In this document: positions 1 to 64,000 of the stretch, piece after piece
Position numbering within the stretch: the stretch's first letter is position 1
Layout of the letters: the number at the start of each line of letters is the position of its first letter
NCBI GenBank assembly: GCA_945956935.1
Contig: CAMFJD010000001.1
Location: 1-64,000, forward strand
From: an uncultured Bacillota bacterium
GTDB lineage: Bacteria; Bacillota_I; Bacilli_A; Culicoidibacterales; ZOR0006
Direction: 5' to 3'
DNA length: 64,000 nt
Translations under genes and position numbers: made by a program
The notes under the pieces: model-generated
Database searches by the model: none
What the model saw: the letters and a program-made list of their open reading frames with translations, nothing else
What the model was told of the DNA's origin: nothing

Positions 1-17
1 AAGTTGAGGAGTTTTCC

Positions 18-59
18 ACTGAAAAAGCAACTGTTCAATTGAGCAGTTGCTTTTTCAGT
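18..59. terminator. Bidirectional intrinsic terminator at window edge
   Basis: A perfect 16-bp inverted repeat (18-33 and 44-59) with a 10-nt loop. The stem has A-rich and T-rich ends, so it can stop transcription from either side. It probably ends a gene lying left of the window. Confidence 0.85.
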
Positions 60-562
60 TTATGTAATACAAAAAAACTATTAGTCGAATTGAAAGTACT
101 TAGAAGTTGCTTGATTGAATTATAATCTCAATTATCAAGTGCTATATTTTCAGTGGCATAATCATATAATAAGTGTCATTCGATTAAAAGGGGGGAGAGG
201 ATTTTATGGGAAAATGATTCAGTATACTCAGATTTAAATTATTATTTTTAAAAAATTGAGTACGTTTTGTCAAAAAATTGTGAAATTATATCAGTTATCA
301 GTTCAAATGGAAAGTAAGTAAGCATTCGAATAGAGTAAGGAATCAAGTAAATATTTAAAAAATATTACGTTTCAGAAAGATATTGTTGTTTTCACAAAAA
401 GAAAAAATTTTTTTGAATAAATTGACAAAAGATTGATGTGCTAACTTCATTAAGTCCGTGTGAAAAAGGCGAAAAAAAGGGGAAAGACATTGCAATGCTA
501 TGCGCTTTCAGGTAAAATAAAGGAGAACTGATTTTTACACAAAACAAAAGGAGAATAAAACA
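60..562. other. Intergenic region upstream of ptsH
   Basis: About 500 AT-rich bases without a convincing gene. A TTGACA at 422-427 is followed at 17 nt by a weak -10 (CTTCAT, 445-450), which could start a ptsHI transcript with a leader of about 100 nt. A TATAAT at 165-170 has no good -35. The minus-strand reading frame here has no ribosome site or recognisable product. Confidence 0.5.
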
Positions 563-829
563 ATGGCACAAGTTACAATTAAAGTTACAGATCCAAGTGG
601 AATCCACGCACGTCCAGCAACTGTATTAGTAAATGCAGCTGGTCAATATACTGCTGATTTAAAATTAGAGTATAATGGAAACCAAGTAAACTTAAAATCA
701 ATTATGGGAGTTATGTCTTTAGCAGTTCCAACTGGAGCAGACGTAACAATCATCGCTGAAGGTGACGATGCAGAAGCAGCAATCACAGGAATCGCTTCAG
801 TAATGAAAGAACAAGGTTTAGCTGAATAA
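563..829 (+). CDS. ptsH: Phosphocarrier protein HPr
   Basis: Encodes HPr, the 88-residue cytoplasmic phosphocarrier that takes phosphate from Enzyme I on a histidine and passes it to sugar-specific EIIA domains. The sequence shows the active-site motif GIHARPA with His15. It also shows the regulatory Ser46 in LKSIMGVM, the HPr kinase site of Bacillota that makes HPr(Ser-P) a CcpA cofactor. Length and start are standard, and an AAAGGAG ribosome site precedes the ATG. ptsI follows 75 bases downstream in the usual ptsHI order, separated by a hairpin. Function is secure. Confidence 0.98.
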   Translation: MAQVTIKVTDPSGIHARPATVLVNAAGQYTADLKLEYNGNQVNLKSIMGVMSLAVPTGADVTIIAEGDDAEAAITGIASVMKEQGLAE

Positions 830-840
830 TCTTGTACTAG

Positions 841-867
841 GGGGAGGCGTGCCTCCCCTCTTTTTTT
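841..867 (+). terminator. ptsH-ptsI intercistronic hairpin
   Basis: An 8-bp GC-rich stem (841-848 with 851-858) is followed by a run of T. It lies between ptsH and ptsI, so it probably acts as a partial terminator that makes HPr more abundant than Enzyme I. I see no separate strong promoter for ptsI. Confidence 0.8.
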
Positions 868-904
868 AAGAGTAGGAAACGTCAATTTGGAAGGAATGAA
901 TGAC

Positions 905-2623
905 ATGGAATTTAAAGGTATTGGCGCGTCAAGCGGAATTGCAATTGCAAAAGTATACAAATTACAACACCCAGATTTAACGGTAACAAAAACAACTGTT
1001 GAAGATACAACTGCTGAATTAGCACATTTTGAAGCTGCTATTCAAAAAGCAGAGGTAGAATTAAAGAAAATTCGTGAAAATGCATTGGCTTCAATGGGTG
1101 AAGAAAAAGCGGCAATTTTTGATGCTCATATTACAATGTTAAATGATCCAGAATTAATGAATGGAGTACGTTCAAAAGTTCAAACAGAAAATGTAAGTGC
1201 AGCATTCGCATTAAATGAAGTTGCGAATATGTTCATTATGATGTTTGAATCAATGGATAACGAGTATATGCGCGAACGGGCAGCAGATATTAAAGACGTA
1301 ACAACACGTGTTTTAGCGCATTTATTAGGAAAATTCATTCCAGACTTAACATTAATTAACGAACCAGTTGTGATTGTAGCAGAAGATTTAACACCATCTG
1401 ATACAGCACAGTTAAACCGTCAATTCGTAAAAGGATTTGCGACAAATATTGGTGGACGTACATCTCACTCAGCGATTATGGCACGTTCATTAGAAATTCC
1501 AGCGGTTGTTGGACTTTCAAATATTTTAGAATCAGTTGAAGGAAATGAAGCAATCGTTTTAGACGGTACAACTGGTGAGGTAATTGTTGAACCAACTGCA
1601 GAAGTTGTAACAGCATATGAAGCAAAAGCGGAGGCATTTGCAAGACGTAAAGAACAATTACAACTATTAAAAGATGCGGAGTCAGTAACTGCTGATGGAC
1701 ATCACGTTGAATTAGTAGCAAACATTGGGACACCAAATGATGTTGAAGGTGTTATTGCAAATGGTGGAGAAGGTGTAGGACTATATCGTACTGAATTCCT
1801 ATATATGGATTCAGCAACTGCACCAACAGAAGAAGAGCAATTTGCAGCGTATAAACAAGTTATGGAATCAATGGGAGCTGGGAAACCAGTTGTTGTCCGT
1901 ACATTAGATATTGGTGGAGATAAAAAATTACCATATTTACCATTACCACACGAAGAGAATCCATTCTTAGGATACCGTGCAGTACGTATGTGTATCGGTG
2001 ATCATCAAGAAATTTTCCGTACACAATTACGTGCACTATTACGTGCATCTGTATATGGTGATTTAAAAATTATGTTCCCAATGATTACAACAGTCAATGA
2101 GTTCATTGAAGCGAAAAATATGCTCTTAGAAGAAGAAGCAAAATTACGCGCGGCTGGTATTGCAGTAAGTGATAATTATGAAGTCGGAATGATGATGGAA
2201 GTACCAGCAGCAGCAGTTTTAGCACCACAATTTGCTAAAGTATCAGATTTCTTCTCAATCGGAACAAATGACTTAATCGGATACACAATGGCAGCAGATC
2301 GTATGAACGAAAAAGTATCATACTTATACCAACCATATAATCCATCTATTTTAACATTAGTGAAAATGATCATTGATGCATCACATGCTGAAGGAAAATG
2401 GACAGGAATGTGTGGAGAAATGGCTGGTGATTTAACAGCAGTACCATTGCTTGTTGGTTTAGGACTTGATGAGTTCTCGATGAGTGCGACATCTGTTTTA
2501 TCAGTGCGTGAATTAGTACGTAGTTTAAACATGAGCGAAATGAAAGAGATGGCTAATAAAGCATTACAAATGGCAACAGCAGAAGAAGTTGTTGAACTAG
2601 TAGAAGCTACATTAGCAAAATAA
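905..2623 (+). CDS. ptsI: PTS Enzyme I (phosphoenolpyruvate-protein phosphotransferase)
   Basis: Enzyme I autophosphorylates from phosphoenolpyruvate and passes the phosphate to HPr, the first step of PTS sugar uptake. The 572-residue product has the swivelling phosphohistidine domain with GGRTSHSAI (His188), then the PEP-binding barrel ending with the catalytic cysteine motif GMCGEMAGD (Cys503). I chose the ATG at 905 because the protein then begins [16 protein letters not shown], as in other Enzyme I proteins, with GGAAGGA upstream. TTG 887 and ATG 896 are in-frame alternatives. It is probably cotranscribed with ptsH through the hairpin. A terminator follows. Confidence 0.97.
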
Positions 2624-2630
2624 TGAAGAG

Positions 2631-2657
2631 AAGCGTGGAGGTATTCACGCTTTTTTT
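2631..2657 (+). terminator. Terminator of ptsHI
   Basis: Inverted repeat AAGCGTG/CACGCTT with an 8-nt loop and a T7 run, directly after the ptsI stop codon. Confidence 0.85.
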
Positions 2658-2664
2658 ATTTTAT

Positions 2665-2692
2665 TTGACTTTTGGAATATAGTGTGTAAAAT
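2665..2692 (+). promoter_or_regulatory. Promoter of msrB
   Basis: TTGACT, 16-nt spacer, TAAAAT: a good sigma-A-type promoter. Because it overlaps the most upstream possible start of the msrB frame (2682), it supports the ATG at 2724. Confidence 0.65.
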
Positions 2693-2723
2693 GAGCATAA
2701 ATAGCATGAAAGGGTGGGTAGAT

Positions 2724-3206
2724 ATGAAAATCAGTGATAGTGAAAAAAGAAAATATATGGGGTTAGAGACAACACGTCCGAGTGAATGTATTGAACAGTT
2801 ATATGCGAAGTATGATATGAAATTTTCAATAACAAAAGATGAATGGAGAGAGAAACTAACGAATGAAGCGTATCATATCTTGTTCGAACAGGGAACAGAA
2901 TTAGCATTTGCAAATGCATACTACGATAATACCGAATCGGGAATATATTATTGTGGTGCTTGTGGCTATCCGTTGTTTGGTAGTGAAGCAAAATACGATT
3001 CGAAAACAGGTTGGCCAAGTTTTTCAGCACCATTAAAACCTCAGGCAGTTGAATATACAATTGACTTTTCAATTTTTCAGCCTCGAACAGGAGTACACTG
3101 TGCACGTTGTGCTGGTCATTTAGGTCACGTATTTGATGATGGACTAGAAAATACAGGATTACGTTACTGCTTAAATAGTGGTGCTTTAATTTTTCATAAA
3201 GAATGA
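2724..3206 (+). CDS. msrB: Peptide-methionine (R)-S-oxide reductase MsrB
   Basis: Repairs oxidised proteins by reducing the R epimer of methionine sulfoxide. The 160-residue protein shows the MsrB fold signature: zinc-binding pairs CGAC (Cys77, Cys80) and CARC (Cys126, Cys129), the block KTGWPSF, GHLGHVFDDG, and the catalytic RYCLNSGAL with Cys149. The first 50 residues are less typical. The ATG at 2724 follows AAAGGGTGG, and the promoter overlaps any earlier start. No msrA is adjacent, but a free-methionine (R)-sulfoxide reductase is encoded 4 kb away. It is a single-gene unit facing a convergent gene. Confidence 0.93.
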   Translation: MKISDSEKRKYMGLETTRPSECIEQLYAKYDMKFSITKDEWREKLTNEAYHILFEQGTELAFANAYYDNTESGIYYCGACGYPLFGSEAKYDSKTGWPSFSAPLKPQAVEYTIDFSIFQPRTGVHCARCAGHLGHVFDDGLENTGLRYCLNSGALIFHKE

Positions 3207-3271
3207 GTATAAAAAACACACCCAAATAGATGTGGAATGCATGATGCGAGACATAAAGTAAAGGGTGTGTT

Positions 3272-4105
3272 TTATTGTGTTATTTTTTGTAAGGTATAGA
3301 TAGTAATACTTGGAGCATTGAAGAGACGAATTGGTAAATCAGATTGATTTCCGAGACCTTGTGACACATATAAGGCGGGTGAACCTGATTGACTCACTGG
3401 ATATTTTTGTCCTTGTGCAGGAGCGAGTAAGTTGCGAAGACCTGGGAGGTTAATTTGCCCAGCAAGTGAGTGGCCTGAAAATTGAGCCTGTACGGCAGGA
3501 GTTGTTTTCGTCATATCAAATGTATCAGGGAAGTGATTGATGACGAGGTTGAAAGCTTCAGGATTTAGCTGTGCAAGTGTTGCCTGCATAGTAGCTGGGT
3601 CTGTTTGTGGATCAAAAGCAGCGATATTTATATTTTCAAGATTCTGATAATACAAAGTATGAATTTTGTTAGGTGCTAAATAAATAAATCCGGCTTGTTC
3701 AAATAGACGAATAACCGTCTCCTTATTGGCTAAATCCTGATCACCAAGGACAAAAAATTTACCGGCTGGTGCATTAAGTGAAGTAAGTGTTTGAACAAAT
3801 ATTTCTTGATTTAATTCTGAAAATTTTGTCATATCAATGACATCACCAACGAAGAAAATCATGGTTGGTTCTTGTTCATTGAGTTTAGCCATTGTTCCTT
3901 GAAACTGCTCCATTGTGTAGTTGTTTGTGAGTAGTATATCACTAAATACGGCCAGTTTACTAAAGTGAAAACTTTGTGGTATTTTGTTATTAGCAATGGT
4001 TACTTCATTTATATGAAATGATTTTGTACCGATTAAAAATCCATAGCTGAATAATGCCGTAACAAAAAGTAATGTTGAAAAGATAACTAAAAATAAACGT
4101 TTCAT
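3272..4105 (-). CDS. Membrane-anchored metallophosphoesterase-like protein, probably catalytically degenerate
   Basis: A 277-residue protein with an N-terminal hydrophobic anchor (about residues 3-24) and an outward-facing domain of the YkuE-like calcineurin metallophosphoesterase type. Five family motifs can be located. Three have lost metal ligands: D-x-H is FSDIL (no His), GNHD is GDQD (121-124), and GHTHGGQ is GHSLAGQ (211-217). GDVID (87-91) and NHFPD (190-194) are retained. The domain is recognisable but the dinuclear site looks broken, so phosphatase activity is doubtful. The start follows GAGGAGA; a TTG two codons earlier is possible. It converges on msrB. Role unknown. Confidence 0.75.
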   Translation of the reverse strand: MKRLFLVIFSTLLFVTALFSYGFLIGTKSFHINEVTIANNKIPQSFHFSKLAVFSDILLTNNYTMEQFQGTMAKLNEQEPTMIFFVGDVIDMTKFSELNQEIFVQTLTSLNAPAGKFFVLGDQDLANKETVIRLFEQAGFIYLAPNKIHTLYYQNLENINIAAFDPQTDPATMQATLAQLNPEAFNLVINHFPDTFDMTKTTPAVQAQFSGHSLAGQINLPGLRNLLAPAQGQKYPVSQSGSPALYVSQGLGNQSDLPIRLFNAPSITIYTLQKITQ

Positions 4106-4819
4106 ATACAATCTCCTCAGTATTTTCCAGTAGTAGTATGTGAAAAATTTTCACAAGTCTTGCTATTCATTATACCATTAAAAACGACATTTGCATGCAA
4201 AACAAGCAAAAAATAAGGTTAAATATAACAAATGACCATACAAGGGGATTGTTTAGATTGCTACTTATTACAAGATAAATACAAAGAATTTAATCAATAG
4301 TTGAATATACACATAATAATAGTTTTAAATAATGAAGTGAAAACAACTATCTTTCATGAAAAATAGCAAAGTTACTAACTAGAATAAATAAAAAATGTAA
4401 GTATAGGAGCCTCCTGACATTCGTGCTAAGAAGAGATAGAAAAAGTACAACATAACATGAACTAAACAGCTAAAAGCTAATTTTTACATTCAAGAGCACT
4501 TATTTTTTATTCATTTATACCTTAAGTTATTATATATGATAGCAAACATAATCATTGACAACTTGCTGTATTTGTTCAAAGAGTGATAGCCAAGAGCATT
4601 TTTCATTCATGTGAGTAAAAAAATATGATGTTGGAATTGACACAGTATTCTTCCATAGAGCTATTTCAAATATTATTCATGGTAGCTTCTATTTTGACAT
4701 TCGTTCATCACGTTACTCCAAACAGCTATTTTTGCTACACACAAAAAACCTATAAGATGGTTTTTTCATTTATACAACTTATAGGTTTAGATAGATAATC
4801 TTCTTATGTAGATAACTCG
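4106..4819. other. Gene-poor 0.7-kb intergenic stretch
   Basis: Very AT-rich, with no intact gene. The only recognisable content is a decayed transposase fragment (4495-4670, minus strand) and an imperfect inverted repeat around 4746-4789 that may terminate the EF-G-like gene to its right. I see nothing supportable in 4106-4490. Confidence 0.6.
4495..4670 (-). pseudogene. Relic of an IS3-family transposase (orfB C-terminus)
   Basis: The minus strand, read with frame changes, gives SYFFTHMNEK, then LFEQIQQVVNDYV, then in another frame YNNLRYK. This resembles the end of IS3-family DDE transposases, where SFFGHMK, a helix ending DYIDYYN and RYQW follow in that order. Several stop codons and at least one frameshift interrupt it, and no terminal inverted repeats are evident. 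It is an old, inactive remnant. The match rests on motif order only. Confidence 0.5.
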
Positions 4820-6799
4820 CTATACGTGTGTATTTGTAATAATATTTAGACTTAATGCTTCTGGGACTTTAGCATAATGATTAAACATCATAGAAAAGAA
4901 TCCTTGACCTTGAGTCATCGCTTTTAATTCGATGGCATATTCGAGTAATTCAGCGTATGGGATTTGAGTAGTAATCTTTTGTTTTCCTTGTTTATGAACA
5001 TCCATACCAAGAATACGGCCGCGTTTTTTCGTTACATCACCGATAATATCACCAGTAAACTGATCAGGAACGAAAATAATCACATCCATCACTGGTTCAA
5101 GCAGGACAGGTTTTGCTTTCGAAACTCCGTCCTTAAAGGCAATCTGAGCAGCAGCTTTAAAAGCCATTTCTGAAGAATCAACATCATGATATGAGCCATC
5201 AAGGAGTACAGCTTTTAAATTTGTAACTGGAAATCCTGCAAGGACTCCCTTTTGCAAGGCTTCCCGCAAGCCTTTTTCAACGGCAGGAATATAATTTTTT
5301 GGTACACTACCACCAACAATTTCTTCACTAAATTCGAATTCAGATTCTACTGGTGAAAAGCGAATTTTCACATCACCATATTGTCCATGCCCACCACTTT
5401 GTTTTTTATGCTTTCCTTGAACTTCAACCATTGTTGTAATTGCTTCACGATAGGCAACTTTAATAGCAACTCGTGTGATAGCAATCCCAAATTTATCTTT
5501 GAGTTTTTGAACGATACACTCGTAATGAAGGTCACCTTGTAAACCAAGTATTAGCTGATGTGTTTCATTATTACGTGTGATAGTAATACTTGGATCCTCT
5601 TCGCAAAGTTTTTGTAATGCAAGTGATAATTTTTCATCATCATTTTGTTTTGCTGGTTCTATAGCAACAAAGTATTGTGGATTTGGCCATGTAATTGTTG
5701 GATAGGGTTCTGAGTGCTCAGATGTACTAAAAGAATCATTAGTATTGAGTATTTGTGATTTGACAACAACGACAATATCACCTGCGTAGGCATATTGTTG
5801 TTCGACCAACTCATTTCGATTATATGTATAGAATTTACTGATTTTCTCACTTAATTTAGTATCACTATTATAAATAAAGGTATCTTTTGACAGTTTACCT
5901 GAACGGATATGTAGAAAGGAAAGTTTACCGATAAAACGATCGACAATTGTTTTAAAAATAAATCCACTACAAGTATTAGTGTTTTGAATAAGTTTTGTAT
6001 CTAGTGGTGATGGTAAATAGTCCCAAATCATATTTAGGAGTGTACGAACACCAATGTTATGTAATGTTGAACCGCAAAGAACAGGGATGAGTGAGCCATC
6101 GATTACTCCGGTACGTAGTCCTGCATGAACTTGTTCATCCGAAAGTGATTCACCATTTAAAAAGAGTTCAAGAAGAAGTTCGTCGGTTTCAGCAACGGAC
6201 TCTAATAACATCTCGCGTAATGGAGCAACAGCAGCTTCGTACTGGCTTGGAATAACTTGCTCATGGCAAATTTGTGATTGAGCGTCAAATTCACTTGCGG
6301 TCATTTTGGCAATATTGATGTAACCAGTAAATGTTGGGTCTGTCATTGGAAGATGAAAAGGAACAATTCGTTTTCCATATTGGGCACGTAATGATTCGAG
6401 TAATCCATGAAAATCAGCTTGTGGATCATCAATTTTATTGATAAAAATGAAACGTGGGAATTGTTGTTCCTCACTTAACTCAAGTGCTTTATGTGTTCCA
6501 AGTTGAAGTTTACTTGTAGCATCGACAACAATAATGGCACTATCGACTGCTGCAAAGGCAGATTTTGTTTCGCTGTAAAAATCGCTTGAACCTGGAGTAT
6601 CAATAAAATTATATTTATGATCGTGCCAAGGAATACTGAAAAGTTCTAAACTAGTACTTGGAACTTGTTCTTTAGGGATTACCAATGTTGAATCCAAATG
6701 AGCAGTAAAATTAAATGCTTCTTTTAAATAAGACTTTCCAAATCCGCTTTGACCAAGTAATATGACATTACGGATTTTATCACTTTCATAACTAAACAT
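4820..6799 (-). CDS. Elongation factor G-like GTPase paralogue
   Basis: A 659-residue translational GTPase of the EF-G family, not the housekeeping fusA. The GTPase domain has P-loop GQSGFGKS (16-23), DTPG (67-70) and NKID (121-124). The switch I region, normally carrying RGITI, is unrecognisable (about residues 40-58). EF-G domains II-V follow, including GGHGQYGDV and a C-terminal domain with PVMDV and RRGRI-like KKRGRILGMD. It resembles the EF-G-like proteins found beside true EF-G in many Bacillota, whose role is poorly defined. The start follows GGAGTGATTTTC. A cre-like palindrome lies 17 bases upstream of the start, suggesting CcpA repression. It is divergent from the fRMsr gene. Confidence 0.85.
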   Translation of the reverse strand: MFSYESDKIRNVILLGQSGFGKSYLKEAFNFTAHLDSTLVIPKEQVPSTSLELFSIPWHDHKYNFIDTPGSSDFYSETKSAFAAVDSAIIVVDATSKLQLGTHKALELSEEQQFPRFIFINKIDDPQADFHGLLESLRAQYGKRIVPFHLPMTDPTFTGYINIAKMTASEFDAQSQICHEQVIPSQYEAAVAPLREMLLESVAETDELLLELFLNGESLSDEQVHAGLRTGVIDGSLIPVLCGSTLHNIGVRTLLNMIWDYLPSPLDTKLIQNTNTCSGFIFKTIVDRFIGKLSFLHIRSGKLSKDTFIYNSDTKLSEKISKFYTYNRNELVEQQYAYAGDIVVVVKSQILNTNDSFSTSEHSEPYPTITWPNPQYFVAIEPAKQNDDEKLSLALQKLCEEDPSITITRNNETHQLILGLQGDLHYECIVQKLKDKFGIAITRVAIKVAYREAITTMVEVQGKHKKQSGGHGQYGDVKIRFSPVESEFEFSEEIVGGSVPKNYIPAVEKGLREALQKGVLAGFPVTNLKAVLLDGSYHDVDSSEMAFKAAAQIAFKDGVSKAKPVLLEPVMDVIIFVPDQFTGDIIGDVTKKRGRILGMDVHKQGKQKITTQIPYAELLEYAIELKAMTQGQGFFSMMFNHYAKVPEALSLNIITNTHV

Positions 6800-6815
6800 G
6801 AAAATCACTCCTTTT

Positions 6816-6829
6816 TGTTAGCGCTATCA
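6816..6829. promoter_or_regulatory. Putative cre site (CcpA operator)
   Basis: TGTTAGCGCTATCA fits the degenerate cre consensus TGWNANCGNTNWCA at every position and is strongly palindromic. It sits between the ribosome site of the EF-G-like gene and its upstream region, a repressing position. HPr with Ser46 is encoded in the same window. Inference only. Confidence 0.55.
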
Positions 6830-6942
6830 TCGGAAACGAAAAAAAATCAAAATCCATTGATTAACGTACTTTTAATATATACCTATATGATAGGAAAAGG
6901 CAATTGTTTTCCACAAATTCAACTATTTTTAAGGAAGTTTTA

Positions 6943-6951
6943 TGTTATAAT
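6943..6951 (+). promoter_or_regulatory. Extended -10 promoter of the fRMsr gene
   Basis: TGTTATAAT is an extended -10 element (TG-N-TATAAT) 25 bases upstream of the fRMsr start codon. No strong -35 is visible, which is common with an extended -10. Confidence 0.5.
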
Positions 6952-6975
6952 AAACCTGAAAAGGAGTGGTGTTGA

Positions 6976-7476
6976 ATGTTTCAAGGAATAGATAAACAGT
7001 TATCACAAACGAAGCGCTACGAACAAGCGTTACTTATGATTGAAGGGACACTAATGGGGGAGCCGAATTTTATTGCAAGACTAGCGAATATTAGTTCAGT
7101 GTTAGCTGTTGTGATGGATGAAATCAATTGGATTGGATTTTATTTAAGTGATGAAAAACAAACACAATTATTATTAGGACCATTTCAAGGGTTGCCTGCT
7201 TGTACAAGAATCGCCTTTGGCAAAGGTGTTTGTGGAAAAGCTGCACAGACAAGACAAACACAACGAATTGCAGATGTTCACCAATTTGAAGGGCATATTG
7301 CTTGTGATGCCAATAGTCAATCAGAATTAGTCGTGCCAATTATTGTTCATGATCGTGTTATTGGTGTTCTCGATGTTGATGCACCAGTTCCGAATCGTTT
7401 TCAAAAAGAAGATCAAGTGTTTATTGAAGCTGTTTGTCAAAAATTGAGTGTATATTTAATGAAAGAACTTGATTAA
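6976..7476 (+). CDS. Free methionine (R)-sulfoxide reductase, GAF domain (MsrC/fRMsr)
   Basis: A 166-residue single GAF-domain protein that reduces free methionine-(R)-sulfoxide with thioredoxin. It carries the family signature NWIGFYL, then the three conserved cysteines: Cys76 (PACTRI), Cys86 (GKGVCG) and Cys110 (GHIACD). Their spacing matches characterised fRMsr enzymes. The C-terminal half has SELVVPI and GVLDVD typical of GAF folds. The start follows AAAGGAGTGG. The next gene begins 15 bases after the stop, so the two probably form an operon. Together with MsrB this covers the R-epimer in free and protein-bound form. Confidence 0.93.
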   Translation: MFQGIDKQLSQTKRYEQALLMIEGTLMGEPNFIARLANISSVLAVVMDEINWIGFYLSDEKQTQLLLGPFQGLPACTRIAFGKGVCGKAAQTRQTQRIADVHQFEGHIACDANSQSELVVPIIVHDRVIGVLDVDAPVPNRFQKEDQVFIEAVCQKLSVYLMKELD

Positions 7477-7491
7477 ACAAAGGAGATAGTT

Positions 7492-8238
7492 ATGAGTGAT
7501 GTAAGAAAACAGATGGAAGAATTGCGTGAAGCAGTATATGAAAACTTACAGCAGTTTGTCCAACGACAACAAATTGCACAATATTTTGTTGAAATTTATA
7601 TGGGAGATGTTTTTGCTGCAGAATTATCAAATGATGCAGATGTACAGCGTGCAGTACATACATATGTTGAACAGTTATTTGGTGAATATTTAGTGTTTAC
7701 ACCAGATGTAGCAACACTATTTGATACATATGCACAAGCAGGACTTATTTTATTTGATGAGTATGAGGGAAATTATATTCATATGCCGACAGTCAAGGCA
7801 GCACAGATGATTGAAAAACTTGAACAACTACCTGCAGTTGATTTAGAAATGCGCGCATTGCAAGCGGTGACTGCATTTGAATCATTTACAAAAGAACAAC
7901 AAGTAATTGATGTGAAAAATCTTGCTGAACAAGTGAAAAAAGATACGTATGCATACTTATACTTAACACTATTATATTTAGAGGCGACAACACAGGCCAC
8001 ACTACAACAAATGATTTACTTACAACATTATACACAGCATATTGAGGTGCTCTATTTTACGCAAGAAGCACAAGATGCAATTTTATCTTATTTATCAGAG
8101 CAAGGATATCTTGTTGTTGAAGAACAAGCGCTTGAAATGACAGAAAAAACAGCTGCTTTATTTGGAAAAATTGAACAGATAATTGATGCTGAGCAAATAT
8201 TATTATTTGATCAGCAAGTGGCATTATTTCAAAAATAG
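7492..8238 (+). CDS. Hypothetical protein, unrecognised family
   Basis: A 248-residue cytoplasmic protein I do not recognise. It has no signal peptide, membrane segment or nucleotide-binding motif. It is acidic, rich in Gln, Glu, Tyr and Leu, and appears mostly alpha-helical with several heptad-like stretches (for example residues 1-30 and 205-235). Reading frame and composition match neighbouring genes, and an AAAGGAG ribosome site lies upstream. It follows the fRMsr gene by 15 bases and is probably cotranscribed, but that gives no clear clue to function. Confidence 0.8.
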   Translation: MSDVRKQMEELREAVYENLQQFVQRQQIAQYFVEIYMGDVFAAELSNDADVQRAVHTYVEQLFGEYLVFTPDVATLFDTYAQAGLILFDEYEGNYIHMPTVKAAQMIEKLEQLPAVDLEMRALQAVTAFESFTKEQQVIDVKNLAEQVKKDTYAYLYLTLLYLEATTQATLQQMIYLQHYTQHIEVLYFTQEAQDAILSYLSEQGYLVVEEQALEMTEKTAALFGKIEQIIDAEQILLFDQQVALFQK

Positions 8239-8576
8239 AAAGAATTATACCTTTATTCTTATAGGTATGCTATTAGAGGTAGATGCATAATTGAATATTC
8301 TACTTACTGTGAAATCTATTACTGGTCACATATATTACAATCTATTCAAAACTTGAAATCAATGACATAAAAACGAGATTATAAATGATAACTTTTGACA
8401 ATTATTACCATTGAAATCATATATAATTCGTTGGTTTTTCAGATTTTCTAAAGTGTGATTCCAAAATCGGAAAAATTGAAAATGTTGTAATATAGGTGTG
8501 TACACTTTGCAAAATCAGACTGTTATTTTAGTTAGTATGGTAATGAGTTCGATAGTTATCAAAGAAAAATCACAAA
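8239..8576. other. Non-coding stretch with an orphan promoter-like sequence
   Basis: No gene is visible. TTGACA at 8395-8400 is followed at 17 nt by CATATA (8418-8423), with an overlapping TATAAT at 8422-8427. The strong terminator at 8577-8651 lies about 150 nt downstream, so a short non-coding RNA of roughly 200 nt is possible but unproven. Confidence 0.4.
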
Positions 8577-8651
8577 AAAAAAGAGCAAATCTGCAGTGCA
8601 TCCCATTATTTGGATATAAATAATGGATTGCACTGTAGGTTGCTCTTTTTT
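8577..8651. terminator. Large nested bidirectional terminator
   Basis: Three coaxial inverted repeats share one axis: AAAAAAGAGCAA/TTGCTCTTTTTT (outer), CAGTGCA/TGCACTG (middle) and CCATTATTT/AAATAATGG (inner). The structure ends in T6 on + and T9 on -, between a + gene and the - strand rpsD. Confidence 0.8.
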
Positions 8652-8712
8652 ATCTTGTCAATGTAACAAATAGTGTGTGTAGTGTCTTGTTAGCAAAGAC
8701 GAAGACTCTGAA

Positions 8713-8740
8713 AGAAAAAAGCTCCAAAGGAGGAGCTTTT
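8713..8740 (-). terminator. Terminator of rpsD
   Basis: AAAAGCTCC/GGAGCTTTT stem immediately downstream of rpsD, followed on the minus strand by a T-rich run. Confidence 0.85.
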
Positions 8741-8762
8741 CACGAGGAGCAACCGCTAAAGA

Positions 8763-9362
8763 TTAACGGTTGTAGAATTCTACGATTAATTGCTCATCGA
8801 TTTGTTGGTTTAACTCAGAACGTTCTGGTAAACGTACAAATGTCCCTGACATTGTATTTGTATCAAATGATACGAATTCAACTGTAGATACGTTTGCTTC
8901 TAAAGCTTCAGTAATAGTTGCTAATTTCATTGACTTTTCACGTACAGTGATAGTTTGTCCTGGTTTTACGATGTATGAAGGAATGTCAGTACGACGTCCA
9001 TCAACAACGATGTGTCCGTGGTTTACTAATTGACGAGCTGCACGACGAGTACGAGCTAATCCCATACGGTAAACTAAGTTGTCTAAACGGCACTCTAATA
9101 AGATTAAGAAGTTTTCACCGTGTTTACCTTGTGATTTACCTGCACGATCAAATAACGTACGGAATTGACGTTCGTTTAATCCATACATGTAACGCACAGT
9201 TTGTTTCATTTGTAATTGTTTTCCGTACTCTGATAATTTCGTACGGCGTTTTCCGTGTTGTCCTGGTGCGTAAGGGCGTTTGTTTAATTCCTTACCAGTT
9301 TCTGTTAATGAGATTCCTAAACGACGTGATAAACGCCAGCTTGGTCCTGTGTAACGAGCCAT
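8763..9362 (-). CDS. rpsD: 30S ribosomal protein S4
   Basis: S4 is a primary 16S rRNA-binding protein that nucleates 30S assembly. The 199-residue product starts [15 protein letters not shown] and has the S4 RNA-binding domain ([10 protein letters not shown], then VNHGHI and GQTITVRE). I chose the ATG at 9362 because GTAGGAGG lies upstream; the longer frame adds 15 unrelated residues. It is a lone S4 gene outside the large ribosomal operons, as in Bacillus, and sits next to ezrA as in that genus. The structured leader upstream suggests feedback by S4 itself. It has no zinc-finger cysteines (the C-minus form). Confidence 0.97.
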
Positions 9363-9413
9363 AATAGTTCGTCCTCCTACTGTATTGTTTTTTTTGGCAT
9401 AAAACAATTCCAG

Positions 9414-9525
9414 CTATCATAAGCAATCTTCAATGTGAAACCATAAAGTTTTTCGCACAAGCGGCAGCTCGCATGTGCTACTTAACACCTCTACAGGTGG
9501 CTCGCATTGAAGGAGATTATGATAG
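9414..9525 (-). ncRNA. Structured 5' leader of rpsD (probable S4 autoregulatory element)
   Basis: The rpsD leader folds around two nested long-range helices: CTATCATAA/TTATGATAG (9414-9422 with 9517-9525) and CTTCAATG/CATTGAAG (9428-9435 with 9505-9512). They enclose smaller GC-rich hairpins. A promoter lies just upstream. Bacilli rpsD genes are known to be autoregulated through leader structures, so this is the likely S4-binding site. I did not match it to a covariance model. Confidence 0.65.
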
Positions 9526-9549
9526 ACGCTGCTATTTCATGCATGATTC

Positions 9550-9578
9550 ATTCTACACAATTTAGAAATTAAAATCAA
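9550..9578 (-). promoter_or_regulatory. Promoter of rpsD
   Basis: On the minus strand: TTGATT, 17-nt spacer, TAGAAT. It precedes the structured leader by about 20 bases, giving a leader of roughly 180 nt. Confidence 0.65.
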
Positions 9579-9726
9579 TTACTTTAATTTAATATTAACA
9601 GATAGTATTTTCAAAAGAAATTTGATATGATTAATAATATAATAGACACAAACAATTTTACGCGAAGATAGCGCCTAAAATTTGATCATAAAGTAAGTAG
9701 TTTACAAGTATCGGGGGCTTAATTAC

Positions 9727-11502
9727 ATGGATTTTTTACAAAGTACAATTTTGACAGCATTAACGCAGAAAATGGTGATTGTTGGAGCTGTTATTGCAGT
9801 GACAATCATTGTTGTTATTTTAGTTACTTGGTTTAGTATAACACGTATGAAAAAAAATAAATATTATCGCCAAATTGCAGCGATTGAAAGTGAGCAAATT
9901 CGTATTTTGAATTTAGATGTTGATCCAGCATTGAGTCAATTGAGAAAACTTGAAACAGAACAAAGTCTTGCAAATTTTAATAGTTGGCGTGAAGAATGGC
10001 AACTAATGAAGCATGATTGTAAAACTCAAATTGCTTCAGCTATTACGGAAATTGAATCTGCAATGCAAAAACGTCAGTTTGCTCAAGCGGATGAAGTGAT
10101 ACAAGAATTACAAGAAGCGCTTGTCGATCAAGAAAACCAAATTGAGACCTTAATTGCAAAAATTCATATATTTATTGAAAACGTTCAAAAGTATCAAGAA
10201 CGTGTGTTAGAATTAAAAAATTTCAGTTTACAGCTGAAAAAGACATATGCAACAAATGGAAATTTATTAGCAAACTATGAAACGCAAATCAATCAACTCT
10301 TTCAACAAGCAGAAGGTGCAGAACAGACGATGAATCAGGCTGTGCAAGGGGCAGATTTAGATGAAATTGAACATGCTTTCTTAGATTTTTCACAAGTTCT
10401 TATGACTATTCATGATGTATTGACTGTATTGCCAAAACAACATGTAATGTATCAAAATATGTTGACTCGTATTAGTGAGGTTGATGTATTACGAACTAAA
10501 CTTATCGATCAAGGGTATAGCCTACACGGATTGCAGCTAGATGAAAAGCAAGAACGCTATACAATTGAAATGAAACAAGTTCAACAGTTGTTACAAGATT
10601 TGTCTTTAGCGGAAGTAGAATCGATTTTAAAGACATTGAAAATTGAAATAGATCAAACATTTACAGTCCTAACGAAAGAACAACGCTCTCGAGAGCGAGT
10701 AGAACAACAAATTGGTTTATTGAGAGATTCATTGAAAGACGTGTATAAATATTTTGATAAGGTACGTCATAATTGGGAGCAGATTGCAACACGATATCAA
10801 TTGCTCGATGAAGAAATTGCGAAATATACAGAGTTAGAGCAGTCCGTGCCAAACTTAGAGTCTGAATATTTGCTCATTGATACAAAATTAACTGAAAAAC
10901 AGACAGCATATGTGTATTTATTGAATGATATTGAAAAAATGTTGACACAAACACAAAGTTTATATGAACAGCTGTTAGCGGTACAGACATACATTGATGC
11001 GACAAAAAAAGATGAAAATCATGCACAAAATGAATTAGAACAATTACAAAAAATTATTCATTTGGCACGACGTCGTTTGGCGAAAACACGTATACCAGTT
11101 GTACCTGCGAAATATAATGAAAAAATGCAAGAAGCACTGGAATCAATTGATACGGTGCAAGTATTGTTACAAAATGAGCTTGTAGACATTGAACAGTTAA
11201 ATGAATCACTTGAAACAGCACAACATTTAACAGCAAAATTGTACAAAGAAACGAGTGTTATTGTAAAAACAGTACACTTGACCGAAAAAGGAATAGTTTA
11301 CGCAAATCGCTATCGAGGTTTATCGCCTAAAATTGATAATGATTTAATTCAATCTGAAATGTATTTTACGGGTGGTCAATATACTGCGAGCCTTGAAATT
11401 GTTTTGAACGTTCTTGAAGCTGTTGAGCCTGGAACGTATCATAAACTTGTCGAATTATATGAAAAAAAATTACATGCAGATGAAGCAAAGGCAACAGTGT
11501 AG
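9727..11502 (+). CDS. ezrA: Septation ring formation regulator EzrA
   Basis: EzrA is a membrane protein that interacts with FtsZ and prevents extra Z-rings while linking division to wall synthesis. The 591-residue product has a short extracellular N-terminus, one membrane segment (about residues 16-36), then SITRMKKNKYY and a long cytoplasmic region of spectrin-like alpha-helical repeats rich in Gln/Glu/Leu. The C-terminal patch GLSPKIDNDLIQSEMYFTGG corresponds to the conserved C-terminal segment of the family. Length is slightly above the usual 560-575. Position between rpsD and nifS matches Bacillales. A small hairpin follows the stop. Confidence 0.95.
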   Translation: MDFLQSTILTALTQKMVIVGAVIAVTIIVVILVTWFSITRMKKNKYYRQIAAIESEQIRILNLDVDPALSQLRKLETEQSLANFNSWREEWQLMKHDCKTQIASAITEIESAMQKRQFAQADEVIQELQEALVDQENQIETLIAKIHIFIENVQKYQERVLELKNFSLQLKKTYATNGNLLANYETQINQLFQQAEGAEQTMNQAVQGADLDEIEHAFLDFSQVLMTIHDVLTVLPKQHVMYQNMLTRISEVDVLRTKLIDQGYSLHGLQLDEKQERYTIEMKQVQQLLQDLSLAEVESILKTLKIEIDQTFTVLTKEQRSRERVEQQIGLLRDSLKDVYKYFDKVRHNWEQIATRYQLLDEEIAKYTELEQSVPNLESEYLLIDTKLTEKQTAYVYLLNDIEKMLTQTQSLYEQLLAVQTYIDATKKDENHAQNELEQLQKIIHLARRRLAKTRIPVVPAKYNEKMQEALESIDTVQVLLQNELVDIEQLNESLETAQHLTAKLYKETSVIVKTVHLTEKGIVYANRYRGLSPKIDNDLIQSEMYFTGGQYTASLEIVLNVLEAVEPGTYHKLVELYEKKLHADEAKATV

Positions 11503-11526
11503 AAGCGGCAAAATGTCGCTTTTTTA
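11503..11526 (+). terminator. Terminator of ezrA
   Basis: Short imperfect stem (AAGCGGCA / TGTCGCTT) with a T6 run directly after the ezrA stop. Confidence 0.7.
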
Positions 11527-11676
11527 CGTTTTACGGTATCCAGATTAAAAGAAATAGATGTAATTTAGACAACTCTCACATCGTGGGTGCAAAAGCTAAT
11601 GACTTTTATGATGAAATTTGTTAAAATTGTTGCGATATCGATTGAGTGTCTAGCTTTAGAAGAGAGTGGTGATGAA

Positions 11677-12822
11677 ATGATTTATTTAGATTATAGTGCA
11701 ACAACGCCAGTTCATCCTGAAGTATTAACAACGTTTACGAAGGTGAATAACGAGTTGTTTGCAAACCCAGATTCGTTGCATAATTTTGGGGGGAAGGTTG
11801 CCACTTTGTTACAGAAAGCGAAGGAAGTAACTGCTCAATTATTAAAAGTTCAACCGCAAGAGTTGATTTTTACTAGTGGTGCAACCGAAGCGAATAACTT
11901 AGCTTTACGAGGAATTGCTTTTGCCAATCGGCAAAGAGGAAACCATATTATTACTTCTGTAATAGAACATCCATCAGTGTATGATACGCTCAAGCAGCTA
12001 GAACAACACTTTGGTTTTGAAGTGACATATTTACCAGTAGATCATACTGGTAAAGTATCGGTAGTAGATGTTCAAGCGGCAATTCGTCCAACAACGATTT
12101 TAGTTTCAATTATGGCGATAAATAATGAAGTTGGTTCGATTCAACCAATTGCAGAAATAGGAAAAATTTTATCTGAATATCCGAAAATTTATTTTCATGT
12201 TGATGCTGTGCAGGCAGTTGGGAAAGTTGCAGTTGATATAAAGGAATGGCGAATTGACCTATTAACGTGTTCAGCACACAAAATGTTTGGACTTAAAGGG
12301 AGTGGTTTGTTATTTAAGCGGATTGGCGTCAATTTAATGCCACTTCAAACCGGAGGTTCTCAAGAGGATGGATACCGAGCAGGAACACCGAATGTTGCGG
12401 CAAATGTTGCTTTTGCCAAAACATTACGACTAGCATTGGAACACTTACCACAAAAACAAGCGATGGTACAAGAATTGAATACATATGTTCGGACGTTACT
12501 TGAACAAAAAGTGGTAGGTGTTGTATGCAATTCGAGTGTAACTTGTTCACCCTATATTTTAAATATTTCGATCCCTCCATTGAGACCCGAAGTAATTGTG
12601 CATGGACTTGATGCAAAAGGTATTTATTTATCAACACGTTCGGCCTGTTCATCAAAAGAAGCTAAAGCTTCGAGAGTTTTAACAGCAATGCATTTACGTG
12701 ATGAAGTAGCAAGTAGTGGAATCCGAGTAAGTCTAAGTCACGAAACGACTAAAGAACAACTCAATATATTTGTGGATGAACTAGCAAATGTTGTTGAGCA
12801 AATGCGAAAGGTAGTGAAATAA
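11677..12822 (+). CDS. Cysteine desulfurase (NifS/IscS family)
   Basis: A PLP enzyme that takes sulfur from cysteine as a persulfide. Beginning MIYLDYSATTPVHPEV, the 381-residue product has the cofactor motifs HVDAVQ and SAHKMFG (Lys202) and the active-site loop STRSACSS with Cys324. The ATG at 11677 follows AGAGAGTGGTG; the 30 upstream codons in frame are not conserved. One base separates its stop from thiI, so the enzyme almost certainly feeds sulfur to ThiI for 4-thiouridine in tRNA, as the NifZ-ThiI pair does in B. subtilis. Confidence 0.95.
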   Translation: MIYLDYSATTPVHPEVLTTFTKVNNELFANPDSLHNFGGKVATLLQKAKEVTAQLLKVQPQELIFTSGATEANNLALRGIAFANRQRGNHIITSVIEHPSVYDTLKQLEQHFGFEVTYLPVDHTGKVSVVDVQAAIRPTTILVSIMAINNEVGSIQPIAEIGKILSEYPKIYFHVDAVQAVGKVAVDIKEWRIDLLTCSAHKMFGLKGSGLLFKRIGVNLMPLQTGGSQEDGYRAGTPNVAANVAFAKTLRLALEHLPQKQAMVQELNTYVRTLLEQKVVGVVCNSSVTCSPYILNISIPPLRPEVIVHGLDAKGIYLSTRSACSSKEAKASRVLTAMHLRDEVASSGIRVSLSHETTKEQLNIFVDELANVVEQMRKVVK

Positions 12823-12823
12823 A

Positions 12824-14032
12824 ATGGCAGTACAGTATGAATACATTTTAATCCGTTATGGAGAACTAACGACAAAAGGAAAGAACCGCAAAGATTTTAT
12901 TAATCTTTTATTCCAAAATACAAAACAGGCATTAAAATCATTTCCGGAATTGGAGTATCGTAAAACACGTGATCGGATGTACATTGATCTTCATGGTGCT
13001 GAACAAGAAGGAGTTATTACGCGCTTAAAAACAGTGTTTGGAATTCATTCATTTAGTTTAGCTGTAAAATGTGAACCAATTATTGAGTCAATTCAAACAA
13101 CAGCATTAGAAGTAGTAAATATGGATCGAACACCGCGTACGTTTAAAGTTGATACAAAACGTAGCGATAAAACGTTTCCACTTAAAAGTATGGAAATTTC
13201 ACGTGCTGTAGCGGGGCATGTCTTATCAAATACGGAACATCTAACTGTTGATGTAAGAAAACCAGAATACTTGTTACAAGTAGAGGTACGTCATGATGCA
13301 GCATATGTGATGGGTCGTACTGAAAAAGGTGCAGGTGGTTATCCAGTAGGTGTTGCTGGAAAAGGACTATTGATGTTATCAGGTGGTATCGATAGTCCAG
13401 TAGCTGGATATTTAACGATGAAACGTGGAGTTAAACTTGAAATGATTCATTTTGCATCGCCACCATATACAAGTGAACAAGCACAGCAAAAAGTACATGA
13501 TTTAACGCAAAAACTAGCAGCATATGCACAACCAATTAAAGTTCACACAGTACCGTTTACCCATTTACAAGTAACAATTAATCAGCATGTGAAGTCGAGT
13601 TTGAATATGACAGTCATGCGTCGTATGATGTATCGTGTAGCAGAAGGAGTTGCAAAGAAAAATAATTGTTTAATTTTGACAAATGGAGAAAGTATTGGTC
13701 AGGTGGCTTCACAAACGTTACACAGTATGAATGTGATCAATGCAGCTATTTCTACACCAGTAATTCGTCCGGTTGCAACAATGGATAAGCTAGAAATTAT
13801 TGATGTTGCCAAAAAAATTGACACATACGATATTTCAATTCGCCCATTTGAAGATTGTTGTACAATTTTCACACCGAAATCACCTGCAACGAGACCAACA
13901 CTTGCAGATGTAGAGTCAGAAGAGGCTCGTTTTGATTGGGAACCACTTGTGCAAAAATGTATCGATGAAACAGAATCAATTATGATTTACCATCATGAAG
14001 AAGAAACAAGTGAATTTTCTGATCTGTTTTAA
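12824..14032 (+). CDS. thiI: tRNA 4-thiouridine synthase ThiI
   Basis: ThiI adenylates U8 of tRNA and installs sulfur to form 4-thiouridine. The 402-residue protein has the N-terminal ferredoxin-like/THUMP region (about 1-165) and the PP-loop ATPase motif LSGGIDSPVAGY from about residue 186. The rhodanese domain of the E. coli enzyme is absent, as in other Bacillota, so sulfur is presumably delivered directly by the adjacent cysteine desulfurase. It begins one base after nifS. No thiamine synthesis genes are nearby, which favours the tRNA role. A strong terminator follows. Confidence 0.97.
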   Translation: MAVQYEYILIRYGELTTKGKNRKDFINLLFQNTKQALKSFPELEYRKTRDRMYIDLHGAEQEGVITRLKTVFGIHSFSLAVKCEPIIESIQTTALEVVNMDRTPRTFKVDTKRSDKTFPLKSMEISRAVAGHVLSNTEHLTVDVRKPEYLLQVEVRHDAAYVMGRTEKGAGGYPVGVAGKGLLMLSGGIDSPVAGYLTMKRGVKLEMIHFASPPYTSEQAQQKVHDLTQKLAAYAQPIKVHTVPFTHLQVTINQHVKSSLNMTVMRRMMYRVAEGVAKKNNCLILTNGESIGQVASQTLHSMNVINAAISTPVIRPVATMDKLEIIDVAKKIDTYDISIRPFEDCCTIFTPKSPATRPTLADVESEEARFDWEPLVQKCIDETESIMIYHHEEETSEFSDLF

Positions 14033-14070
14033 TACGAAAAAGGTGTGAATCCACACCTTTTTCGTATTTT
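14031..14070. terminator. Terminator of nifS-thiI
   Basis: A 17-bp inverted repeat (14031-14047 with 14052-14068) with a 4-nt loop and T-run, overlapping the thiI stop codon. Confidence 0.9.
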
Positions 14071-14120
14071 TAATCTTTTACAACAAAAACAATAAAATAA
14101 AAGTTAAAAAAATCACAAAT

Positions 14121-14149
14121 TTGGAAGCGTATTCGTTCTATGATATGAT
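14121..14149 (+). promoter_or_regulatory. Promoter of the ytxK-like gene (and possibly ackA)
   Basis: TTGGAA, 17-nt spacer, TATGAT, about 30 bases upstream of the coding start. Confidence 0.6.
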
Positions 14150-14181
14150 AAGGATGTTATGCTTAAGGAGCGATAGGAAAA

Positions 14182-14994
14182 ATGAAAACAATTGAAACAG
14201 TATTTCATGAAATTGACGGACACATTCAACCAGAAGCTAATTATTTAGCACAACTACCACAAGCAATTCAGGCATTAGATAAAAATACAATTCCTTTTTT
14301 GCGCCAAGCTGTTGCAATGGCAACGATGAAAGGAATCGGAAATTTCCGCTCAGATGTACTATTACCTGAAGGAATAATCTTGCTTGTTGTTGCAATTATT
14401 CAAAGCTTGAATCAAGGCAAAAATATTGATGTCTTGGAACTTGATGCTAGTATTGGAACGATGAGTCTAGCAATTGCCGAACAATTACCAAAAACAACAT
14501 TTTCATACATGGAAGTAGAACCGATTTTACAGGCAATTTTTGAAGCAACTGCTGCAAAACTTGAAACAAAAATACAGGCTGTTGAACTTGATGAGTTACA
14601 AGCAAAGTATGATTGTGTTCTTCAGAATGTCGATATGGAGACAGCGGCAAAAAATTGGCAGCAATTAGCGAGAGAGTACGCAGAATTACTGCCTGAATTA
14701 TTACGTGAAGATGGTCAAATAGTGCTTATTATGCCGCAAATCATTTTCAATGAAGCTATTTTCTCACCATTACGAGAAGCGATGTTTGATACATTCCACC
14801 TCCAAGCATATATCCAATTGCCACATAGCTTTTTTGTCGCTGAAGATTTGGCTAAAGTCATTGTTATTTTAACGACAAAACAATTGAAAAAACAACTTGA
14901 ACCAGTTGTACTACAGCTGCCAGATCCTAAAAATCAACAGCTGTTTAGTAAAGCTGTACGTGATTTGTTACAATTATTGGCACAAACAAAATAA
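14182..14994 (+). CDS. YtxK-like Rossmann methyltransferase-fold protein, motifs degenerate
   Basis: A 270-residue protein in the position of B. subtilis ytxK, directly before ackA. YtxK proteins resemble type I N6-adenine DNA methyltransferases, but most are about 330 residues. Here the SAM motif DxxxGxG reads DASIGTM (near residue 93), and the catalytic NPPY-type motif is replaced by LQNVDM (near 150), so methylation is doubtful. The C-terminal part (GQIVLIMPQIIFN, then LPHSFF) keeps the fold of the family. The start follows AAGGAG. Probably cotranscribed with ackA, 33 bases downstream. Its biological role is unknown even in B. subtilis. Confidence 0.75.
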   Translation: MKTIETVFHEIDGHIQPEANYLAQLPQAIQALDKNTIPFLRQAVAMATMKGIGNFRSDVLLPEGIILLVVAIIQSLNQGKNIDVLELDASIGTMSLAIAEQLPKTTFSYMEVEPILQAIFEATAAKLETKIQAVELDELQAKYDCVLQNVDMETAAKNWQQLAREYAELLPELLREDGQIVLIMPQIIFNEAIFSPLREAMFDTFHLQAYIQLPHSFFVAEDLAKVIVILTTKQLKKQLEPVVLQLPDPKNQQLFSKAVRDLLQLLAQTK

Positions 14995-15027
14995 AACATA
15001 AATAAGTAAATAAAGGGAGAAACATTT

Positions 15028-16215
15028 ATGAAAATTTTAGCAATTAATGCAGGAAGCTCATCTTTAAAGTTTCAATTATTTGAAATGCCGAGTGAAGCCG
15101 TTTTATGTTCTGGAATTGCAGAACGGATTGGATTAGAACAGGGGAATTTTACAATTAAATTCGACGGTAACAAACACGAGAGTGAACGTATGATTGAAAA
15201 TCATACAGTCGCGGTTAACTTGTTATTATCATCGTTATTAGAGCATAATATTATTGCTGATTATAGCGAAATTAGTGGGATTGGTCATCGCGTTGTACAC
15301 GGTGGTGAGGCATTTGCGGATTCAACTATTTTAGATGCTGAAAAAATTGGTGAAATTGCCAAATTAGCATCGTTAGCACCATTACATAATCCGGCAAATA
15401 TTTTAGGTATTGAAGGATTCATGGCTGTATTACCAAATGTACCAGCTGTTGCCGTGTTTGATACTGCATTTCATCAAACAATGCCAGAGGACGCGTATAT
15501 GTATGCAACACCGTATGAGTGGTATGAAAAGCATGCAGTACGTAAATATGGATTCCATGGAACAAGTCATCTCTATGTCTCTCACGAAACGGCAAAATTT
15601 ATTGGTAAAACAATTGAAGATTCAAAAATTATTGTCTGTCATCTTGGAAACGGTGGATCATTATCAGCCGTCTTGAATGGGAAATCAGTGAATACGTCAA
15701 TGGGCTTTACACCACTTGCTGGAATTCCAATGGGAACACGTAGCGGGGATATAGATCCAGCGATTATTCCTTACATGATGGAACAGACAGGGAAAACTGC
15801 AGAGCAAATCGTCGATGATTTAAATAAAAAATCTGGTTTCTTCGGTGTTTCAGGGATTAGTAGTGATGCACGTGATATTACAAAAGCAATTGAGGCTGGG
15901 GATACACGCGCTAAACTAGCATATGATATTTATACAAAACGTATCGCTCAAACAATTGCAGCTTACATGGTTGATTTAGGTGGTTGTGATGCAATTGCAT
16001 TTACAGCAGGAATTGGTGAAAATTCGGCAGCGATTCGTAGTGATATTTGTAATCAATTGTCAGCATTTAATATTATCATTGATGAAGAAGCGAATAATCG
16101 AGCACGAGGTGTTGCAGGAGTTATTACTACTGGAGAATCAGCAATTCAAGTTGTCGCTATGCCGACAAACGAAGAGGTTATGATTGCACGTGATGTGATG
16201 CGGCTAGCATTTTAG
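15028..16215 (+). CDS. ackA: Acetate kinase
   Basis: Interconverts acetyl phosphate + ADP with acetate + ATP, the ATP-yielding end of overflow and fermentative metabolism. The 395-residue enzyme shows the ASKHA fold: NAGSSSLKFQLF at the N-terminus, GHRVVHGG, the nucleotide-binding HLGNGGSL, and AGIGENSAAIR near the C-terminus. FHQTMPE and KYGFHGTSH are also canonical. GGGAGA precedes the ATG. No pta gene is adjacent, as in B. subtilis. I see no cre box directly upstream, although B. subtilis ackA has one. A terminator follows. Confidence 0.98.
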   Translation: MKILAINAGSSSLKFQLFEMPSEAVLCSGIAERIGLEQGNFTIKFDGNKHESERMIENHTVAVNLLLSSLLEHNIIADYSEISGIGHRVVHGGEAFADSTILDAEKIGEIAKLASLAPLHNPANILGIEGFMAVLPNVPAVAVFDTAFHQTMPEDAYMYATPYEWYEKHAVRKYGFHGTSHLYVSHETAKFIGKTIEDSKIIVCHLGNGGSLSAVLNGKSVNTSMGFTPLAGIPMGTRSGDIDPAIIPYMMEQTGKTAEQIVDDLNKKSGFFGVSGISSDARDITKAIEAGDTRAKLAYDIYTKRIAQTIAAYMVDLGGCDAIAFTAGIGENSAAIRSDICNQLSAFNIIIDEEANNRARGVAGVITTGESAIQVVAMPTNEEVMIARDVMRLAF

Positions 16216-16221
16216 TTGAAT

Positions 16222-16267
16222 AAAAAAAGTCCAGTTGAGCGAGTAGTGCTAAGACTGGGCTTTTTTA
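16222..16267 (+). terminator. Terminator of ackA
   Basis: AAAAAAGTCCAGT pairs with ACTGGGCTTTTTT around an 18-nt loop, ending in T6. Confidence 0.8.
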
Positions 16268-16315
16268 TATTAATAGTACTATCAGTGATTGAATAATTGA
16301 TTGTGACAGAATGCA

Positions 16316-16343
16316 GAAAAAACACCACGATATACACGTGGTG
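16316..16343 (-). terminator. Terminator of the bicupin gene
   Basis: CACCACG/CGTGGTG stem followed, on the minus strand, by T5-6, just past the stop of the minus-strand gene. Confidence 0.75.
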
Positions 16344-16355
16344 CAAAAGGTTTTA

Positions 16356-17030
16356 TTAGCGTTGCGCAACAAGATCAAAAATAAAGAAGTGAGAAAACTC
16401 ATTAGCAGTTACTTCAACAATATAATCTTGACTCATCGCTGACATAAATTGACAATCAAGAGAATTGAGAATTGTATTAGTATTGACATTTAATTGTCCG
16501 CTAACAACGAAAATTCCACAATGCCGCCCATGCTCGATACGATATTTAAAGTGTGTTTGGGGTTGCAATGTTCCTTCAAATAAATGGCAGTCGATAGCTA
16601 ATCTTGCTGGAGAACCCGGTCCAATTAAAGTTTTTAAATCATGGTCGTCGAAACTGATGAGTGGCAAAGTTTCAGTCGAAAAGTGTTGGAATAGTGGTGT
16701 ATCGTGTAAGCTTGGCATGAGTTCTGGATCGAATCCACAGATGAATCCGTGATAATCATCACTAAAAGCAAGTGAATCGATGATAAGGGGGCTTATGAGT
16801 TGTAAACTGCCAGCTTTACAAGTGTGAACATGATTTGCCTCATCTGTATATGTCAGTGTCCCAGCGAATGTGTAAAAGCAGTACTCTAAGATATCATGAC
16901 TATGAGGAGAATCTACATATGTTGTTATATTTATCGGTGTTCTCCATTGGAGTAGACAAAGTAAATCAAAATAAGGGATGGGTTGATTAAGTTGTTGTAT
17001 TTTCTCGTGCGTTAAAGTAATGAGTTTCAT
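16356..17030 (-). CDS. Pirin-like bicupin protein
   Basis: A 224-residue protein with two cupin-type beta-barrels in the arrangement of pirin/YhaK proteins. The first has SPHSH (about residues 41-45), EY...F.G.LTYTDE and CKAGSLQLISP. The second has FVVSGQLNVN and ends FFIFDL, as pirins do. The first metal-ligand pair (HSH) is present, but the later H-x-E pair of pirins is not evident (DSLAFSDD in its place), so metal binding and quercetinase-like activity are uncertain. A GGTGG site precedes the ATG. Transcribed alone, divergently from nrnA. Moderately sure of the fold, unsure of function. Confidence 0.6.
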   Translation of the reverse strand: MKLITLTHEKIQQLNQPIPYFDLLCLLQWRTPINITTYVDSPHSHDILEYCFYTFAGTLTYTDEANHVHTCKAGSLQLISPLIIDSLAFSDDYHGFICGFDPELMPSLHDTPLFQHFSTETLPLISFDDHDLKTLIGPGSPARLAIDCHLFEGTLQPQTHFKYRIEHGRHCGIFVVSGQLNVNTNTILNSLDCQFMSAMSQDYIVEVTANEFSHFFIFDLVAQR

Positions 17031-17159
17031 ATATCCACCTAACTTTCTAAAGATATGTATCTTCTACTATACAAAGGAATGATTGGAAAATAAAGGGATT
17101 TTATCATTATTTACTCTGTTTCACTGTGGAAATGGAATAAATTTGTCTACGTATAGCGA

Positions 17160-17188
17160 TTGGGGAACGGATTAATACATGTTATAAT
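17160..17188 (+). promoter_or_regulatory. Promoter of nrnA-dnaE
   Basis: TTGGGG, 17-nt spacer, TATAAT; about 35 bases upstream of the nrnA start. Confidence 0.65.
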
Positions 17189-17223
17189 AGCAAATAAGAG
17201 AAAATGAAAAGAGGAATTAAATT

Positions 17224-18180
17224 ATGATGGAAACACTTGTTCAAAAAATTCAAGCAGCGCAAACGATTATTATTCATAGGCATGTGAATCCTGATCCAGA
17301 TGCATTTGGATCACAAGGAGGGCTTGCACAATTGATTTGTGATAACTTACCAGAAAAACAAGTTTATTGTGTAGGAGAAGCAGAACCGACACTCGAACAT
17401 TTATTAATACCAGATTGTGTTGGGGATGAAATATATGAAACGGCACTTGTCATTGTGACAGATACAGCTAATCATGAACGAATCGATGATCAAAGATATA
17501 TTAAAGCAAGTGAAATCTTAAAAATTGATCACCATCCAAATGATGATGAATATGGAACATGGCAATGGGTAAATGAACAAGCATCGTCAACATCACAATT
17601 AATTTTACAGTTTGGGTTATACATGCGCACGCACTATAATTGGGAAATAACAGCAAATTTTGCTCGCTTAGTTTATGCTGGTATTATTGCGGATACAGGA
17701 AGATTCATGTATTCACATGTGGACAAACAGTTATTTCAAGAGGTAGCTGAAATTATCGAACTCATTGATTTGCAGGCATTCTATCAACAAGCATACCGTC
17801 GCAGTTTAGGAGATGTGCAGTTTTCTGGTTATTTGACGTCGCAAATTATGGCAACAGATTCAGGGTGTGCATATGTGAAAATTTCAAACGAAGCTTTAGA
17901 GATGTATGGTGTCAGCCGTTCAAAAGCTTCTAGTATGGTAAATATGTTAGCGAATATCGATGATATGCCAGTATGGGTTCTATTTACTGAAGATATTGAA
18001 AACAACAATATACGTTGTAGTATCCGTTCGCGTGGACCAGTTATTAATACGATTGCACAACAATTCGGAGGTGGTGGACACCAAATGGCGAGTGGTGCTC
18101 GTGTTGATAATTGGGAACAAGCAGATCAGTTGCTTGCGGTATTAGATGCTGTGTGCGTGACATATAAAATGCAAAAATAA
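17224..18180 (+). CDS. nrnA: DHH/DHHA1 phosphoesterase, oligoribonuclease / pAp phosphatase NrnA
   Basis: Degrades 2-5 nt RNA and 3'-phosphoadenosine 5'-phosphate, replacing Orn in Bacillota. The 318-residue product has the DHH-family metal motifs RHVNPDPDAFGS, VTDTANH and the signature KIDHHPND. The C-terminal DHHA1 domain carries the substrate loop GGGGHQMASGA. The position just upstream of dnaE matches ytqI/nrnA of B. subtilis. A second ATG one codon in is possible. The next gene starts 32 bases downstream, so nrnA and dnaE are probably one operon. Confidence 0.95.
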   Translation: MMETLVQKIQAAQTIIIHRHVNPDPDAFGSQGGLAQLICDNLPEKQVYCVGEAEPTLEHLLIPDCVGDEIYETALVIVTDTANHERIDDQRYIKASEILKIDHHPNDDEYGTWQWVNEQASSTSQLILQFGLYMRTHYNWEITANFARLVYAGIIADTGRFMYSHVDKQLFQEVAEIIELIDLQAFYQQAYRRSLGDVQFSGYLTSQIMATDSGCAYVKISNEALEMYGVSRSKASSMVNMLANIDDMPVWVLFTEDIENNNIRCSIRSRGPVINTIAQQFGGGGHQMASGARVDNWEQADQLLAVLDAVCVTYKMQK

Positions 18181-18212
18181 CATCTTGAAGTTATGAAAGG
18201 GAGTGTCGATAA

Positions 18213-21200
18213 ATGGCTGTGAGTTTATGGAATCAAAGTGCATATAGTTTATTACAGAGTACATGTCGTTTACAAGATTTAGTTACACAAGCGCAAATCG
18301 ATAAACAAACGGCAATCGCATTATGTGATACCAATGTTTTATCCGGAACAATCGCTTTTTATCGTTTGTGTTTACAACAGAACATACGGCCTATTATTGG
18401 TATGACAGTGCACTATGATGATGCAAAGATAATCGTACTTGCGAAAAATAATCAAGGATATCAAGCGCTTGTGAAGATGACGACAGCAATTCAGTTGTAC
18501 AAACAAACACAATCTGAAATTGAGCAGTATATAACGGAAGATGTGATTGTTATTCTTCCAAATATACATACTGAACTATCAGCAGCATATGCTACAAAAA
18601 ATGTTGTTTTAGCGGGTGAAATTATAGATAAATACAAAGTATATACACAAGATGTATACCTAGGTATTTGTTCTTATACACAGGAACAAAATATATTTTG
18701 GCAAAAGGTTTGTGGTCAAGTAAATGTAAAGGCAGTGGCACTGCATAAAACGCGGATGACCAAAGCAGAGCAAGAGAAGGCATTAGCTGTACTGGAATTG
18801 ATTAGAAGTGGTGAAAAAAAAACAATTGAACAACTTAGGGGCAAGTTCGGCTACGATGAAACACAGTGGACACAGCAACAATTTCGTCTAGCATTCCAAC
18901 AGTGGCCTGAAGCAGTTGAAAATAGTGAGTATATTGCTAGCATATGCGACGTTCAGTTTGATTTAGAAGCAAGATTACTTCCAGCATACCCACTTCCACA
19001 TACTGTAAGTAGTACCAATGTGTATTTGCAATCATTATGTATTGCAGGATTGAGAAAGCGATACGGGTATGTCCAACAATATCAATACGAACGATTAGCA
19101 TATGAATTAAGAATCATTGATGAAATGGGATTTAATGATTACTTTCTCATTGTTTGGGATTTTATTAAATACGCAAGACAACAAGGAATTGCAATAGGAC
19201 CTGGACGTGGATCAGCAGTTGGATCACTCGTTGCATATTGTTTAGGAATTACGAATTGTGATCCGCTAGTATATGGCCTTTTATTTGAACGTTTTTTGAA
19301 TCCTGAACGAGTGACACTTCCAGATATTGATATTGATATCGAAGATGATCGGCGACAAGAAGTGATTGATTATGTCCGTGATAAATATGGGAGTGACCGC
19401 GTTGTCCAAATTGCAACCTTTGGAACATTTGCAACAAAAGCCGCATTTCGTGAAGTAGCACGTATTTTAGACGCCTCTCCTAAACAGTTGGCAATGATTA
19501 GTAAGATACTGCCATCGACAGTCGTAAGTTTAGATCAAGCGTACGAAACGCTTCCAAAACTTCGCGAACTATTATCAAAGGATTCGTTTTTAGCGCAGGT
19601 ATTTTCAATTGCACGGCAAATTGAAGGGTTACCACGCAATGTTTCAACTCATGCAGCAGGAATTATTATTGGTGCAACAAGCTTAGAAGCTATGATTCCA
19701 CTGCAAGCAGGTATGGGGGCAACAGCTGCTACTCAATATACAATGAATGAGTTAGAAGCTCTTGGACTTTTGAAAATGGATTTTCTTGGATTAAGAAACT
19801 TATCATTAATTAAACGAGTTGTAACACGGATTCAAGTGCAGAATAATCCTGAGTTTGATATCCAACACATACCATTAGATGATTCGGATGTGTATGCGAT
19901 GTTACAGGTTGCACAAACAACAGGTATTTTCCAACTTGAGTCAGGTGGAATGCGTGCAGCATTAAGACAAATTAAACCAAATCAGTTTGAAGATATTGTT
20001 GCAACGTTGGCACTGTTTCGACCAGGACCAATGGAAAATATTCCTGTATATAGTAGGAGGAAATTAGGGGAAGAACCGGTAACGTACCCTGATGAACAAT
20101 TGCAAGAAATTTTAGCACCAACGTATGGAATTATTATTTATCAAGAACAAATTATGCAAATAGCTACAACATTGGCAGGATATAGCCTTGGTGAGGCAGA
20201 TATTTTGCGACGAGCAATTAGCAAAAAAAATGAAACAATTTTAGCACAAGAGCGAGAGCGGTTTGTAGATCGGTGTGTTATGAGACATGTTCATCGAGTG
20301 AAAGCAGATGCTATTTATGATTTGATTGTTAAATTTGCGAACTATGGCTTTAATAAATCTCATGCTGTCGCTTATGGGTATTTAGCGTATCAATTAGGAT
20401 ATTTAAAAGTACATTACGCAACTTTTTTTTGGTGTGAATTATTGAATAGTGTCATTCAAAGTGATAGTAAAGTATATGAATATTTACAGGCGGCTAAACA
20501 ACAAGGGATTACGATTATGAAACCTTCAATTCAAACGGGTAATATGTACTTTGAGGTCGTTGATCAACAACTTCAAATTGGACTATTAACAATCAAACAC
20601 GTAGGGATTGCTGCAGTACAAGCAGTGAATGAATTACGGAATGAGAAGCCGTTTATTGATTTTAAAGAAACGCTCTTACGACTGAAAGCACACCGTTCAT
20701 TGACGAAAGCAACGATAGGTTCTTTTATTGATGCGGGAGCATTTGATTGTTTTCAGTTAAATCATGCTATGATGCATGACGAATTAGAAAATACACACCA
20801 TCAACTTGATTTATTAAATTTTGATGGTGGTGGAAAGTATATTTCGCAAACAAATGAACAACCAGAATATAGCCAACAAGAATTAATGGATCGTGAAGTT
20901 GCAGTATATGGGTATCATTTATTTACACACCCACTCATCGCTTATCGAAATCAATGGTCAAAACTACCAACTTTGGCCCAAATTGGTATACATACATCGA
21001 TGATTCAAATATTATTGTATGTTGAAAAAGTGAGAAGTATTCGAACGAAAAATGGTGAAATCATGCAGTTTATTAGTGGAAGTGATGAGTTTGCGCAGTG
21101 TGAATGTGTTGCTTTTCCGAAAGTATTTGCCAAATACGGAGAATCCTTACAAATAGGAAACTGCTTACTTATTCGTGGGAAAATCGAACAGCGTCAATCA

Positions 21201-21245
21201 CAACAACAAATCGTGATATATGAAGTACAAAAACTTACGAAATAA
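18213..21245 (+). CDS. dnaE: DNA polymerase III alpha subunit DnaE (Gram-positive type)
   Basis: The replicative polymerase that extends RNA primers in Bacillota before PolC takes over. The 1010-residue protein has an N-terminal PHP domain, the palm with GPGRGSAVGS (from residue 329) and PDIDIDIED (catalytic Asp371/Asp373 and acidic neighbours), fingers with NKSHAVAYGYLAYQ, and a C-terminal OB fold. The PHP metal motifs are mostly lost (NQSAYSLL and LCDTN in place of HxHSxYSLL and TDH), so proofreading or phosphatase activity there is unlikely. About 100 residues shorter than B. subtilis DnaE. A GGGAGTG site precedes the ATG. Confidence 0.96.
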   Translation: MAVSLWNQSAYSLLQSTCRLQDLVTQAQIDKQTAIALCDTNVLSGTIAFYRLCLQQNIRPIIGMTVHYDDAKIIVLAKNNQGYQALVKMTTAIQLYKQTQSEIEQYITEDVIVILPNIHTELSAAYATKNVVLAGEIIDKYKVYTQDVYLGICSYTQEQNIFWQKVCGQVNVKAVALHKTRMTKAEQEKALAVLELIRSGEKKTIEQLRGKFGYDETQWTQQQFRLAFQQWPEAVENSEYIASICDVQFDLEARLLPAYPLPHTVSSTNVYLQSLCIAGLRKRYGYVQQYQYERLAYELRIIDEMGFNDYFLIVWDFIKYARQQGIAIGPGRGSAVGSLVAYCLGITNCDPLVYGLLFERFLNPERVTLPDIDIDIEDDRRQEVIDYVRDKYGSDRVVQIATFGTFATKAAFREVARILDASPKQLAMISKILPSTVVSLDQAYETLPKLRELLSKDSFLAQVFSIARQIEGLPRNVSTHAAGIIIGATSLEAMIPLQAGMGATAATQYTMNELEALGLLKMDFLGLRNLSLIKRVVTRIQVQNNPEFDIQHIPLDDSDVYAMLQVAQTTGIFQLESGGMRAALRQIKPNQFEDIVATLALFRPGPMENIPVYSRRKLGEEPVTYPDEQLQEILAPTYGIIIYQEQIMQIATTLAGYSLGEADILRRAISKKNETILAQERERFVDRCVMRHVHRVKADAIYDLIVKFANYGFNKSHAVAYGYLAYQLGYLKVHYATFFWCELLNSVIQSDSKVYEYLQAAKQQGITIMKPSIQTGNMYFEVVDQQLQIGLLTIKHVGIAAVQAVNELRNEKPFIDFKETLLRLKAHRSLTKATIGSFIDAGAFDCFQLNHAMMHDELENTHHQLDLLNFDGGGKYISQTNEQPEYSQQELMDREVAVYGYHLFTHPLIAYRNQWSKLPTLAQIGIHTSMIQILLYVEKVRSIRTKNGEIMQFISGSDEFAQCECVAFPKVFAKYGESLQIGNCLLIRGKIEQRQSQQQIVIYEVQKLTK

Positions 21246-21257
21246 GTGACAAGTTAG

Positions 21258-21286
21258 TTGAGAAATTGTTGTGAATGTGATAGCAT
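21258..21286 (+). promoter_or_regulatory. Possible promoter of pfkA
   Basis: TTGAGA, 17-nt spacer, TAGCAT: moderate match, 42 bases upstream of the start. No clear terminator separates dnaE from pfkA. Confidence 0.4.
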
Positions 21287-21322
21287 AGTGGGTGAATGAT
21301 TTAAAAATTTATTTCGAGGTGA

Positions 21323-22309
<987 letters not shown>

Positions 22310-22500
22310 TTTTATTTGAATAACGTGTGTTACGCAGGAGATAAAAATCGCTTGTACTGCTAACCGGTGAACATACGGGGATTGCTAATCAAGTTTAGAA
22401 CCAAGTTCAACAGTATTTTACATAGGAAACCTCTCTAAAAAATTTTAGGGTTTCAATAGAAAAAATGGGTAAATATCCAAAATGAAAGGTGATCAACAAC
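22310..22500 (+). other. pfkA-pyk intercistronic region with possible RNA structure
   Basis: No gene. Contains an imperfect inverted repeat near 22425-22455 (GAAACC...AAAA / TTTT..GGTTTC) without a T-run, so it does not look like a terminator. The GC-richer segment 22330-22385 could also fold. I cannot assign it to a known riboswitch class. Confidence 0.35.
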
Positions 22501-23919
22501 ATGTTAAAAATGACAAAACAAGTATGTACTATTGGTCCAAAATCAGAAAATAAACCGATGATGACTGAATTTGTAAAAGCGGGAATGAACGTAATCCGTT
22601 TAAATTTCTCACACGGTGACTTCGCAGAGCACGGAGCACGTGTTGATGCAATCCGTGAAGTAAATGCAGAATTAGGAACAAACGTTGCTATCTTATTAGA
22701 TACTCGTGGTCCAGAAATTCGTACACACTTATTCGAAAATGGTGGAGTAGACTTAGTAAAAGGTCAATCTGTTGTAATCTCAATGACTGAGGTTTTAGGA
22801 ACAGCTGATAAATTCTCAGTAAACTACCCAGGATTAATCAATGACGTTGAAGTTGGTGGAGCAATCCTTTTAGATGACGGATATGTTGGATTAAAAGTAA
22901 CTGCTTTAAACAAAGAAGCTGGTGAAATCACAGTTGAAGTTGAAAATAATGCATTCGTTAAAGATCGTCGTGGAGTAAATGTACCAGGTGCAATTCTTTC
23001 AATGCCTTTCTTAAGTGAAAAAGACATTAACGATATTATCTGGGGATGCCAAACTGGTGTTGACTATGTTGCAGCATCATTTACACGTCGTCCTGAAGAC
23101 GTAATTGCTATTCGCGAATTATTAGACGCAAATGGTGGAGAGCATATCCAAATTATTCCTAAAATCGAAAACCAAGAATCAGTTGATAAAATCGAAGCAA
23201 TCGTTGAAGTTGCCGATGGAATCATGGTTGCACGTGGAGATTTAGGTGTAGAAGTACCAGCTGAAGAAGTACCAGTAATGCAAAAACGTATTATTGAAGT
23301 ATGTAATGCTGCTGGAAAACCAGTTATCACTGCAACTCAAATGTTAGAATCTATGCAAAAAAATCCACGTCCTACTCGTGCTGAAGTAAGTGACGTTGCG
23401 AATGCTGTTTTAGATGGAACAGATGCAGTAATGTTATCTGGAGAGTCTGCTGCTGGAGACTATGTATTAGAATCAGTAGAAACTCAAAACCGTATCGCAG
23501 CACGCGTACAAACTGAATTAGATCACGAAGGAATCTTAGCATTTGCTGCTGCAACAAGCCAAGGAACTGTAAATGGAGCAATCGGTTTATCAGTAGCTGA
23601 TTCAGTATTAAGCTTAGACGCTAAATTTGTTGTTGCTTTAACTCAATCAGGAGCAACAGCTCGTGCTATCTCTAAATTCCGTCCAGCTGCACCAATCTTA
23701 GCGTTAGTACCTAATGCTCGTGTTGCACGTTCATTAGCATTAAGCTACGGAGTAAATGCAATTGTAACTGGCGAAATCGCTTCATTTGAAGATGCAGTTG
23801 AAATCGCTCGTAAAGAAGCAGTTGCTAATGGAGCAGTTGCTGGAGATGTTGTTGTGTTAACTGGTGGATATCCATCAGGTGAAGGAAACACTAACTTACT
23901 TCACATCATGACAATTTAA
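22501..23919 (+). CDS. pyk: Pyruvate kinase
   Basis: Transfers phosphate from phosphoenolpyruvate to ADP, the last step of glycolysis, competing with Enzyme I for PEP. The 472-residue protein has the barrel start TKQVCTIGPKS, NVIRLNFSHGD, the signature IIPKIENQESV and GIMVARGDLGVEVP, then TATQMLESM. It ends with the allosteric C-domain (GGYPSGEGNTNLLHI) and lacks the extra PEP-utiliser-like domain of B. subtilis pyruvate kinase. The ATG at 22501 follows AAAGGTGATC; a GTG at 22489 is in frame but overlaps that site. A strong terminator follows. Confidence 0.97.
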   Translation: MLKMTKQVCTIGPKSENKPMMTEFVKAGMNVIRLNFSHGDFAEHGARVDAIREVNAELGTNVAILLDTRGPEIRTHLFENGGVDLVKGQSVVISMTEVLGTADKFSVNYPGLINDVEVGGAILLDDGYVGLKVTALNKEAGEITVEVENNAFVKDRRGVNVPGAILSMPFLSEKDINDIIWGCQTGVDYVAASFTRRPEDVIAIRELLDANGGEHIQIIPKIENQESVDKIEAIVEVADGIMVARGDLGVEVPAEEVPVMQKRIIEVCNAAGKPVITATQMLESMQKNPRPTRAEVSDVANAVLDGTDAVMLSGESAAGDYVLESVETQNRIAARVQTELDHEGILAFAAATSQGTVNGAIGLSVADSVLSLDAKFVVALTQSGATARAISKFRPAAPILALVPNARVARSLALSYGVNAIVTGEIASFEDAVEIARKEAVANGAVAGDVVVLTGGYPSGEGNTNLLHIMTI

Positions 23920-23948
23920 TTTATTTGTTTGACAGATAATAAATAGTA

Positions 23949-23978
23949 AACAGACGATTATATAATCGTCTGTTTTTT
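23949..23978 (+). terminator. Terminator of pfkA-pyk
   Basis: ACAGACGATTA/TAATCGTCTGT, 11-bp stem with a tiny loop and T7. Confidence 0.9.
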
Positions 23979-24097
23979 TGTATAGCTATGATTGAAAGTA
24001 TGGGAATGATTCAATGAATTAAATAATTCAAATCGGTAATTATGAATGAAATATGGTAAAATGGAACAAGAGAAAAGTGACAAGTGGAGGAATGAAA

Positions 24098-26761
24098 ATG
24101 AAACTAATTTTAATTGATGGGAATGCACTCCTTTTTCGTGCTTTTTATGCTACAGCGTACAGTGGAGCAATGATGAAAAATAGAGATGGTGTTCATACAA
24201 ATGCTTTATTTGGTTTTGTGAATATGATGCAGAAAATTATTCAAGACCATGAATATACACACTTATTGGTGGCATTTGATGCAGCAAAGAAGAATTTTCG
24301 TCATGACAAATATACAGATTACAAAGGAACACGGAAATCAGCCCCAGAAGAACTCGTTGAGCAATTTGTTCTCGTACGTGAATATTTACAAGCAGCAAAC
24401 ATTCATATGAGCGAGGTTGAAGGTTATGAGGCGGATGATATTATTGGAACATTGACGAAACAAGCAGAACAAGAGGGATTTCAAGTTGAAATTATTACGG
24501 GGGACCGTGATTTATTGCAACTTGTGAGCGCACAAACAGTTGTTCGCTTAACAAAAAAAGGTTTGTCTGAGCTTGATACATATAGTGTTGGGACGATTGC
24601 TGAACAGTATCAGCTAGTACCACAACAAATTATCGACTTAAAAGGGTTAATGGGTGATAGTTCAGATAACATACCGGGTGTGCCTGGTGTAGGGGAGAAA
24701 ACAGCATTAAAGTTTTTGCACAAATATGGGAGTGTTGAAGCTTTATACGACCACCTTGATGAAATTAAAGGGAAAATGAAAGAAAAGCTTGAACTAAATA
24801 AAGATTTGGCCTATTTGAGTAAAGAATTAGCAACGATCCATACAGCAGTGCCACTTACATATAAAGTATCGAACCTCATACATAACGATTACGATGCACA
24901 AACGTTAATTGAGTTTTACCAACGTGTTGATTTTCATTCCTTTATTCGAAAAATAGAACTAGAGCAAGCGAGTCGGCAAGCACCTGCACCTACACAACAA
25001 TTTGCGATTGATGAGTTGTTAAGTGGTGTTGATCAAACAGTTGTAGAAGTAGTTGTTACGCACGTTCCAAAAGTATTACTGGCATCAAACACAACGATAT
25101 ATTTAGAAATGCCAGCACTAAATTATCATCAAGGTGAACCGTTAGGATTTGCGATAGTGAATGAGAAGAAACAGGTTTTTATTTCGTGGAGCGACGCACT
25201 CGCAGATACGTCATTTTGTCAGTGGTTATGTGACGAATCGCAATCAAAACAAACTTTTGATGCCAAGAAATTGATAGTAGCATGTAAATGGCAAGGTATT
25301 GATGTTGCAGGAATAACATATGATATGTTATTAGCTGCCTATGTATTAAACCCAAGCTATGCAAATGACGAAGTAGGGGCTGTTGCAGCGGTATATCATG
25401 AGACGATTGCATATGATGAGCATGTGTACGGAAAAGGTGCTAAATTTACTATTCCAGAACAAATCATTTATGCTCAACATGCAATTGAAAAAGCTCAAGT
25501 AATTCATAAACTTACACAACAATTCATTGATGATCTACATGTAAATGAACAATATGATTTATTTTCAACGCTTGAGTTACCAGTTGCTAGAATTTTAGCT
25601 CAAATGGAATATACAGGAATTCAAGTCAATCAAGCAACATTATCTGAAATGGAAGTAGAAATGAATCAGCGAATTGCAGTACTTGAAACGACAATCCATA
25701 CATTAGCAGGTGAAACATTTAATATTGCCTCACCAAAACAACTAGGTGTGATTTTATTTGAAAAACTAGGTTTACCACCAGTGAAAAAAACGAAAACAGG
25801 TTATTCAACAGCAGCAGATGTATTAGACAAGTTACATGGAGAACATGCTATCATTGAATCAATTTTGATGTATCGACAACTCACAAAATTACAGTCAACA
25901 TATATTAAGGGACTAGCACCAATGATCTTACCAGATGGACGTATTCATACCATTTATAAGCAGACATTAGCACAGACAGGTCGTTTGTCATCGGTAGAGC
26001 CAAATTTACAAAATATTCCAATTCGTTTAGATGAGGGACGGTTGATTCGAAAAGCTTTCGTTGCCCAAGAGGGGTGTCAATTACTAGCAGCTGATTATTC
26101 ACAAATTGAGCTTCGTGTGTTAGCACATGTTGCGAATGTTCCAACGTTGGTTGAAGCTTTTCAAAATGGAGAAGATATCCATACAGCAACTGCGCAACAA
26201 GTGTTCCATACGACAGAAGTGACAAGTGATATGAGACGTAAAGCAAAGGCTGTTAATTTTGGAATTATTTACGGAATTAGTGACTTTGGACTAGCAAATC
26301 AATTGAAGATTCCTCGCTATGAAGCGAAGGAATTTATTGAAAAATATTTTACTATTTTCCCTGGAATAAAGGCATATATGAAAGATACAGTAAGCTTTGG
26401 AAAAACACATGGCTATGTACAAACATTATTAAATCGTAAACGGTATGTTCCAGAATTGAACAGTCGCAATTTTAATGAGCGAAGTGCGGGTGAACGTGCA
26501 GCGATGAATGCACCAATTCAAGGGAGTGCCGCCGATATTATGAAGTTAGCGATGGTAGCTGTTGATCAAGCAATGAAAGCTCAAAATGTTCAGGCTAAAA
26601 TACTACTTCAAGTTCACGATGAGTTGATTTTTGAAGTGCCAAATGAAGAAGTAGCTGTGATGACATCATTAGTGAAAACAGCAATGGAGAAAGCAATTGA
26701 GCTAGTGGTTCCATTAAAAGTCGATGCTGATACAGGAATTAACTGGTATGAGACGAAGTAA
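24098..26761 (+). CDS. polA: DNA polymerase I
   Basis: Repair and Okazaki-fragment polymerase. The 887-residue protein has an N-terminal 5' nuclease domain (LILIDGNALLFRAFYA, GYEADDIIGTL, GDRDLLQLV, GLMGDSSDNIPGVPG), a central 3'-5' exonuclease-like domain lacking the catalytic acidic motifs (as in other Bacilli), and the family A polymerase: LAADYSQIELRVLAH, RRKAKAVNFGIIYGIS and LLQVHDELIFEVP. I chose the ATG at 24098, seven bases from GGAGGA; ATG 24092 is too close to that site. It is followed after about 20 bases by the chromate-transporter-like pair. Confidence 0.97.
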   Translation: MKLILIDGNALLFRAFYATAYSGAMMKNRDGVHTNALFGFVNMMQKIIQDHEYTHLLVAFDAAKKNFRHDKYTDYKGTRKSAPEELVEQFVLVREYLQAANIHMSEVEGYEADDIIGTLTKQAEQEGFQVEIITGDRDLLQLVSAQTVVRLTKKGLSELDTYSVGTIAEQYQLVPQQIIDLKGLMGDSSDNIPGVPGVGEKTALKFLHKYGSVEALYDHLDEIKGKMKEKLELNKDLAYLSKELATIHTAVPLTYKVSNLIHNDYDAQTLIEFYQRVDFHSFIRKIELEQASRQAPAPTQQFAIDELLSGVDQTVVEVVVTHVPKVLLASNTTIYLEMPALNYHQGEPLGFAIVNEKKQVFISWSDALADTSFCQWLCDESQSKQTFDAKKLIVACKWQGIDVAGITYDMLLAAYVLNPSYANDEVGAVAAVYHETIAYDEHVYGKGAKFTIPEQIIYAQHAIEKAQVIHKLTQQFIDDLHVNEQYDLFSTLELPVARILAQMEYTGIQVNQATLSEMEVEMNQRIAVLETTIHTLAGETFNIASPKQLGVILFEKLGLPPVKKTKTGYSTAADVLDKLHGEHAIIESILMYRQLTKLQSTYIKGLAPMILPDGRIHTIYKQTLAQTGRLSSVEPNLQNIPIRLDEGRLIRKAFVAQEGCQLLAADYSQIELRVLAHVANVPTLVEAFQNGEDIHTATAQQVFHTTEVTSDMRRKAKAVNFGIIYGISDFGLANQLKIPRYEAKEFIEKYFTIFPGIKAYMKDTVSFGKTHGYVQTLLNRKRYVPELNSRNFNERSAGERAAMNAPIQGSAADIMKLAMVAVDQAMKAQNVQAKILLQVHDELIFEVPNEEVAVMTSLVKTAMEKAIELVVPLKVDADTGINWYETK

Positions 26762-26779
26762 GATAGGAGTTTTGGAATT

Positions 26780-27334
26780 TTGATTTTATTACGAGATGTA
26801 TTTTGGTCAGCTTTAAAGATCGCGTGTCTTTCTTTCGGTGGTGGTGTGAGTGCATTACCGACAATATATGATGAATACGTGACACGAAGACAATGGTTTG
26901 ATGATGAGAGTTTTCAGTACTTTGTGACGGTGTCAAATGCGTTGCCAGGACCAATTATTAGCCAATTGATTGTTATGATGAGCTATGATAAACGTGGAAT
27001 AGTTGGAGGTGTTATCAGTTTTTTAACGATTACATTTACAGGCCCACTGATGTTAATTGCTTTATTTGCTCTATTATATGCATACGTGCCATTCGAAATT
27101 GTTGAAAAACTATCATTTGCAGTAGGTCCAACGATTATTGCCATGCTTGTGATTTTTATCTGGCAACAGTTACAAAAATCACAGCGATTGTTAGGATGGA
27201 AAAGCAACGGTGTATTGTTAGCAGTGGCCGCATTAACAATGGTTGTTCTTAATTGGAATATCGCAATTATTTTTATTACAACTGTTATTCTGATTTTATT
27301 GCTTACACCAAATAAGGAGCGAGGTGAACAATAA
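26780..27334 (+). CDS. Chromate transporter family half-protein, first of a pair
   Basis: A 184-residue membrane protein of the CHR family (short, single-domain form). It shows the family N-terminus FGGGVSALPTIYDEYV, then WFDDESFQYFVTVSNALPGP and several hydrophobic segments. Short CHR proteins work as pairs inserted in opposite orientation; the partner starts by overlapping this stop codon. The start is TTG, with AGGAG about ten bases upstream; no in-frame ATG fits. Substrate is unproven: family members export chromate, but many in Bacilli are uncharacterised. Confidence 0.85.
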   Translation: MILLRDVFWSALKIACLSFGGGVSALPTIYDEYVTRRQWFDDESFQYFVTVSNALPGPIISQLIVMMSYDKRGIVGGVISFLTITFTGPLMLIALFALLYAYVPFEIVEKLSFAVGPTIIAMLVIFIWQQLQKSQRLLGWKSNGVLLAVAALTMVVLNWNIAIIFITTVILILLLTPNKERGEQ

Positions 27335-27864
27335 TGGTACTTTTTTGCCAATTTTTATTTGGTGCATTTATTACTGGATTGACTGCTTTTGGTGGTGGGG
27401 TTGCATTTATTCCTATGTTAGAGCAATTTTTTACACAGACATTTCCAATTATTCAACCAGACCAATTTTTTGAAATTGTAGGGTATGCAAGTGCATTACC
27501 TGGTCCGCTTGGTGCGAAAATTGTCGGTGCTGTGGGGTATGAATCATTTGGCTTGTCAGGGTTATTTTTTGGTAATCTCGCTTTTGATGGTCCTGGTTTA
27601 ATCCTTGCTTTAACATTGTATAAATTTTTGATGAAACATAAAACACAACCTAAATTACAAGCAGTAGCAAAGTTTATTCAACCGTTTATTATTGTGATGG
27701 TTGCAAAAGTTGGCTGGAATTTACTGCAAACAGTTAATGTACAGCTACCGTACATACACGGGGTTATTTTATTTACTGGCTCACTTTATATTATTGGTTA
27801 TAAAAAAATGCCTCCAGCAGTAGCAATTGTTGGTGCACTTATTTATGGATTGTGTTTCCTATAG
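27334..27864 (+). CDS. Chromate transporter family half-protein, second of a pair
   Basis: A 176-residue CHR-family membrane protein, partner of the preceding gene (TAATG overlap at 27332-27336). It carries FGGGVAFIPMLEQFF, FEIVGYASALPGPLGAK and GYESFGLSGLFFGNLAFDGPG, motifs homologous to those of its partner but distinct in sequence. Hydrophobic segments suggest six or so membrane spans. Translational coupling fits equimolar assembly of a heterodimer like YwrB/YwrA of B. subtilis. Substrate is inferred from the family only. Confidence 0.85.
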   Translation: MVLFCQFLFGAFITGLTAFGGGVAFIPMLEQFFTQTFPIIQPDQFFEIVGYASALPGPLGAKIVGAVGYESFGLSGLFFGNLAFDGPGLILALTLYKFLMKHKTQPKLQAVAKFIQPFIIVMVAKVGWNLLQTVNVQLPYIHGVILFTGSLYIIGYKKMPPAVAIVGALIYGLCFL

Positions 27865-27900
27865 GAAAATAAAAAATATTAAAAAAGGAGGGAAGAGTGA

Positions 27901-29625
27901 ATGAGAAAAATTTTATTGATGACATGGCAAGATTGGTGTGATGGTTGGAAGACGGTACTACCATTTTCGCTGCTCTATCGCTTTTTATTAACATTGGGGT
28001 GCATTCCATTTTTTGGCTGGGTAATTAACTTTTTATTAGAAGGAAATTCACCATTGAACTTAGTTGATGAACATGTCATTGAACGAGCGATCCAATTGAG
28101 TCCAATTCTTTTGATTTTTGTTTTTTTATTTTTTGTGACGAGCTACTTTGAACATTATTTATGGACGCTGCTGAGTTATCAAAGTAGTCGTCACGGTCAG
28201 TTTAATTTGCGTCAAGCGTGTCAATTATTTTGTCAACAGTTTCCTAAAATTTGGCCAATTGTATGTATTCAATCTATTATTAATTTTTTTGTAGCTTTTT
28301 TGGGTGGTGGATTATTAGCTTCGAGTCCGATTCAAGACCGCTTTCAATTCCCCACGTTTATTGCAAGCTTCATTGAAAATAATCAATGGTTATTAGCTAT
28401 ATATATTCTCATTTTTTTGTGTTTTATTTTCTTTTATTTTCGAACACTTTTCTTAACTGCAGTAGCAATTGATTGTCAATCTACATTTCTTCAAACGTGG
28501 AAAACGAATATGAAATTGACAAAACGGAAACAAATTCGTAATATTCTTTTATTTGCATTAGTACAAATAATTGTAGCTGGGATAGGTATTACGGTTGTTC
28601 TTTTAGTGCTTGGATTGATAGGTATTTTAATTGCCTTGATTCCTAACTTGTCACTCTATCAAGCACTGATGATTTTCCAATCAGTGGTGATTGTCTTGAC
28701 AACGCTTGCGATTTCAGTATGGACGCCATTGCAAGCATTTACCATTCAAAATTTTTATACTTTTATTCAGGAAGTAGATACGCAAGCTTATGTATTTGAA
28801 AAAACAGAACTATCCACACGTGTATTTATGTGGATTGCGATGGTCATTAGTGTAGCAATTTTGTTTGGAACGAGTATAGCAAGTGATTTTACGCAAGGGA
28901 TGCGACCACTTATTATTGCTCATCGTGGTGCAAATGATGCACCTGAAAATACACGAACTGCGATGGAGCGGGCGATAGCTTCAGGAGCTCAAATGTTAGA
29001 AATAGATGTGCAACAAACAAAAGATGGTACCATTGTACTTGAACATGATCAGCAATTGACACGTGCTTTTGGATTAGAAAAGACACTTGACAAACTAACG
29101 TATGACGAGTTAGTAAATTATGATGCTGGTGAGTATTACTATGGTGTACCAACAGATGAAACTATTGCAACTTTACAAGAGGTAATTGAAATTGCTCAAC
29201 CAACAAAAACACCAATAATTATTGAGTTAAAATCATATCGTGTGAACCAAGTACAGCTAATTGAAGCTGTAAATACGATGATTGTCGAGTTAGGCTGTGA
29301 GCAGTGGTGTTATGTCGCTAGTGCACATTATGATGAACTAGAACAATTGAAAAGTCTAAATACAAATATTAAACGACTCTATGTTTCATACTTAGCCCTT
29401 GGTGATTTTGCACAATTAGATGTGGATGGGTTTATGATTGAGAATACAAATCTTACATCAAACGCAGTGAAAAAAGTAAAAGCACAACAAAAGCTACTCT
29501 ACACATGGACAGTAAACAGTGAACAAGAAGTATATGATGCATGGGAAAAAGGTGTAGATGGAATTATTACTGATAATATTGGATTACTACAAAAAATTTA
29601 TGAACAAGAGCAATATAATGAATAG
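27901..29625 (+). CDS. Membrane-fused glycerophosphodiester phosphodiesterase (GlpQ/GDPD family)
   Basis: A 574-residue protein in two halves. Residues 1-320 hold about seven or eight membrane segments of the GDPD membrane-domain type. Residues about 335-574 form a GDPD catalytic barrel with AHRGANDAPENT (His341, Arg342), EIDVQQTKDGTIVLEHD and IIELK. Such enzymes hydrolyse glycerophosphodiesters or glycerol-phosphate polymers; whether this one acts on lipid head groups or teichoic-acid pieces cannot be told. GGAGGG precedes the ATG. Genes on either side are on the same strand, and mutM starts 11 bases later, so it is probably in the polA-coaE transcription unit. Confidence 0.88.
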   Translation: MRKILLMTWQDWCDGWKTVLPFSLLYRFLLTLGCIPFFGWVINFLLEGNSPLNLVDEHVIERAIQLSPILLIFVFLFFVTSYFEHYLWTLLSYQSSRHGQFNLRQACQLFCQQFPKIWPIVCIQSIINFFVAFLGGGLLASSPIQDRFQFPTFIASFIENNQWLLAIYILIFLCFIFFYFRTLFLTAVAIDCQSTFLQTWKTNMKLTKRKQIRNILLFALVQIIVAGIGITVVLLVLGLIGILIALIPNLSLYQALMIFQSVVIVLTTLAISVWTPLQAFTIQNFYTFIQEVDTQAYVFEKTELSTRVFMWIAMVISVAILFGTSIASDFTQGMRPLIIAHRGANDAPENTRTAMERAIASGAQMLEIDVQQTKDGTIVLEHDQQLTRAFGLEKTLDKLTYDELVNYDAGEYYYGVPTDETIATLQEVIEIAQPTKTPIIIELKSYRVNQVQLIEAVNTMIVELGCEQWCYVASAHYDELEQLKSLNTNIKRLYVSYLALGDFAQLDVDGFMIENTNLTSNAVKKVKAQQKLLYTWTVNSEQEVYDAWEKGVDGIITDNIGLLQKIYEQEQYNE

Positions 29626-29636
29626 GAGGGATACAT

Positions 29637-30461
29637 ATGCCAGAATTACCAGAGGTTGAAACGGTACGTCAAACACTACAGCCATTACTTGTAGATCAAA
29701 TAATTACAGATGTTCAAGTACGGTGGCCAAATATTATTGTTGGCGATTATGTAGCATGGATGAAATCCATGATTGAACAACGCTTTGTACGTATTGATCG
29801 CTTTGGCAAGTATTTATTGTTTGTATTTGAGAATGATGTATTGATCTGTCATCTGCGAATGGAAGGGAAATTTTATTATCAAACTCAAAGTGAAGAAATA
29901 AATAAACATGTACATGTAATTTTTACTTTAAGCAATGGCATGCAGCTGAGATATCATGATGTGCGAAAATTCGGAACGATGGAATTAGTTTCAAAATCAA
30001 GTTTATGGAAGACGAAAAGTTTGGCAAAATTAGGGAAAGAGCCATTTGAACTTGAACAAAAACCAGATTACCTGTTTCAAAAATGTCAGCAAACGAAACG
30101 AATGATTAAAAGTGTGTTGCTTGATCAAACAATTTTAGTAGGTCTTGGAAATATTTATGTGGATGAAGTATTATATCGTGCAAAAATTCATCCAGAACAA
30201 GCAGCAAATACATTGTCAAAAAATCAGACAGCTGTACTTGTTGAGGCAGCAATAGCGGTACTCAATAAAGCAATTGCTCTAGGTGGAACGACAATTCGAA
30301 CATACCAAAGTACACTTGGTGTCGATGGAAAGTTTCAAAATGAATTGCAAGTTCACACAAAAAAAGGTGAATCATGTCCACGTTGTGGAACAATCATTGA
30401 AAAAATAAAAGTAGGTGGGCGTGGTACATACTTGTGTCCAAATTGCCAACGAATGGAGTAA
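29637..30461 (+). CDS. mutM: Formamidopyrimidine-DNA glycosylase
   Basis: Excises 8-oxoguanine and other oxidised purines with AP-lyase activity. The 274-residue protein begins MPELPEVETVRQ, giving the catalytic Pro2 and Glu3 after Met removal. It has the H2TH region (GLGNIYVDEVLYRAKIHP) and a C-terminal zinc finger with Cys pairs CPRC and CPNC flanking GRGTYL. TAGGAGGG precedes the ATG. coaE begins four bases after its stop, matching the polA-mutM-coaE order of Bacilli. Confidence 0.97.
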   Translation: MPELPEVETVRQTLQPLLVDQIITDVQVRWPNIIVGDYVAWMKSMIEQRFVRIDRFGKYLLFVFENDVLICHLRMEGKFYYQTQSEEINKHVHVIFTLSNGMQLRYHDVRKFGTMELVSKSSLWKTKSLAKLGKEPFELEQKPDYLFQKCQQTKRMIKSVLLDQTILVGLGNIYVDEVLYRAKIHPEQAANTLSKNQTAVLVEAAIAVLNKAIALGGTTIRTYQSTLGVDGKFQNELQVHTKKGESCPRCGTIIEKIKVGGRGTYLCPNCQRME

Positions 30462-30465
30462 TCGC

Positions 30466-31047
30466 ATGAAAATTATTGGATTAACAGGATCAATTGCTAC
30501 TGGTAAAACAACTGTTACACAGATGTTGAAAGCCGAGGGAGTAACCGTGATTGATGCTGATGAAATAGCAGCACAGATAACTCAGAGGCAAGAGGTGTTA
30601 GATCAACTTGTGGAAGTATTTGGTACTGAGATTGTTGCGAATAATACGTTAAACCGTCGAGCACTCGCTACAATAATTTTTACAGATGAGCAACAACGGT
30701 ATAAATTAAATACACTCTTACATCCTTTGGTAAAAATAGAAATGTTGAAACAAGCGAAACAATCAAAAAAAGATGTTGTTGTTTTTGATGTTCCATTGTT
30801 GTATGAAACCGACTTTTACCAGTTGTGTGAGCTGATTATTGTTGTCGCAGTCGATGAAAAGACTCAGCTTCATCGCCTAATGGAGCGAGATCAATGTACG
30901 TATGAGCAAGCTATGGCAAGAATTACAGCACAAATAGCAATTGATGAAAAAATTAAATATGCCGATTTTTGTATTGATAATAGCCGTTCAAAAATTGAAA
31001 CGAATCGTCAAGTGAGAGAGCTTATCGACAAGCTAAATATGATTTAG
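30466..31047 (+). CDS. coaE: Dephospho-CoA kinase
   Basis: Final step of coenzyme A synthesis: phosphorylates the 3'-OH of dephospho-CoA. The 193-residue P-loop kinase begins MKIIGLTGSIATGKTTVT and shows DADEIAAQ for substrate binding, the lid/core motif VVFDVPLLYE and RMERDQ-type LMERDQCTYEQA. I chose the ATG at 30466, with TGGAG eight bases upstream inside the mutM end; the frame is open further but that part overlaps mutM and is not family-like. Confidence 0.96.
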   Translation: MKIIGLTGSIATGKTTVTQMLKAEGVTVIDADEIAAQITQRQEVLDQLVEVFGTEIVANNTLNRRALATIIFTDEQQRYKLNTLLHPLVKIEMLKQAKQSKKDVVVFDVPLLYETDFYQLCELIIVVAVDEKTQLHRLMERDQCTYEQAMARITAQIAIDEKIKYADFCIDNSRSKIETNRQVRELIDKLNMI

Positions 31048-31088
31048 TATAATAAATGTGGAAATATATAAACTAGGGGAGATATAAA

Positions 31089-31439
31089 ATGGGATTCTTA
31101 GATCAATTGAGTAAACGTGCGGAGACGAACGATCACCATCCGCAACCGGAACTACGAACACATTATTATAAAGCATCGACAGCACAAGTAGCAAAAACAA
31201 TCGAACATCTCGTACATGCACGTCAGTGGGAACTAACGTTAGCGAATGTTGAGTATCAAGAATATACAATTCGAATTGAAAAAGAAACAGAAGCAGTGAT
31301 TAATTTATATCAAGTGAGCATGTTAGAAACAGCAGTTGATATTTATGTGAATAGCAACAAAATGCTTGGATATAGTAAGAAAAAAATTCAAGAAATTTTC
31401 CAATATTTGGATCAACATTTGCAAGCAGTTGGAAAATAA
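31089..31439 (+). CDS. Conserved small cytosolic protein, function unknown
   Basis: A 116-residue soluble protein without membrane segments or a signal. It has a His/Arg/Tyr segment (LRTHYYKAS), an alpha/beta central part and a C-terminal amphipathic helix (KKKIQEIFQYLDQHLQAV). I recall similar short proteins annotated only as cytosolic protein near the coaE-dnaB region of staphylococci, but this is a recollection, not a search. GGGGAG precedes the ATG, and dnaB starts 18 bases after its stop, so it belongs to the replication-gene cluster. It sits where nrdR would be in B. subtilis but is not NrdR (no zinc-ribbon cysteines). Confidence 0.75.
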   Translation: MGFLDQLSKRAETNDHHPQPELRTHYYKASTAQVAKTIEHLVHARQWELTLANVEYQEYTIRIEKETEAVINLYQVSMLETAVDIYVNSNKMLGYSKKKIQEIFQYLDQHLQAVGK

Positions 31440-31457
31440 GAGGAAGGCGATTACACA

Positions 31458-32774
31458 ATGGTTACAGATTATCGTTTCTGGCATGAGATACAGCCGACAA
31501 ATCCATATGTAGTCCAAAGTGAAGGCGTTTTGAGCGAATATGACCGCAAAACGCTTTTTTCACTGTATTTACCTATTGTTGGAAGCCAAGCGATTACATT
31601 ATATATGATTTTATGGGAAGAACTGTTTCAGCAGTCGACAGCACATTTTAGACTCTTAACACAGATGAATTGTAGTTTACCTCAACTTGTAGAATCACGA
31701 AAAAAATTAGAAAGTTTAGGCTTGTTGAAAACATATTGTATGCAGTCTGATGTACCACAATTTATATATGAACTTGTATTACCAGCGACACCAAAAATAT
31801 TTTTTAATGATCCTGTATTGAGTGCATTGTTATACTCTTTTACCGATGATGCACATTATCGACGGACAAAGGCACAATTTGAATTACCATATGTTGACAC
31901 GGCAGGTTATATTGAAATTAGTGCAACATTTACGGAAAGCTATGAACTTGAATTTTTACCACTTGATATACCGGGTGGTATTGATCATGCACCGAGTCGT
32001 CATCGTGCAGATGTACAAACAGAGCATGAATTTGATGAACAGTTGTTTTTTATGAATTTACCAAAAGGCATACTCGCACCAACTGATTTGACAAAAGAGA
32101 CGATGAATATGATTGCGAAACAAGCATATGTGTATGATATTCCAGCCAATGAAATGGCTCATCTTGTCATCCAAGCAACTAATGATCAACGTTTAGACAT
32201 CGAGCAATTACGTAAAGATGCTAGGAATTACTATCGTATGCAAAAACCAGCAACAAAACTTCAATTTTCTACACAAGTGCAACCAGGTCAGTTGCGTGCA
32301 CCAAATATTGATGTTGAGCAAACACCACAGCAAAAGCTTGTTACGATGTTTGAGACGACCTCACCACTGCAATTTTTAACGAATCGATTAGGAAGAAAAC
32401 CAAATCAATTTGAGCGTGAATTGTTAGAAAAATTACTCATTGAATATAAATTACAACCTGGTGTCATTAATGTAGTCATCGATTATTCTTTAAGGAAAAC
32501 GGAGAATCAGTTCCGAGAAAGTTACATTGAAAAAGTAGCGGCGTCATGGTCGACACAGCAAATTCAGACTGTAGAAGCAGCAATGGATCAAGCAAAGAAA
32601 TCAAACCAAGTGGCACTTAAAGCTCAATCAAAAAAAACATCATCGAGAAAAAAAACAGCTGTAAAAAGAACTGAAATTGTTCCAACATGGGATGCCACAA
32701 GTCCTGAACTCAGTGAAACAGAACAAGCAGAGCAACTGAGACGGTTTGAAGAATTACTTGAACAATTAAAGTAA
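31458..32774 (+). CDS. dnaB: Replication initiation / membrane attachment protein DnaB
   Basis: The Bacillota DnaB, a helicase co-loader and not the hexameric helicase. With DnaD and DnaI it loads the DnaC helicase at oriC. The 438-residue protein has an N-terminal winged-helix part (SLYLPIVGSQAITLYMILWE), a helical middle, and a C-terminal DnaB/DnaD domain: NQFERELLEKLL, GVINVVIDYSLRKTE and a basic tail (SKKTSSRKKTAVKR). GAGGAAGG precedes the start. dnaI follows in the same order as in B. subtilis. Confidence 0.93.
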   Translation: MVTDYRFWHEIQPTNPYVVQSEGVLSEYDRKTLFSLYLPIVGSQAITLYMILWEELFQQSTAHFRLLTQMNCSLPQLVESRKKLESLGLLKTYCMQSDVPQFIYELVLPATPKIFFNDPVLSALLYSFTDDAHYRRTKAQFELPYVDTAGYIEISATFTESYELEFLPLDIPGGIDHAPSRHRADVQTEHEFDEQLFFMNLPKGILAPTDLTKETMNMIAKQAYVYDIPANEMAHLVIQATNDQRLDIEQLRKDARNYYRMQKPATKLQFSTQVQPGQLRAPNIDVEQTPQQKLVTMFETTSPLQFLTNRLGRKPNQFERELLEKLLIEYKLQPGVINVVIDYSLRKTENQFRESYIEKVAASWSTQQIQTVEAAMDQAKKSNQVALKAQSKKTSSRKKTAVKRTEIVPTWDATSPELSETEQAEQLRRFEELLEQLK

Positions 32775-32792
32775 GGAAGTGAGGTGGAATAT

Positions 32793-33692
32793 ATGCAACG
32801 ATTAGGAAACAGTTTACCAAAAACACAACGTCAACAAGAAGTTGAAGATGCATTATATGAGCAATTGATTATACATCCAAATGTTCAGCAGTTTTTATCA
32901 CGCTACCCAGAATTAACGAAAGTACAATTGATGGATAATTTACCAGCACTGGCAGAACTTGTCCGTTATCACCAACATTGTGAGCACTGTGCGGGTATTC
33001 ATGAGTGTCCACATCCAGCAAAAGGATACCGTGCAACACTTGATCAAGATGGTTGTCGACTACAAACGACACTCTATCCATGCCATTATAAAAAAAATCA
33101 GTTAGACAAAACCCAATTTATTCAAGCAATTAGTTTACCAAAACAGATTTTATCAGCAGATTTTTTGGATTGGCAAGCACCAAGTGACCGGATTCAAATT
33201 ATGCCAGCACTTGAACACTGTGCTGCGATTCGTAATGCGAAAGACCATCGTGGATTGTATATTCAAGGTGGTTTTGGTGTTGGAAAAACCCACCTATTGG
33301 GTGCTATTGCAAAAAGTTTAAGTGAGAGCGGTCTGCATTCATTACTTGTTTTTTGGCCTGAGTTTACACGTGAGATAAAAAGTGATTTTAGTGTGCTCGA
33401 CCAAAAGCTTGAACGACTTAAAACAATTGATGTGTTAATGATTGATGACATAGGTGCTGAAAATAATACAAGTTTTGTACGTGATGAAGTTTTGTTGCCG
33501 ATTTTGAATTATCGCATGATGTTTCAAAAACCGACATTCTTTAGTTCTAATTTACCAGTTGAATCGTTAGCGGATCATTTTAAAATTTCACAGCGTGGCG
33601 ATGATGAGCCTATAAAAGCAATGCGTGTACTAGAACGCATTCACTCATTAACAATTCCGTTAACACTGAGTGGACCGAATCGACGTCGTTAA
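32793..33692 (+). CDS. dnaI: Primosomal protein DnaI, helicase loader
   Basis: AAA+ ATPase that loads the replicative helicase. The 299-residue product has an N-terminal helicase-binding domain with a Cys/His zinc site (HCEHC and ECPH, with later CHYKK) and a C-terminal ATPase: Walker A GGFGVGKTH (from residue 159), Walker B LMIDDIGAE, sensor I FFSSNLP, and RVLERI near the arginine finger. The ATG at 32793 follows GAGGTGG; a GTG three codons earlier is in frame. It ends 20 bases before the thrS promoter-T-box unit. Confidence 0.95.
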   Translation: MQRLGNSLPKTQRQQEVEDALYEQLIIHPNVQQFLSRYPELTKVQLMDNLPALAELVRYHQHCEHCAGIHECPHPAKGYRATLDQDGCRLQTTLYPCHYKKNQLDKTQFIQAISLPKQILSADFLDWQAPSDRIQIMPALEHCAAIRNAKDHRGLYIQGGFGVGKTHLLGAIAKSLSESGLHSLLVFWPEFTREIKSDFSVLDQKLERLKTIDVLMIDDIGAENNTSFVRDEVLLPILNYRMMFQKPTFFSSNLPVESLADHFKISQRGDDEPIKAMRVLERIHSLTIPLTLSGPNRRR

Positions 33693-33699
33693 ACAGAGC

Positions 33700-33728
33700 T
33701 TGACAGGCTACGAAAAGATGATTATAAT
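33700..33728 (+). promoter_or_regulatory. Consensus promoter of thrS
   Basis: TTGACA, 17-nt spacer, TATAAT: a perfect sigma-A promoter directly upstream of the T-box leader. Confidence 0.85.
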
Positions 33729-33744
33729 TTTGAGTATAATAAAA

Positions 33745-33982
33745 AAAGCAATGATAAGGATATGATTATGACAGTATTCAATTGTCTAGAGAAGAAGTGC
33801 ACGGCTGAAACATTTCTCGTTTGAAGTGATAATTACTCCCTTAGAGCTGACCTTGAAAAAGGATTCCGGTTGCATCACCGTTATATGATGTTAGAGAGTT
33901 TTTGAGTGCGAATTGCTCAAAAAAATAAAGGTGGTACCGCGATACTTCGTCCTTTTTCGGATGGGGTATTGCGTTTTTTTTA
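33745..33982 (+). promoter_or_regulatory. T-box riboswitch (threonyl-tRNA sensing)
   Basis: The leader has the T-box proper (AAAGGTGGTACCGCG, 33927-33941) whose UGG-containing bulge binds the ACCA end of uncharged tRNA. It is followed by a terminator stem (CGCGATAC..CGTCC with GGATGGGGTATTGCG) and a T8 run (33974-33981). Stem I lies in 33765-33850, where ACT at 33835-33837 is a plausible threonine specifier codon. Uncharged tRNA-Thr would favour antitermination and thrS expression. Confidence 0.9.
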
Positions 33983-34012
33983 CACCGAAAAATTAAAGGA
34001 GGATTTTTGAAT

Positions 34013-35959
34013 ATGATTACAATAACATTTCCAGATGGAAATCAACGTCAATATGAAGAAGGTGTCTCAATTGAAGGGATTGCCCAAAGTATTTCACCAG
34101 GATTAAAAAAACGTGCTGTCGCAGGAGTTGTGAATGGTGAAACATTTGATTTTAACCGTCCAATTGATGTTGATGCAACAGTTGAAATTATTACGAATGA
34201 TATGCCAAAGGCATTTGAAATTTTAAATCACTCAACAGCACACTTAATGGCACAAGCTGTGAAGAATTTATTTCCTGAAGCTAAGTTTGGTGTAGGACCA
34301 GCAATTGAAGAAGGGTTCTATTACGATATTGATGCCGGATCTGTAGCTATTACTGAAGCAGATTTACCAAAAATTGAAAAAGAAATGATGCGCTTGGTGA
34401 AACAAAATTTACCAATTGAACGTGAGGAAGTATCACGTCAAGCAGCACTTGATTTTTTTGCAAATGATGAGTATAAAACAGAATTAATTGAAGCGATTGA
34501 TAAAAAATCTGTTGTTTCATTATATCGTCAAGGCGATTTTACAGATCTATGTGCTGGGGGGCATGTGGGGATGACAAATAAAATCAAACATTTCAAGTTG
34601 CTAAGTATTGCTGGAGCTTATTGGCGTGGTGATGCAAATAATAAGCAGCTACAACGTATTTATGGAACATCACACTTCAGTAAAGAAGCATTAGCAGATT
34701 ATCTTCAGTTGTTGCAAGAGCGCCGCGAACGTGACCACCGTAAAATCGGAAAAGAATTGGAATTATTTGCATTCAATGATTTAGCCGGAAAAGGATTGCC
34801 TATTTGGTTACCAAATGGAGCATCAATACGTCGCGAGTTAGAACGTTATATTGTGGATAAAGAATTACAACAAGGATATGAACACGTGTATACTCCGTGC
34901 ATGGGGTCAGTTGATTTATACAAAAAATCAGGACATTGGGATCATTATCATGAAGATATGTTTCCACCGATGGAAATGGAAAATGAGCAACTTGTATTAC
35001 GTCCGATGAACTGCCCACATCATATGATGGTATATACAAATAAACCTCGTTCATATAAAGATTTACCAATTCGTATTGGTGAGTTAGGGCAAATGCACCG
35101 CTATGAAAAATCAGGAGCATTAACAGGTTTAGAACGTGTACGTGGAATGTGTTTAAATGATGCTCATATTTTTGTGACACCAGAACAAATTAAAGCCGAA
35201 TTTAAACAAGTGCTTGATTTGATTCATGATGTATATGAAGATTTTGGCATTGAAGCGTCGTACTATCGCTTGTCATTACGTGATCCTGAAGATAAAGAAA
35301 AGTATTATGATGACGATGCGATGTGGGAAACAGCTCAAGATATGTTACGTGATGTGTTAGTTGAAGCAGAAGTGGAATTTGTTGAAGCAGAAGGCGAAGC
35401 AGCATTCTACGGACCAAAACTTGACATTCAAATTAAAACAGCGCTAGGTCATGAAGCAACATTATCAACAATTCAATTAGATTTCTTGTTACCAGAACGT
35501 TTTGATTTAACATATATTGATGCAGATGGTAGTAAAAAACGTCCAGTTGTTATTCACCGTGGTGTTATTTCAACGATGGAACGTATGACATCGTTTTTAA
35601 TTGAAGAATATAAAGGAGCATTCCCAACATGGTTAGCACCGGTACAAATTGGTATTATTCCAGTTTCAAATGAGATTCATTTAGCATATGCACAAGATAT
35701 TTATGATACGCTAAATGCAATGAATTTGCGTGTACATCTTGATACACGTGAAGAGAAAATGGGTTATAAAATCCGTGAAGCACAAGTGAAGAAATACCCA
35801 TATACGCTTGTATTAGGTGATTCTGAGCAAGAAGAAGGAACAGTAACATATCGTAAGCACGGTTCACAAGCACAAACGACAGTGACAAAAGCAGCGTTTA
35901 TTGAGCTACTATTAAGTGATATTAAACGAAAAAGTAGAGTCGAAAGCATTTCAAAGTAA
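34013..35959 (+). CDS. thrS: Threonine-tRNA ligase
   Basis: Charges tRNA-Thr. The 648-residue class II synthetase has an N-terminal TGS domain ([11 protein letters not shown]), the editing domain with [10 protein letters not shown] and CAGGHV, the catalytic core with [10 protein letters not shown] (motif/zinc Cys) and [15 protein letters not shown] (motif 2), motif 3 [13 protein letters not shown], and an anticodon-binding domain ([11 protein letters not shown]). I chose the ATG at 34013 (AAAGGAGG ten bases upstream); TTG 34007 is an alternative. Controlled by the T-box upstream and ended by a strong terminator. Confidence 0.98.
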
Positions 35960-36027
35960 GGAACGAAGAAAATAATTGTTCACTAGAATTATTTGAAATA
36001 TTAACAAGAATAAGTGTTTAAAAACTA

Positions 36028-36064
36028 AACTGACAAGATTGATGATTAATCTTGTCAGTTTTTT
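36028..36064 (+). terminator. Terminator of thrS
   Basis: AACTGACAAGATT/AATCTTGTCAGTT, 13-bp stem, 7-nt loop, T6. Confidence 0.92.
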
Positions 36065-36550
36065 ATTATGTAAAGGAATGTGATAATAGGAATAATTGAT
36101 AAACACTATAAAAAATATGTATAAAACTATATAGAGAGATGAAAGGAATATTCTTTTCTAAAGAAAAAGAAAAATGCCTAAAATAAAGAGCTGAAAGATT
36201 TTTAAATAAAAGATGAATAAAAAAATAAGTTAATAGTTAAGTACAAAGAAATTAGTACATAAAATAAAAAGAGAAAAAAAATATGAATATTTAAAGACAA
36301 AAGATCCAGATTTAAAAATGAGTGTTCATAGTTATATAGATGAGTAAATGGAAATATACAAAATGAAAATAAGAAAACATTCAGAAAATATTAGATAGAA
36401 ATATATTGATAATCTCGAGTGTGAGCGTATAATACTTACCATGACGAGAGCGAATAACAGGTAGTAAATATAATAATTAGCTTGCTGTTATAACAATCGC
36501 ATAACCGAATACTAATCTTTCAAATGAGAAAATTTTAGGAGGGGACATTT
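36065..36550. other. A-rich upstream region of surface operon A
   Basis: About 490 bases, very rich in A on the + strand, with no gene. The first 340 bases show nothing supportable. The operon promoter is at 36406-36433, leaving a leader of about 110 bases before the ribosome site TAGGAGGGG. Confidence 0.5.
36406..36433 (+). promoter_or_regulatory. Promoter of surface operon A
   Basis: TTGATA, 16-nt spacer, TATAAT; the only good promoter between the thrS terminator and the first SipW-substrate gene. Confidence 0.65.
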
Positions 36551-37339
36551 ATGAAAATGAACAAAAAATATCTTATTGGTACAGGAGTCGTTGTAGCAGT
36601 GTTAGCAGTTGGTGGGACAGCAGCGTTCTTCACATCTACAGATTTTATTAGTAACCCATTCCAAACAGGATCAACTGATATTCCAACAGATCCGAACGCG
36701 GGTATCAAAATTTGGGAAAAATTTAATACTGATTTAGTATATAAAGATTATGACCCACTCATTGGTCCAGAAGCAGCAAAAGAAGTACTGCCAGGTGAGG
36801 CGATTAATAAAGATGTACAAGTACGGAGTAACGCTAATTATAATCAATTTGTACGTGCAAATTATACGGTTGTAGGTTATACAGCAGTAATTAATAATGT
36901 TGAAACAGTTGTGAAATCAGTCTGGACAGATAAAGTATTAACTGATCCATCAACTAAAATTATAGGGTATAAAACAGATACAGGAACAAATGTAAAAGCT
37001 GATGGATCGGCACTTACAACAGCTGGTCTAATCGAAAACCCATTAGATATAGCTCTGATTAGTGTAACGTTGAAACCTTCAGGAACAACTGGTGAAACAT
37101 GGACGACAAAACAAAGTGATGGATGGTATTACTATAATCAAATTCTTGCACCTGATGCAGGAACAACTGATTTACTTGACTCAGTAACATTAGCAGGATC
37201 AGCATCTAACATTTATAAAGGTCTAGGGTATAAAGTGAATGTAAATGCTAACTCTATTCAAGCTACAGATGCAGCTTGGACAGCATGGCCTGGTGTTGGA
37301 ACAAAACCAACGGTTATTGATTCAACAGTGAATAATTAA
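36551..37339 (+). CDS. TasA/camelysin-like SipW-dependent exported protein (operon A, gene 1)
   Basis: A 262-residue secreted protein with a SipW-type signal: a hydrophobic stretch (8-25) ending GGTAAFFTSTDFISNPFQTG, the pattern that marks SipW substrates such as TasA and camelysin (aromatic near the cleavage region, then N-x-F-x-x-G). The mature part has LPGEAINKDVQVRSNANYNQFVR, a beta-sandwich-like core, DGWYYYNQIL and VNANSIQATDAAW, all shared with its paralogue at 42340. No cysteine, no anchor. A strong ribosome site and a hairpin directly after the stop suggest it is the most expressed gene of the operon, probably the main fibre subunit. Function inferred from family and context. Confidence 0.8.
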   Translation: MKMNKKYLIGTGVVVAVLAVGGTAAFFTSTDFISNPFQTGSTDIPTDPNAGIKIWEKFNTDLVYKDYDPLIGPEAAKEVLPGEAINKDVQVRSNANYNQFVRANYTVVGYTAVINNVETVVKSVWTDKVLTDPSTKIIGYKTDTGTNVKADGSALTTAGLIENPLDIALISVTLKPSGTTGETWTTKQSDGWYYYNQILAPDAGTTDLLDSVTLAGSASNIYKGLGYKVNVNANSIQATDAAWTAWPGVGTKPTVIDSTVNN

Positions 37340-37350
37340 AGTAGACGAAT

Positions 37351-37392
37351 AAGGCGAAGGCTTGCTCGAATTAGTGAGCAAGCCTTCGCCTT
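37351..37392 (+). terminator. Hairpin after gene 1 of operon A
   Basis: A perfect 17-bp stem (37351-37367 with 37376-37392) with an 8-nt loop and only a short, broken T-run. It probably attenuates transcription into gene 2 or protects the 3' end of the gene 1 mRNA. The equivalent position in operon B also has a hairpin. Confidence 0.8.
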
Positions 37393-37423
37393 TCATTCTT
37401 TCATGAAGAAAGGAGGGTGACAT

Positions 37424-38083
37424 ATGAAATTCGTAAAATATTTCAAATACATAGGCTTTTTACTAGTATGTATTTTGATACCGAGCAGCGTTGTAGCGAA
37501 TTCAGGGGTTTTACCACCAACGATTGAATTGATTGGGGATGCGAAGGAATTATCGTTTACGGAGAGCAATGAACCTGGATTTCTACACGAATCAACATTT
37601 TTACCAGGAAATTCAATTGAGCGTACATTGATAATTAGAAATGAAAAAAATGTGGCTTTTCGTCTAAGTTTTGAGCTTGAGAGAACAGCTGCTAAACCAT
37701 CTGATGTGGATTTATTGAGTAAGATAAATATTCAAATTTATGAAGGTGATAAGCTGCTTTGTACAGGTATAATAGATGAAAATAATTGTGATAATCGCCA
37801 GTTTTATGCAACGCTCAATCCAGGAGATGTGAGAGAGCTGCGGATGATTGCCACTTTTAATGAAGATGCTGGAAATGAGTACAAAAACAAAAAAGATCAA
37901 TATGATTGGATTTTTGATGCGGTTGTTGCGACAGTACCAAGTACTGGAAAACCAACAGTACCAACGTTGATACCAACAACGGGAAATCCATTAGTAGATA
38001 CGGGTTTGTTTGCATTAGAGATAGTTGTTTTAGGTGGTGCACTACTTATAGGTAGTCAGTATCTGTTAAAACGAAAAAAATAA
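37424..38083 (+). CDS. Sec-exported, C-terminally anchored surface protein (operon A, gene 2)
   Basis: A 219-residue protein with a classical signal peptide (hydrophobic 10-25, cleavage near VVANS), an extracellular domain, and a C-terminal membrane helix (196-213) with a KRKK tail. Ahead of the helix are LIPTTG (182-187) and LVDTG (190-194), sorting-signal-like but not a strict LPxTG. The domain includes FLPGNSIERTLIIRNEKN and a conserved Cys pair (Cys113, Cys122) in LLCTGIIDENNCDNRQFY, probably a disulfide. It is closely paralogous to the protein at 43314. No sortase is encoded in the window. It may be a membrane- or wall-anchored base for the fibre. Confidence 0.75.
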   Translation: MKFVKYFKYIGFLLVCILIPSSVVANSGVLPPTIELIGDAKELSFTESNEPGFLHESTFLPGNSIERTLIIRNEKNVAFRLSFELERTAAKPSDVDLLSKINIQIYEGDKLLCTGIIDENNCDNRQFYATLNPGDVRELRMIATFNEDAGNEYKNKKDQYDWIFDAVVATVPSTGKPTVPTLIPTTGNPLVDTGLFALEIVVLGGALLIGSQYLLKRKK

Positions 38084-38115
38084 AATAAAAAATGTTCAGA
38101 GAGGGGGTATTTACG

Positions 38116-38751
38116 ATGAGAATGCGATGGATAAAAAACAAAAAAATTCAAATAATGCTAGGAATTTTCGTAATGTTAGTTACTGTTGCAACGATTCCAA
38201 CAATTTTAAGTTACTTAACAAGTAGAGATAGTATTGTGAACCCGTTTAAGCTCGGAACAGTTGATGTAGAAATTAAAGAAATTTTTCCAGTACCAACGGA
38301 GATAAATCCTTGGGAAGGTCAAACATGGACAAAAAATGTTTCGATTGAAAATAAAGGTACACAAAAATCTTTGATTCGTGTAGCAATTGTTCCAAGATGG
38401 GAAAATATAGACGGCACACCATTTGCGGGAGATACGAGCTTGCTAATATTAACATTGCAAAATATGAATACAACACCAGGATGGGTCGATGGAAAAGACG
38501 GATATTATTACTATACTGAAAAAGTAATCACCGGGGGAGTAACGCTTCCAGTATTGGCAACGGTAGCATTAGATAGCGAGAAAATAGATGGTAATATTCA
38601 AAAAAGATATGCTAATAAAAAGTTAATTGTTGATGTACAAGCAGAAGCTGTACATGCATATCAACCAGCATATGAATCTGTCTGGTCAACGATGGCGAAA
38701 AGTGGTTCGACAACAGATTTAATGTTAGAAGCACTCATTGCAACACCTTAA
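38116..38751 (+). CDS. Second SipW-type exported protein (operon A, gene 3)
   Basis: A 211-residue protein beginning MRMRWIKNKK with a hydrophobic segment, then the SipW-type motif ILSYLTSRDSIVNPFKLG followed by TVDVEI. The mature domain has the family features SIENKGTQKSLIRVAIVPRW, PGWVDGKDGYYYYTE and VQAEAVHAY. It is shorter than gene 1 and lacks cysteines and an anchor. I chose the ATG at 38116, after GAGGGGG; earlier in-frame codons overlap that site. Paralogue at 43948. By analogy with TasA/TapA it could be a minor subunit or assembly partner; this is inference. Confidence 0.75.
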   Translation: MRMRWIKNKKIQIMLGIFVMLVTVATIPTILSYLTSRDSIVNPFKLGTVDVEIKEIFPVPTEINPWEGQTWTKNVSIENKGTQKSLIRVAIVPRWENIDGTPFAGDTSLLILTLQNMNTTPGWVDGKDGYYYYTEKVITGGVTLPVLATVALDSEKIDGNIQKRYANKKLIVDVQAEAVHAYQPAYESVWSTMAKSGSTTDLMLEALIATP

Positions 38752-38768
38752 AGAAGGGAGGAACAGAC

Positions 38769-41306
38769 ATGTTACAGAAAAAAATGTCAATTATTTCATT
38801 ATTCACAGTTGTTGGAGTTGTTGGACAGTTGCTTTTACATGTATTTTCTTCAGTTATACTGGTTTTAGCAATGTCATCAATCAATATAGAGAATATTGAA
38901 AATAATGTATCATACACCCAAGATGGGATAGGTATTGAACAAGAAGCAAAAAAGCTTTCTGAAACACAAATAGAAGTGACAACGAAAGTGAAGACAACCG
39001 AAGAACTATCACAAATACTATTAATTCAAACACCACAAGAACAGTTTAATTTACAACATGATCCGAGTGTTATTCAAGTTGATGAAATACAAATAGATAT
39101 ATCAAAAGTTGAGTTATCTAATTTACCAGTTAATATAGAAGATAGTTCAATAACATTGAATTTAGAAAATAGTACAGTTGATATAAAAAGCGAAAATACT
39201 ATTTTTTTAAGTAGTGAATCAGAACAAACATTGCTTTTAGTTGGTAAGAACTTACAGGCGAATAAAGTATATGCGTTCACTGTAATATACGATATAAACG
39301 CTAATTCGAATCCGGCTGAGTTATCATTATTCAAGTCTGAAACACTACAGTATCAATCGGTGAATTCGATGAATGATTTGAAAAAAATTGATATATCAAC
39401 AATGTCGCCAAGTATTACTTTAACTACACCACAAGATGCAACATCACAAGAAGCGGAAAAACCAAATGATCCATCAATTGATGTACCATCAACACCTGAT
39501 GATAGTATATCAGAAGGAAGTTCTATTGTTGAATCACCCGGACAAGATACAGTTGACTATGGAATAGTTCTCCCCGAAAAAGAATCCGAAATTTTTCCAG
39601 CAATTGCTTCATTCACACCATTGGTAGAAAATGATTTAGGACTAGAAAAAACGGCAACATTGCAATCAAACGGTGAATATGTTGTTAATTTGACTGTTAA
39701 TGGAAATCCAACAATTGTTCCACCTACTGAGGTTGATATTGTTATGATTCTAGATGATTCAGGGAGTATGGCTGGAACAAGCTTAACTAATTTGAAAATA
39801 GCAGCTAAGAATTTTGTTACAAGCTTAGTCACTACAGATACAGATGTACGTATTTCATTACTACGATTTAATACGAATGCAACCCTTTATCAAGGTTGGT
39901 CATCTAATGCATCAGATTTAAATACGAAAATCGATGCTATTACAGCGGCTGGTGGGACAAACACACAGGATGCATATATTAAGGCAAATACACAACTTAA
40001 AACTGCGAGAACAGGTGCTCAAAAGTACATCATTTTATTTACAGATGGATTTCCAACATTTTATAATCAACCATGTAACGTTGGGACAACTAATCCATAT
40101 TTAGGAAGTTTAGGTGTGTGTGGACCTGGTGGAAATACAACCGCAGTTGAAATAAGTAAAACTATTACTGCATATAATACGTTAGTTTCAGATAACTATG
40201 GTGTAGAGACGTATGCTATTGGTTTATTTACGACTTCAGATGCAAATGCCCAAGCAACGGCGAAAGGCTTGTTATATCAATTACAAAATCAAGAAACAAC
40301 ACAACAAGCATACTCGGATAAATATTTTACAAATAATCCGACGACATTGAACACAATATTTACAAATTTAGCGACTACGATAAAAGGTAAAATTTATACA
40401 GAAATGGCATATAAAACGTACATAAGTGATGTTGTTACAGGACAATTTTCATTGGCGAGCAATCCTAACTTTAGATATATCAATCATCTAGGGCAAACCG
40501 TTACTTTAACAGAGGTCAGTGGAACACCGGACGTTGGACAAGTACAGAGAGTAAAAGTAAAATGCGACAATATATCAACACCAGGAACTACTACAGATGA
40601 TTGTGATAAAATTGTTGTAAATTTAGGGACTATTCAGACGCCGAAAATTCAAGTGCTATTTAATGTAAAAGCACGTGATCCATATTATGGATCTTATTCG
40701 GGTGGAACAGACACAAATATTCGTGCAGATATATCATTTACAGGGATTTTGGATAATTTACTCTATAATAGAGAGTTTCCAATTCCAAAAGTAGATCTCC
40801 CATTTATTCAGGGGAGTATAACAGTAGTGAAAGATATTAATAATTATAATTCAGATCAAAAGTTTAATATATTGGTTGAAGGTGTCAATACAACTCAGAA
40901 ATTTGGATTCGATGTACAAGAAGGAGTAGCTAATAGCGAGGTGCTACAATTTTACTTGAAAGATGTAAATACGGATATTCAGCCAAATATTGATTATTCT
41001 AAAGGATATGTAACAATAGGACAGTTCACAGTAAAAGAAATTGTGCCGGAAAATTATGAATTAGTATCTGTTCAATACTGTTATGATAGTAATGCAACAA
41101 CAGCGGGATGCCAAGGAACATGGCAAAGTGGTAATTTTACACTCAATAAAGATACACCACATATATACATACTTGTGACAAATAAAGTTGTCAATAATAC
41201 ATATTGGTACGATAGAGCAGAACTTGAGAATAATTTGCCATATACATATCTTGAACCTGTGGTGGCGTGGTTAAGCAGAAAAGATGAGAATTTAGACATA
41301 GCATAA
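38769..41306 (+). CDS. Large von Willebrand A surface protein with SpaA-like C-terminus (operon A, gene 4)
   Basis: An 845-residue secreted protein: signal sequence (about 1-37), an N-terminal beta-rich region, a Ser/Pro/Asp linker (about 220-260), one vWA domain with an intact MIDAS (DDSGS at 329-333, GGTNTQ, FTDGFP), and a C-terminal region like SpaA/Cna-B (ITVVKDINN, FTVKEIVPENY, then ILVTNK). Cys pairs occur in the vWA loop, before the SpaA part (VKCDN/DDCDK) and within it (QYCYDS/AGCQG). There is no LPxTG, no C-terminal helix, and the tail ends in a WYD-containing segment shared with the paralogue at 44587. Probably an adhesive tip or fibre-associated adhesin. GGGAGGA precedes the ATG. 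Confidence 0.8.
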   Translation: MLQKKMSIISLFTVVGVVGQLLLHVFSSVILVLAMSSINIENIENNVSYTQDGIGIEQEAKKLSETQIEVTTKVKTTEELSQILLIQTPQEQFNLQHDPSVIQVDEIQIDISKVELSNLPVNIEDSSITLNLENSTVDIKSENTIFLSSESEQTLLLVGKNLQANKVYAFTVIYDINANSNPAELSLFKSETLQYQSVNSMNDLKKIDISTMSPSITLTTPQDATSQEAEKPNDPSIDVPSTPDDSISEGSSIVESPGQDTVDYGIVLPEKESEIFPAIASFTPLVENDLGLEKTATLQSNGEYVVNLTVNGNPTIVPPTEVDIVMILDDSGSMAGTSLTNLKIAAKNFVTSLVTTDTDVRISLLRFNTNATLYQGWSSNASDLNTKIDAITAAGGTNTQDAYIKANTQLKTARTGAQKYIILFTDGFPTFYNQPCNVGTTNPYLGSLGVCGPGGNTTAVEISKTITAYNTLVSDNYGVETYAIGLFTTSDANAQATAKGLLYQLQNQETTQQAYSDKYFTNNPTTLNTIFTNLATTIKGKIYTEMAYKTYISDVVTGQFSLASNPNFRYINHLGQTVTLTEVSGTPDVGQVQRVKVKCDNISTPGTTTDDCDKIVVNLGTIQTPKIQVLFNVKARDPYYGSYSGGTDTNIRADISFTGILDNLLYNREFPIPKVDLPFIQGSITVVKDINNYNSDQKFNILVEGVNTTQKFGFDVQEGVANSEVLQFYLKDVNTDIQPNIDYSKGYVTIGQFTVKEIVPENYELVSVQYCYDSNATTAGCQGTWQSGNFTLNKDTPHIYILVTNKVVNNTYWYDRAELENNLPYTYLEPVVAWLSRKDENLDIA

Positions 41307-41316
41307 GTACAATGTG

Positions 41317-41346
41317 GGGGAATATTATCTTTAATATTCCCCTTTT
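41317..41346 (+). terminator. Terminator of operon A
   Basis: GGGGAATATT/AATATTCCCC with a 6-nt loop and T4, between the vWA gene and sipW. Confidence 0.85.
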
Positions 41347-41455
41347 AAAATTGCATGATTTTTTAGAAATCTATATCTATTTTTAAGGACAGAAGAAATT
41401 TACTAGAGGTATACTTGGTCAGGACTATTGTATTTATATGAAGGAGGTGGAATTT

Positions 41456-41932
41456 ATGCAAAAAAGATGGGATATAGTTTTGACAGGCATAGTCGTGATA
41501 GCTGTAGGCTTATTTTTAGCACTAGCATTAGGATGGTTACCAATAAAAGCACATATAGTTTTATCAGGGAGCATGGAACCAACTATTCCAACAGGTAGTC
41601 TTGTATTCTCGACAACAATTAATCCCGAAAAACTCGAAGTTGCAGATGAACTTGTATTTCAAGTAGGTGGATCTGTTGTGACGCATCGAATTGTAGAAAT
41701 ACATACTAATTCAGATAATACACGAGAATTTGTGACGCGAGGAGATGCAAATAATACGAATGATGCGACAGCAATCAATCAAAATCAAGTGATTGGGAAA
41801 GTAATCGGACATATACCTATTATAGGGAAGATATTATTATTCATTCAACAAAATTTATTAATATCAACTGTAATTATAGTAGTAACTATTTTAGGAAGCT
41901 CAGCAATCATTGAACGATGGAAAAAATCATAG
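41456..41932 (+). CDS. sipW: SipW-type (ER-type) signal peptidase I
   Basis: A 158-residue membrane signal peptidase with N- and C-terminal membrane helices (about 8-25 and 128-150). The catalytic serine is in VLSGSMEPTIPTG (Ser39), and the general base is His77 (THRIVEI) instead of the lysine of ordinary bacterial signal peptidases: the archaeal/eukaryotic-type arrangement that defines SipW. The RGDANN motif completes the site. SipW enzymes process TasA-like proteins, and four such substrates flank this gene. The ATG at 41456 follows GAAGGAGGTGG. Terminators on both sides suggest an independent transcript shared by operons A and B. Confidence 0.93.
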   Translation: MQKRWDIVLTGIVVIAVGLFLALALGWLPIKAHIVLSGSMEPTIPTGSLVFSTTINPEKLEVADELVFQVGGSVVTHRIVEIHTNSDNTREFVTRGDANNTNDATAINQNQVIGKVIGHIPIIGKILLFIQQNLLISTVIIVVTILGSSAIIERWKKS

Positions 41933-41940
41933 TTGAGAAG

Positions 41941-41969
41941 AAGGCACTTTAAAACAGTGTCTTTTTTTT
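41941..41969 (+). terminator. Terminator of sipW
   Basis: AAGGCACT/AGTGTCTT stem with T8, directly after the sipW stop. Confidence 0.85.
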
Positions 41970-42339
41970 GAAAAAACTTTCTGTTTAATAAAAGGATGGG
42001 CTATCTTAAGAGTGACATAAAATAAAAAATAAGATAAAAAAAGTTGATTTAGCTATTCATTTTATTTCTATAATCGAATAACAAATTAAGATGATGTATT
42101 TCACTATTTGATAATAAAAGTAAAATTTTATATTTGGATAATCATGAGAAACAAGACACAAATGTGAAGAAATAACTACGGTCATATTTATGTTTTTTTC
42201 AATAAAAAGAAATTGGTTGTAAAGGACAATAGAAAGAATGCTGAGTATACTGAAAAAGATTCCTTACTGAAAGAAGTAGATTGAAAAATAAAACAACGAA
42301 GAAAAGGAAGAGAAAAACTTTATAGGAGGTCATTTTAGC
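41970..42339. other. A-rich upstream region of surface operon B
   Basis: 370 bases without a gene, A-rich like the region before operon A. A TTGATT...TATAAT pair near 42045-42075 has a 19-nt spacer, so it is only a weak promoter candidate. TATAGGAGG precedes the next gene. Confidence 0.45.
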
Positions 42340-43239
42340 ATGACAAGTAACAAAAAACGTATTGTAATAACTTCAGCCGTTGCGGCAACATTATTTATTG
42401 GTGGGACAGCAGCATTTTTTACATCAAGTGACTTAATTACCAATATCTTCCAAACAGGAACAACGAAAACCGATAACCAAAATGAAGGAATCGATGTGAA
42501 TGAAAATTTCATCGGTAAAACACCCGGTCCAGATGGTATTTTCGGAACTTCAGACGATGTAACAGTGACATTTGATAATATTATTGATCCTGCTAAAGCA
42601 GGAGAAACAGTAGTAACAGTAGGGGACAATGGTTCTTATATTTCTGGAAATGGATCGACATATGTTCCAAATGCAAACGGAACATTTGATATTATTGCAC
42701 CGGATGGAACAAATACAGGTGGTAAAGCAATTGTTCAACCATCAACAGATCGTGATGGAAAGCCGATTTTCATCGTCGGACCCGCTGAAGTATTACCAGG
42801 GCAACTGTTTACAAAAGAAGTAGGAATTGATAGTGAAGCAAATTATAATCAACTTGTTCGTTCGAAATCAATTGTGACAATTTCTTCTTTGCCAGCAGGA
42901 AAAACTGAGGCAGAAGCATTACAGTATATTGATATTACATATAATTTAAATCGAGCAACGACAAATGGAATGGATGGTCAGTGGATTGGAACCGAACCAT
43001 CATCAACGACACTAGAAAGCGATTGGTTCTATTATAGTAAGGTATTAGGTCCAAGCCCAGCAAGAACGGCCGACGTTATTAAATCAGTACAATTAAAATC
43101 AGATGCACCAAACTGGATGAAAAATGTACAATTTACTGTATCAATTCAAGCAGAGAGTATTCAAGCGTCAGCAGATGTTTGGACAACAACATGGGGGAAA
43201 GCTTTGGCAGAATTACCAACAGAAGTAGACGGACAGTAA
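42340..43239 (+). CDS. TasA/camelysin-like SipW-dependent exported protein (operon B, gene 1)
   Basis: A 299-residue paralogue of the protein at 36551. The signal region ends GGTAAFFTSSDLITNIFQTG, nearly identical to that of operon A. Shared mature features are VLPGQLFTKEVGIDSEANYNQLVR, SDWFYYSKVLGP and VSIQAESIQASADVW. It has extra sequence of roughly 80 residues after the signal, starting TPGPDGIFGTSDDV, an Asp/Gly-rich motif that resembles calcium-binding repeats in other surface proteins, followed by YVPNANGTFDI. No cysteine and no anchor. Likely the main subunit of a second, related fibre. Confidence 0.8.
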   Translation: MTSNKKRIVITSAVAATLFIGGTAAFFTSSDLITNIFQTGTTKTDNQNEGIDVNENFIGKTPGPDGIFGTSDDVTVTFDNIIDPAKAGETVVTVGDNGSYISGNGSTYVPNANGTFDIIAPDGTNTGGKAIVQPSTDRDGKPIFIVGPAEVLPGQLFTKEVGIDSEANYNQLVRSKSIVTISSLPAGKTEAEALQYIDITYNLNRATTNGMDGQWIGTEPSSTTLESDWFYYSKVLGPSPARTADVIKSVQLKSDAPNWMKNVQFTVSIQAESIQASADVWTTTWGKALAELPTEVDGQ

Positions 43240-43246
43240 GTATGTG

Positions 43247-43284
43247 AGCACAAGTTACTTGAAAAAAGGTAGCTTGTGCTTTTC
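43247..43284 (+). terminator. Hairpin after gene 1 of operon B
   Basis: AGCACAAGTTAC pairs with GTAGCTTGTGCT (one G-U) around a 10-nt loop, followed by TTTT. It is the counterpart of the hairpin at 37351-37392, although the two stems share no sequence. Confidence 0.8.
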
Positions 43285-43313
43285 CGAATTTTAGCGGAAG
43301 GGAGTTTAGAATC

Positions 43314-43958
43314 ATGAAACAACTGTTCAATATTTTCTGTGTGTTTGGGATACTTTTGCGATTTTTTGTAATGCCAGTATACGCACAGCAAAGCGAATTA
43401 CCTATGACGATTGAATTGATTGGAGATGCTGTAAATCTATCGTTTACAGAGACAGAAGAAATCGGATTTGTTTATGACGGAGTCTTTTTACCAGGTGAAT
43501 CGGTGAAAAGAGTGTTGAAAATAAAAAATGAAAAAAATGTACCGTTTAGGCTGAGTTTTGAATTAGAGCGCGTATATTCAGATGTTGAGTATGATCTATT
43601 AGAAAAAATCAATATTGAAATATATGAAGGAGATGCTTTGCTATGTACAGGAGTTATTGATGAAAATAATTGTAATCAACGGCAATTTTATGTTGAGCTG
43701 AATCCAAATGATGAGCGTGAGTTAACGATGATTGCAACACTTTCTCTAGATGCAGGAAATGAATATAAAAATAAATATGCACAATATGATTGGATTTTTG
43801 ATGCTGTAGTTACAAAAATACCGACAACAAATAATTTATTGGTGAATACGGGTGCATATGCTGTAGAACTCATAACTGTAGGTGTATTGATAATGGGATT
43901 TTCTTTTTTAACTTCAAAAATACGAAATAAAAAAGGAGAAAAAAAACGTGAACAATAG
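43314..43958 (+). CDS. Sec-exported, C-terminally anchored surface protein (operon B, gene 2)
   Basis: A 214-residue paralogue of the protein at 37424 with the same layout: signal peptide (to about YAQQS), domain with FLPGESVKRVLKIKNEKNVPF, a Cys pair (Cys111, Cys120) in LLCTGVIDENNCNQRQFY, then LVNTG (176-180), a membrane helix (182-200) and a long basic tail. Where operon A has LVDTG this one has LVNTG at the same place before the helix. The preceding IPTT is also shared. GGAAGGGAG precedes the ATG. The stop overlaps gene 3 by 11 bases, so the two are translationally coupled. Confidence 0.75.
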   Translation: MKQLFNIFCVFGILLRFFVMPVYAQQSELPMTIELIGDAVNLSFTETEEIGFVYDGVFLPGESVKRVLKIKNEKNVPFRLSFELERVYSDVEYDLLEKINIEIYEGDALLCTGVIDENNCNQRQFYVELNPNDERELTMIATLSLDAGNEYKNKYAQYDWIFDAVVTKIPTTNNLLVNTGAYAVELITVGVLIMGFSFLTSKIRNKKGEKKREQ

Positions 43959-44559
43959 AATAAAAGCGTATGTGATTTTAGGACTAGTTTTGACCGTCTT
44001 CGTTACACTTATGATAGTTCCGTCTACGATGAGTTTTTTTAGTAATCGTGATGAAATAACAAATATTGTAGATAGTGGAAGTGTTGATATAGAAATCGTT
44101 GAAAAATTTATCCCACCGGCAACTTGGGATGGAATGAAGTATGAAAAGCAAGTTATGGTCAAAAATATTGGGAATAAGCAAGCAATAATTCGAGTTGCAC
44201 TACACCCATACTGGCTAGAAAAAGATGGCGTGACTCCATTTGCGGGTGATGTATCATTTATTCAAATGAATACTGTGAATATCGGTACTCAACCAGGGTG
44301 GATTGATGGAAGAGATGGTTATTATTACTATAATGCTCTTGTTGAGAGTGGACAAGAGACAAAAAAATTACTGGAATCATTGGAAACCAAAATTCCTGAA
44401 GAACTTTCAAAGAGATATATAGATAAACAAATAAATGTCGATGTGAAAGCAGAAGCAATTCAAGCAGACATTGAAACATATACAAAAGTATGGGTATCAT
44501 TATCTCAAAGTAATAGTGAAATCGATAGCTACTTGAGAATATTAATGAAACAAAGGTAA
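43948..44559 (+). CDS. Second SipW-type exported protein (operon B, gene 3)
   Basis: A 203-residue paralogue of the protein at 38116. It starts at a GTG, with AAAGGAG upstream, inside the end of gene 2. After the hydrophobic segment comes the SipW-type motif MSFFSNRDEITNIVDSG and VDIEI. The mature part has VMVKNIGNKQAIIRVALHPYW, PGWIDGRDGYYYYNA and VDVKAEAIQ, matching its counterpart. No cysteine, no anchor. Predicted minor subunit or assembly partner of the second fibre. Confidence 0.75.
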   Translation: MNNRIKAYVILGLVLTVFVTLMIVPSTMSFFSNRDEITNIVDSGSVDIEIVEKFIPPATWDGMKYEKQVMVKNIGNKQAIIRVALHPYWLEKDGVTPFAGDVSFIQMNTVNIGTQPGWIDGRDGYYYYNALVESGQETKKLLESLETKIPEELSKRYIDKQINVDVKAEAIQADIETYTKVWVSLSQSNSEIDSYLRILMKQR

Positions 44560-44586
44560 TACAATGAGAAAAGGAGGAAATTAACT

Positions 44587-47500
44587 ATGTTGCGTACAAT
44601 AATATCTAAAATATCGGCATTTATAGCAATGATTTTTATAATTCAACCAGGAATAATGGTCTATGCCAGTGTAGAAGCATCGACAAAAGAGACAGTAGAG
44701 ATTATGCGTGTTCAAAGTGCAGATCCTTTTACACTTGTAGATGGTCAAATAAATATTAGTCAAGTGGCTGAATATGTATCTCCAAATCAATTATCTGTAG
44801 AAATCACACTGCAAGCATTAGAAAATGAAGATGAGTTACCCTTTGTGATGAATCAGCAAGTGTCTTCATTACTATCTGTTGACACTTCAACATATAAGAT
44901 TATTGATTCTGAAGGGCAATTAATAGAAGTAGAGAATGTAGAGACTGGTATACTAAGTGAGCCATTTGATACAGATTGGAAAATTGCTATGACTGAGTCG
45001 AATGAAATGAAAATGAGCGGTAAGTTAGTTGGATCAAAAGCCATAAAGATAACATACCAGGTATCTGTATCTTCGAATCAAACAGTTGGTGAAGAACACA
45101 TTTTCATTAAGAGTGAGATGCAATATAAATATAAAGATGAAGTAAGAGAGATAGATTTTATTGAATTGAATCCAGTTGTTGAATTAGGTGAAGGGATCGG
45201 TGAAAACAAGGATGTAAATACTGATGTAACGATTGCTGACAATGGAAAAGACTCTGCAATTGTCACTGAAGAAAAAGAAAATATGATAAGTGAAAGTGTG
45301 GAGTCATCAGAAATAACACCAGCACCCAAAGTACGCACTGCACGCTCAGTGTCAAATACAGTAATGTCAGATGTAAATACGACAACCACAACTAACGCTA
45401 ATGGGGACAATACATATACAGTTCAGTATAGTTTATCGGGGAACCAAGCAAACGTACAAGTACCGATAGATATTGCAATTTTGATAGATCGTACATCAAG
45501 TATGGGGCAACAGGGCTATGGATCAAATTCGTATATAAAAACAGCCATTGATCAATTGAATAGTATGTTATCAGATATGACTGCTTACTCTCAAAGTATA
45601 AGGTATAAAGTGTATAATATAGGTGGTTCATCAGCGAGTGCATGTACCGGAGGAATTGGGGCGAAGAGTGGATTTGGTGTAGGAAAATCTGCAGCAACGT
45701 ATATAAATCATATGACAACACAATCATGTAATGGTAATGATGTCACTAATTTAACATCAGCCTTAACAACTGTATATAATGATTTAGAGGGACCGAGTAC
45801 AAGTTTTTATGCAAAACGTGCAGATGCACAGCAAGTGATACTTATGTTAACGGATGGGGTAAGTAACCAAAATACTACAGGTCTTAATACGGCAATAAAT
45901 AATTTGAAAGCAATTAAGACAACTGTAAATGGTCAAAGTACGGCATTACAATGGTATACTGTAGGAATGAGGCCACTAACTGCCACAACAAATGAAGCAG
46001 CAATCCGGTCAACTTTGTTTCAGATGAATACAGCTTTTACAACACAAGGAGATTATGAGAGGAAAAGCCTTGTGACAGGAGGAACTGTTGAATTAGCAAA
46101 TGCACAAACATCACAAATTTTAAAAAGAGTCCAGATGTATATTGCCAATAATGTAGCTCAAAAAGCAAAATTGAATATGACTTTAAGTAGTGATTTTCAG
46201 TATGTGAGCATTCAAGATGAGATGAATGCACAAATAAATTATAGTGAAATTCCACACGTGTATGGTGTTACCTGGGGAATGAAAGTTACACCGAAAGCTA
46301 ATTTGAAACCGGGAACGTATCGCGTAGATCAAGGTCAAACAACGATAACCTATCAAGACGTTGAGGGTGTATCTAAAATAATAAATATTCCACCATTGTA
46401 TATGACTATTACAGCTCCGCCAAAAACGGATTTGAAAATAGATAAAACAGCAACAAAAATTGAAAAAAATTATCAACTAAATTTATCGGTAAATGGAAGT
46501 GAATCGAGTCAAAAAGCAGATATTGTTGTGATTTTAGATCGTTCTGGGAGCATGAGTGGCGAAAAAATGACAGCATTAAAAAGTGCGGCGAATAACTTTG
46601 TGGATGTTATGTTAGGTGGGAATGACTTAGATGTACAAATGTCATTAGTAACATTTGCAAACTCGGCAACTGCTGATCAGTATTGGACAGCAGATGCCAC
46701 AAAAGTGAAAGAACACATTGATAACACAATTGCAAGTGGTGGAACTAATACCGAAGCTTCTTATATAGAAGCGTTAAATTATTTGAAAACAGCCAGAAAA
46801 GATGCTCAAAAATATGTCGTTATGTTTACGGATGGATTACCGACATTTTATATTGATTCTAACGGTGCTATTGGTGGGAATGGGTCAGCTACGACCACTA
46901 CCGAAGTAACTAATACTAAAGAAGCATATAATAGTATTTTGACAACATATCCTCAGACACAGATGTATTCAATCGGCTTGTTTAGTGGTGCAACAGATAA
47001 TACAGCACAGCAATTACTATTTGACATGCAAAATCAAGAAACAAATCGCACAACGTATGTATCAAAATATTATACGAGCAATTCTCAGTCATTACAGCCA
47101 ATTTTCACGGCAATTGCGAATATTATTAAAACTCGAATTAGTGTATATGCAACGAATACTTTAATTTCTGATACTGTAGCATCGAATTTTGTTCTTGTAC
47201 CAAATAGTAGTGTTTATTATGTAAATCATTTAGGAGAAAAAATACAACTGAAGCAAGTTGTAACAACACCAAAAGTTGGAGAAGTACAATTAATAAAAGA
47301 TACTTGTAATGGTTTAATTCTAACTGAGACGAATCCAGCAATTTGTGATAAAATTATCGCTAATGTGGGAGATTTGGAAGTAGGTGGTGGAGTATTGACC
47401 CTGGAAATACAGTTAAGAGATGAGTCTTTTTTTGGTGAAGATATTCCCACAAATTCACAAGCAACGATTGAGTATACAGATATTAAAAACCAAAATAAAG

Positions 47501-49128
47501 TCCAAGAATACCCTATTCCAGTAGTAGATATAGAGCGAATAGAAGACCAGGCTGAGAGTTTATTTAACAAGGTTGCAAAAAAACTAGAAAATAATACTTA
47601 TGAAATTGAATTAAGTGTATCGGGAATGGTTGATACGCTTAAACATCAAAATTCAAAAATTGTACTTGCATTTGATACATCTGAAGGGAACACGAGATTA
47701 GCAGAACAAAAGCAGTTAGCATTGACATTTATTGAAAAAATATTGAAAGAAGATAGTGATAATAGACATAGTATACAGATTATAGCTTTCAATGAAGTAT
47801 CTAACAGTGTGTCTACTGGCTTTATGCGTGATATACAGTCATTAACTCAGGTGCTAAATAATATGAAAAATTCAACAAATAAAATGAGGAATTTTTCTGG
47901 TGCATATCAATTAGCAAATTACCAATTGATAACATCAACAAAGCAAGATCCAACGGCATTACGGTCATTAATTTTATTTTCGGGTGGAGTTGCAACAGAA
48001 TCGCAAGAAATAGTAAAAAATAGCTATAACGCTATATTTGCACAAAATTCTATGAGTGTAACATCAGTGTATACGTTGGGGCTTTTACCCTCTTCTACGA
48101 CTGAGTCCGATAGAAAAGCAGCGATAAATTTGTTTTCCATTTTACAAAATAGTGTACCGCCAAGTGATTATGAAAAAACTTTTTATCCACTGGAATCAGA
48201 TTTGATAAAAAATAAAAGTTTGGAAAAAGCGTTGATTAAAGTATCTGAAATGATATATAGAAAAGTGTATGATGTGGTAGCGTACGAAGCAAGAATTGAA
48301 GACATTGTTACGGAGCAGTTTAGAATAATAGAGAATAGTTGGCGCGTGAACGGATTAAGTGAAAAACAAGATATAATATATACTTCAGGAAAAGAAGATC
48401 ATATCCAAGCAGAATTAGGTTTTGTGCCAGAATATGATGGAAATGGTAATAAAAATATAGTGACGCTAAAGTTTTTAATTGAGCCACGGAATGAGTATTA
48501 TGGAACAAACACACCAATAGATACAAATATAAGTGCTTCATATAATTATATTGATCCCGTTTCAAATAAAGAAGTAGTGAAAACAAAAGAAAGTCCTAAG
48601 GTAACAGTAGACTATCAAGTGGGAAGTATTACAGTTGAAAAACAAACAGATGTAGCAACGGAAAAAACATTTGATATTCAAATACTAGGGGCGAGTGATA
48701 ATAATCAACAACAATTTAATTTCTCAGTTCAAAAAAACAAAGCAAAAACTATGCATTTTTATTTGCGTGATTCGAAAACGGATATAACACCTAATGTTGA
48801 TTTTTCTAAACCATATGTTACAATAGGTGAATTTATGGTGAAAGAAATTATACCACAAAATTATCAACAACAGAGCATTGAGTATTGTTATGACAGTGAT
48901 CAAATAAATAAAGATTGTCAAGGAGTTTGGAAAACGTATACTAATCACTCTAAAATAATGATAGATAAAGAACATGCACATATATTTATCAGAGTCTGGA
49001 ATAAAAAAACAAATGATAGCCGATGGTATGATGATACAAATGTGACGAATATACTGAAATATAATCGAGTGTATGAACATACAACAACGTATGCATTATC
49101 GAAACAAGAGGATGAATATGTAGCATAA
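44587..49128 (+). CDS. Very large multi-vWA surface protein with SpaA-like C-terminus (operon B, gene 4)
   Basis: A 1513-residue secreted protein, expanded relative to its operon A counterpart. After the signal and an N-terminal beta-rich region, it has three vWA-like modules: one with a variant MIDAS (DRTSS, 301-305), one with a canonical MIDAS (DRSGS, 651-655, plus SGGTNTE and FTDGLP), and one degenerate (DTSEG, 1030-1034). A SpaA/Cna-B-like C-terminal region (ITVEKQTDV, FMVKEIIPQNY) contains the Cys pair EYCYDS/KDCQG, and the tail has the WYD segment. There is no LPxTG or C-terminal helix. The second vWA aligns best with operon A. Likely adhesin or fibre tip. GGAGG precedes the ATG. Confidence 0.8.
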   Translation: MLRTIISKISAFIAMIFIIQPGIMVYASVEASTKETVEIMRVQSADPFTLVDGQINISQVAEYVSPNQLSVEITLQALENEDELPFVMNQQVSSLLSVDTSTYKIIDSEGQLIEVENVETGILSEPFDTDWKIAMTESNEMKMSGKLVGSKAIKITYQVSVSSNQTVGEEHIFIKSEMQYKYKDEVREIDFIELNPVVELGEGIGENKDVNTDVTIADNGKDSAIVTEEKENMISESVESSEITPAPKVRTARSVSNTVMSDVNTTTTTNANGDNTYTVQYSLSGNQANVQVPIDIAILIDRTSSMGQQGYGSNSYIKTAIDQLNSMLSDMTAYSQSIRYKVYNIGGSSASACTGGIGAKSGFGVGKSAATYINHMTTQSCNGNDVTNLTSALTTVYNDLEGPSTSFYAKRADAQQVILMLTDGVSNQNTTGLNTAINNLKAIKTTVNGQSTALQWYTVGMRPLTATTNEAAIRSTLFQMNTAFTTQGDYERKSLVTGGTVELANAQTSQILKRVQMYIANNVAQKAKLNMTLSSDFQYVSIQDEMNAQINYSEIPHVYGVTWGMKVTPKANLKPGTYRVDQGQTTITYQDVEGVSKIINIPPLYMTITAPPKTDLKIDKTATKIEKNYQLNLSVNGSESSQKADIVVILDRSGSMSGEKMTALKSAANNFVDVMLGGNDLDVQMSLVTFANSATADQYWTADATKVKEHIDNTIASGGTNTEASYIEALNYLKTARKDAQKYVVMFTDGLPTFYIDSNGAIGGNGSATTTTEVTNTKEAYNSILTTYPQTQMYSIGLFSGATDNTAQQLLFDMQNQETNRTTYVSKYYTSNSQSLQPIFTAIANIIKTRISVYATNTLISDTVASNFVLVPNSSVYYVNHLGEKIQLKQVVTTPKVGEVQLIKDTCNGLILTETNPAICDKIIANVGDLEVGGGVLTLEIQLRDESFFGEDIPTNSQATIEYTDIKNQNKVQEYPIPVVDIERIEDQAESLFNKVAKKLENNTYEIELSVSGMVDTLKHQNSKIVLAFDTSEGNTRLAEQKQLALTFIEKILKEDSDNRHSIQIIAFNEVSNSVSTGFMRDIQSLTQVLNNMKNSTNKMRNFSGAYQLANYQLITSTKQDPTALRSLILFSGGVATESQEIVKNSYNAIFAQNSMSVTSVYTLGLLPSSTTESDRKAAINLFSILQNSVPPSDYEKTFYPLESDLIKNKSLEKALIKVSEMIYRKVYDVVAYEARIEDIVTEQFRIIENSWRVNGLSEKQDIIYTSGKEDHIQAELGFVPEYDGNGNKNIVTLKFLIEPRNEYYGTNTPIDTNISASYNYIDPVSNKEVVKTKESPKVTVDYQVGSITVEKQTDVATEKTFDIQILGASDNNQQQFNFSVQKNKAKTMHFYLRDSKTDITPNVDFSKPYVTIGEFMVKEIIPQNYQQQSIEYCYDSDQINKDCQGVWKTYTNHSKIMIDKEHAHIFIRVWNKKTNDSRWYDDTNVTNILKYNRVYEHTTTYALSKQEDEYVA

Positions 49129-49145
49129 GATAGTTAATAGTAAAA

Positions 49146-49179
49146 TAAAAACGGCTATAGTGTGGAATAGCCGTTTTTA
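49146..49179. terminator. Bidirectional terminator between operon B and the lipoprotein gene
   Basis: AAAACGGCTAT/ATAGCCGTTTT stem with T-runs on both strands, between convergent genes. Confidence 0.88.
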
Positions 49180-49229
49180 TTAAAGATTATAAGGGCGATA
49201 TAGACGTAGTTTCATTTCTAGTAGTACAG

Positions 49230-49637
49230 TTAATTTTTAGAATATGACGTTTCCGATTCAGGCTGAGGATTATCAGCATTATTTTCAATAGGCGATTCTT
49301 TATCAGCGGTGACGTCAGTTTTATCATTTGGCGGAGTAATTGATTCGCTTGGAGGATTATCAGCATTATTTTCAATAGGCGATTCTTTATCAGCGGTGAC
49401 GTCAGGTTTATCATTTGACGGAGTAATTGATTCGCTTGGAGGATTATCAGCATTATTTTCAGTTGATGAGTTTTTATCTGTAGATTCTATAGTTGTGGTA
49501 TCGTTCGCTTGATTTTGAATATTTTCAGAATTCACTTCATGTTGAGGCGTAGAATTAGAATTGTTTATATTGGATCCACAGCCAGATAATGAAACAACTA
49601 ATATGAAACAAATTGATAAAGTAAATACTGTCTTCAT
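49230..49637 (-). CDS. Small repeat-containing lipoprotein
   Basis: A 135-residue predicted lipoprotein: basic start, hydrophobic signal and a lipobox SLSGC with Cys20. The mature part is low-complexity, rich in Asn, Glu, Asp, Pro, Ser and Thr, without aromatic residues until the end. It includes nearly three copies of a 29-residue repeat (ENNADNPPSESITP...DKPDVTADKESPI). It looks like an extended spacer or a disordered surface stalk, and no fold is recognised. GGGGGAG precedes the ATG. It has its own promoter and lies convergent with operon B; the conjugative transposon is inserted about 130 bases upstream of it. Confidence 0.75.
   Translation of the reverse strand: MKTVFTLSICFILVVSLSGCGSNINNSNSTPQHEVNSENIQNQANDTTTIESTDKNSSTENNADNPPSESITPSNDKPDVTADKESPIENNADNPPSESITPPNDKTDVTADKESPIENNADNPQPESETSYSKN
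49266..49460. repeat. 87-bp tandem repeat inside the lipoprotein gene
   Basis: The sequence beginning AGGATTATCAGCATTATTTTC recurs at an exact 87-base period (49266, 49353, 49440), encoding a 29-residue repeat. The first two copies are nearly identical, which points to recent expansion or slippage. Confidence 0.9.
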
Positions 49638-49673
49638 AGTATTCTCCCCCTTTTGTCTGTTGTCTATAAACCA

Positions 49674-49702
49674 ACTATACGCTTAGAGGTGAATGTTGTC
49701 AA
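49674..49702 (-). promoter_or_regulatory. Lipoprotein promoter with palindrome at -35
   Basis: On the minus strand: TTGACA, 17-nt spacer, TATAGT. The -35 overlaps the palindrome TTGTC-AAAC-GACAA (about 49696-49709), a possible repressor operator. Outer GAGGTG/CACCTC arms flank it. All of this lies on the chromosomal side of the transposon junction. Confidence 0.6.
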
Positions 49703-49942
49703 ACGACAAAACGTAATAGTTGTCCACCTCCGTTATTCATATAAATTAATTATTGTTATTTTTCTAATAAACAAAGTATAAATTTCTAATTATCTTTTTA
49801 TATTTTCTTAAATGCTCGTAAAGCCTTATTCTATGTGCTTTCGAGTATTTTTACTGTAGGAAGATACTTCACGTTTCTTTGCATATTTCCTCATGTCTTA
49901 GCTGTCAGAAGTGGTAAATAAGTAGTAAATTCATTTGTACTA
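49703..49942. other. Junction region: chromosome to Tn916-type right end
   Basis: Contains the probable insertion point: TTTTT (49759-49763), six bases CTAATA (49764-49769), then AACAAAG, the T-rich / coupling / A-rich pattern of this family. From there to the int stop is transposon end sequence. It includes the imperfect direct repeats AGTGGTAAATA and AGTAGTAAATT (49910-49931) where the N-terminal domain of the integrase is known to bind. Confidence 0.65.
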
Positions 49943-51160
49943 CTAAGCAACAAGACGCTCCTGTTGCTTCTCTTTATTCAAGCGTTTCATTTCTGCCATT
50001 GCAGAATCGAATGTTGCATGTGCGTAATAGTTCAGCGTCATGGCTATATTAGCATGTCCCATAATGTACTGTAATGCCTTTGGATTCATTCCTGCATTTG
50101 CATAGTTGGTACAGAATGTATGTCGCAAACTATGTGGAGTGATGTGTGGCAATTTATCCTCGTTATACTTATTGTATTTCTTAACAAGACCTTTCATCAT
50201 GCCGTTGTAATCACTTGCCACTTTTGGATAGTTCTTTCTATTAAGAAAGAGGAAATCACTATATCCATCAATCTCAACACGCTTATCATTCTTTCGATTC
50301 GCTAACACTCGCTTAAATGCTTGATAGGCTTCTTCAACCATAGGAACTTGACGTTCGCCACTTTTGGTCTTTGGTGTTTCAATGTAGTACCCAATTTCAG
50401 TATCTCTCAATAGCTGATGGTCTATATTGACAAGACGATTCTCAAAATCTAAATCTGGAAGTGTCAAACCACCAAACTCTGAAATACGAAGACCTGTTTT
50501 TAAGAGTATCAGAATTTCATCATAATTTTTGCTGTAGGTTTTATCAGCTTTTGCAAAGGCTAACAGTTTTTCTTCCTGTTCTTCTGTTAGTACGGTCTTA
50601 GGGACAGTATCATCATCAAGAACTGCTTTCAGTTGAAAGTCAAATGGATTCTTCCGAACACAATCATCTTGTATAGCAATATAGAATGAAGCCTTTAAAG
50701 AACGTTTGTAGTTATTGATGGTTTGATAAGCATAACCATTTTCACTCATTCTAATAGCCCATTCTTTAGCGTCTGATGGCTTAATACTGTCAATACTTCT
50801 TACACCTAACTTGTCTTTCTTCAAAATATCCATAAGATATTTGCGTCCAGTTTCAGTGTTTTTTCTAACCTTTGGTCTTTGAGCGTTCTGTTTTGCGTAA
50901 AGCTGGCAGAGTGTCATTTTCTTTCCTACAACATCAATACCATCATGAATGTCTTTCTGTAACTCTGCGATTTTCTCTCTAAGTGAGATACAATCACGCT
51001 TTCCTGCTGGTACTCGGTCTGTAGCCACAAGTTTCCACGAGTAAACAAATTGCGGTTCTCCAAATGAATCTATATATTTGTATAAGTATCTTCCGTCTTT
51101 TCGTTGGCTCTCTCCAGTCTTTAAGATTCGACCTTTATTGTCACGTCTTTTTTCTGACAT
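49943..51160 (-). CDS. int: Tn916-type tyrosine integrase
   Basis: Excises and integrates the element through staggered cuts and a 6-bp coupling sequence. The 405-residue protein is the full Tn916 length: N-terminal arm-binding domain (1-75), core-binding domain, then the catalytic domain with Arg225 (TGLRISE), HSLRH (His343, Arg346), GHANIAM (His369) and nucleophile Tyr379 (LNYYAH). The arm-type repeats it binds lie just beyond its stop. xis is 81 bases upstream on the same strand. Confidence 0.97.
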   Translation of the reverse strand: MSEKRRDNKGRILKTGESQRKDGRYLYKYIDSFGEPQFVYSWKLVATDRVPAGKRDCISLREKIAELQKDIHDGIDVVGKKMTLCQLYAKQNAQRPKVRKNTETGRKYLMDILKKDKLGVRSIDSIKPSDAKEWAIRMSENGYAYQTINNYKRSLKASFYIAIQDDCVRKNPFDFQLKAVLDDDTVPKTVLTEEQEEKLLAFAKADKTYSKNYDEILILLKTGLRISEFGGLTLPDLDFENRLVNIDHQLLRDTEIGYYIETPKTKSGERQVPMVEEAYQAFKRVLANRKNDKRVEIDGYSDFLFLNRKNYPKVASDYNGMMKGLVKKYNKYNEDKLPHITPHSLRHTFCTNYANAGMNPKALQYIMGHANIAMTLNYYAHATFDSAMAEMKRLNKEKQQERLVA

Positions 51161-51241
51161 GGCATTTGCTCCTTTCCTTTATGGAAAGAGCCTTGATACG
51201 ACTTAATACTATTTTATCATATACAAGACCCTTTGGCGACG

Positions 51242-51445
51242 CTAGATTGCGTCCAATGTATCTATAATTTTTTCAAATTGTTTTCGTTTAATCTGAATAC
51301 GATTGCCATTCATAATCAGCCAATTTGCATTTTTATTTTCCTCTGCCAAGCGTCGTAGCTTGTTTTCGCCAATACGAAAATATTTTGACGCTTCTTCAAT
51401 GGTTAGGGTATAACGTTCCCAAATAGGAATGTCAGTCTGCTTCAT
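51242..51445 (-). CDS. xis: Tn916-type excisionase
   Basis: A 67-residue basic winged-helix protein that stimulates excision by binding near the ends of the element and directing Int. It contains [20 protein letters not shown], a MerR-like helix-turn-helix, then a C-terminal [13 protein letters not shown]. Size and position next to int match Tn916 Xis. AGGAGG precedes the ATG. Confidence 0.95.
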
Positions 51446-51680
51446 AAAATCCTCCTTTCCAAATCACTTATTTGGATTTCATAAAAGTTGTTTTACCAGC
51501 AATCGAACAGCTTTAGCAAAGCTCACGGGAGTTCCACCCCTGCATGGTTCTCATGTAGCCATACTCATTGCCTGCGACGGTTTTATCACGCTCGGACTAT
51601 TGACTGTATGGGAGTATCATTATCACGATAAGAATGTCGTTGCAGGCAATCCTGCTAAAGATTGCTTCTCGGATCACTAA
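51429..51680 (+). CDS. Doubtful small ORF opposite the xis start (Tn916 orf5-like position)
   Basis: An 83-codon frame on the opposite strand, overlapping the first bases of xis. The product has no recognisable domain, and an obvious ribosome site is lacking. Its size and position fit what older Tn916 maps call orf5, as I recall, but it may not be expressed. Confidence 0.25.
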
Positions 51681-51905
51681 CATGAATCGCTCGCTATCTT
51701 TATAAGATAGGTCATGGCGGTTAGTTCCGTTGGCTCTTTTCTTATCGAAACGTATTCGATTACTTTTATTCAGTTTTCAAAGAACAATGGCTCGTTAGCC
51801 TATCAAAACACATTGAAAGCTCAATATGCTTTGGTGGAATAACAAACCTCCCTGTTCGGGAAGCGTGGAATGGTTTAGCACGCTTCCACGAAAGGAGAGA
51901 GGATA
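51446..51905. other. xis-orf8 intergenic region of the transposon
   Basis: 460 bases between orf8 and xis. A hairpin GGAAGCGTG/CACGCTTCC (about 51859-51889) lies just past the orf8 stop, without a T-run. Otherwise only the doubtful small ORF at 51429-51680 is seen. Transcripts passing from tet(M) and orf7-orf8 into xis-int must cross this region. Confidence 0.5.
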
Positions 51906-52136
51906 TTACTTAATTTCAAATGACAAAATCTTTGTAATCAGTCTGGTTTCCATTCTTCCACGTAAGACTTCATCAACGACCATACTTTGATTGCCATACT
52001 CATCTTTCATCAGTCTAAGAGAGCGTTTTGTAATGTACCCTCTGTAATGATGAAGAATCTGGTTAATCGCTTCTGTATCGCCATCACAAGCCCTTACAAT
52101 CATTGGAAACGGAATTCTGGAATATTCTTTTCTCAT
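51906..52136 (-). CDS. Tn916 Orf8, helix-turn-helix protein
   Basis: A 76-residue protein of the small helix-turn-helix family found in Tn916-type elements (PFPMIVRACDGDTEAINQILHHYRGYI, quoted here only as its start PFPMIVRACDGDTEAI). Its ATG overlaps the orf7 stop by four bases, so the two are translationally coupled. In Tn916, orf7-orf8 transcription is part of the tetracycline-stimulated cascade that drives excision and transfer genes. DNA binding is inferred from the family. Confidence 0.88.
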   Translation of the reverse strand: MRKEYSRIPFPMIVRACDGDTEAINQILHHYRGYITKRSLRLMKDEYGNQSMVVDEVLRGRMETRLITKILSFEIK

Positions 52137-52558
52137 TCTTCATTTTCCTCCTCCATAAACTTCTTGATTAAGTCTAGTCCACTGGTTCTATGTCGATAGA
52201 CAGTAGAGCGGTTCAATTTCAGTAAATCCGCTATTTCTGAATCACTCATGTCCATAAAATAGAACAGCAGTAGGATTTCACGCTTCTTGTCTGGCAATTC
52301 TTTTAGTGCTTCACTCAATAAATCATTTTCGATACCAACAGAAATATCATTGAGCGTAAAAATTTGAAAATCAGATGAATAGCTGTCTGTCGTTGCAAAC
52401 TGATTGACGAGATAATCGCCAATATCCGAAAAGGACACTTCACGCTTTGCCAGCCTTGAAAGATAAAGGAAATAATTCTTCCGCTCGTCGTCCATAGCTC
52501 GCATACAGATAAAATCAAACTGATGTTCAATTCTCTCTTGAAAAGAAGATGGTTTCAT
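52133..52558 (-). CDS. Tn916 Orf7, sigma-70-like regulator
   Basis: A 141-residue protein with a sigma region 4-type helix-turn-helix at its C-terminus (MSDSEIADLLKLNRSTVYRH). Orf7 and Orf8 are linked to regulation of transfer in Tn916. I chose the ATG at 52558, seven bases after GGGGGTGAG, over the GTG at 52567 that lies within that site. Coupled to orf8. Reads toward xis and int. Confidence 0.9.
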   Translation of the reverse strand: MKPSSFQERIEHQFDFICMRAMDDERKNYFLYLSRLAKREVSFSDIGDYLVNQFATTDSYSSDFQIFTLNDISVGIENDLLSEALKELPDKKREILLLFYFMDMSDSEIADLLKLNRSTVYRHRTSGLDLIKKFMEEENEE

Positions 52559-53059
52559 GTTTCTCACCCCCTTTCTTTGGAAAGGAAGTGAGCTTTGCTC
52601 TTTTATCTCCTTTCACTCTTACTCCCAATGTGAAAGGGCGATTTGTTGCATTAAGAATTGAAAAAACATTAAAAAATATCCAGAGATACAAAAAAAGCAC
52701 ATAGACAGATTGATTTCTCTGTTTATATGCTTTAATTATTCTTGTTATATGATGTATAAAACCACATCGATAGACGTATTTGTCTATTGCTGGTGGATAA
52801 CTTTTTTTGATAACAACCTAGGAATCAGACTATATGTAATATATCTCATGGCGACGTTTATCTCCATTAAACCGCCATTTGAAAGTGAGATTTATATTTT
52901 TACAGCACGAATAGCATTTCCAAACAACGGTTTTTTTATTGAAGTTGAGTAGTGCTTTTAAGAATGTAATTTAATAGGAACTGAAAAACTATTTAACACG
53001 TTTTTCTATACCTGTTTCAAATTCAACAGGAACAGTAAAATGTATAGAGGTGGTCTATT
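52559..53059. other. orf7-orf9 divergent regulatory region
   Basis: 500 bases between divergent orf7 (-) and orf9 (+). An 80-codon + frame (52710-52952) matches the size and place I recall for Tn916 orf10, but it has no good ribosome site and no recognisable domain, so I do not call it as a gene. TAAAAT at about 53035 may be a -10 for orf9. Confidence 0.4.
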
Positions 53060-53413
53060 ATGCGTAAAAAGGAAGATAGATATGATTTTAGAGCCTTTGG
53101 ATTAGCCATTAAAGAAGCTCGATTGAAGCAAGGTTTAACTCGTGAACAAGTGGGAGCATTGATTGAAATTGACCCACGTTACTTAACCAATATTGAAAAT
53201 AAGGGGCAACACCCAAGTATACAAGTTCTTTATGACCTTGTATCATTACTTCATGTGTCCGTTGATGAATTTTTCTTACCTGCCAACGATCTTGTAAAAA
53301 GCACCCGACGATTACAGATAGAGAAATACATGGATAGCTTTACAGACAAAGAACTATCCTTAATGGAATCTTTAGCCAGCGGTATCAACGAAGCAAGAAA
53401 CATCGAAGACTAA
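53060..53413 (+). CDS. Tn916 Orf9, Xre-family repressor-like protein
   Basis: A 117-residue protein with an N-terminal Xre helix-turn-helix ([20 protein letters not shown], then ITNIE-like [12 protein letters not shown]) and a short C-terminal helical part. In Tn916 it is the gene transcribed against the tet(M)-orf7 direction and is thought to repress orf7-orf8 transcription when tetracycline is absent. AGAGGTGG precedes the ATG. It ends at a bidirectional terminator shared with orf6. Confidence 0.93.
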
Positions 53414-53439
53414 TTAAAAGAATCCATACATAACGGAAA

Positions 53440-53482
53440 GAGCCGATAAAATGAGATTGTATTAATCTCATTTTATCGGCTC
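53440..53482. terminator. Bidirectional terminator between orf9 and orf6
   Basis: A perfect 19-bp inverted repeat (53440-53458 with 53464-53482) with a 5-nt loop. It lies at the ends of the converging orf9 and orf6 and may limit read-through from tet(M) toward orf7. Confidence 0.85.
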
Positions 53483-53661
53483 TGCGTCTTTGCGTCTGGC
53501 TCTGTAATCACAGTTACTTTGAACTGCTTTATTTCAATTAAATTTTCTTGTCTGCATTTCGGACAATAGAGGGGGAATTTTTTTAATTCAGTATCTTCCC
53601 TTATCTTTAATCGTGTTTTATTTCCACATACAGGACACAATATCCACTTGTAGTTTATAAT
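53473..53661 (-). CDS. Tn916 Orf6, cysteine-rich KTR protein
   Basis: A short 62-codon gene with two Cys-x2-Cys pairs (LCPVCGNKTRLK and YCPKCRQE), a rubredoxin-like zinc ribbon known as the cysteine-rich KTR domain and typical of Tn916-type elements. No ATG/GTG/TTG start fits. The most likely start is ATT at 53661, six bases after GGAGGAG; ATA codons nearby are alternatives. It lies downstream of tet(M) on the same strand and ends in the terminator stem shared with orf9. Function unknown. Confidence 0.8.
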   Translation of the reverse strand: MINYKWILCPVCGNKTRLKIREDTELKKFPLYCPKCRQENLIEIKQFKVTVITEPDAKTQSR

Positions 53662-53758
53662 AACTATCTCCTCCTTTACACTTTAATTCAAATCTTTATT
53701 AAAAAATATTTCATCTTATTTAACAAGAAACCATATTTATATAACAACATAAAATACA

Positions 53759-55678
53759 CTAAGTTATTTTATTGAACATATATCGTACTTTATCTATCCG
53801 ACTATTTGGACGACGGGGCTGGCAAACAGGTTCACCGGTAGTAACATGGTACCCTTTTAACTCTGTTAAACAAACACTACGTCCATTTGTAAAGAAAGTT
53901 AAATCACTACGATATTCTTGAATACACCGAGCAGGGATTTCTCCACTAAGAATGACCTCATTATTTTTCAATTGAGTGTCTACGATGTTCGCACAATATT
54001 TAGGAGCATCGTTGTATGCTCGTGAAAGATATTCCTGTGGCGCATAAATTTTAAAACTAAGATATGGCTCTAACAATTCTGTTCCAGCTTTTTTTAAGAC
54101 TTGTTCCAATACAATAGGAGCAAGCATCCGAAAATCTGCTGGGGTACTAACAGGGCTATAGTATAAGCCATACTTAAAACAGATTTTACAGTCCGTCACA
54201 TTCCAACCATACAATCCTTGTTCACAGCCATAGCGTATCCCCTCCATAACTGCATTTTGAAACGATTGATTTAAGTATCCAAGAGAAACCGAGCTCTCAT
54301 ACTGTACTCCGCTCCCTAATGGAAGCGGTGCTACAGATAGACCAATGGAAGCCCAGAAAGGATTCGGTGGAACTTCGATGTGAATGGTATACTCTGCTTT
54401 TTTTAACGGTCTTTCCATATAAATGACTGTAGGCTCTTTTATTTCTATCTCCACATGATACTTTTCTTGCAGCAGAGCACAAGTCACTTCCATTTGTACT
54501 TTCCCTAAGAAAGAAAGTATGATTTCATGTGTCGCAGAATCCACATAATATCGCAGAAGCGGGTCACTGTCGGAGATTTCTAAAAGTGCATCAAGTAACA
54601 TTTCCCTTTGTTGAGGTTTGCTCGGTTCAACAGTCGTTTGCAGCAGAGGGAGGGGATTTTCAATTCTCTCTCTCTGTGGCAATAGCTTTGTATCTCCAAG
54701 AACACTATTTAACTTCAAAAACTCATTCTGCAAAATAACAATTTCCCCGGAATAAGCCTTATCGATTTTACATAATTCACCATTTATTGAAGTATACATT
54801 TCTGTAATTTTTATTTTTTCCTTTTCCGATATTCTAACCGAATCTCGCAAATGCAGTACGCCACTATAAAGACGTATATATGCAAGACGCTGTCTTTTTT
54901 CCGAATACTCAATTTTGAAAACTTTTCCGCAAAGTTCAGACTGACCTCGATGTGTTGATGAATAAAATTTATTAGTAATAACTTCTATAAGGTTATCAAT
55001 CCCTATATTACTTTTTGCACTTCCATGATAAAGAGGGAACAGAGAACAATTCTGAAATCTTATGCTTTCCTCTTGTTCGAGTTCCAATGCTTCTAATGAT
55101 TTACCGGACATATATTTCTCTAAAAGGTCATCGTTTCCCTCTATTACCGTATCCCATTGTTCAGATTCGGTAAAGTTCGTCACACACATATTAGGATACA
55201 GTTCTACCTTCTGTTTGATTACAATTTCGGCAGAAAGTTTCTCTTTAATATCCTGATAAACCGTTGATAAATCAATTCCATTTTGGTCAATCTTATTGAT
55301 AAAAAAGATTGTGGGAATCCCCATTTTCCTAAGTGCATGAAATAATATACGAGTTTGTGCTTGTACGCCATCTTTTGCAGAAATCAGTAGAATTGCCCCA
55401 TCTAAAACTGATAATGAACGATATACTTCTGCTAAGAAATCCATATGTCCTGGCGTGTCTATGATGTTCACCTTCGTATTTTCCCACTGAAAAGAGGTTA
55501 TTCCTGTCTGAATTGTAATTCCTCTCTGACGTTCTAAAAGCGTATTATCCGTCCTCGTTGTACCTTTGTCCACGCTTCCTAATTCTGTAATCGCTCCACT
55601 GTTATATAATAAGCTTTCTGTTAAGGTAGTTTTTCCTGCATCAACATGAGCTAAAACTCCAATATTAATAATTTTCAT
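53759..55678 (-). CDS. tet(M): Tetracycline resistance ribosomal protection protein Tet(M)
   Basis: An EF-G-like GTPase that releases tetracycline from the ribosome. The 639-residue product has [10 protein letters not shown] (G1), RGITI (G2), DTPGH (G3) and NKID (G4), followed by EF-G-like domains II-V and a C-terminal extension ending RYMFNKIT. Length equals the known Tet(M). The ATG at 55678 follows TGGAGGA; the ATG five codons earlier lies within that site and overlaps the leader stop. Expression is probably controlled by the attenuating leader upstream. No interruption is seen. Confidence 0.98.
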
Positions 55679-55693
55679 GTGATTTTCCTCCAT

Positions 55694-55780
55694 TCAAAAA
55701 CCCAAAAGGGCATAAAAATCCCAGTGATAAATACTTTTATCACTGGGATTTTTATGCATAACCATAGGCATAAAAAGCAT
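55694..55780 (-). CDS. Tn916 orf12, tet(M) leader peptide
   Basis: A 28-codon frame, MLFMPMVMHKNPSDKS to ALLGF, immediately upstream of tet(M). Its coding sequence contains the arms of the attenuator hairpin at 55710-55757. In the accepted model, tetracycline-stalled or slowed translation of this leader prevents termination and lets transcription continue into tet(M). Confidence 0.88.
   Translation of the reverse strand: MLFMPMVMHKNPSDKSIYHWDFYALLGF
55710..55757 (-). promoter_or_regulatory. tet(M) attenuator hairpin
   Basis: Long inverted repeat GCATAAAAATCCCAGTGAT/ATCACTGGGATTTTTATGC with a short loop, inside the orf12 leader and followed on the minus strand by T-rich sequence. It is the known site of tetracycline-responsive transcription attenuation in Tn916. 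Confidence 0.88.
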
Positions 55781-55901
55781 ACAGATATTCTCCGGATACT
55801 TTAGAATCACATGATAAAGGTATTTTTAAACTGGGTACAAAAAACTAAGCCCTCCTAAAAAAGGACATCCAATTATTTGTTCCCACTATCAAATTGACAG
55901 T

Positions 55902-55925
55902 TTATTTAAGAATACCTTGCCGCAT
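55902..55925 (-). CDS. Seven-codon leader ORF upstream of orf12
   Basis: ATG followed by six codons and TAA (MRQGILK), with the good ribosome site AAAAGGAG at proper distance and a promoter just upstream. Sequence within it (AAGGTATT...TTAAA) can pair with CAGTTTAAAAATACCTT about 90 bases downstream. It could be a second regulatory leader, but I know of no proof that it is translated. Confidence 0.4.
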   Translation of the reverse strand: MRQGILK

Positions 55926-55956
55926 ATTTATTAACTCCTTTTAAATAGATACTTAA

Positions 55957-55985
55957 ATAATAGCACGTAAGAGCATATTTGTAAA
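55957..55985 (-). promoter_or_regulatory. Promoter of the tet(M) leader
   Basis: On the minus strand: TTTACA, 17-nt spacer, TATTAT. It lies about 180 bases upstream of orf12 and about 280 upstream of tet(M), giving the long leader expected in Tn916. Confidence 0.75.
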
Positions 55986-56054
55986 GGAATCTCCAATTTT
56001 TTATCAAAGAGAGTACGTGATTACAAAATAGCTGTAATAATGTACCAATATTTG

Positions 56055-56987
56055 TTATTCTATAATCTTCCAGTTACTTCCGCTCTTTTCAAGTACCAAG
56101 TCATATTGCTATACCTGCGTTGCTTTAGTCTGCTGGTCGAGGTACTTCACTGCCAGCGATACCGTGATTTGATTACCCTTGCGATTGTAAATAGGATTTA
56201 CCAGTTCTTGAAAGATATATTATTTGCCGGTTGGTTTTAATATCCCATCATTCACATTGTAGGAAAGTTCACTGGCTGTCGCTGTAGGATAGAGCTTGAA
56301 GAACGTCGTTAAAAACTCATTGATTTCATTGGTTGTAATGGAATCAACCGTCCCCTCACTTTCAATGGCTTTTGGTTTATAACTTGATTTCTTAGGTATG
56401 TTGGTAATGGTCGGATTCTTAACCAGTACCATATTTCCAGAACCATCTACATAGACACTCACTATATAAGCAGAGTGGACGGTCTTTGTATTTTCTCCCT
56501 CTGTAATGAGCTGGTCTACACTGTAGGTTACATTAAACTCATTGTCGCCAGTTGGCTCTACCGTCCATATCTGAAATCCTCTTACAGAAGACGATACAGG
56601 AATATCTTTGCGTACTGTATCAACATTGAGAGCTTGAAGTTCATCTGTCAGATAGCCTTTTAGACTTTCCATTCGATTATCAATGGACTTATCGGATTGC
56701 TCCCATGAATAGTAGACTTTCGCAAAGTTCTCTACAAAATTTTCTACATGATGAGTATCAACGTATTCCTTTTCTATGATAGTTGTTTCGTGAATAGTAT
56801 GAGTATCTATAGCTGTAAAGTGCTTGAATATCGCAAAGCTGAAACTAAGCCCTAAAAGTACCCACAAGGCAATCACAACCTTTTTATGAGGATTGACCTT
56901 ATAGACACGAGGTTTCTTTTCCTTTGGTATCTGTTTTTCTTTATTCTGATTTTTTCTAAATTTCATCATTAAATCTTCCTTTCTCAT
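56055..56987 (-). pseudogene. Tn916 orf13 (TcpC-like conjugation protein) with two in-frame stops
   Basis: Orf13 is a membrane protein of the conjugation machinery related to TcpC, which has a VirB8-like fold. The frame from 56987 encodes one membrane segment (about 34-53) and two NTF2-like domains, but it stops at TAA (56220-56222) after 255 codons. Reading on in frame gives YIFQELVNPIYNRKGNQ and further conserved-looking sequence, a second stop TAG (56109-56111), then QYDLVLEKSGSNWKIIE and a natural stop at 56055-56057. The full frame is 310 codons, the size I know for Tn916 Orf13. The ATG overlaps the orf14 stop; a second ATG (56969) has a better ribosome site. The truncated form lacks the end of the last domain. 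Confidence 0.85.
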
Positions 56988-57985
56988 TGTTTGATTCGTC
57001 CTGCTCCCACTAAATGCTGTTGCCAGTAGGGGCTTGTTAAGTCGGCATAACCGATTGGGTCGCCTGCATGAAACATACGGTTATTGCCAAGGTATATCCC
57101 AACATGAGTAATATAAGAGCCAGCGTTATAGGTAGAATGAAAGAAAACCAAATCGCCAGCTTGTGCTTCCGATAGTGGGATATGCTGGGTCACATCATAT
57201 TGCTGTTGTGCGGTTCGTGGTAAGTTAATTCCAGCTTTTCCATACGTCCATTGTGTCAGTCCGCTACAATCAAAAGAAGTAGTCGGGGAAGCTCCACCGT
57301 AAACGTATCGCCAGCCCTCATATTTCAGTGCTTCGTCCATGATGGCTTGTACCGTATCATCATCAAACTCTGTTGTGACAAGATACTGCGTTACCAGTTG
57401 CACATAAAACATATTGCCATAGTTGTATCGCCAGCCCCCATTGATAGGTATGGCTATGGGATTGGGGTAAGACACTTTTTCGCCACCTGAATACTCTTTT
57501 GAGAAACTTTGAGCCAGTTCAAAGGTATATTTATTTCCACGATTAGCCACATACCCTAAGAAACCACCACCATAATTGTAGGACTGGATAACCGATTCTA
57601 AATCTACACTGAGCCTTTCGCTACTGGCTAATAATTCACTGAAATACTTCACACCTTGCTTAATGGATTCTTCTGTACTCAATGAATTAGGTGGAAGACC
57701 GAGGGATTCCGAGGACTGCATAACATCTTCCGCAGTACCGCCCGATTCCACCTGTATAATCGCAAGAAGTATGTTGACATATTCTTCAACGCCATATTCT
57801 TTGGCATATTTTTCTACCATAGGCTTATGAGCCAGCACTTCTGCGGAAACATTCACACCTCCATAATGAATATTGGAAATTCCGCTGTCCTGTTCATCTG
57901 AAAATAAAATGGCAACAAACAGAAGCAGTGAGAAGACCATCAAGAATAATCCAGAACCACCAATCACTAAAGTTTTCAACTTCAT
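56984..57985 (-). CDS. Tn916 Orf14, bifunctional peptidoglycan hydrolase of the conjugation system
   Basis: A 333-residue wall-degrading protein needed to pass the conjugation channel through peptidoglycan. It has an N-terminal membrane anchor (8-28), a lysozyme-like transglycosylase domain (VNILLAIIQVESGG with a catalytic Glu, and SYNYGGGFLGYV), and a C-terminal NlpC/P60 endopeptidase with FDCSGLTQW (catalytic Cys), HVGIYLG (His) and MFHAGDPIG. It overlaps orf15 upstream and orf13 downstream by four bases each, so all three are coupled. Confidence 0.95.
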   Translation of the reverse strand: MKLKTLVIGGSGLFLMVFSLLLFVAILFSDEQDSGISNIHYGGVNVSAEVLAHKPMVEKYAKEYGVEEYVNILLAIIQVESGGTAEDVMQSSESLGLPPNSLSTEESIKQGVKYFSELLASSERLSVDLESVIQSYNYGGGFLGYVANRGNKYTFELAQSFSKEYSGGEKVSYPNPIAIPINGGWRYNYGNMFYVQLVTQYLVTTEFDDDTVQAIMDEALKYEGWRYVYGGASPTTSFDCSGLTQWTYGKAGINLPRTAQQQYDVTQHIPLSEAQAGDLVFFHSTYNAGSYITHVGIYLGNNRMFHAGDPIGYADLTSPYWQQHLVGAGRIKQ

Positions 57986-60159
57986 GGTTTCTTACCGACT
58001 TTCTTAATGGTGGCGGTTTTGATTGGTGGTCTACTTCTTGTATTTTGTAGTGGTACTCTTTGAACAGTAGACGGACGTTCTTTTGTGATTGGACGTTGTG
58101 AAGTTCTATCTGCTGTAGTGGTTGAAGTTGCTGGCTTTTGAACGGTTTTTTCTTGAACGGTATTGCCTTGGCGTTCCACTTTTGGACTTGAAAAATCGGA
58201 CTTAACTGCTGGACGCTCTTGTTTGGCTTGTTGAGATTCCTTATATGAAGTCTGAATATTAGATTGTTTTGAGGTCTGTTCATCATGATATTGTTCTTGT
58301 CTTGTAGTCGGTCTTTCATGAACAGAAGAAGCAGGCTGTTTTTTCTGTTTGACCTGTTCCATTTCAGAGCGACGCTTCGCAATGGTTTTTCGCCTTTGTT
58401 CCTGCTGTTCCTTGCGTCCACTGGCTCTGTCCGCTTTGGTTTGAGAAATACTACTGGTTAAATCACGGACATTCTCTTTTACTTTGGATTTTCCTTGATA
58501 TACTGCATATCTTGCATTGGTCGGCAAATCTTTAACCTGTTCTTTCAAACCACTAGCAGTGTCTACCATTCTGTCTTTGGTATCAGCTACTGTACCGATG
58601 GTTTGACCGATACGTTTTCCAAGTGTTGATTTTTCCTTTCCGTCTGGTCGGGAGTGATCTGCTTGTGTCCTTGCAGAACTCCCCGAACCCGACTGTCCTT
58701 TTTTACCTGTAACAATGGCAGACCCAGCCCCTAGAGTAGTCATGGAACGTCCAAGTTTCCGCTGTAGACGGTGCATGTGAGCGTGCATAAGCATACGAGG
58801 TTTTCTCATCACACGACTTCCCACACTTTGAGAATCGTTACTCTGTAGAGAAAACATACTCATTAAATCGCCCAGCTTGAAGTAGATTCCTGCAAAGGTC
58901 ACAATCTGTAGAAAAGCAATCAAAAAGAACGGATAACCAGCCGATAAGGTATAGAGCATGGTTGAAATACTAAATGCTGTCGTAATAATCAATGTGATTC
59001 CAGCTCGTGTCAAAATGGTATTAAAGAGCTTTGTTATGGCTCGTTTTGACATACCATCAAATGATGGAATCATGCTTAAAATAAAGCTCACAGGCAGAAA
59101 CATAGCATAGATGATAAAAAGTACCTGCGAGAAAATCATGATTCCTGTTAATAGGAATACAAATATGGAAATCCCAATATTGAAGACAAATAGGAAGAAG
59201 ACTGTACCTAAACGGTTAATGGTCTTTGTAATGGTTAGATTGGTATTGCTTCTGTCTTCAATTTCTTCCGCAACAATTTTTTCTCTGTCTTCGCCATTGT
59301 TGGAATCTGGGCTGGTGGAGAGCAGGCTTTCCACACGGTCAATACCGATACTTTCAATGTCTGAACTGTTGTATTGAAGCAGTAGCCACGGTTGCTGAAC
59401 CTGTATGGAAAACAGGCTATCTCTGATTAAGTCCACGCTGTCCTTGCCTTGACTATCGGAATGGGGCATGACAATCTTCGTGCCAAGTGATAAACTGGCA
59501 TTACTGATGTCTGATGAAAAGTCATTGATTTTTTTAATGTAGTCGGGAGCGTAGGCAATAAAGGAAGCCGATAGGATAAACACCAGCACAAAATTCATAA
59601 TGGCATGAATTGCCTTTGTGGTTTCTCTCTTTATCAGTCCCGTATAGGCAACATAAACCCCAAGAACCAAAATCAAGAGTAAGAGGAATCCAACATAGAA
59701 ACCCTCTGTTGAAAATCCGTTTGCACTCACACCAGCTAAGGTCTGCATATTCTTACCAATGGAATCTGCTGTAGCGGAAATGAAGTCTAAGGAATAGGCT
59801 TCCTGTACTAAGTAACCTGTCGCATTGGAAACATACAAACTGATTGTCCAAATAAAATTGGTAATGGCATATAGTCCATACATGACCTGTTTTCCAATCC
59901 CGTCCGACCAGTTCCACGGAAGCCAGCCCCAGCTATTATCCACATAAAAATCCAGTTGATAGTTTTCAAGTGGGTATCGGCTGTATTCATTTGCCACATT
60001 GACCGTATCATCTACCAAGCCCGCAGCTTGAACCACCGTTCCCAGCATGGCTAAAAGAAAAATGGCAATCACAAGTGTGAAAGCCACTGTCATTGCCACT
60101 TTACCTAGACGTTTCAGCGTCCAGTTTGATTTTATTCTGTTTACTATTGATGGTTTCAC
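57982..60159 (-). CDS. Tn916 Orf15, TcpH/VirB6-like membrane channel protein
   Basis: A 725-residue polytopic membrane protein, probably part of the conjugation channel. The N-terminal half has about seven or eight membrane segments (for example 19-41, 88-110, 154-180, 305-330, 340-365, 385-425). The C-terminal 270 residues are soluble, basic and rich in Gln, Lys, Ser and Thr, likely disordered and cytoplasmic. A TcpH-like role is known for relatives in clostridial plasmids. It starts two bases after the orf16 stop and overlaps orf14 by four bases. Confidence 0.92.
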   Translation of the reverse strand: MKPSIVNRIKSNWTLKRLGKVAMTVAFTLVIAIFLLAMLGTVVQAAGLVDDTVNVANEYSRYPLENYQLDFYVDNSWGWLPWNWSDGIGKQVMYGLYAITNFIWTISLYVSNATGYLVQEAYSLDFISATADSIGKNMQTLAGVSANGFSTEGFYVGFLLLLILVLGVYVAYTGLIKRETTKAIHAIMNFVLVFILSASFIAYAPDYIKKINDFSSDISNASLSLGTKIVMPHSDSQGKDSVDLIRDSLFSIQVQQPWLLLQYNSSDIESIGIDRVESLLSTSPDSNNGEDREKIVAEEIEDRSNTNLTITKTINRLGTVFFLFVFNIGISIFVFLLTGIMIFSQVLFIIYAMFLPVSFILSMIPSFDGMSKRAITKLFNTILTRAGITLIITTAFSISTMLYTLSAGYPFFLIAFLQIVTFAGIYFKLGDLMSMFSLQSNDSQSVGSRVMRKPRMLMHAHMHRLQRKLGRSMTTLGAGSAIVTGKKGQSGSGSSARTQADHSRPDGKEKSTLGKRIGQTIGTVADTKDRMVDTASGLKEQVKDLPTNARYAVYQGKSKVKENVRDLTSSISQTKADRASGRKEQQEQRRKTIAKRRSEMEQVKQKKQPASSVHERPTTRQEQYHDEQTSKQSNIQTSYKESQQAKQERPAVKSDFSSPKVERQGNTVQEKTVQKPATSTTTADRTSQRPITKERPSTVQRVPLQNTRSRPPIKTATIKKVGKKP

Positions 60160-60161
60160 AT

Positions 60162-62609
60162 TTACACCTCTTTTCGCACAGGTGGTCTGGTATCAAAGGC
60201 ATGGAGCAGTTCTTCAAATACAGGGTGGAACTGTATCACACCGACACGACCATATAAATCACTGATAAGGCATTGCCCGTTTTCCAAATCACGCAATCGC
60301 TTCTGATTGTTTTCGTCCTCTGGGTCTACACCAAAAAAGGCTAAGGTCTTTTTAATCTCGTTAAGGTCAGTGGAACGAAATGCAAATTTTAAGCCGAGGT
60401 TATTTTTCAGTTTTTCATCTAAGAGGTCGTCTGTATTTTGGGTCACGAAATATACCCCAGCGTTCATAGCACGACCAGCCCGAACCAGCTTCATAGATAG
60501 TGTTTTTCCTTGTGCTACCTGTAAAAAGCTCCATGCTTCGTCTAAATCTACAATCTTGAAAATGCTTCGGTCTGTATGGATAAAGTCTAAAGCAAAGGTA
60601 CTAATGACAATCAGCATAGCAACGGATAAAAGCTCCATAGTGGTATATTCCTCAAAGGAAGTTTCCTTGTCGGGAAGTACCAAGTCCGCAACCTGTATAA
60701 TGTTCAGTTGTTTTTCTAAGCTGATAGACTGCTCCACATAACCATTACTGAATAATAAATGTGCAAAGTCATAGTCTGTAAAACTTTCGATATGGTCGGC
60801 TATACTGGTACTTAGTGGCGTATTCTCAACCCGTAATTCCTCAATCACTTTCATCAACCCTCGTACTTCACTATTGGTTACTGCACGAATGGCTTTTCTA
60901 AGGATTGGGAAGCGTTCCCCATCACGAGAGGAAATCCCCGTAAGGAATGTCAGAATATCAATAGCCAGTGATTCAGAATCTTTGGGATTTTTCATAATCA
61001 CATAAGGGTCAAGTAAGCCTTTGTTTTTCTCATCAGAAGTCAGAGTGACGATATTGATTTCATGGGAAATCTCTGGCAAGGTTTCTTTCCATCTGCCACG
61101 TTCTGCTTTTGGGTCTACAATCACTGCTTGTGCCCCATAAAGCACCGCATAATAGACGATAAGGTTATTCGCAAAGGATTTACCACCACCCAGCGAACCA
61201 ACAAAAGCCGACGCTAACGCATTGGTTACTGAACCCTTAACCCCTTGACTGGCAAGAGCAGGTTTCAGATAGACATTGCGTCCAGTATCTAAGCTGTAGC
61301 CAACATAAATCCCCTCATTTTCCCCCAGCATTTGAGTAGCACCAAAACCTAAACCAGCGAGGAAATCAGAGGTCACGTATTGAATATAATCATTCATATA
61401 ACGCTTGCTGGCAGGTAAAAATTCTTCATGTAAGCCGAGCATATCCCCAAATGGTCGTACCAGTTTTACGCTTAAATCGTCATAAAAATCTTTCACTTCA
61501 TTACAACGACGTTTGAGTTCGTCAAGATCATTTGCTGATACCCTTACCACATAAGACAGCTTGTACATAGATTCCTTGCTTTGGTCTAAATTGGTTTCCA
61601 GCTCATTCACACTTTCCAGAGCTTCCGCCACATTGGAGCTGGTTTCATTATCACTTTGCCAAGCGTGGTTATCCAAGTCTTTCAGTTCTTTCTTTTTATT
61701 GCGGACAGTAGATAGGGCTTTACGATTCGCTACAATTTCCACATTCATTGACGTATCAATCGGGAATGTAAATTGCTGTTGCTGGTAGTAGAAGATTTCA
61801 GAGGACGGGAAGTCCAGTTCTCCGACAATGCTGTTAATGGTAAAGTAAGCTACATAGACGGTTTCATCTTCCTGCTGGATTTTCAAATATCGCTGTTTTT
61901 CTTCCACCAAACAGCGAGTAGGCTTAATCAAGTCATAGTATTTAATCAGCGTTTCATTATCCAGCTTTTTCTTTGATAGATGGTACTCATACTCTTCATA
62001 GGCAGTGCCTGTCTGTCCGTAAAGGTGTTCAATCAGATAGCCGAAGTCGTCCTTATCTAACCTGCGGATTTTGAAACGACGAGAGATTTTATTTTCTAAG
62101 AGCTTTTCCATCTTCTGAAAACGCAGGATTTCATCATTACTCATACTAACAAAATCGCCCATCAGCTTATGGTTCACATCATAGACAAAATCAGACAAAG
62201 CATTTTTTGCTTCAACGGTAAGACTTTTCATAGAAAACTCCTGATCGTTGAGAAGCAACTTAAAGCCGATAAAGAAACGGTAGTTCACTTGATTTTCGCC
62301 AATCATGGATATTAAAGCGTCTGTCTGTTGGTCGATTTTGTCATAGGCAACCGCTTTGAGCTTGCCAGTGACTTCATTTTTGGAACGCTCTTGTGCAGAA
62401 CGTATGCTGGATTCTGTACTGATTTGTAAAGCATGAATTTTGCCATCACGATTTTGTGCGATAAGCTGTCTGAAAGAATCATGCACTTGTATTTTCTGTT
62501 CTGGACTTAGAAATGAGTAATTGTAAGGAACAAGCTCATAGTAAGCATAACATTCCCCGTCTTTATTCCAGACGAGATTGTTTTCAATGTATTTAATTGG
62601 ATATGCCAT
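60162..62609 (-). CDS. Tn916 Orf16, VirB4-like conjugation ATPase
   Basis: An 815-residue ATPase that energises the conjugation machine. It has an N-terminal VirB4-type domain (MAYPIKYIENNLVWN), a Walker A in GSLGGGKSFANNL, VDPKAERGRW downstream, Walker B region IVDLDEAWSFL and FVTQNTDDLLD. I chose the ATG at 62609, after AGGAGTG; the longer frame from 62660 runs back into orf17 and gives 832 codons. It overlaps the end of orf17 by 17 bases. Confidence 0.93.
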   Translation of the reverse strand: MAYPIKYIENNLVWNKDGECYAYYELVPYNYSFLSPEQKIQVHDSFRQLIAQNRDGKIHALQISTESSIRSAQERSKNEVTGKLKAVAYDKIDQQTDALISMIGENQVNYRFFIGFKLLLNDQEFSMKSLTVEAKNALSDFVYDVNHKLMGDFVSMSNDEILRFQKMEKLLENKISRRFKIRRLDKDDFGYLIEHLYGQTGTAYEEYEYHLSKKKLDNETLIKYYDLIKPTRCLVEEKQRYLKIQQEDETVYVAYFTINSIVGELDFPSSEIFYYQQQQFTFPIDTSMNVEIVANRKALSTVRNKKKELKDLDNHAWQSDNETSSNVAEALESVNELETNLDQSKESMYKLSYVVRVSANDLDELKRRCNEVKDFYDDLSVKLVRPFGDMLGLHEEFLPASKRYMNDYIQYVTSDFLAGLGFGATQMLGENEGIYVGYSLDTGRNVYLKPALASQGVKGSVTNALASAFVGSLGGGKSFANNLIVYYAVLYGAQAVIVDPKAERGRWKETLPEISHEINIVTLTSDEKNKGLLDPYVIMKNPKDSESLAIDILTFLTGISSRDGERFPILRKAIRAVTNSEVRGLMKVIEELRVENTPLSTSIADHIESFTDYDFAHLLFSNGYVEQSISLEKQLNIIQVADLVLPDKETSFEEYTTMELLSVAMLIVISTFALDFIHTDRSIFKIVDLDEAWSFLQVAQGKTLSMKLVRAGRAMNAGVYFVTQNTDDLLDEKLKNNLGLKFAFRSTDLNEIKKTLAFFGVDPEDENNQKRLRDLENGQCLISDLYGRVGVIQFHPVFEELLHAFDTRPPVRKEV

Positions 62610-62985
62610 AAAATTCACTCCTAACTGCTGTAATGGCTTCTTGTGGCTGGTTTCTGCCAAGCGTTACTTTTTTTCCTGCATAGGTCAGCTTTGGTCGCAG
62701 TGCATAAGCAATGACAGACTTCAAAAATCCATAAGGCTTTTTACCATCAAAAGTTTTTGTAGACATAAACCATGTGAAAGCCACAGGAATCCCAAAGTAT
62801 TTGAGAAATGCTCCCTCTATCATGGAAAGAGGGGGCAAGTTGCCAAGTATCATCACTGCAAAGAGTGACACGACAAACCATGTCATTTGCGTAAAGGTTA
62901 TGGGAAACGGAAGTCTAAAATCATTGATAGAATACAGTACCTTTTCCACAGACCAGATACTGGTATAGCTTCGTATTTTCTTCAT
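62593..62985 (-). CDS. Tn916 Orf17, TcpE-like conjugation membrane protein
   Basis: A 130-residue membrane protein with two central hydrophobic segments (around LPFPITFTQMTWFVVSLFAV and the following PPLSMIEGAF/PVAFTWF), matching the TcpE/PrgI-type small membrane component. I chose the ATG at 62985 because AAAGGA lies at good distance. A longer form from 63099 would add 38 residues but has no ribosome site and overlaps ardA. It overlaps orf16 downstream, so the two are coupled. Confidence 0.85.
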   Translation of the reverse strand: MKKIRSYTSIWSVEKVLYSINDFRLPFPITFTQMTWFVVSLFAVMILGNLPPLSMIEGAFLKYFGIPVAFTWFMSTKTFDGKKPYGFLKSVIAYALRPKLTYAGKKVTLGRNQPQEAITAVRSEFYGISN

Positions 62986-63007
62986 GTAATCAATCCTTTC
63001 ATAAAAA

Positions 63008-63031
63008 ATAGGGGTAGCTGATTGAGCCACC
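63008..63031. promoter_or_regulatory. Hairpin in the ardA-orf17 gap
   Basis: GGGGTGGCT/AGCTACCCC stem with a 5-nt loop, just upstream of the orf17 ribosome site on the minus strand. No T-run, so it may tune translation or mRNA stability. Role unknown. Confidence 0.45.
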
Positions 63032-63073
63032 CCGTAAAATAGAAAATCTGCCAGTAGTAATGTACCGACAGAT

Positions 63074-63571
63074 TTAATAGACGATTTCAAAAATCCCATG
63101 ATTGGTTGAGATAAACGTTCCTGAAAGGTCTAAATCCCGACCATAGGCTTGATAATCAATATAGTTTTGAAGACTAGCTGGTACTTCGCCTAAAGCACCC
63201 GTTTCTTCAATGTAGTAGCGTGCCACGTCATACATATCATCACAATCGGAATGAATGATAATATCCTCTTGATGTTCGCTTAGTTCTTCAATGCTTGAAA
63301 AATGAGTGAGCAGAGCAGATAGCTCCGATTGTAATTCTTCGGGTAATTCCGATACCATTTCCCATAGTCGATTGAGTTCGCCAATGGAAGTGTATTCGTC
63401 AACCGTAAAGGGTAACTCGTAGTCATGAATGGCGTATTCCTCATATTCATCATTCAAGCCGATTTTCTCTTTGACTTCCTCAAAGTCAATGGGAAAGGTA
63501 AACCACGCACCGACCAATTCGCCCTCATTGTATTTGCCTAAATTCGCAATATAGACTTGCATATCGTCCAT
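63074..63571 (-). CDS. ardA: Antirestriction protein ArdA (Tn916 Orf18)
   Basis: A 165-residue, strongly acidic DNA mimic that inhibits type I restriction enzymes and so helps the element survive on entry into a new host. It shows the ArdA pattern MQVYIANLGKYNEGELVGAW, many Glu/Asp residues throughout (about a fifth), and the C-terminal YGRDLDLSG. GAAAGGACGTG precedes the start. The stop lies about 90 bases before the orf17 ATG. Confidence 0.95.
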   Translation of the reverse strand: MDDMQVYIANLGKYNEGELVGAWFTFPIDFEEVKEKIGLNDEYEEYAIHDYELPFTVDEYTSIGELNRLWEMVSELPEELQSELSALLTHFSSIEELSEHQEDIIIHSDCDDMYDVARYYIEETGALGEVPASLQNYIDYQAYGRDLDLSGTFISTNHGIFEIVY

Positions 63572-63687
63572 ATATTCACGTCCTTTCTTTGTAGAGATTC
63601 AAAAATCCCTACCGCACTTCGTTTGGTGTACCATTCCTTTGCGGAACATAAGAAAACCACTTATATTCCACAAAAGAACGGTTTTAT

Positions 63688-63909
63688 TTAAGCACCAATA
63701 ATGCGATTGAATAGCTCTAGTAAAATGTCTTTTACTCCAGCAGCGTTGAAGACTAAGCCAACCGCAATAATCGCAATAATTAAAAAGCCAATCAGTTTGC
63801 TAAACTCACGCTTGAAGCCAAGATACAAGCCAATCACAACGATTGCTAAAAGCACCAGTGATTGAGCGTTTGATAGAAACCAGTTATAAAGGTTTTGTCC
63901 AAAATTCAT
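63688..63909 (-). CDS. Tn916 Orf19, small conjugation membrane protein
   Basis: A 73-residue protein with two membrane segments (about 14-29 and 38-56: LVLLAIVVIGLYLGF and LIGFLIIAIIAVGLVF) and short soluble ends. Size and place match Orf19 of Tn916, a TcpD-like small membrane component. AGAGGAG precedes the ATG. The region from here to the window end carries the upstream spacer before orf20, which lies outside the window. Confidence 0.88.
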   Translation of the reverse strand: MNFGQNLYNWFLSNAQSLVLLAIVVIGLYLGFKREFSKLIGFLIIAIIAVGLVFNAAGVKDILLELFNRIIGA

Positions 63910-64000
63910 AAAAATGTTCTCCTCTCTATATTCAATGAATTTGTATTTGAGTTATTTTTTTGTTGTTATCACGTCCTGTTCTTTTACTGACTGTTGCTTC

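Follow-up and report, generated by a model that had tools for sequence, protein, structure and literature searches.

Some sortase-assembled Gram-positive pili carry vWA tip adhesins, such as RrgA and GBS104. TasA/BsaA fibers are currently regarded as biofilm matrix. In Clostridium perfringens, BsaA forms filaments and requires SipW for export. The polymers are SDS resistant and mostly extracellular, they form without BsaB, BsaC, or SrtB, and a terminator with read-through follows bsaA (PMC7395162). In Bacillus subtilis, TasA subunits are joined through N-terminal donor strands, the first of which has been proposed to come from TapA (PMC9674648, PMC10151520).

We analyzed a locus in an uncultured Bacillota bacterium in which two operons with the identical gene order 1-2-3-4 (A, 36551-41306; B, 42340-49128) lie on either side of a SipW gene. 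Features are collected in Table 1, with positions in the window (the whole 64,000-nucleotide stretch of DNA analyzed). Like the C. perfringens sipW-bsaABCRSD operon, the locus encodes SipW, a BsaA-family filament protein, and additional secreted proteins. In both, the shaft gene is followed by a terminator or hairpin, and the remaining genes are apparently reached by read-through. However, the C. perfringens operon, as published, includes a two-component system (BsaRS), and a single operon of this type has been described there (PMC7395162).

The B. subtilis tapA-sipW-tasA operon similarly combines a SipW-dependent TasA-family subunit with an accessory protein that might start and anchor the fiber. 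However, TapA is processed by SipW and its C-terminal region is unstructured (PMC9674648, PMC10151520), whereas the gene 2 product begins with an ordinary signal peptide and is anchored at its C terminus. Gene 2 has no TapA family match and no SipW-type signal, so the likeness is in role only. The tasA operon also lacks a vWA adhesin, whereas the operons described here each encode a vWA protein. This vWA protein, with its possible SpaA-like domain, and a putative LPXTG-type base recall sortase-assembled pili. Unlike those systems, the operons have no pilin sortase and their shaft subunits have no sorting signal. The only sortase gene in the genome is on a separate contig (C26), and inspection of hydropathy and motifs found no C-terminal anchor in the products of genes 1 and 3.

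Table 1. Positions of the genes and signals in and around operons A and B
Feature	Position	Strand	Evidence
Promoter-like site upstream of operon A	36406..36433	+	TTGATA-16-TATAAT, 11/12, consensus scan
Gene 1A, TasA/BsaA-type putative shaft subunit, SipW-type signal peptide	36551..37339	+	TIGR04090, TIGR04088, PF12389
18-pair hairpin between genes 1A and 2A	37351..37392	+	Terminator scan; gap -39.2 kcal/mol, z -7.0
Gene 2A, anchored putative base subunit, probable TasA fold	37424..38083	+	Paralogy, predicted fold, anchor motifs
Gene 3A, second TasA/BsaA-type subunit	38116..38751	+	TIGR04090 47.5 bits, E 1.8e-12, below cut-off
Gene 4A, secreted vWA protein	38769..41306	+	VWA_2 E 2.6e-16; motifs, hydropathy; SpaA_4 E 0.004
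SipW-type (ER-type) signal peptidase I	41438..41932	+	TIGR02228 94.7 bits, NF046067 68.8 bits; Ser/His residues
Gene 1B, TasA/BsaA-type putative shaft subunit with insertion	42340..43239	+	TIGR04090, PF12389, similarity to 1A
15-pair hairpin between genes 1B and 2B	43246..43281	+	Gap 43240-43313 -26.9 kcal/mol, z -5.4
Gene 2B, anchored putative base subunit	43314..43958	+	57% identical to gene 2A; motifs
Gene 3B, second TasA/BsaA-type subunit	43948..44559	+	TIGR04090 65.2 bits, above cut-off 60
Gene 4B, secreted protein, three vWA domains	44587..49128	+	VWA_2 E 9.5e-26, three stretches; motifs
Probable transcription terminator after operon B, 15-pair stem	49144..49181	.	Terminator scan; 49129-49200 z -5.1

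Paralogous operons that share one SipW gene

All nine open reading frames of a preliminary description of this DNA were found where it had placed them. It had also claimed that the operons are paralogous gene for gene and in the same order, and BLASTP of the four pairs confirmed this. Identity between A and B was 29% for gene 1 (E 3e-20), 57% for gene 2 (E 1e-78), 39% for gene 3 (E 3e-48), and 38% across 446 amino acids for gene 4 (E 5e-70). Repeats between the two at the DNA level (230 nt at 74%, 114 nt at 73%, and 67 nt at 81%) are collinear, so the resemblance of the operons goes beyond chance. Two differences that had been pointed out also held: gene 1B contains an insertion (299 amino acids versus 262 for gene 1A), and gene 4B has three vWA stretches versus one in gene 4A. 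No additional copy of the system was found elsewhere in the 1.84-Mb genome, and the sister species has one copy. In trees of genes 1 to 3, A, B, and the sister species formed an unresolved three-way split. The entire operon was probably duplicated roughly when the two known species of the genus separated, after which the shaft and adhesin diverged most and the anchor least.

The signal peptidase scored above the curated TIGR02228 cut-off (51.85 bits) and has Ser45 and His83 (SGSM at 43, THR at 82) instead of a Ser-Lys dyad, as expected of a SipW or ER-type signal peptidase I. The earlier view of a single SipW common to both operons is supported. This peptidase would remove the SipW-type signal peptides of the gene 1 and gene 3 products.

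Both of these genes matched TIGR04090 (BsaA family SipW-dependent matrix proteins), which has a curated cut-off of 60 bits. Gene 1A (68.5 bits) and gene 3B were above it. Gene 1B (34.9 bits, E 1.3e-8) and gene 3A were below it but are paralogues of the other two. Gene 1A was also above the TIGR04088 cut-off (25.1 versus 19 bits). By family membership, then, genes 1 and 3 both encode TasA/BsaA-type SipW substrates, as had been proposed, and we infer their cleavage by SipW. Gene 3, previously termed a small SipW-type substrate, is more than that, because TIGR04090 places it as a second TasA/BsaA-family subunit. Gene 3B has a GTG start and overlaps gene 2B by 11 nt. The start of gene 3A in the open reading frame list was 38092.

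As the preliminary description had stated, a vWA protein forms part of each operon (VWA_2 matches in 4A and 4B). The single vWA domain of gene 4A has a complete MIDAS-like motif (D329, S331, S333, T397, and D426), and its hydropathy predicts a secreted protein without a C-terminal anchor. In gene 4B, the motif is variant in vWA 1, full in vWA 2, and lost in vWA 3. The C terminus had been called SpaA-like, a name that the SpaA_4 matches support weakly, both being below the cut-off, in operon A (E 0.004) and in the sister species (E 5e-4). A PDB sequence search with the gene 4 C terminus returned only chance-level matches (best E, 0.039). A profile of the C terminus missed the large proteins of other operons, so homology of the tail outside the genus was judged by eye only.

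The anchored gene 2 family and its recurrence

The gene 2A product has a Sec signal peptide, IPTTG...LVDTG motifs, a C-terminal transmembrane segment, and KRKK. Its paralogue has IPTTN...LVNTG, a transmembrane segment, and a basic tail. A cysteine pair that had been noted is present in both (C113/C122 in 2A and C111/C120 in 2B). This is an LPXTG-like architecture (motif, transmembrane segment, and basic tail) in which LVDTG/LVNTG or IPTTG/IPTTN would be a noncanonical motif; LPETG, LPNTG, and LPKTG all occur on surface proteins encoded elsewhere in this genome. Gene 2 relatives have LPKTG, YPRTG, LPRTG, or VKTGD, followed by a transmembrane segment and basic tail, and those in Enterococcus and Acetoanaerobium end with one of the first three. 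A C-terminal anchor is found in nearly all relatives and is often LPXTG-like. An NCBIfam match of the relatives (EF0750_LPXTG, E 9e-4), which pointed to WxL loci of Enterococcus, was rejected as a general sorting-signal match.

Gene 2 matched no Pfam or NCBIfam family. Two fold models were of low confidence (pLDDT of 60 and 65). When they were compared with 350,542 PDB chains, the TasA fiber 8aur ranked 1 and 2 and the archaeal bundling pili 7ueg ranked 3 and 1, which makes these the nearest solved fiber structures to the predicted fold. The TM-scores against TasA were 0.39 to 0.43, below the usual 0.5, and sequence identity to 8aur and 7ueg was 7 to 12%. Profile-profile comparison with a BsaA set gave a short, weak match only (probability 1.8, E 0.028), and PDB sequence searches with the gene 2 and BsaA profiles gave no match. 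As to a TasA-like fold of the subunits, gene 1A scored above the PF12389 cut-off (23.1 bits, cut-off 22.5), and the best matches of the low-confidence gene 2 models are TasA-type. Gene 2 probably encodes a TasA-fold subunit that itself bears the anchor. Its description as an anchored third component held for the anchor (transmembrane segment and sortase-like motifs), but by its predicted fold it is probably a relative of the other subunits and not an unrelated protein.

We also searched for the same arrangement next to SipW, as the preliminary description had suggested. With a gene 2 profile, 395 genomes of the class yielded 12 matches, 11 of which adjoin SipW and TasA/BsaA genes. One Bacilli MAG has two tandem copies of the system. 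The same parts are present in Enterococcus, Acetoanaerobium, RF39-like Bacilli, and Saccharibacteria-labeled MAGs, and gene 2 has kept its place beside fiber genes across long evolutionary distances. The Acetoanaerobium operon also includes a large vWA protein, the RF39-like Bacilli have a candidate adhesin with InlB-type repeats, and some relatives have four to six TasA/BsaA-type genes per operon. Altogether, the gene 2 family occurs in about 20 loci, including Enterococcus plasmids from feces and fermented food. It was absent from the curated libraries searched, and when gene 2 was used as the sole query against named genomes, there was no match. We found no description of the anchor, shaft, minor subunit, and adhesin as one unit, and the system had not been recognized by name in the preliminary description. 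Even so, its fiber chemistry is of a known kind (TasA/BsaA), and this kit of four parts is not unique to this locus but recurs in distant bacteria.

A cell-attached fiber proposed for each operon

We think it fairly likely that each operon specifies a SipW-dependent donor-strand fiber built on an anchored base of the TasA fold, with an abundant shaft and an adhesin that varies. Each would produce one cell-attached fiber of the TasA/BsaA kind. The gene 1 product would be its abundant shaft subunit and that of gene 3 a minor one, both expected to polymerize through donor-strand exchange like TasA. A TasA-fold protein with a C-terminal anchor could fix, and perhaps nucleate, the fiber at the surface, a role that B. 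subtilis TapA has been proposed to play. Gene 2, exported by its ordinary signal peptide and held by a membrane anchor or by sortase action, would do this here. Gene 4 would encode the vWA adhesin, most likely borne on the fiber via its conserved C terminus. The adhesin might sit at the fiber tip, and the two fibers might bind different ligands, as the preliminary description had proposed.

Alternatively, genes 1 and 3 of both operons might copolymerize in one mixed fiber, with the duplication serving dosage or antigenic variation. The single SipW for both operons is compatible with this, and the four to six TasA/BsaA-type genes in some operons suggest that mixed fibers may be common. However, each copy has retained its own anchor and adhesin, and the shaft has diverged most (29% identity). 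This suggests separate specificity, and we consider a mixed fiber rather unlikely.

A loose biofilm matrix is also unlikely as the product of these operons; gene 2 would then encode a membrane-held chaperone or nucleator, and gene 4 an adhesin secreted on its own. The mostly extracellular BsaA polymers of C. perfringens, formed without BsaB, BsaC, or SrtB, are a precedent (PMC7395162), and the noncanonical gene 2 motif could indicate simple membrane anchoring. However, the C-terminal anchors of nearly all gene 2 relatives, often LPXTG-like, and the lasting proximity of gene 2 to fiber genes argue against it. Finally, a camelysin-type secreted metalloprotease operon, suggested by the Pfam name of PF12389 (Peptidase_M73; E 7.5e-5 for gene 1A and 5e-4, below the cut-off, for gene 1B), was set aside as highly improbable because the match falls chiefly within the signal region (residues 9-67 in 1A and 9-45 in 1B). 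Moreover, BsaA belongs to the same NCBIfam family and has a structural role in filaments (PMC7395162).

If the anchored fiber is taken further, the locus might represent a widespread, unnamed class of Gram-positive pili, a proposal that we make tentatively. Such pili would have a donor-strand shaft, a sortase- or membrane-anchored TasA-fold base, and an exchangeable adhesin, without a pilin sortase, and duplication here would have led to two fiber specificities. They would be a second route to adhesive Gram-positive pili, parallel to sortase pili and using strand exchange as in Gram-negative chaperone-usher pili. Gene 2, from a family outside the curated libraries, would gain a testable role.

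Promoter-like site and intergenic hairpins

The promoter-like site upstream of operon A was among the four best of 75 sites, a total that is not above chance (expectation, 70.7), so it is suggestive only. The hairpin between genes 1A and 2A is a probable attenuator or 3'-end stabilizer; 3' of gene 1, it would hold the shaft mRNA more abundant than that of genes 2 to 4. No hairpin was found at the corresponding place in E. raffinosus or Acetoanaerobium. The sister species has one in the same gap (z -6.2), and the hairpins of A, B, and the sister species differ in sequence. The Enterococcus wangshanyuanii operon also has a hairpin in the corresponding gap (z -3.6).

A paralogous pair of operons after thrS

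The preliminary description held that two four-gene operons, A and B, flank a single sipW gene and are related gene for gene. All nine open reading frames were found at the positions claimed, on the + strand and in the order thrS, 1A-2A-3A-4A, sipW, 1B-2B-3B-4B. The paralogy was borne out by protein comparison and by DNA repeats in the same order. In both copies, genes 1 and 3 encode cysteine-free proteins within or close to TIGR04090, the TasA/BsaA-type (Bsa) family of SipW substrates, and gene 1A also exceeds the cut-off of the Pfam TasA/camelysin model. SipW is an ER-type signal peptidase. GC content changes little across the locus.

The sister species was the sole congener covered by our search, in a collection with only four genomes of the order. 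It has one operon at the same site after thrS: two tandem gene 1 paralogues separated by 490 nt, genes 2, 3, and 4, and then sipW. Gene 2 identity is 64% between A and B, 57% between A and the sister, and 56% between B and the sister (40%, 55%, and 42% for gene 3). A, B, and the sister are roughly equidistant from each other, and trees did not resolve their branching order. Between A and B, gene 1 has diverged most and gene 2 least. The operon duplication is judged to be old, dating from near the species split.

Gene 2 and its recurrence

Gene 2 matched none of the curated families searched. It encodes an ordinary signal peptide, two cysteines with a spacing of nine residues, and a C-terminal stretch (IPTTGNPLVDTG in A, IPTTNNLLVNTG in B, and IITTGNPLVNTG in the sister species) followed by a transmembrane helix and basic residues. 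The putative sortase motif is LVDTG in A and LVNTG in B, whereas other surface proteins of the same genome carry canonical LPETG, LPNTG, and LPKTG. One sortase gene was found in the genome. Relatives of gene 2 have LPKTG (Enterococcus wangshanyuanii), YPRTG (E. raffinosus), LPRTG (Acetoanaerobium), VKTGD (three genomes of the class), IPDTG or IPKTG (MAGs), and NPKTN/NPRTN (Saccharibacteria-labelled MAGs).

We compared two AlphaFold models of the gene 2A product (pLDDT 60 and 65) with 350,542 PDB chains. The TasA fibre ranked 1 and 2, and a TasA-like archaeal bundling pilus ranked 3 and 1. A TasA-type fold is graded as only probable because the TM-scores were low (0.31-0.43).

A gene 2 profile search avoids the bias of starting from Bsa genes. 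In 395 genomes of the class, it matched 12 places in nine genomes. Eleven adjoin Bsa and SipW genes, and the twelfth (G103) does not within 1.5 kb on either side. Two of these nine genomes, G187 and G194, have four to six Bsa-type genes in the operon.

Beyond the sister species, the gene orders, with "large" for the large protein of the operon, are large-Bsa-SipW-Bsa-gene 2 in Bacilli MAGs that we informally label RF39-like (one has two tandem copies), Bsa-SipW-Bsa-gene 2 in three Saccharibacteria-labelled MAGs, SipW-Bsa-gene 2-Bsa-Bsa-large on Enterococcus plasmids, and large(vWA)-SipW-Bsa-Bsa-gene 2 in Acetoanaerobium.

The literature search returned the Clostridium perfringens BsaA paper (PMC7395162), TasA/TapA papers, and general reviews, with no account of this gene set. 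Given the partial coverage of the search, that absence is only weak evidence for novelty.

In the expanded operons L151 and L152 (four to six Bsa genes), gene 2 is followed by another protein with a C-terminal transmembrane anchor. The Saccharibacteria-labelled loci (L069, L080, and L082; NPKTN/NPRTN anchors) either truly belong to that phylum or come from contigs that were mis-binned. Genome G137 has several single genes, on different contigs (L044 and L056-L060), in which a long additional domain is fused to one of the BsaA type.

A proposed fibre and its assembly

The gap that separates gene 1 from gene 2 contains a strong hairpin (z -7.0 in A, -5.4 in B, and -6.2 in the sister species), at the same position but with different sequences. 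A hairpin is present in the E. wangshanyuanii operon too (z -3.6), and none was found at the matching gap in the E. raffinosus and Acetoanaerobium operons. C. perfringens makes two transcripts, one of sipW-bsaA and a longer one of the operon, through a terminator downstream of bsaA that allows read-through (PMC7395162). We infer that the hairpin is used in the same way here, with gene 1 encoding the main shaft subunit.

SipW would cut the signal off the gene 1 and gene 3 products, and gene 1 protein would polymerise through donor strands, by analogy with TasA and BsaA (PMC7395162, PMC9674648, and PMC10151520). The gene 2 protein, with a probable C-terminal tether and a flexible N-terminus (pLDDT below 50 over much of residues 19-54 in the model), may either supply the first strand, the part proposed for TapA, or receive one. 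The gene 4 product, a vWA protein with no C-terminal anchor, may dock via its own C-terminus. Gene 4A has one vWA domain with a full MIDAS-like motif; in gene 4B, the motif is full in the second vWA, DRTSS in the first, and lost in the third. The large protein has vWA domains here and in Acetoanaerobium and InlB-type repeats in RF39-like MAGs, and that of Enterococcus had no Pfam match. An exchangeable adhesin would be expected to show this pattern, in which the large protein varies and the shaft and anchor stay the same.

Downstream neighbours

A small lipoprotein gene with near-identical repeats lies between operon B and a Tn916-like conjugative element, which was recognised by eye from translations directly 3' of operon B.

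Coordinates of the locus, its neighbours, and the sister gene 1 pair
Feature	Position	Strand	Remark
Operon A (genes 1A-4A)	36551-41306	+	
sipW	41438-41932	+	
Operon B (genes 1B-4B)	42340-49128	+	
Small lipoprotein gene	49230-49637	-	
Tn916-like element	49943-64000		by eye
Integrase of element	49943-51160		by eye
tet(M)-like ribosomal protection gene	53759-55693		644 aa; by eye
Conjugation genes of element	up to window end		by eye
Sister species, tandem gene 1 paralogues	L022 (sister locus) 6504-8570
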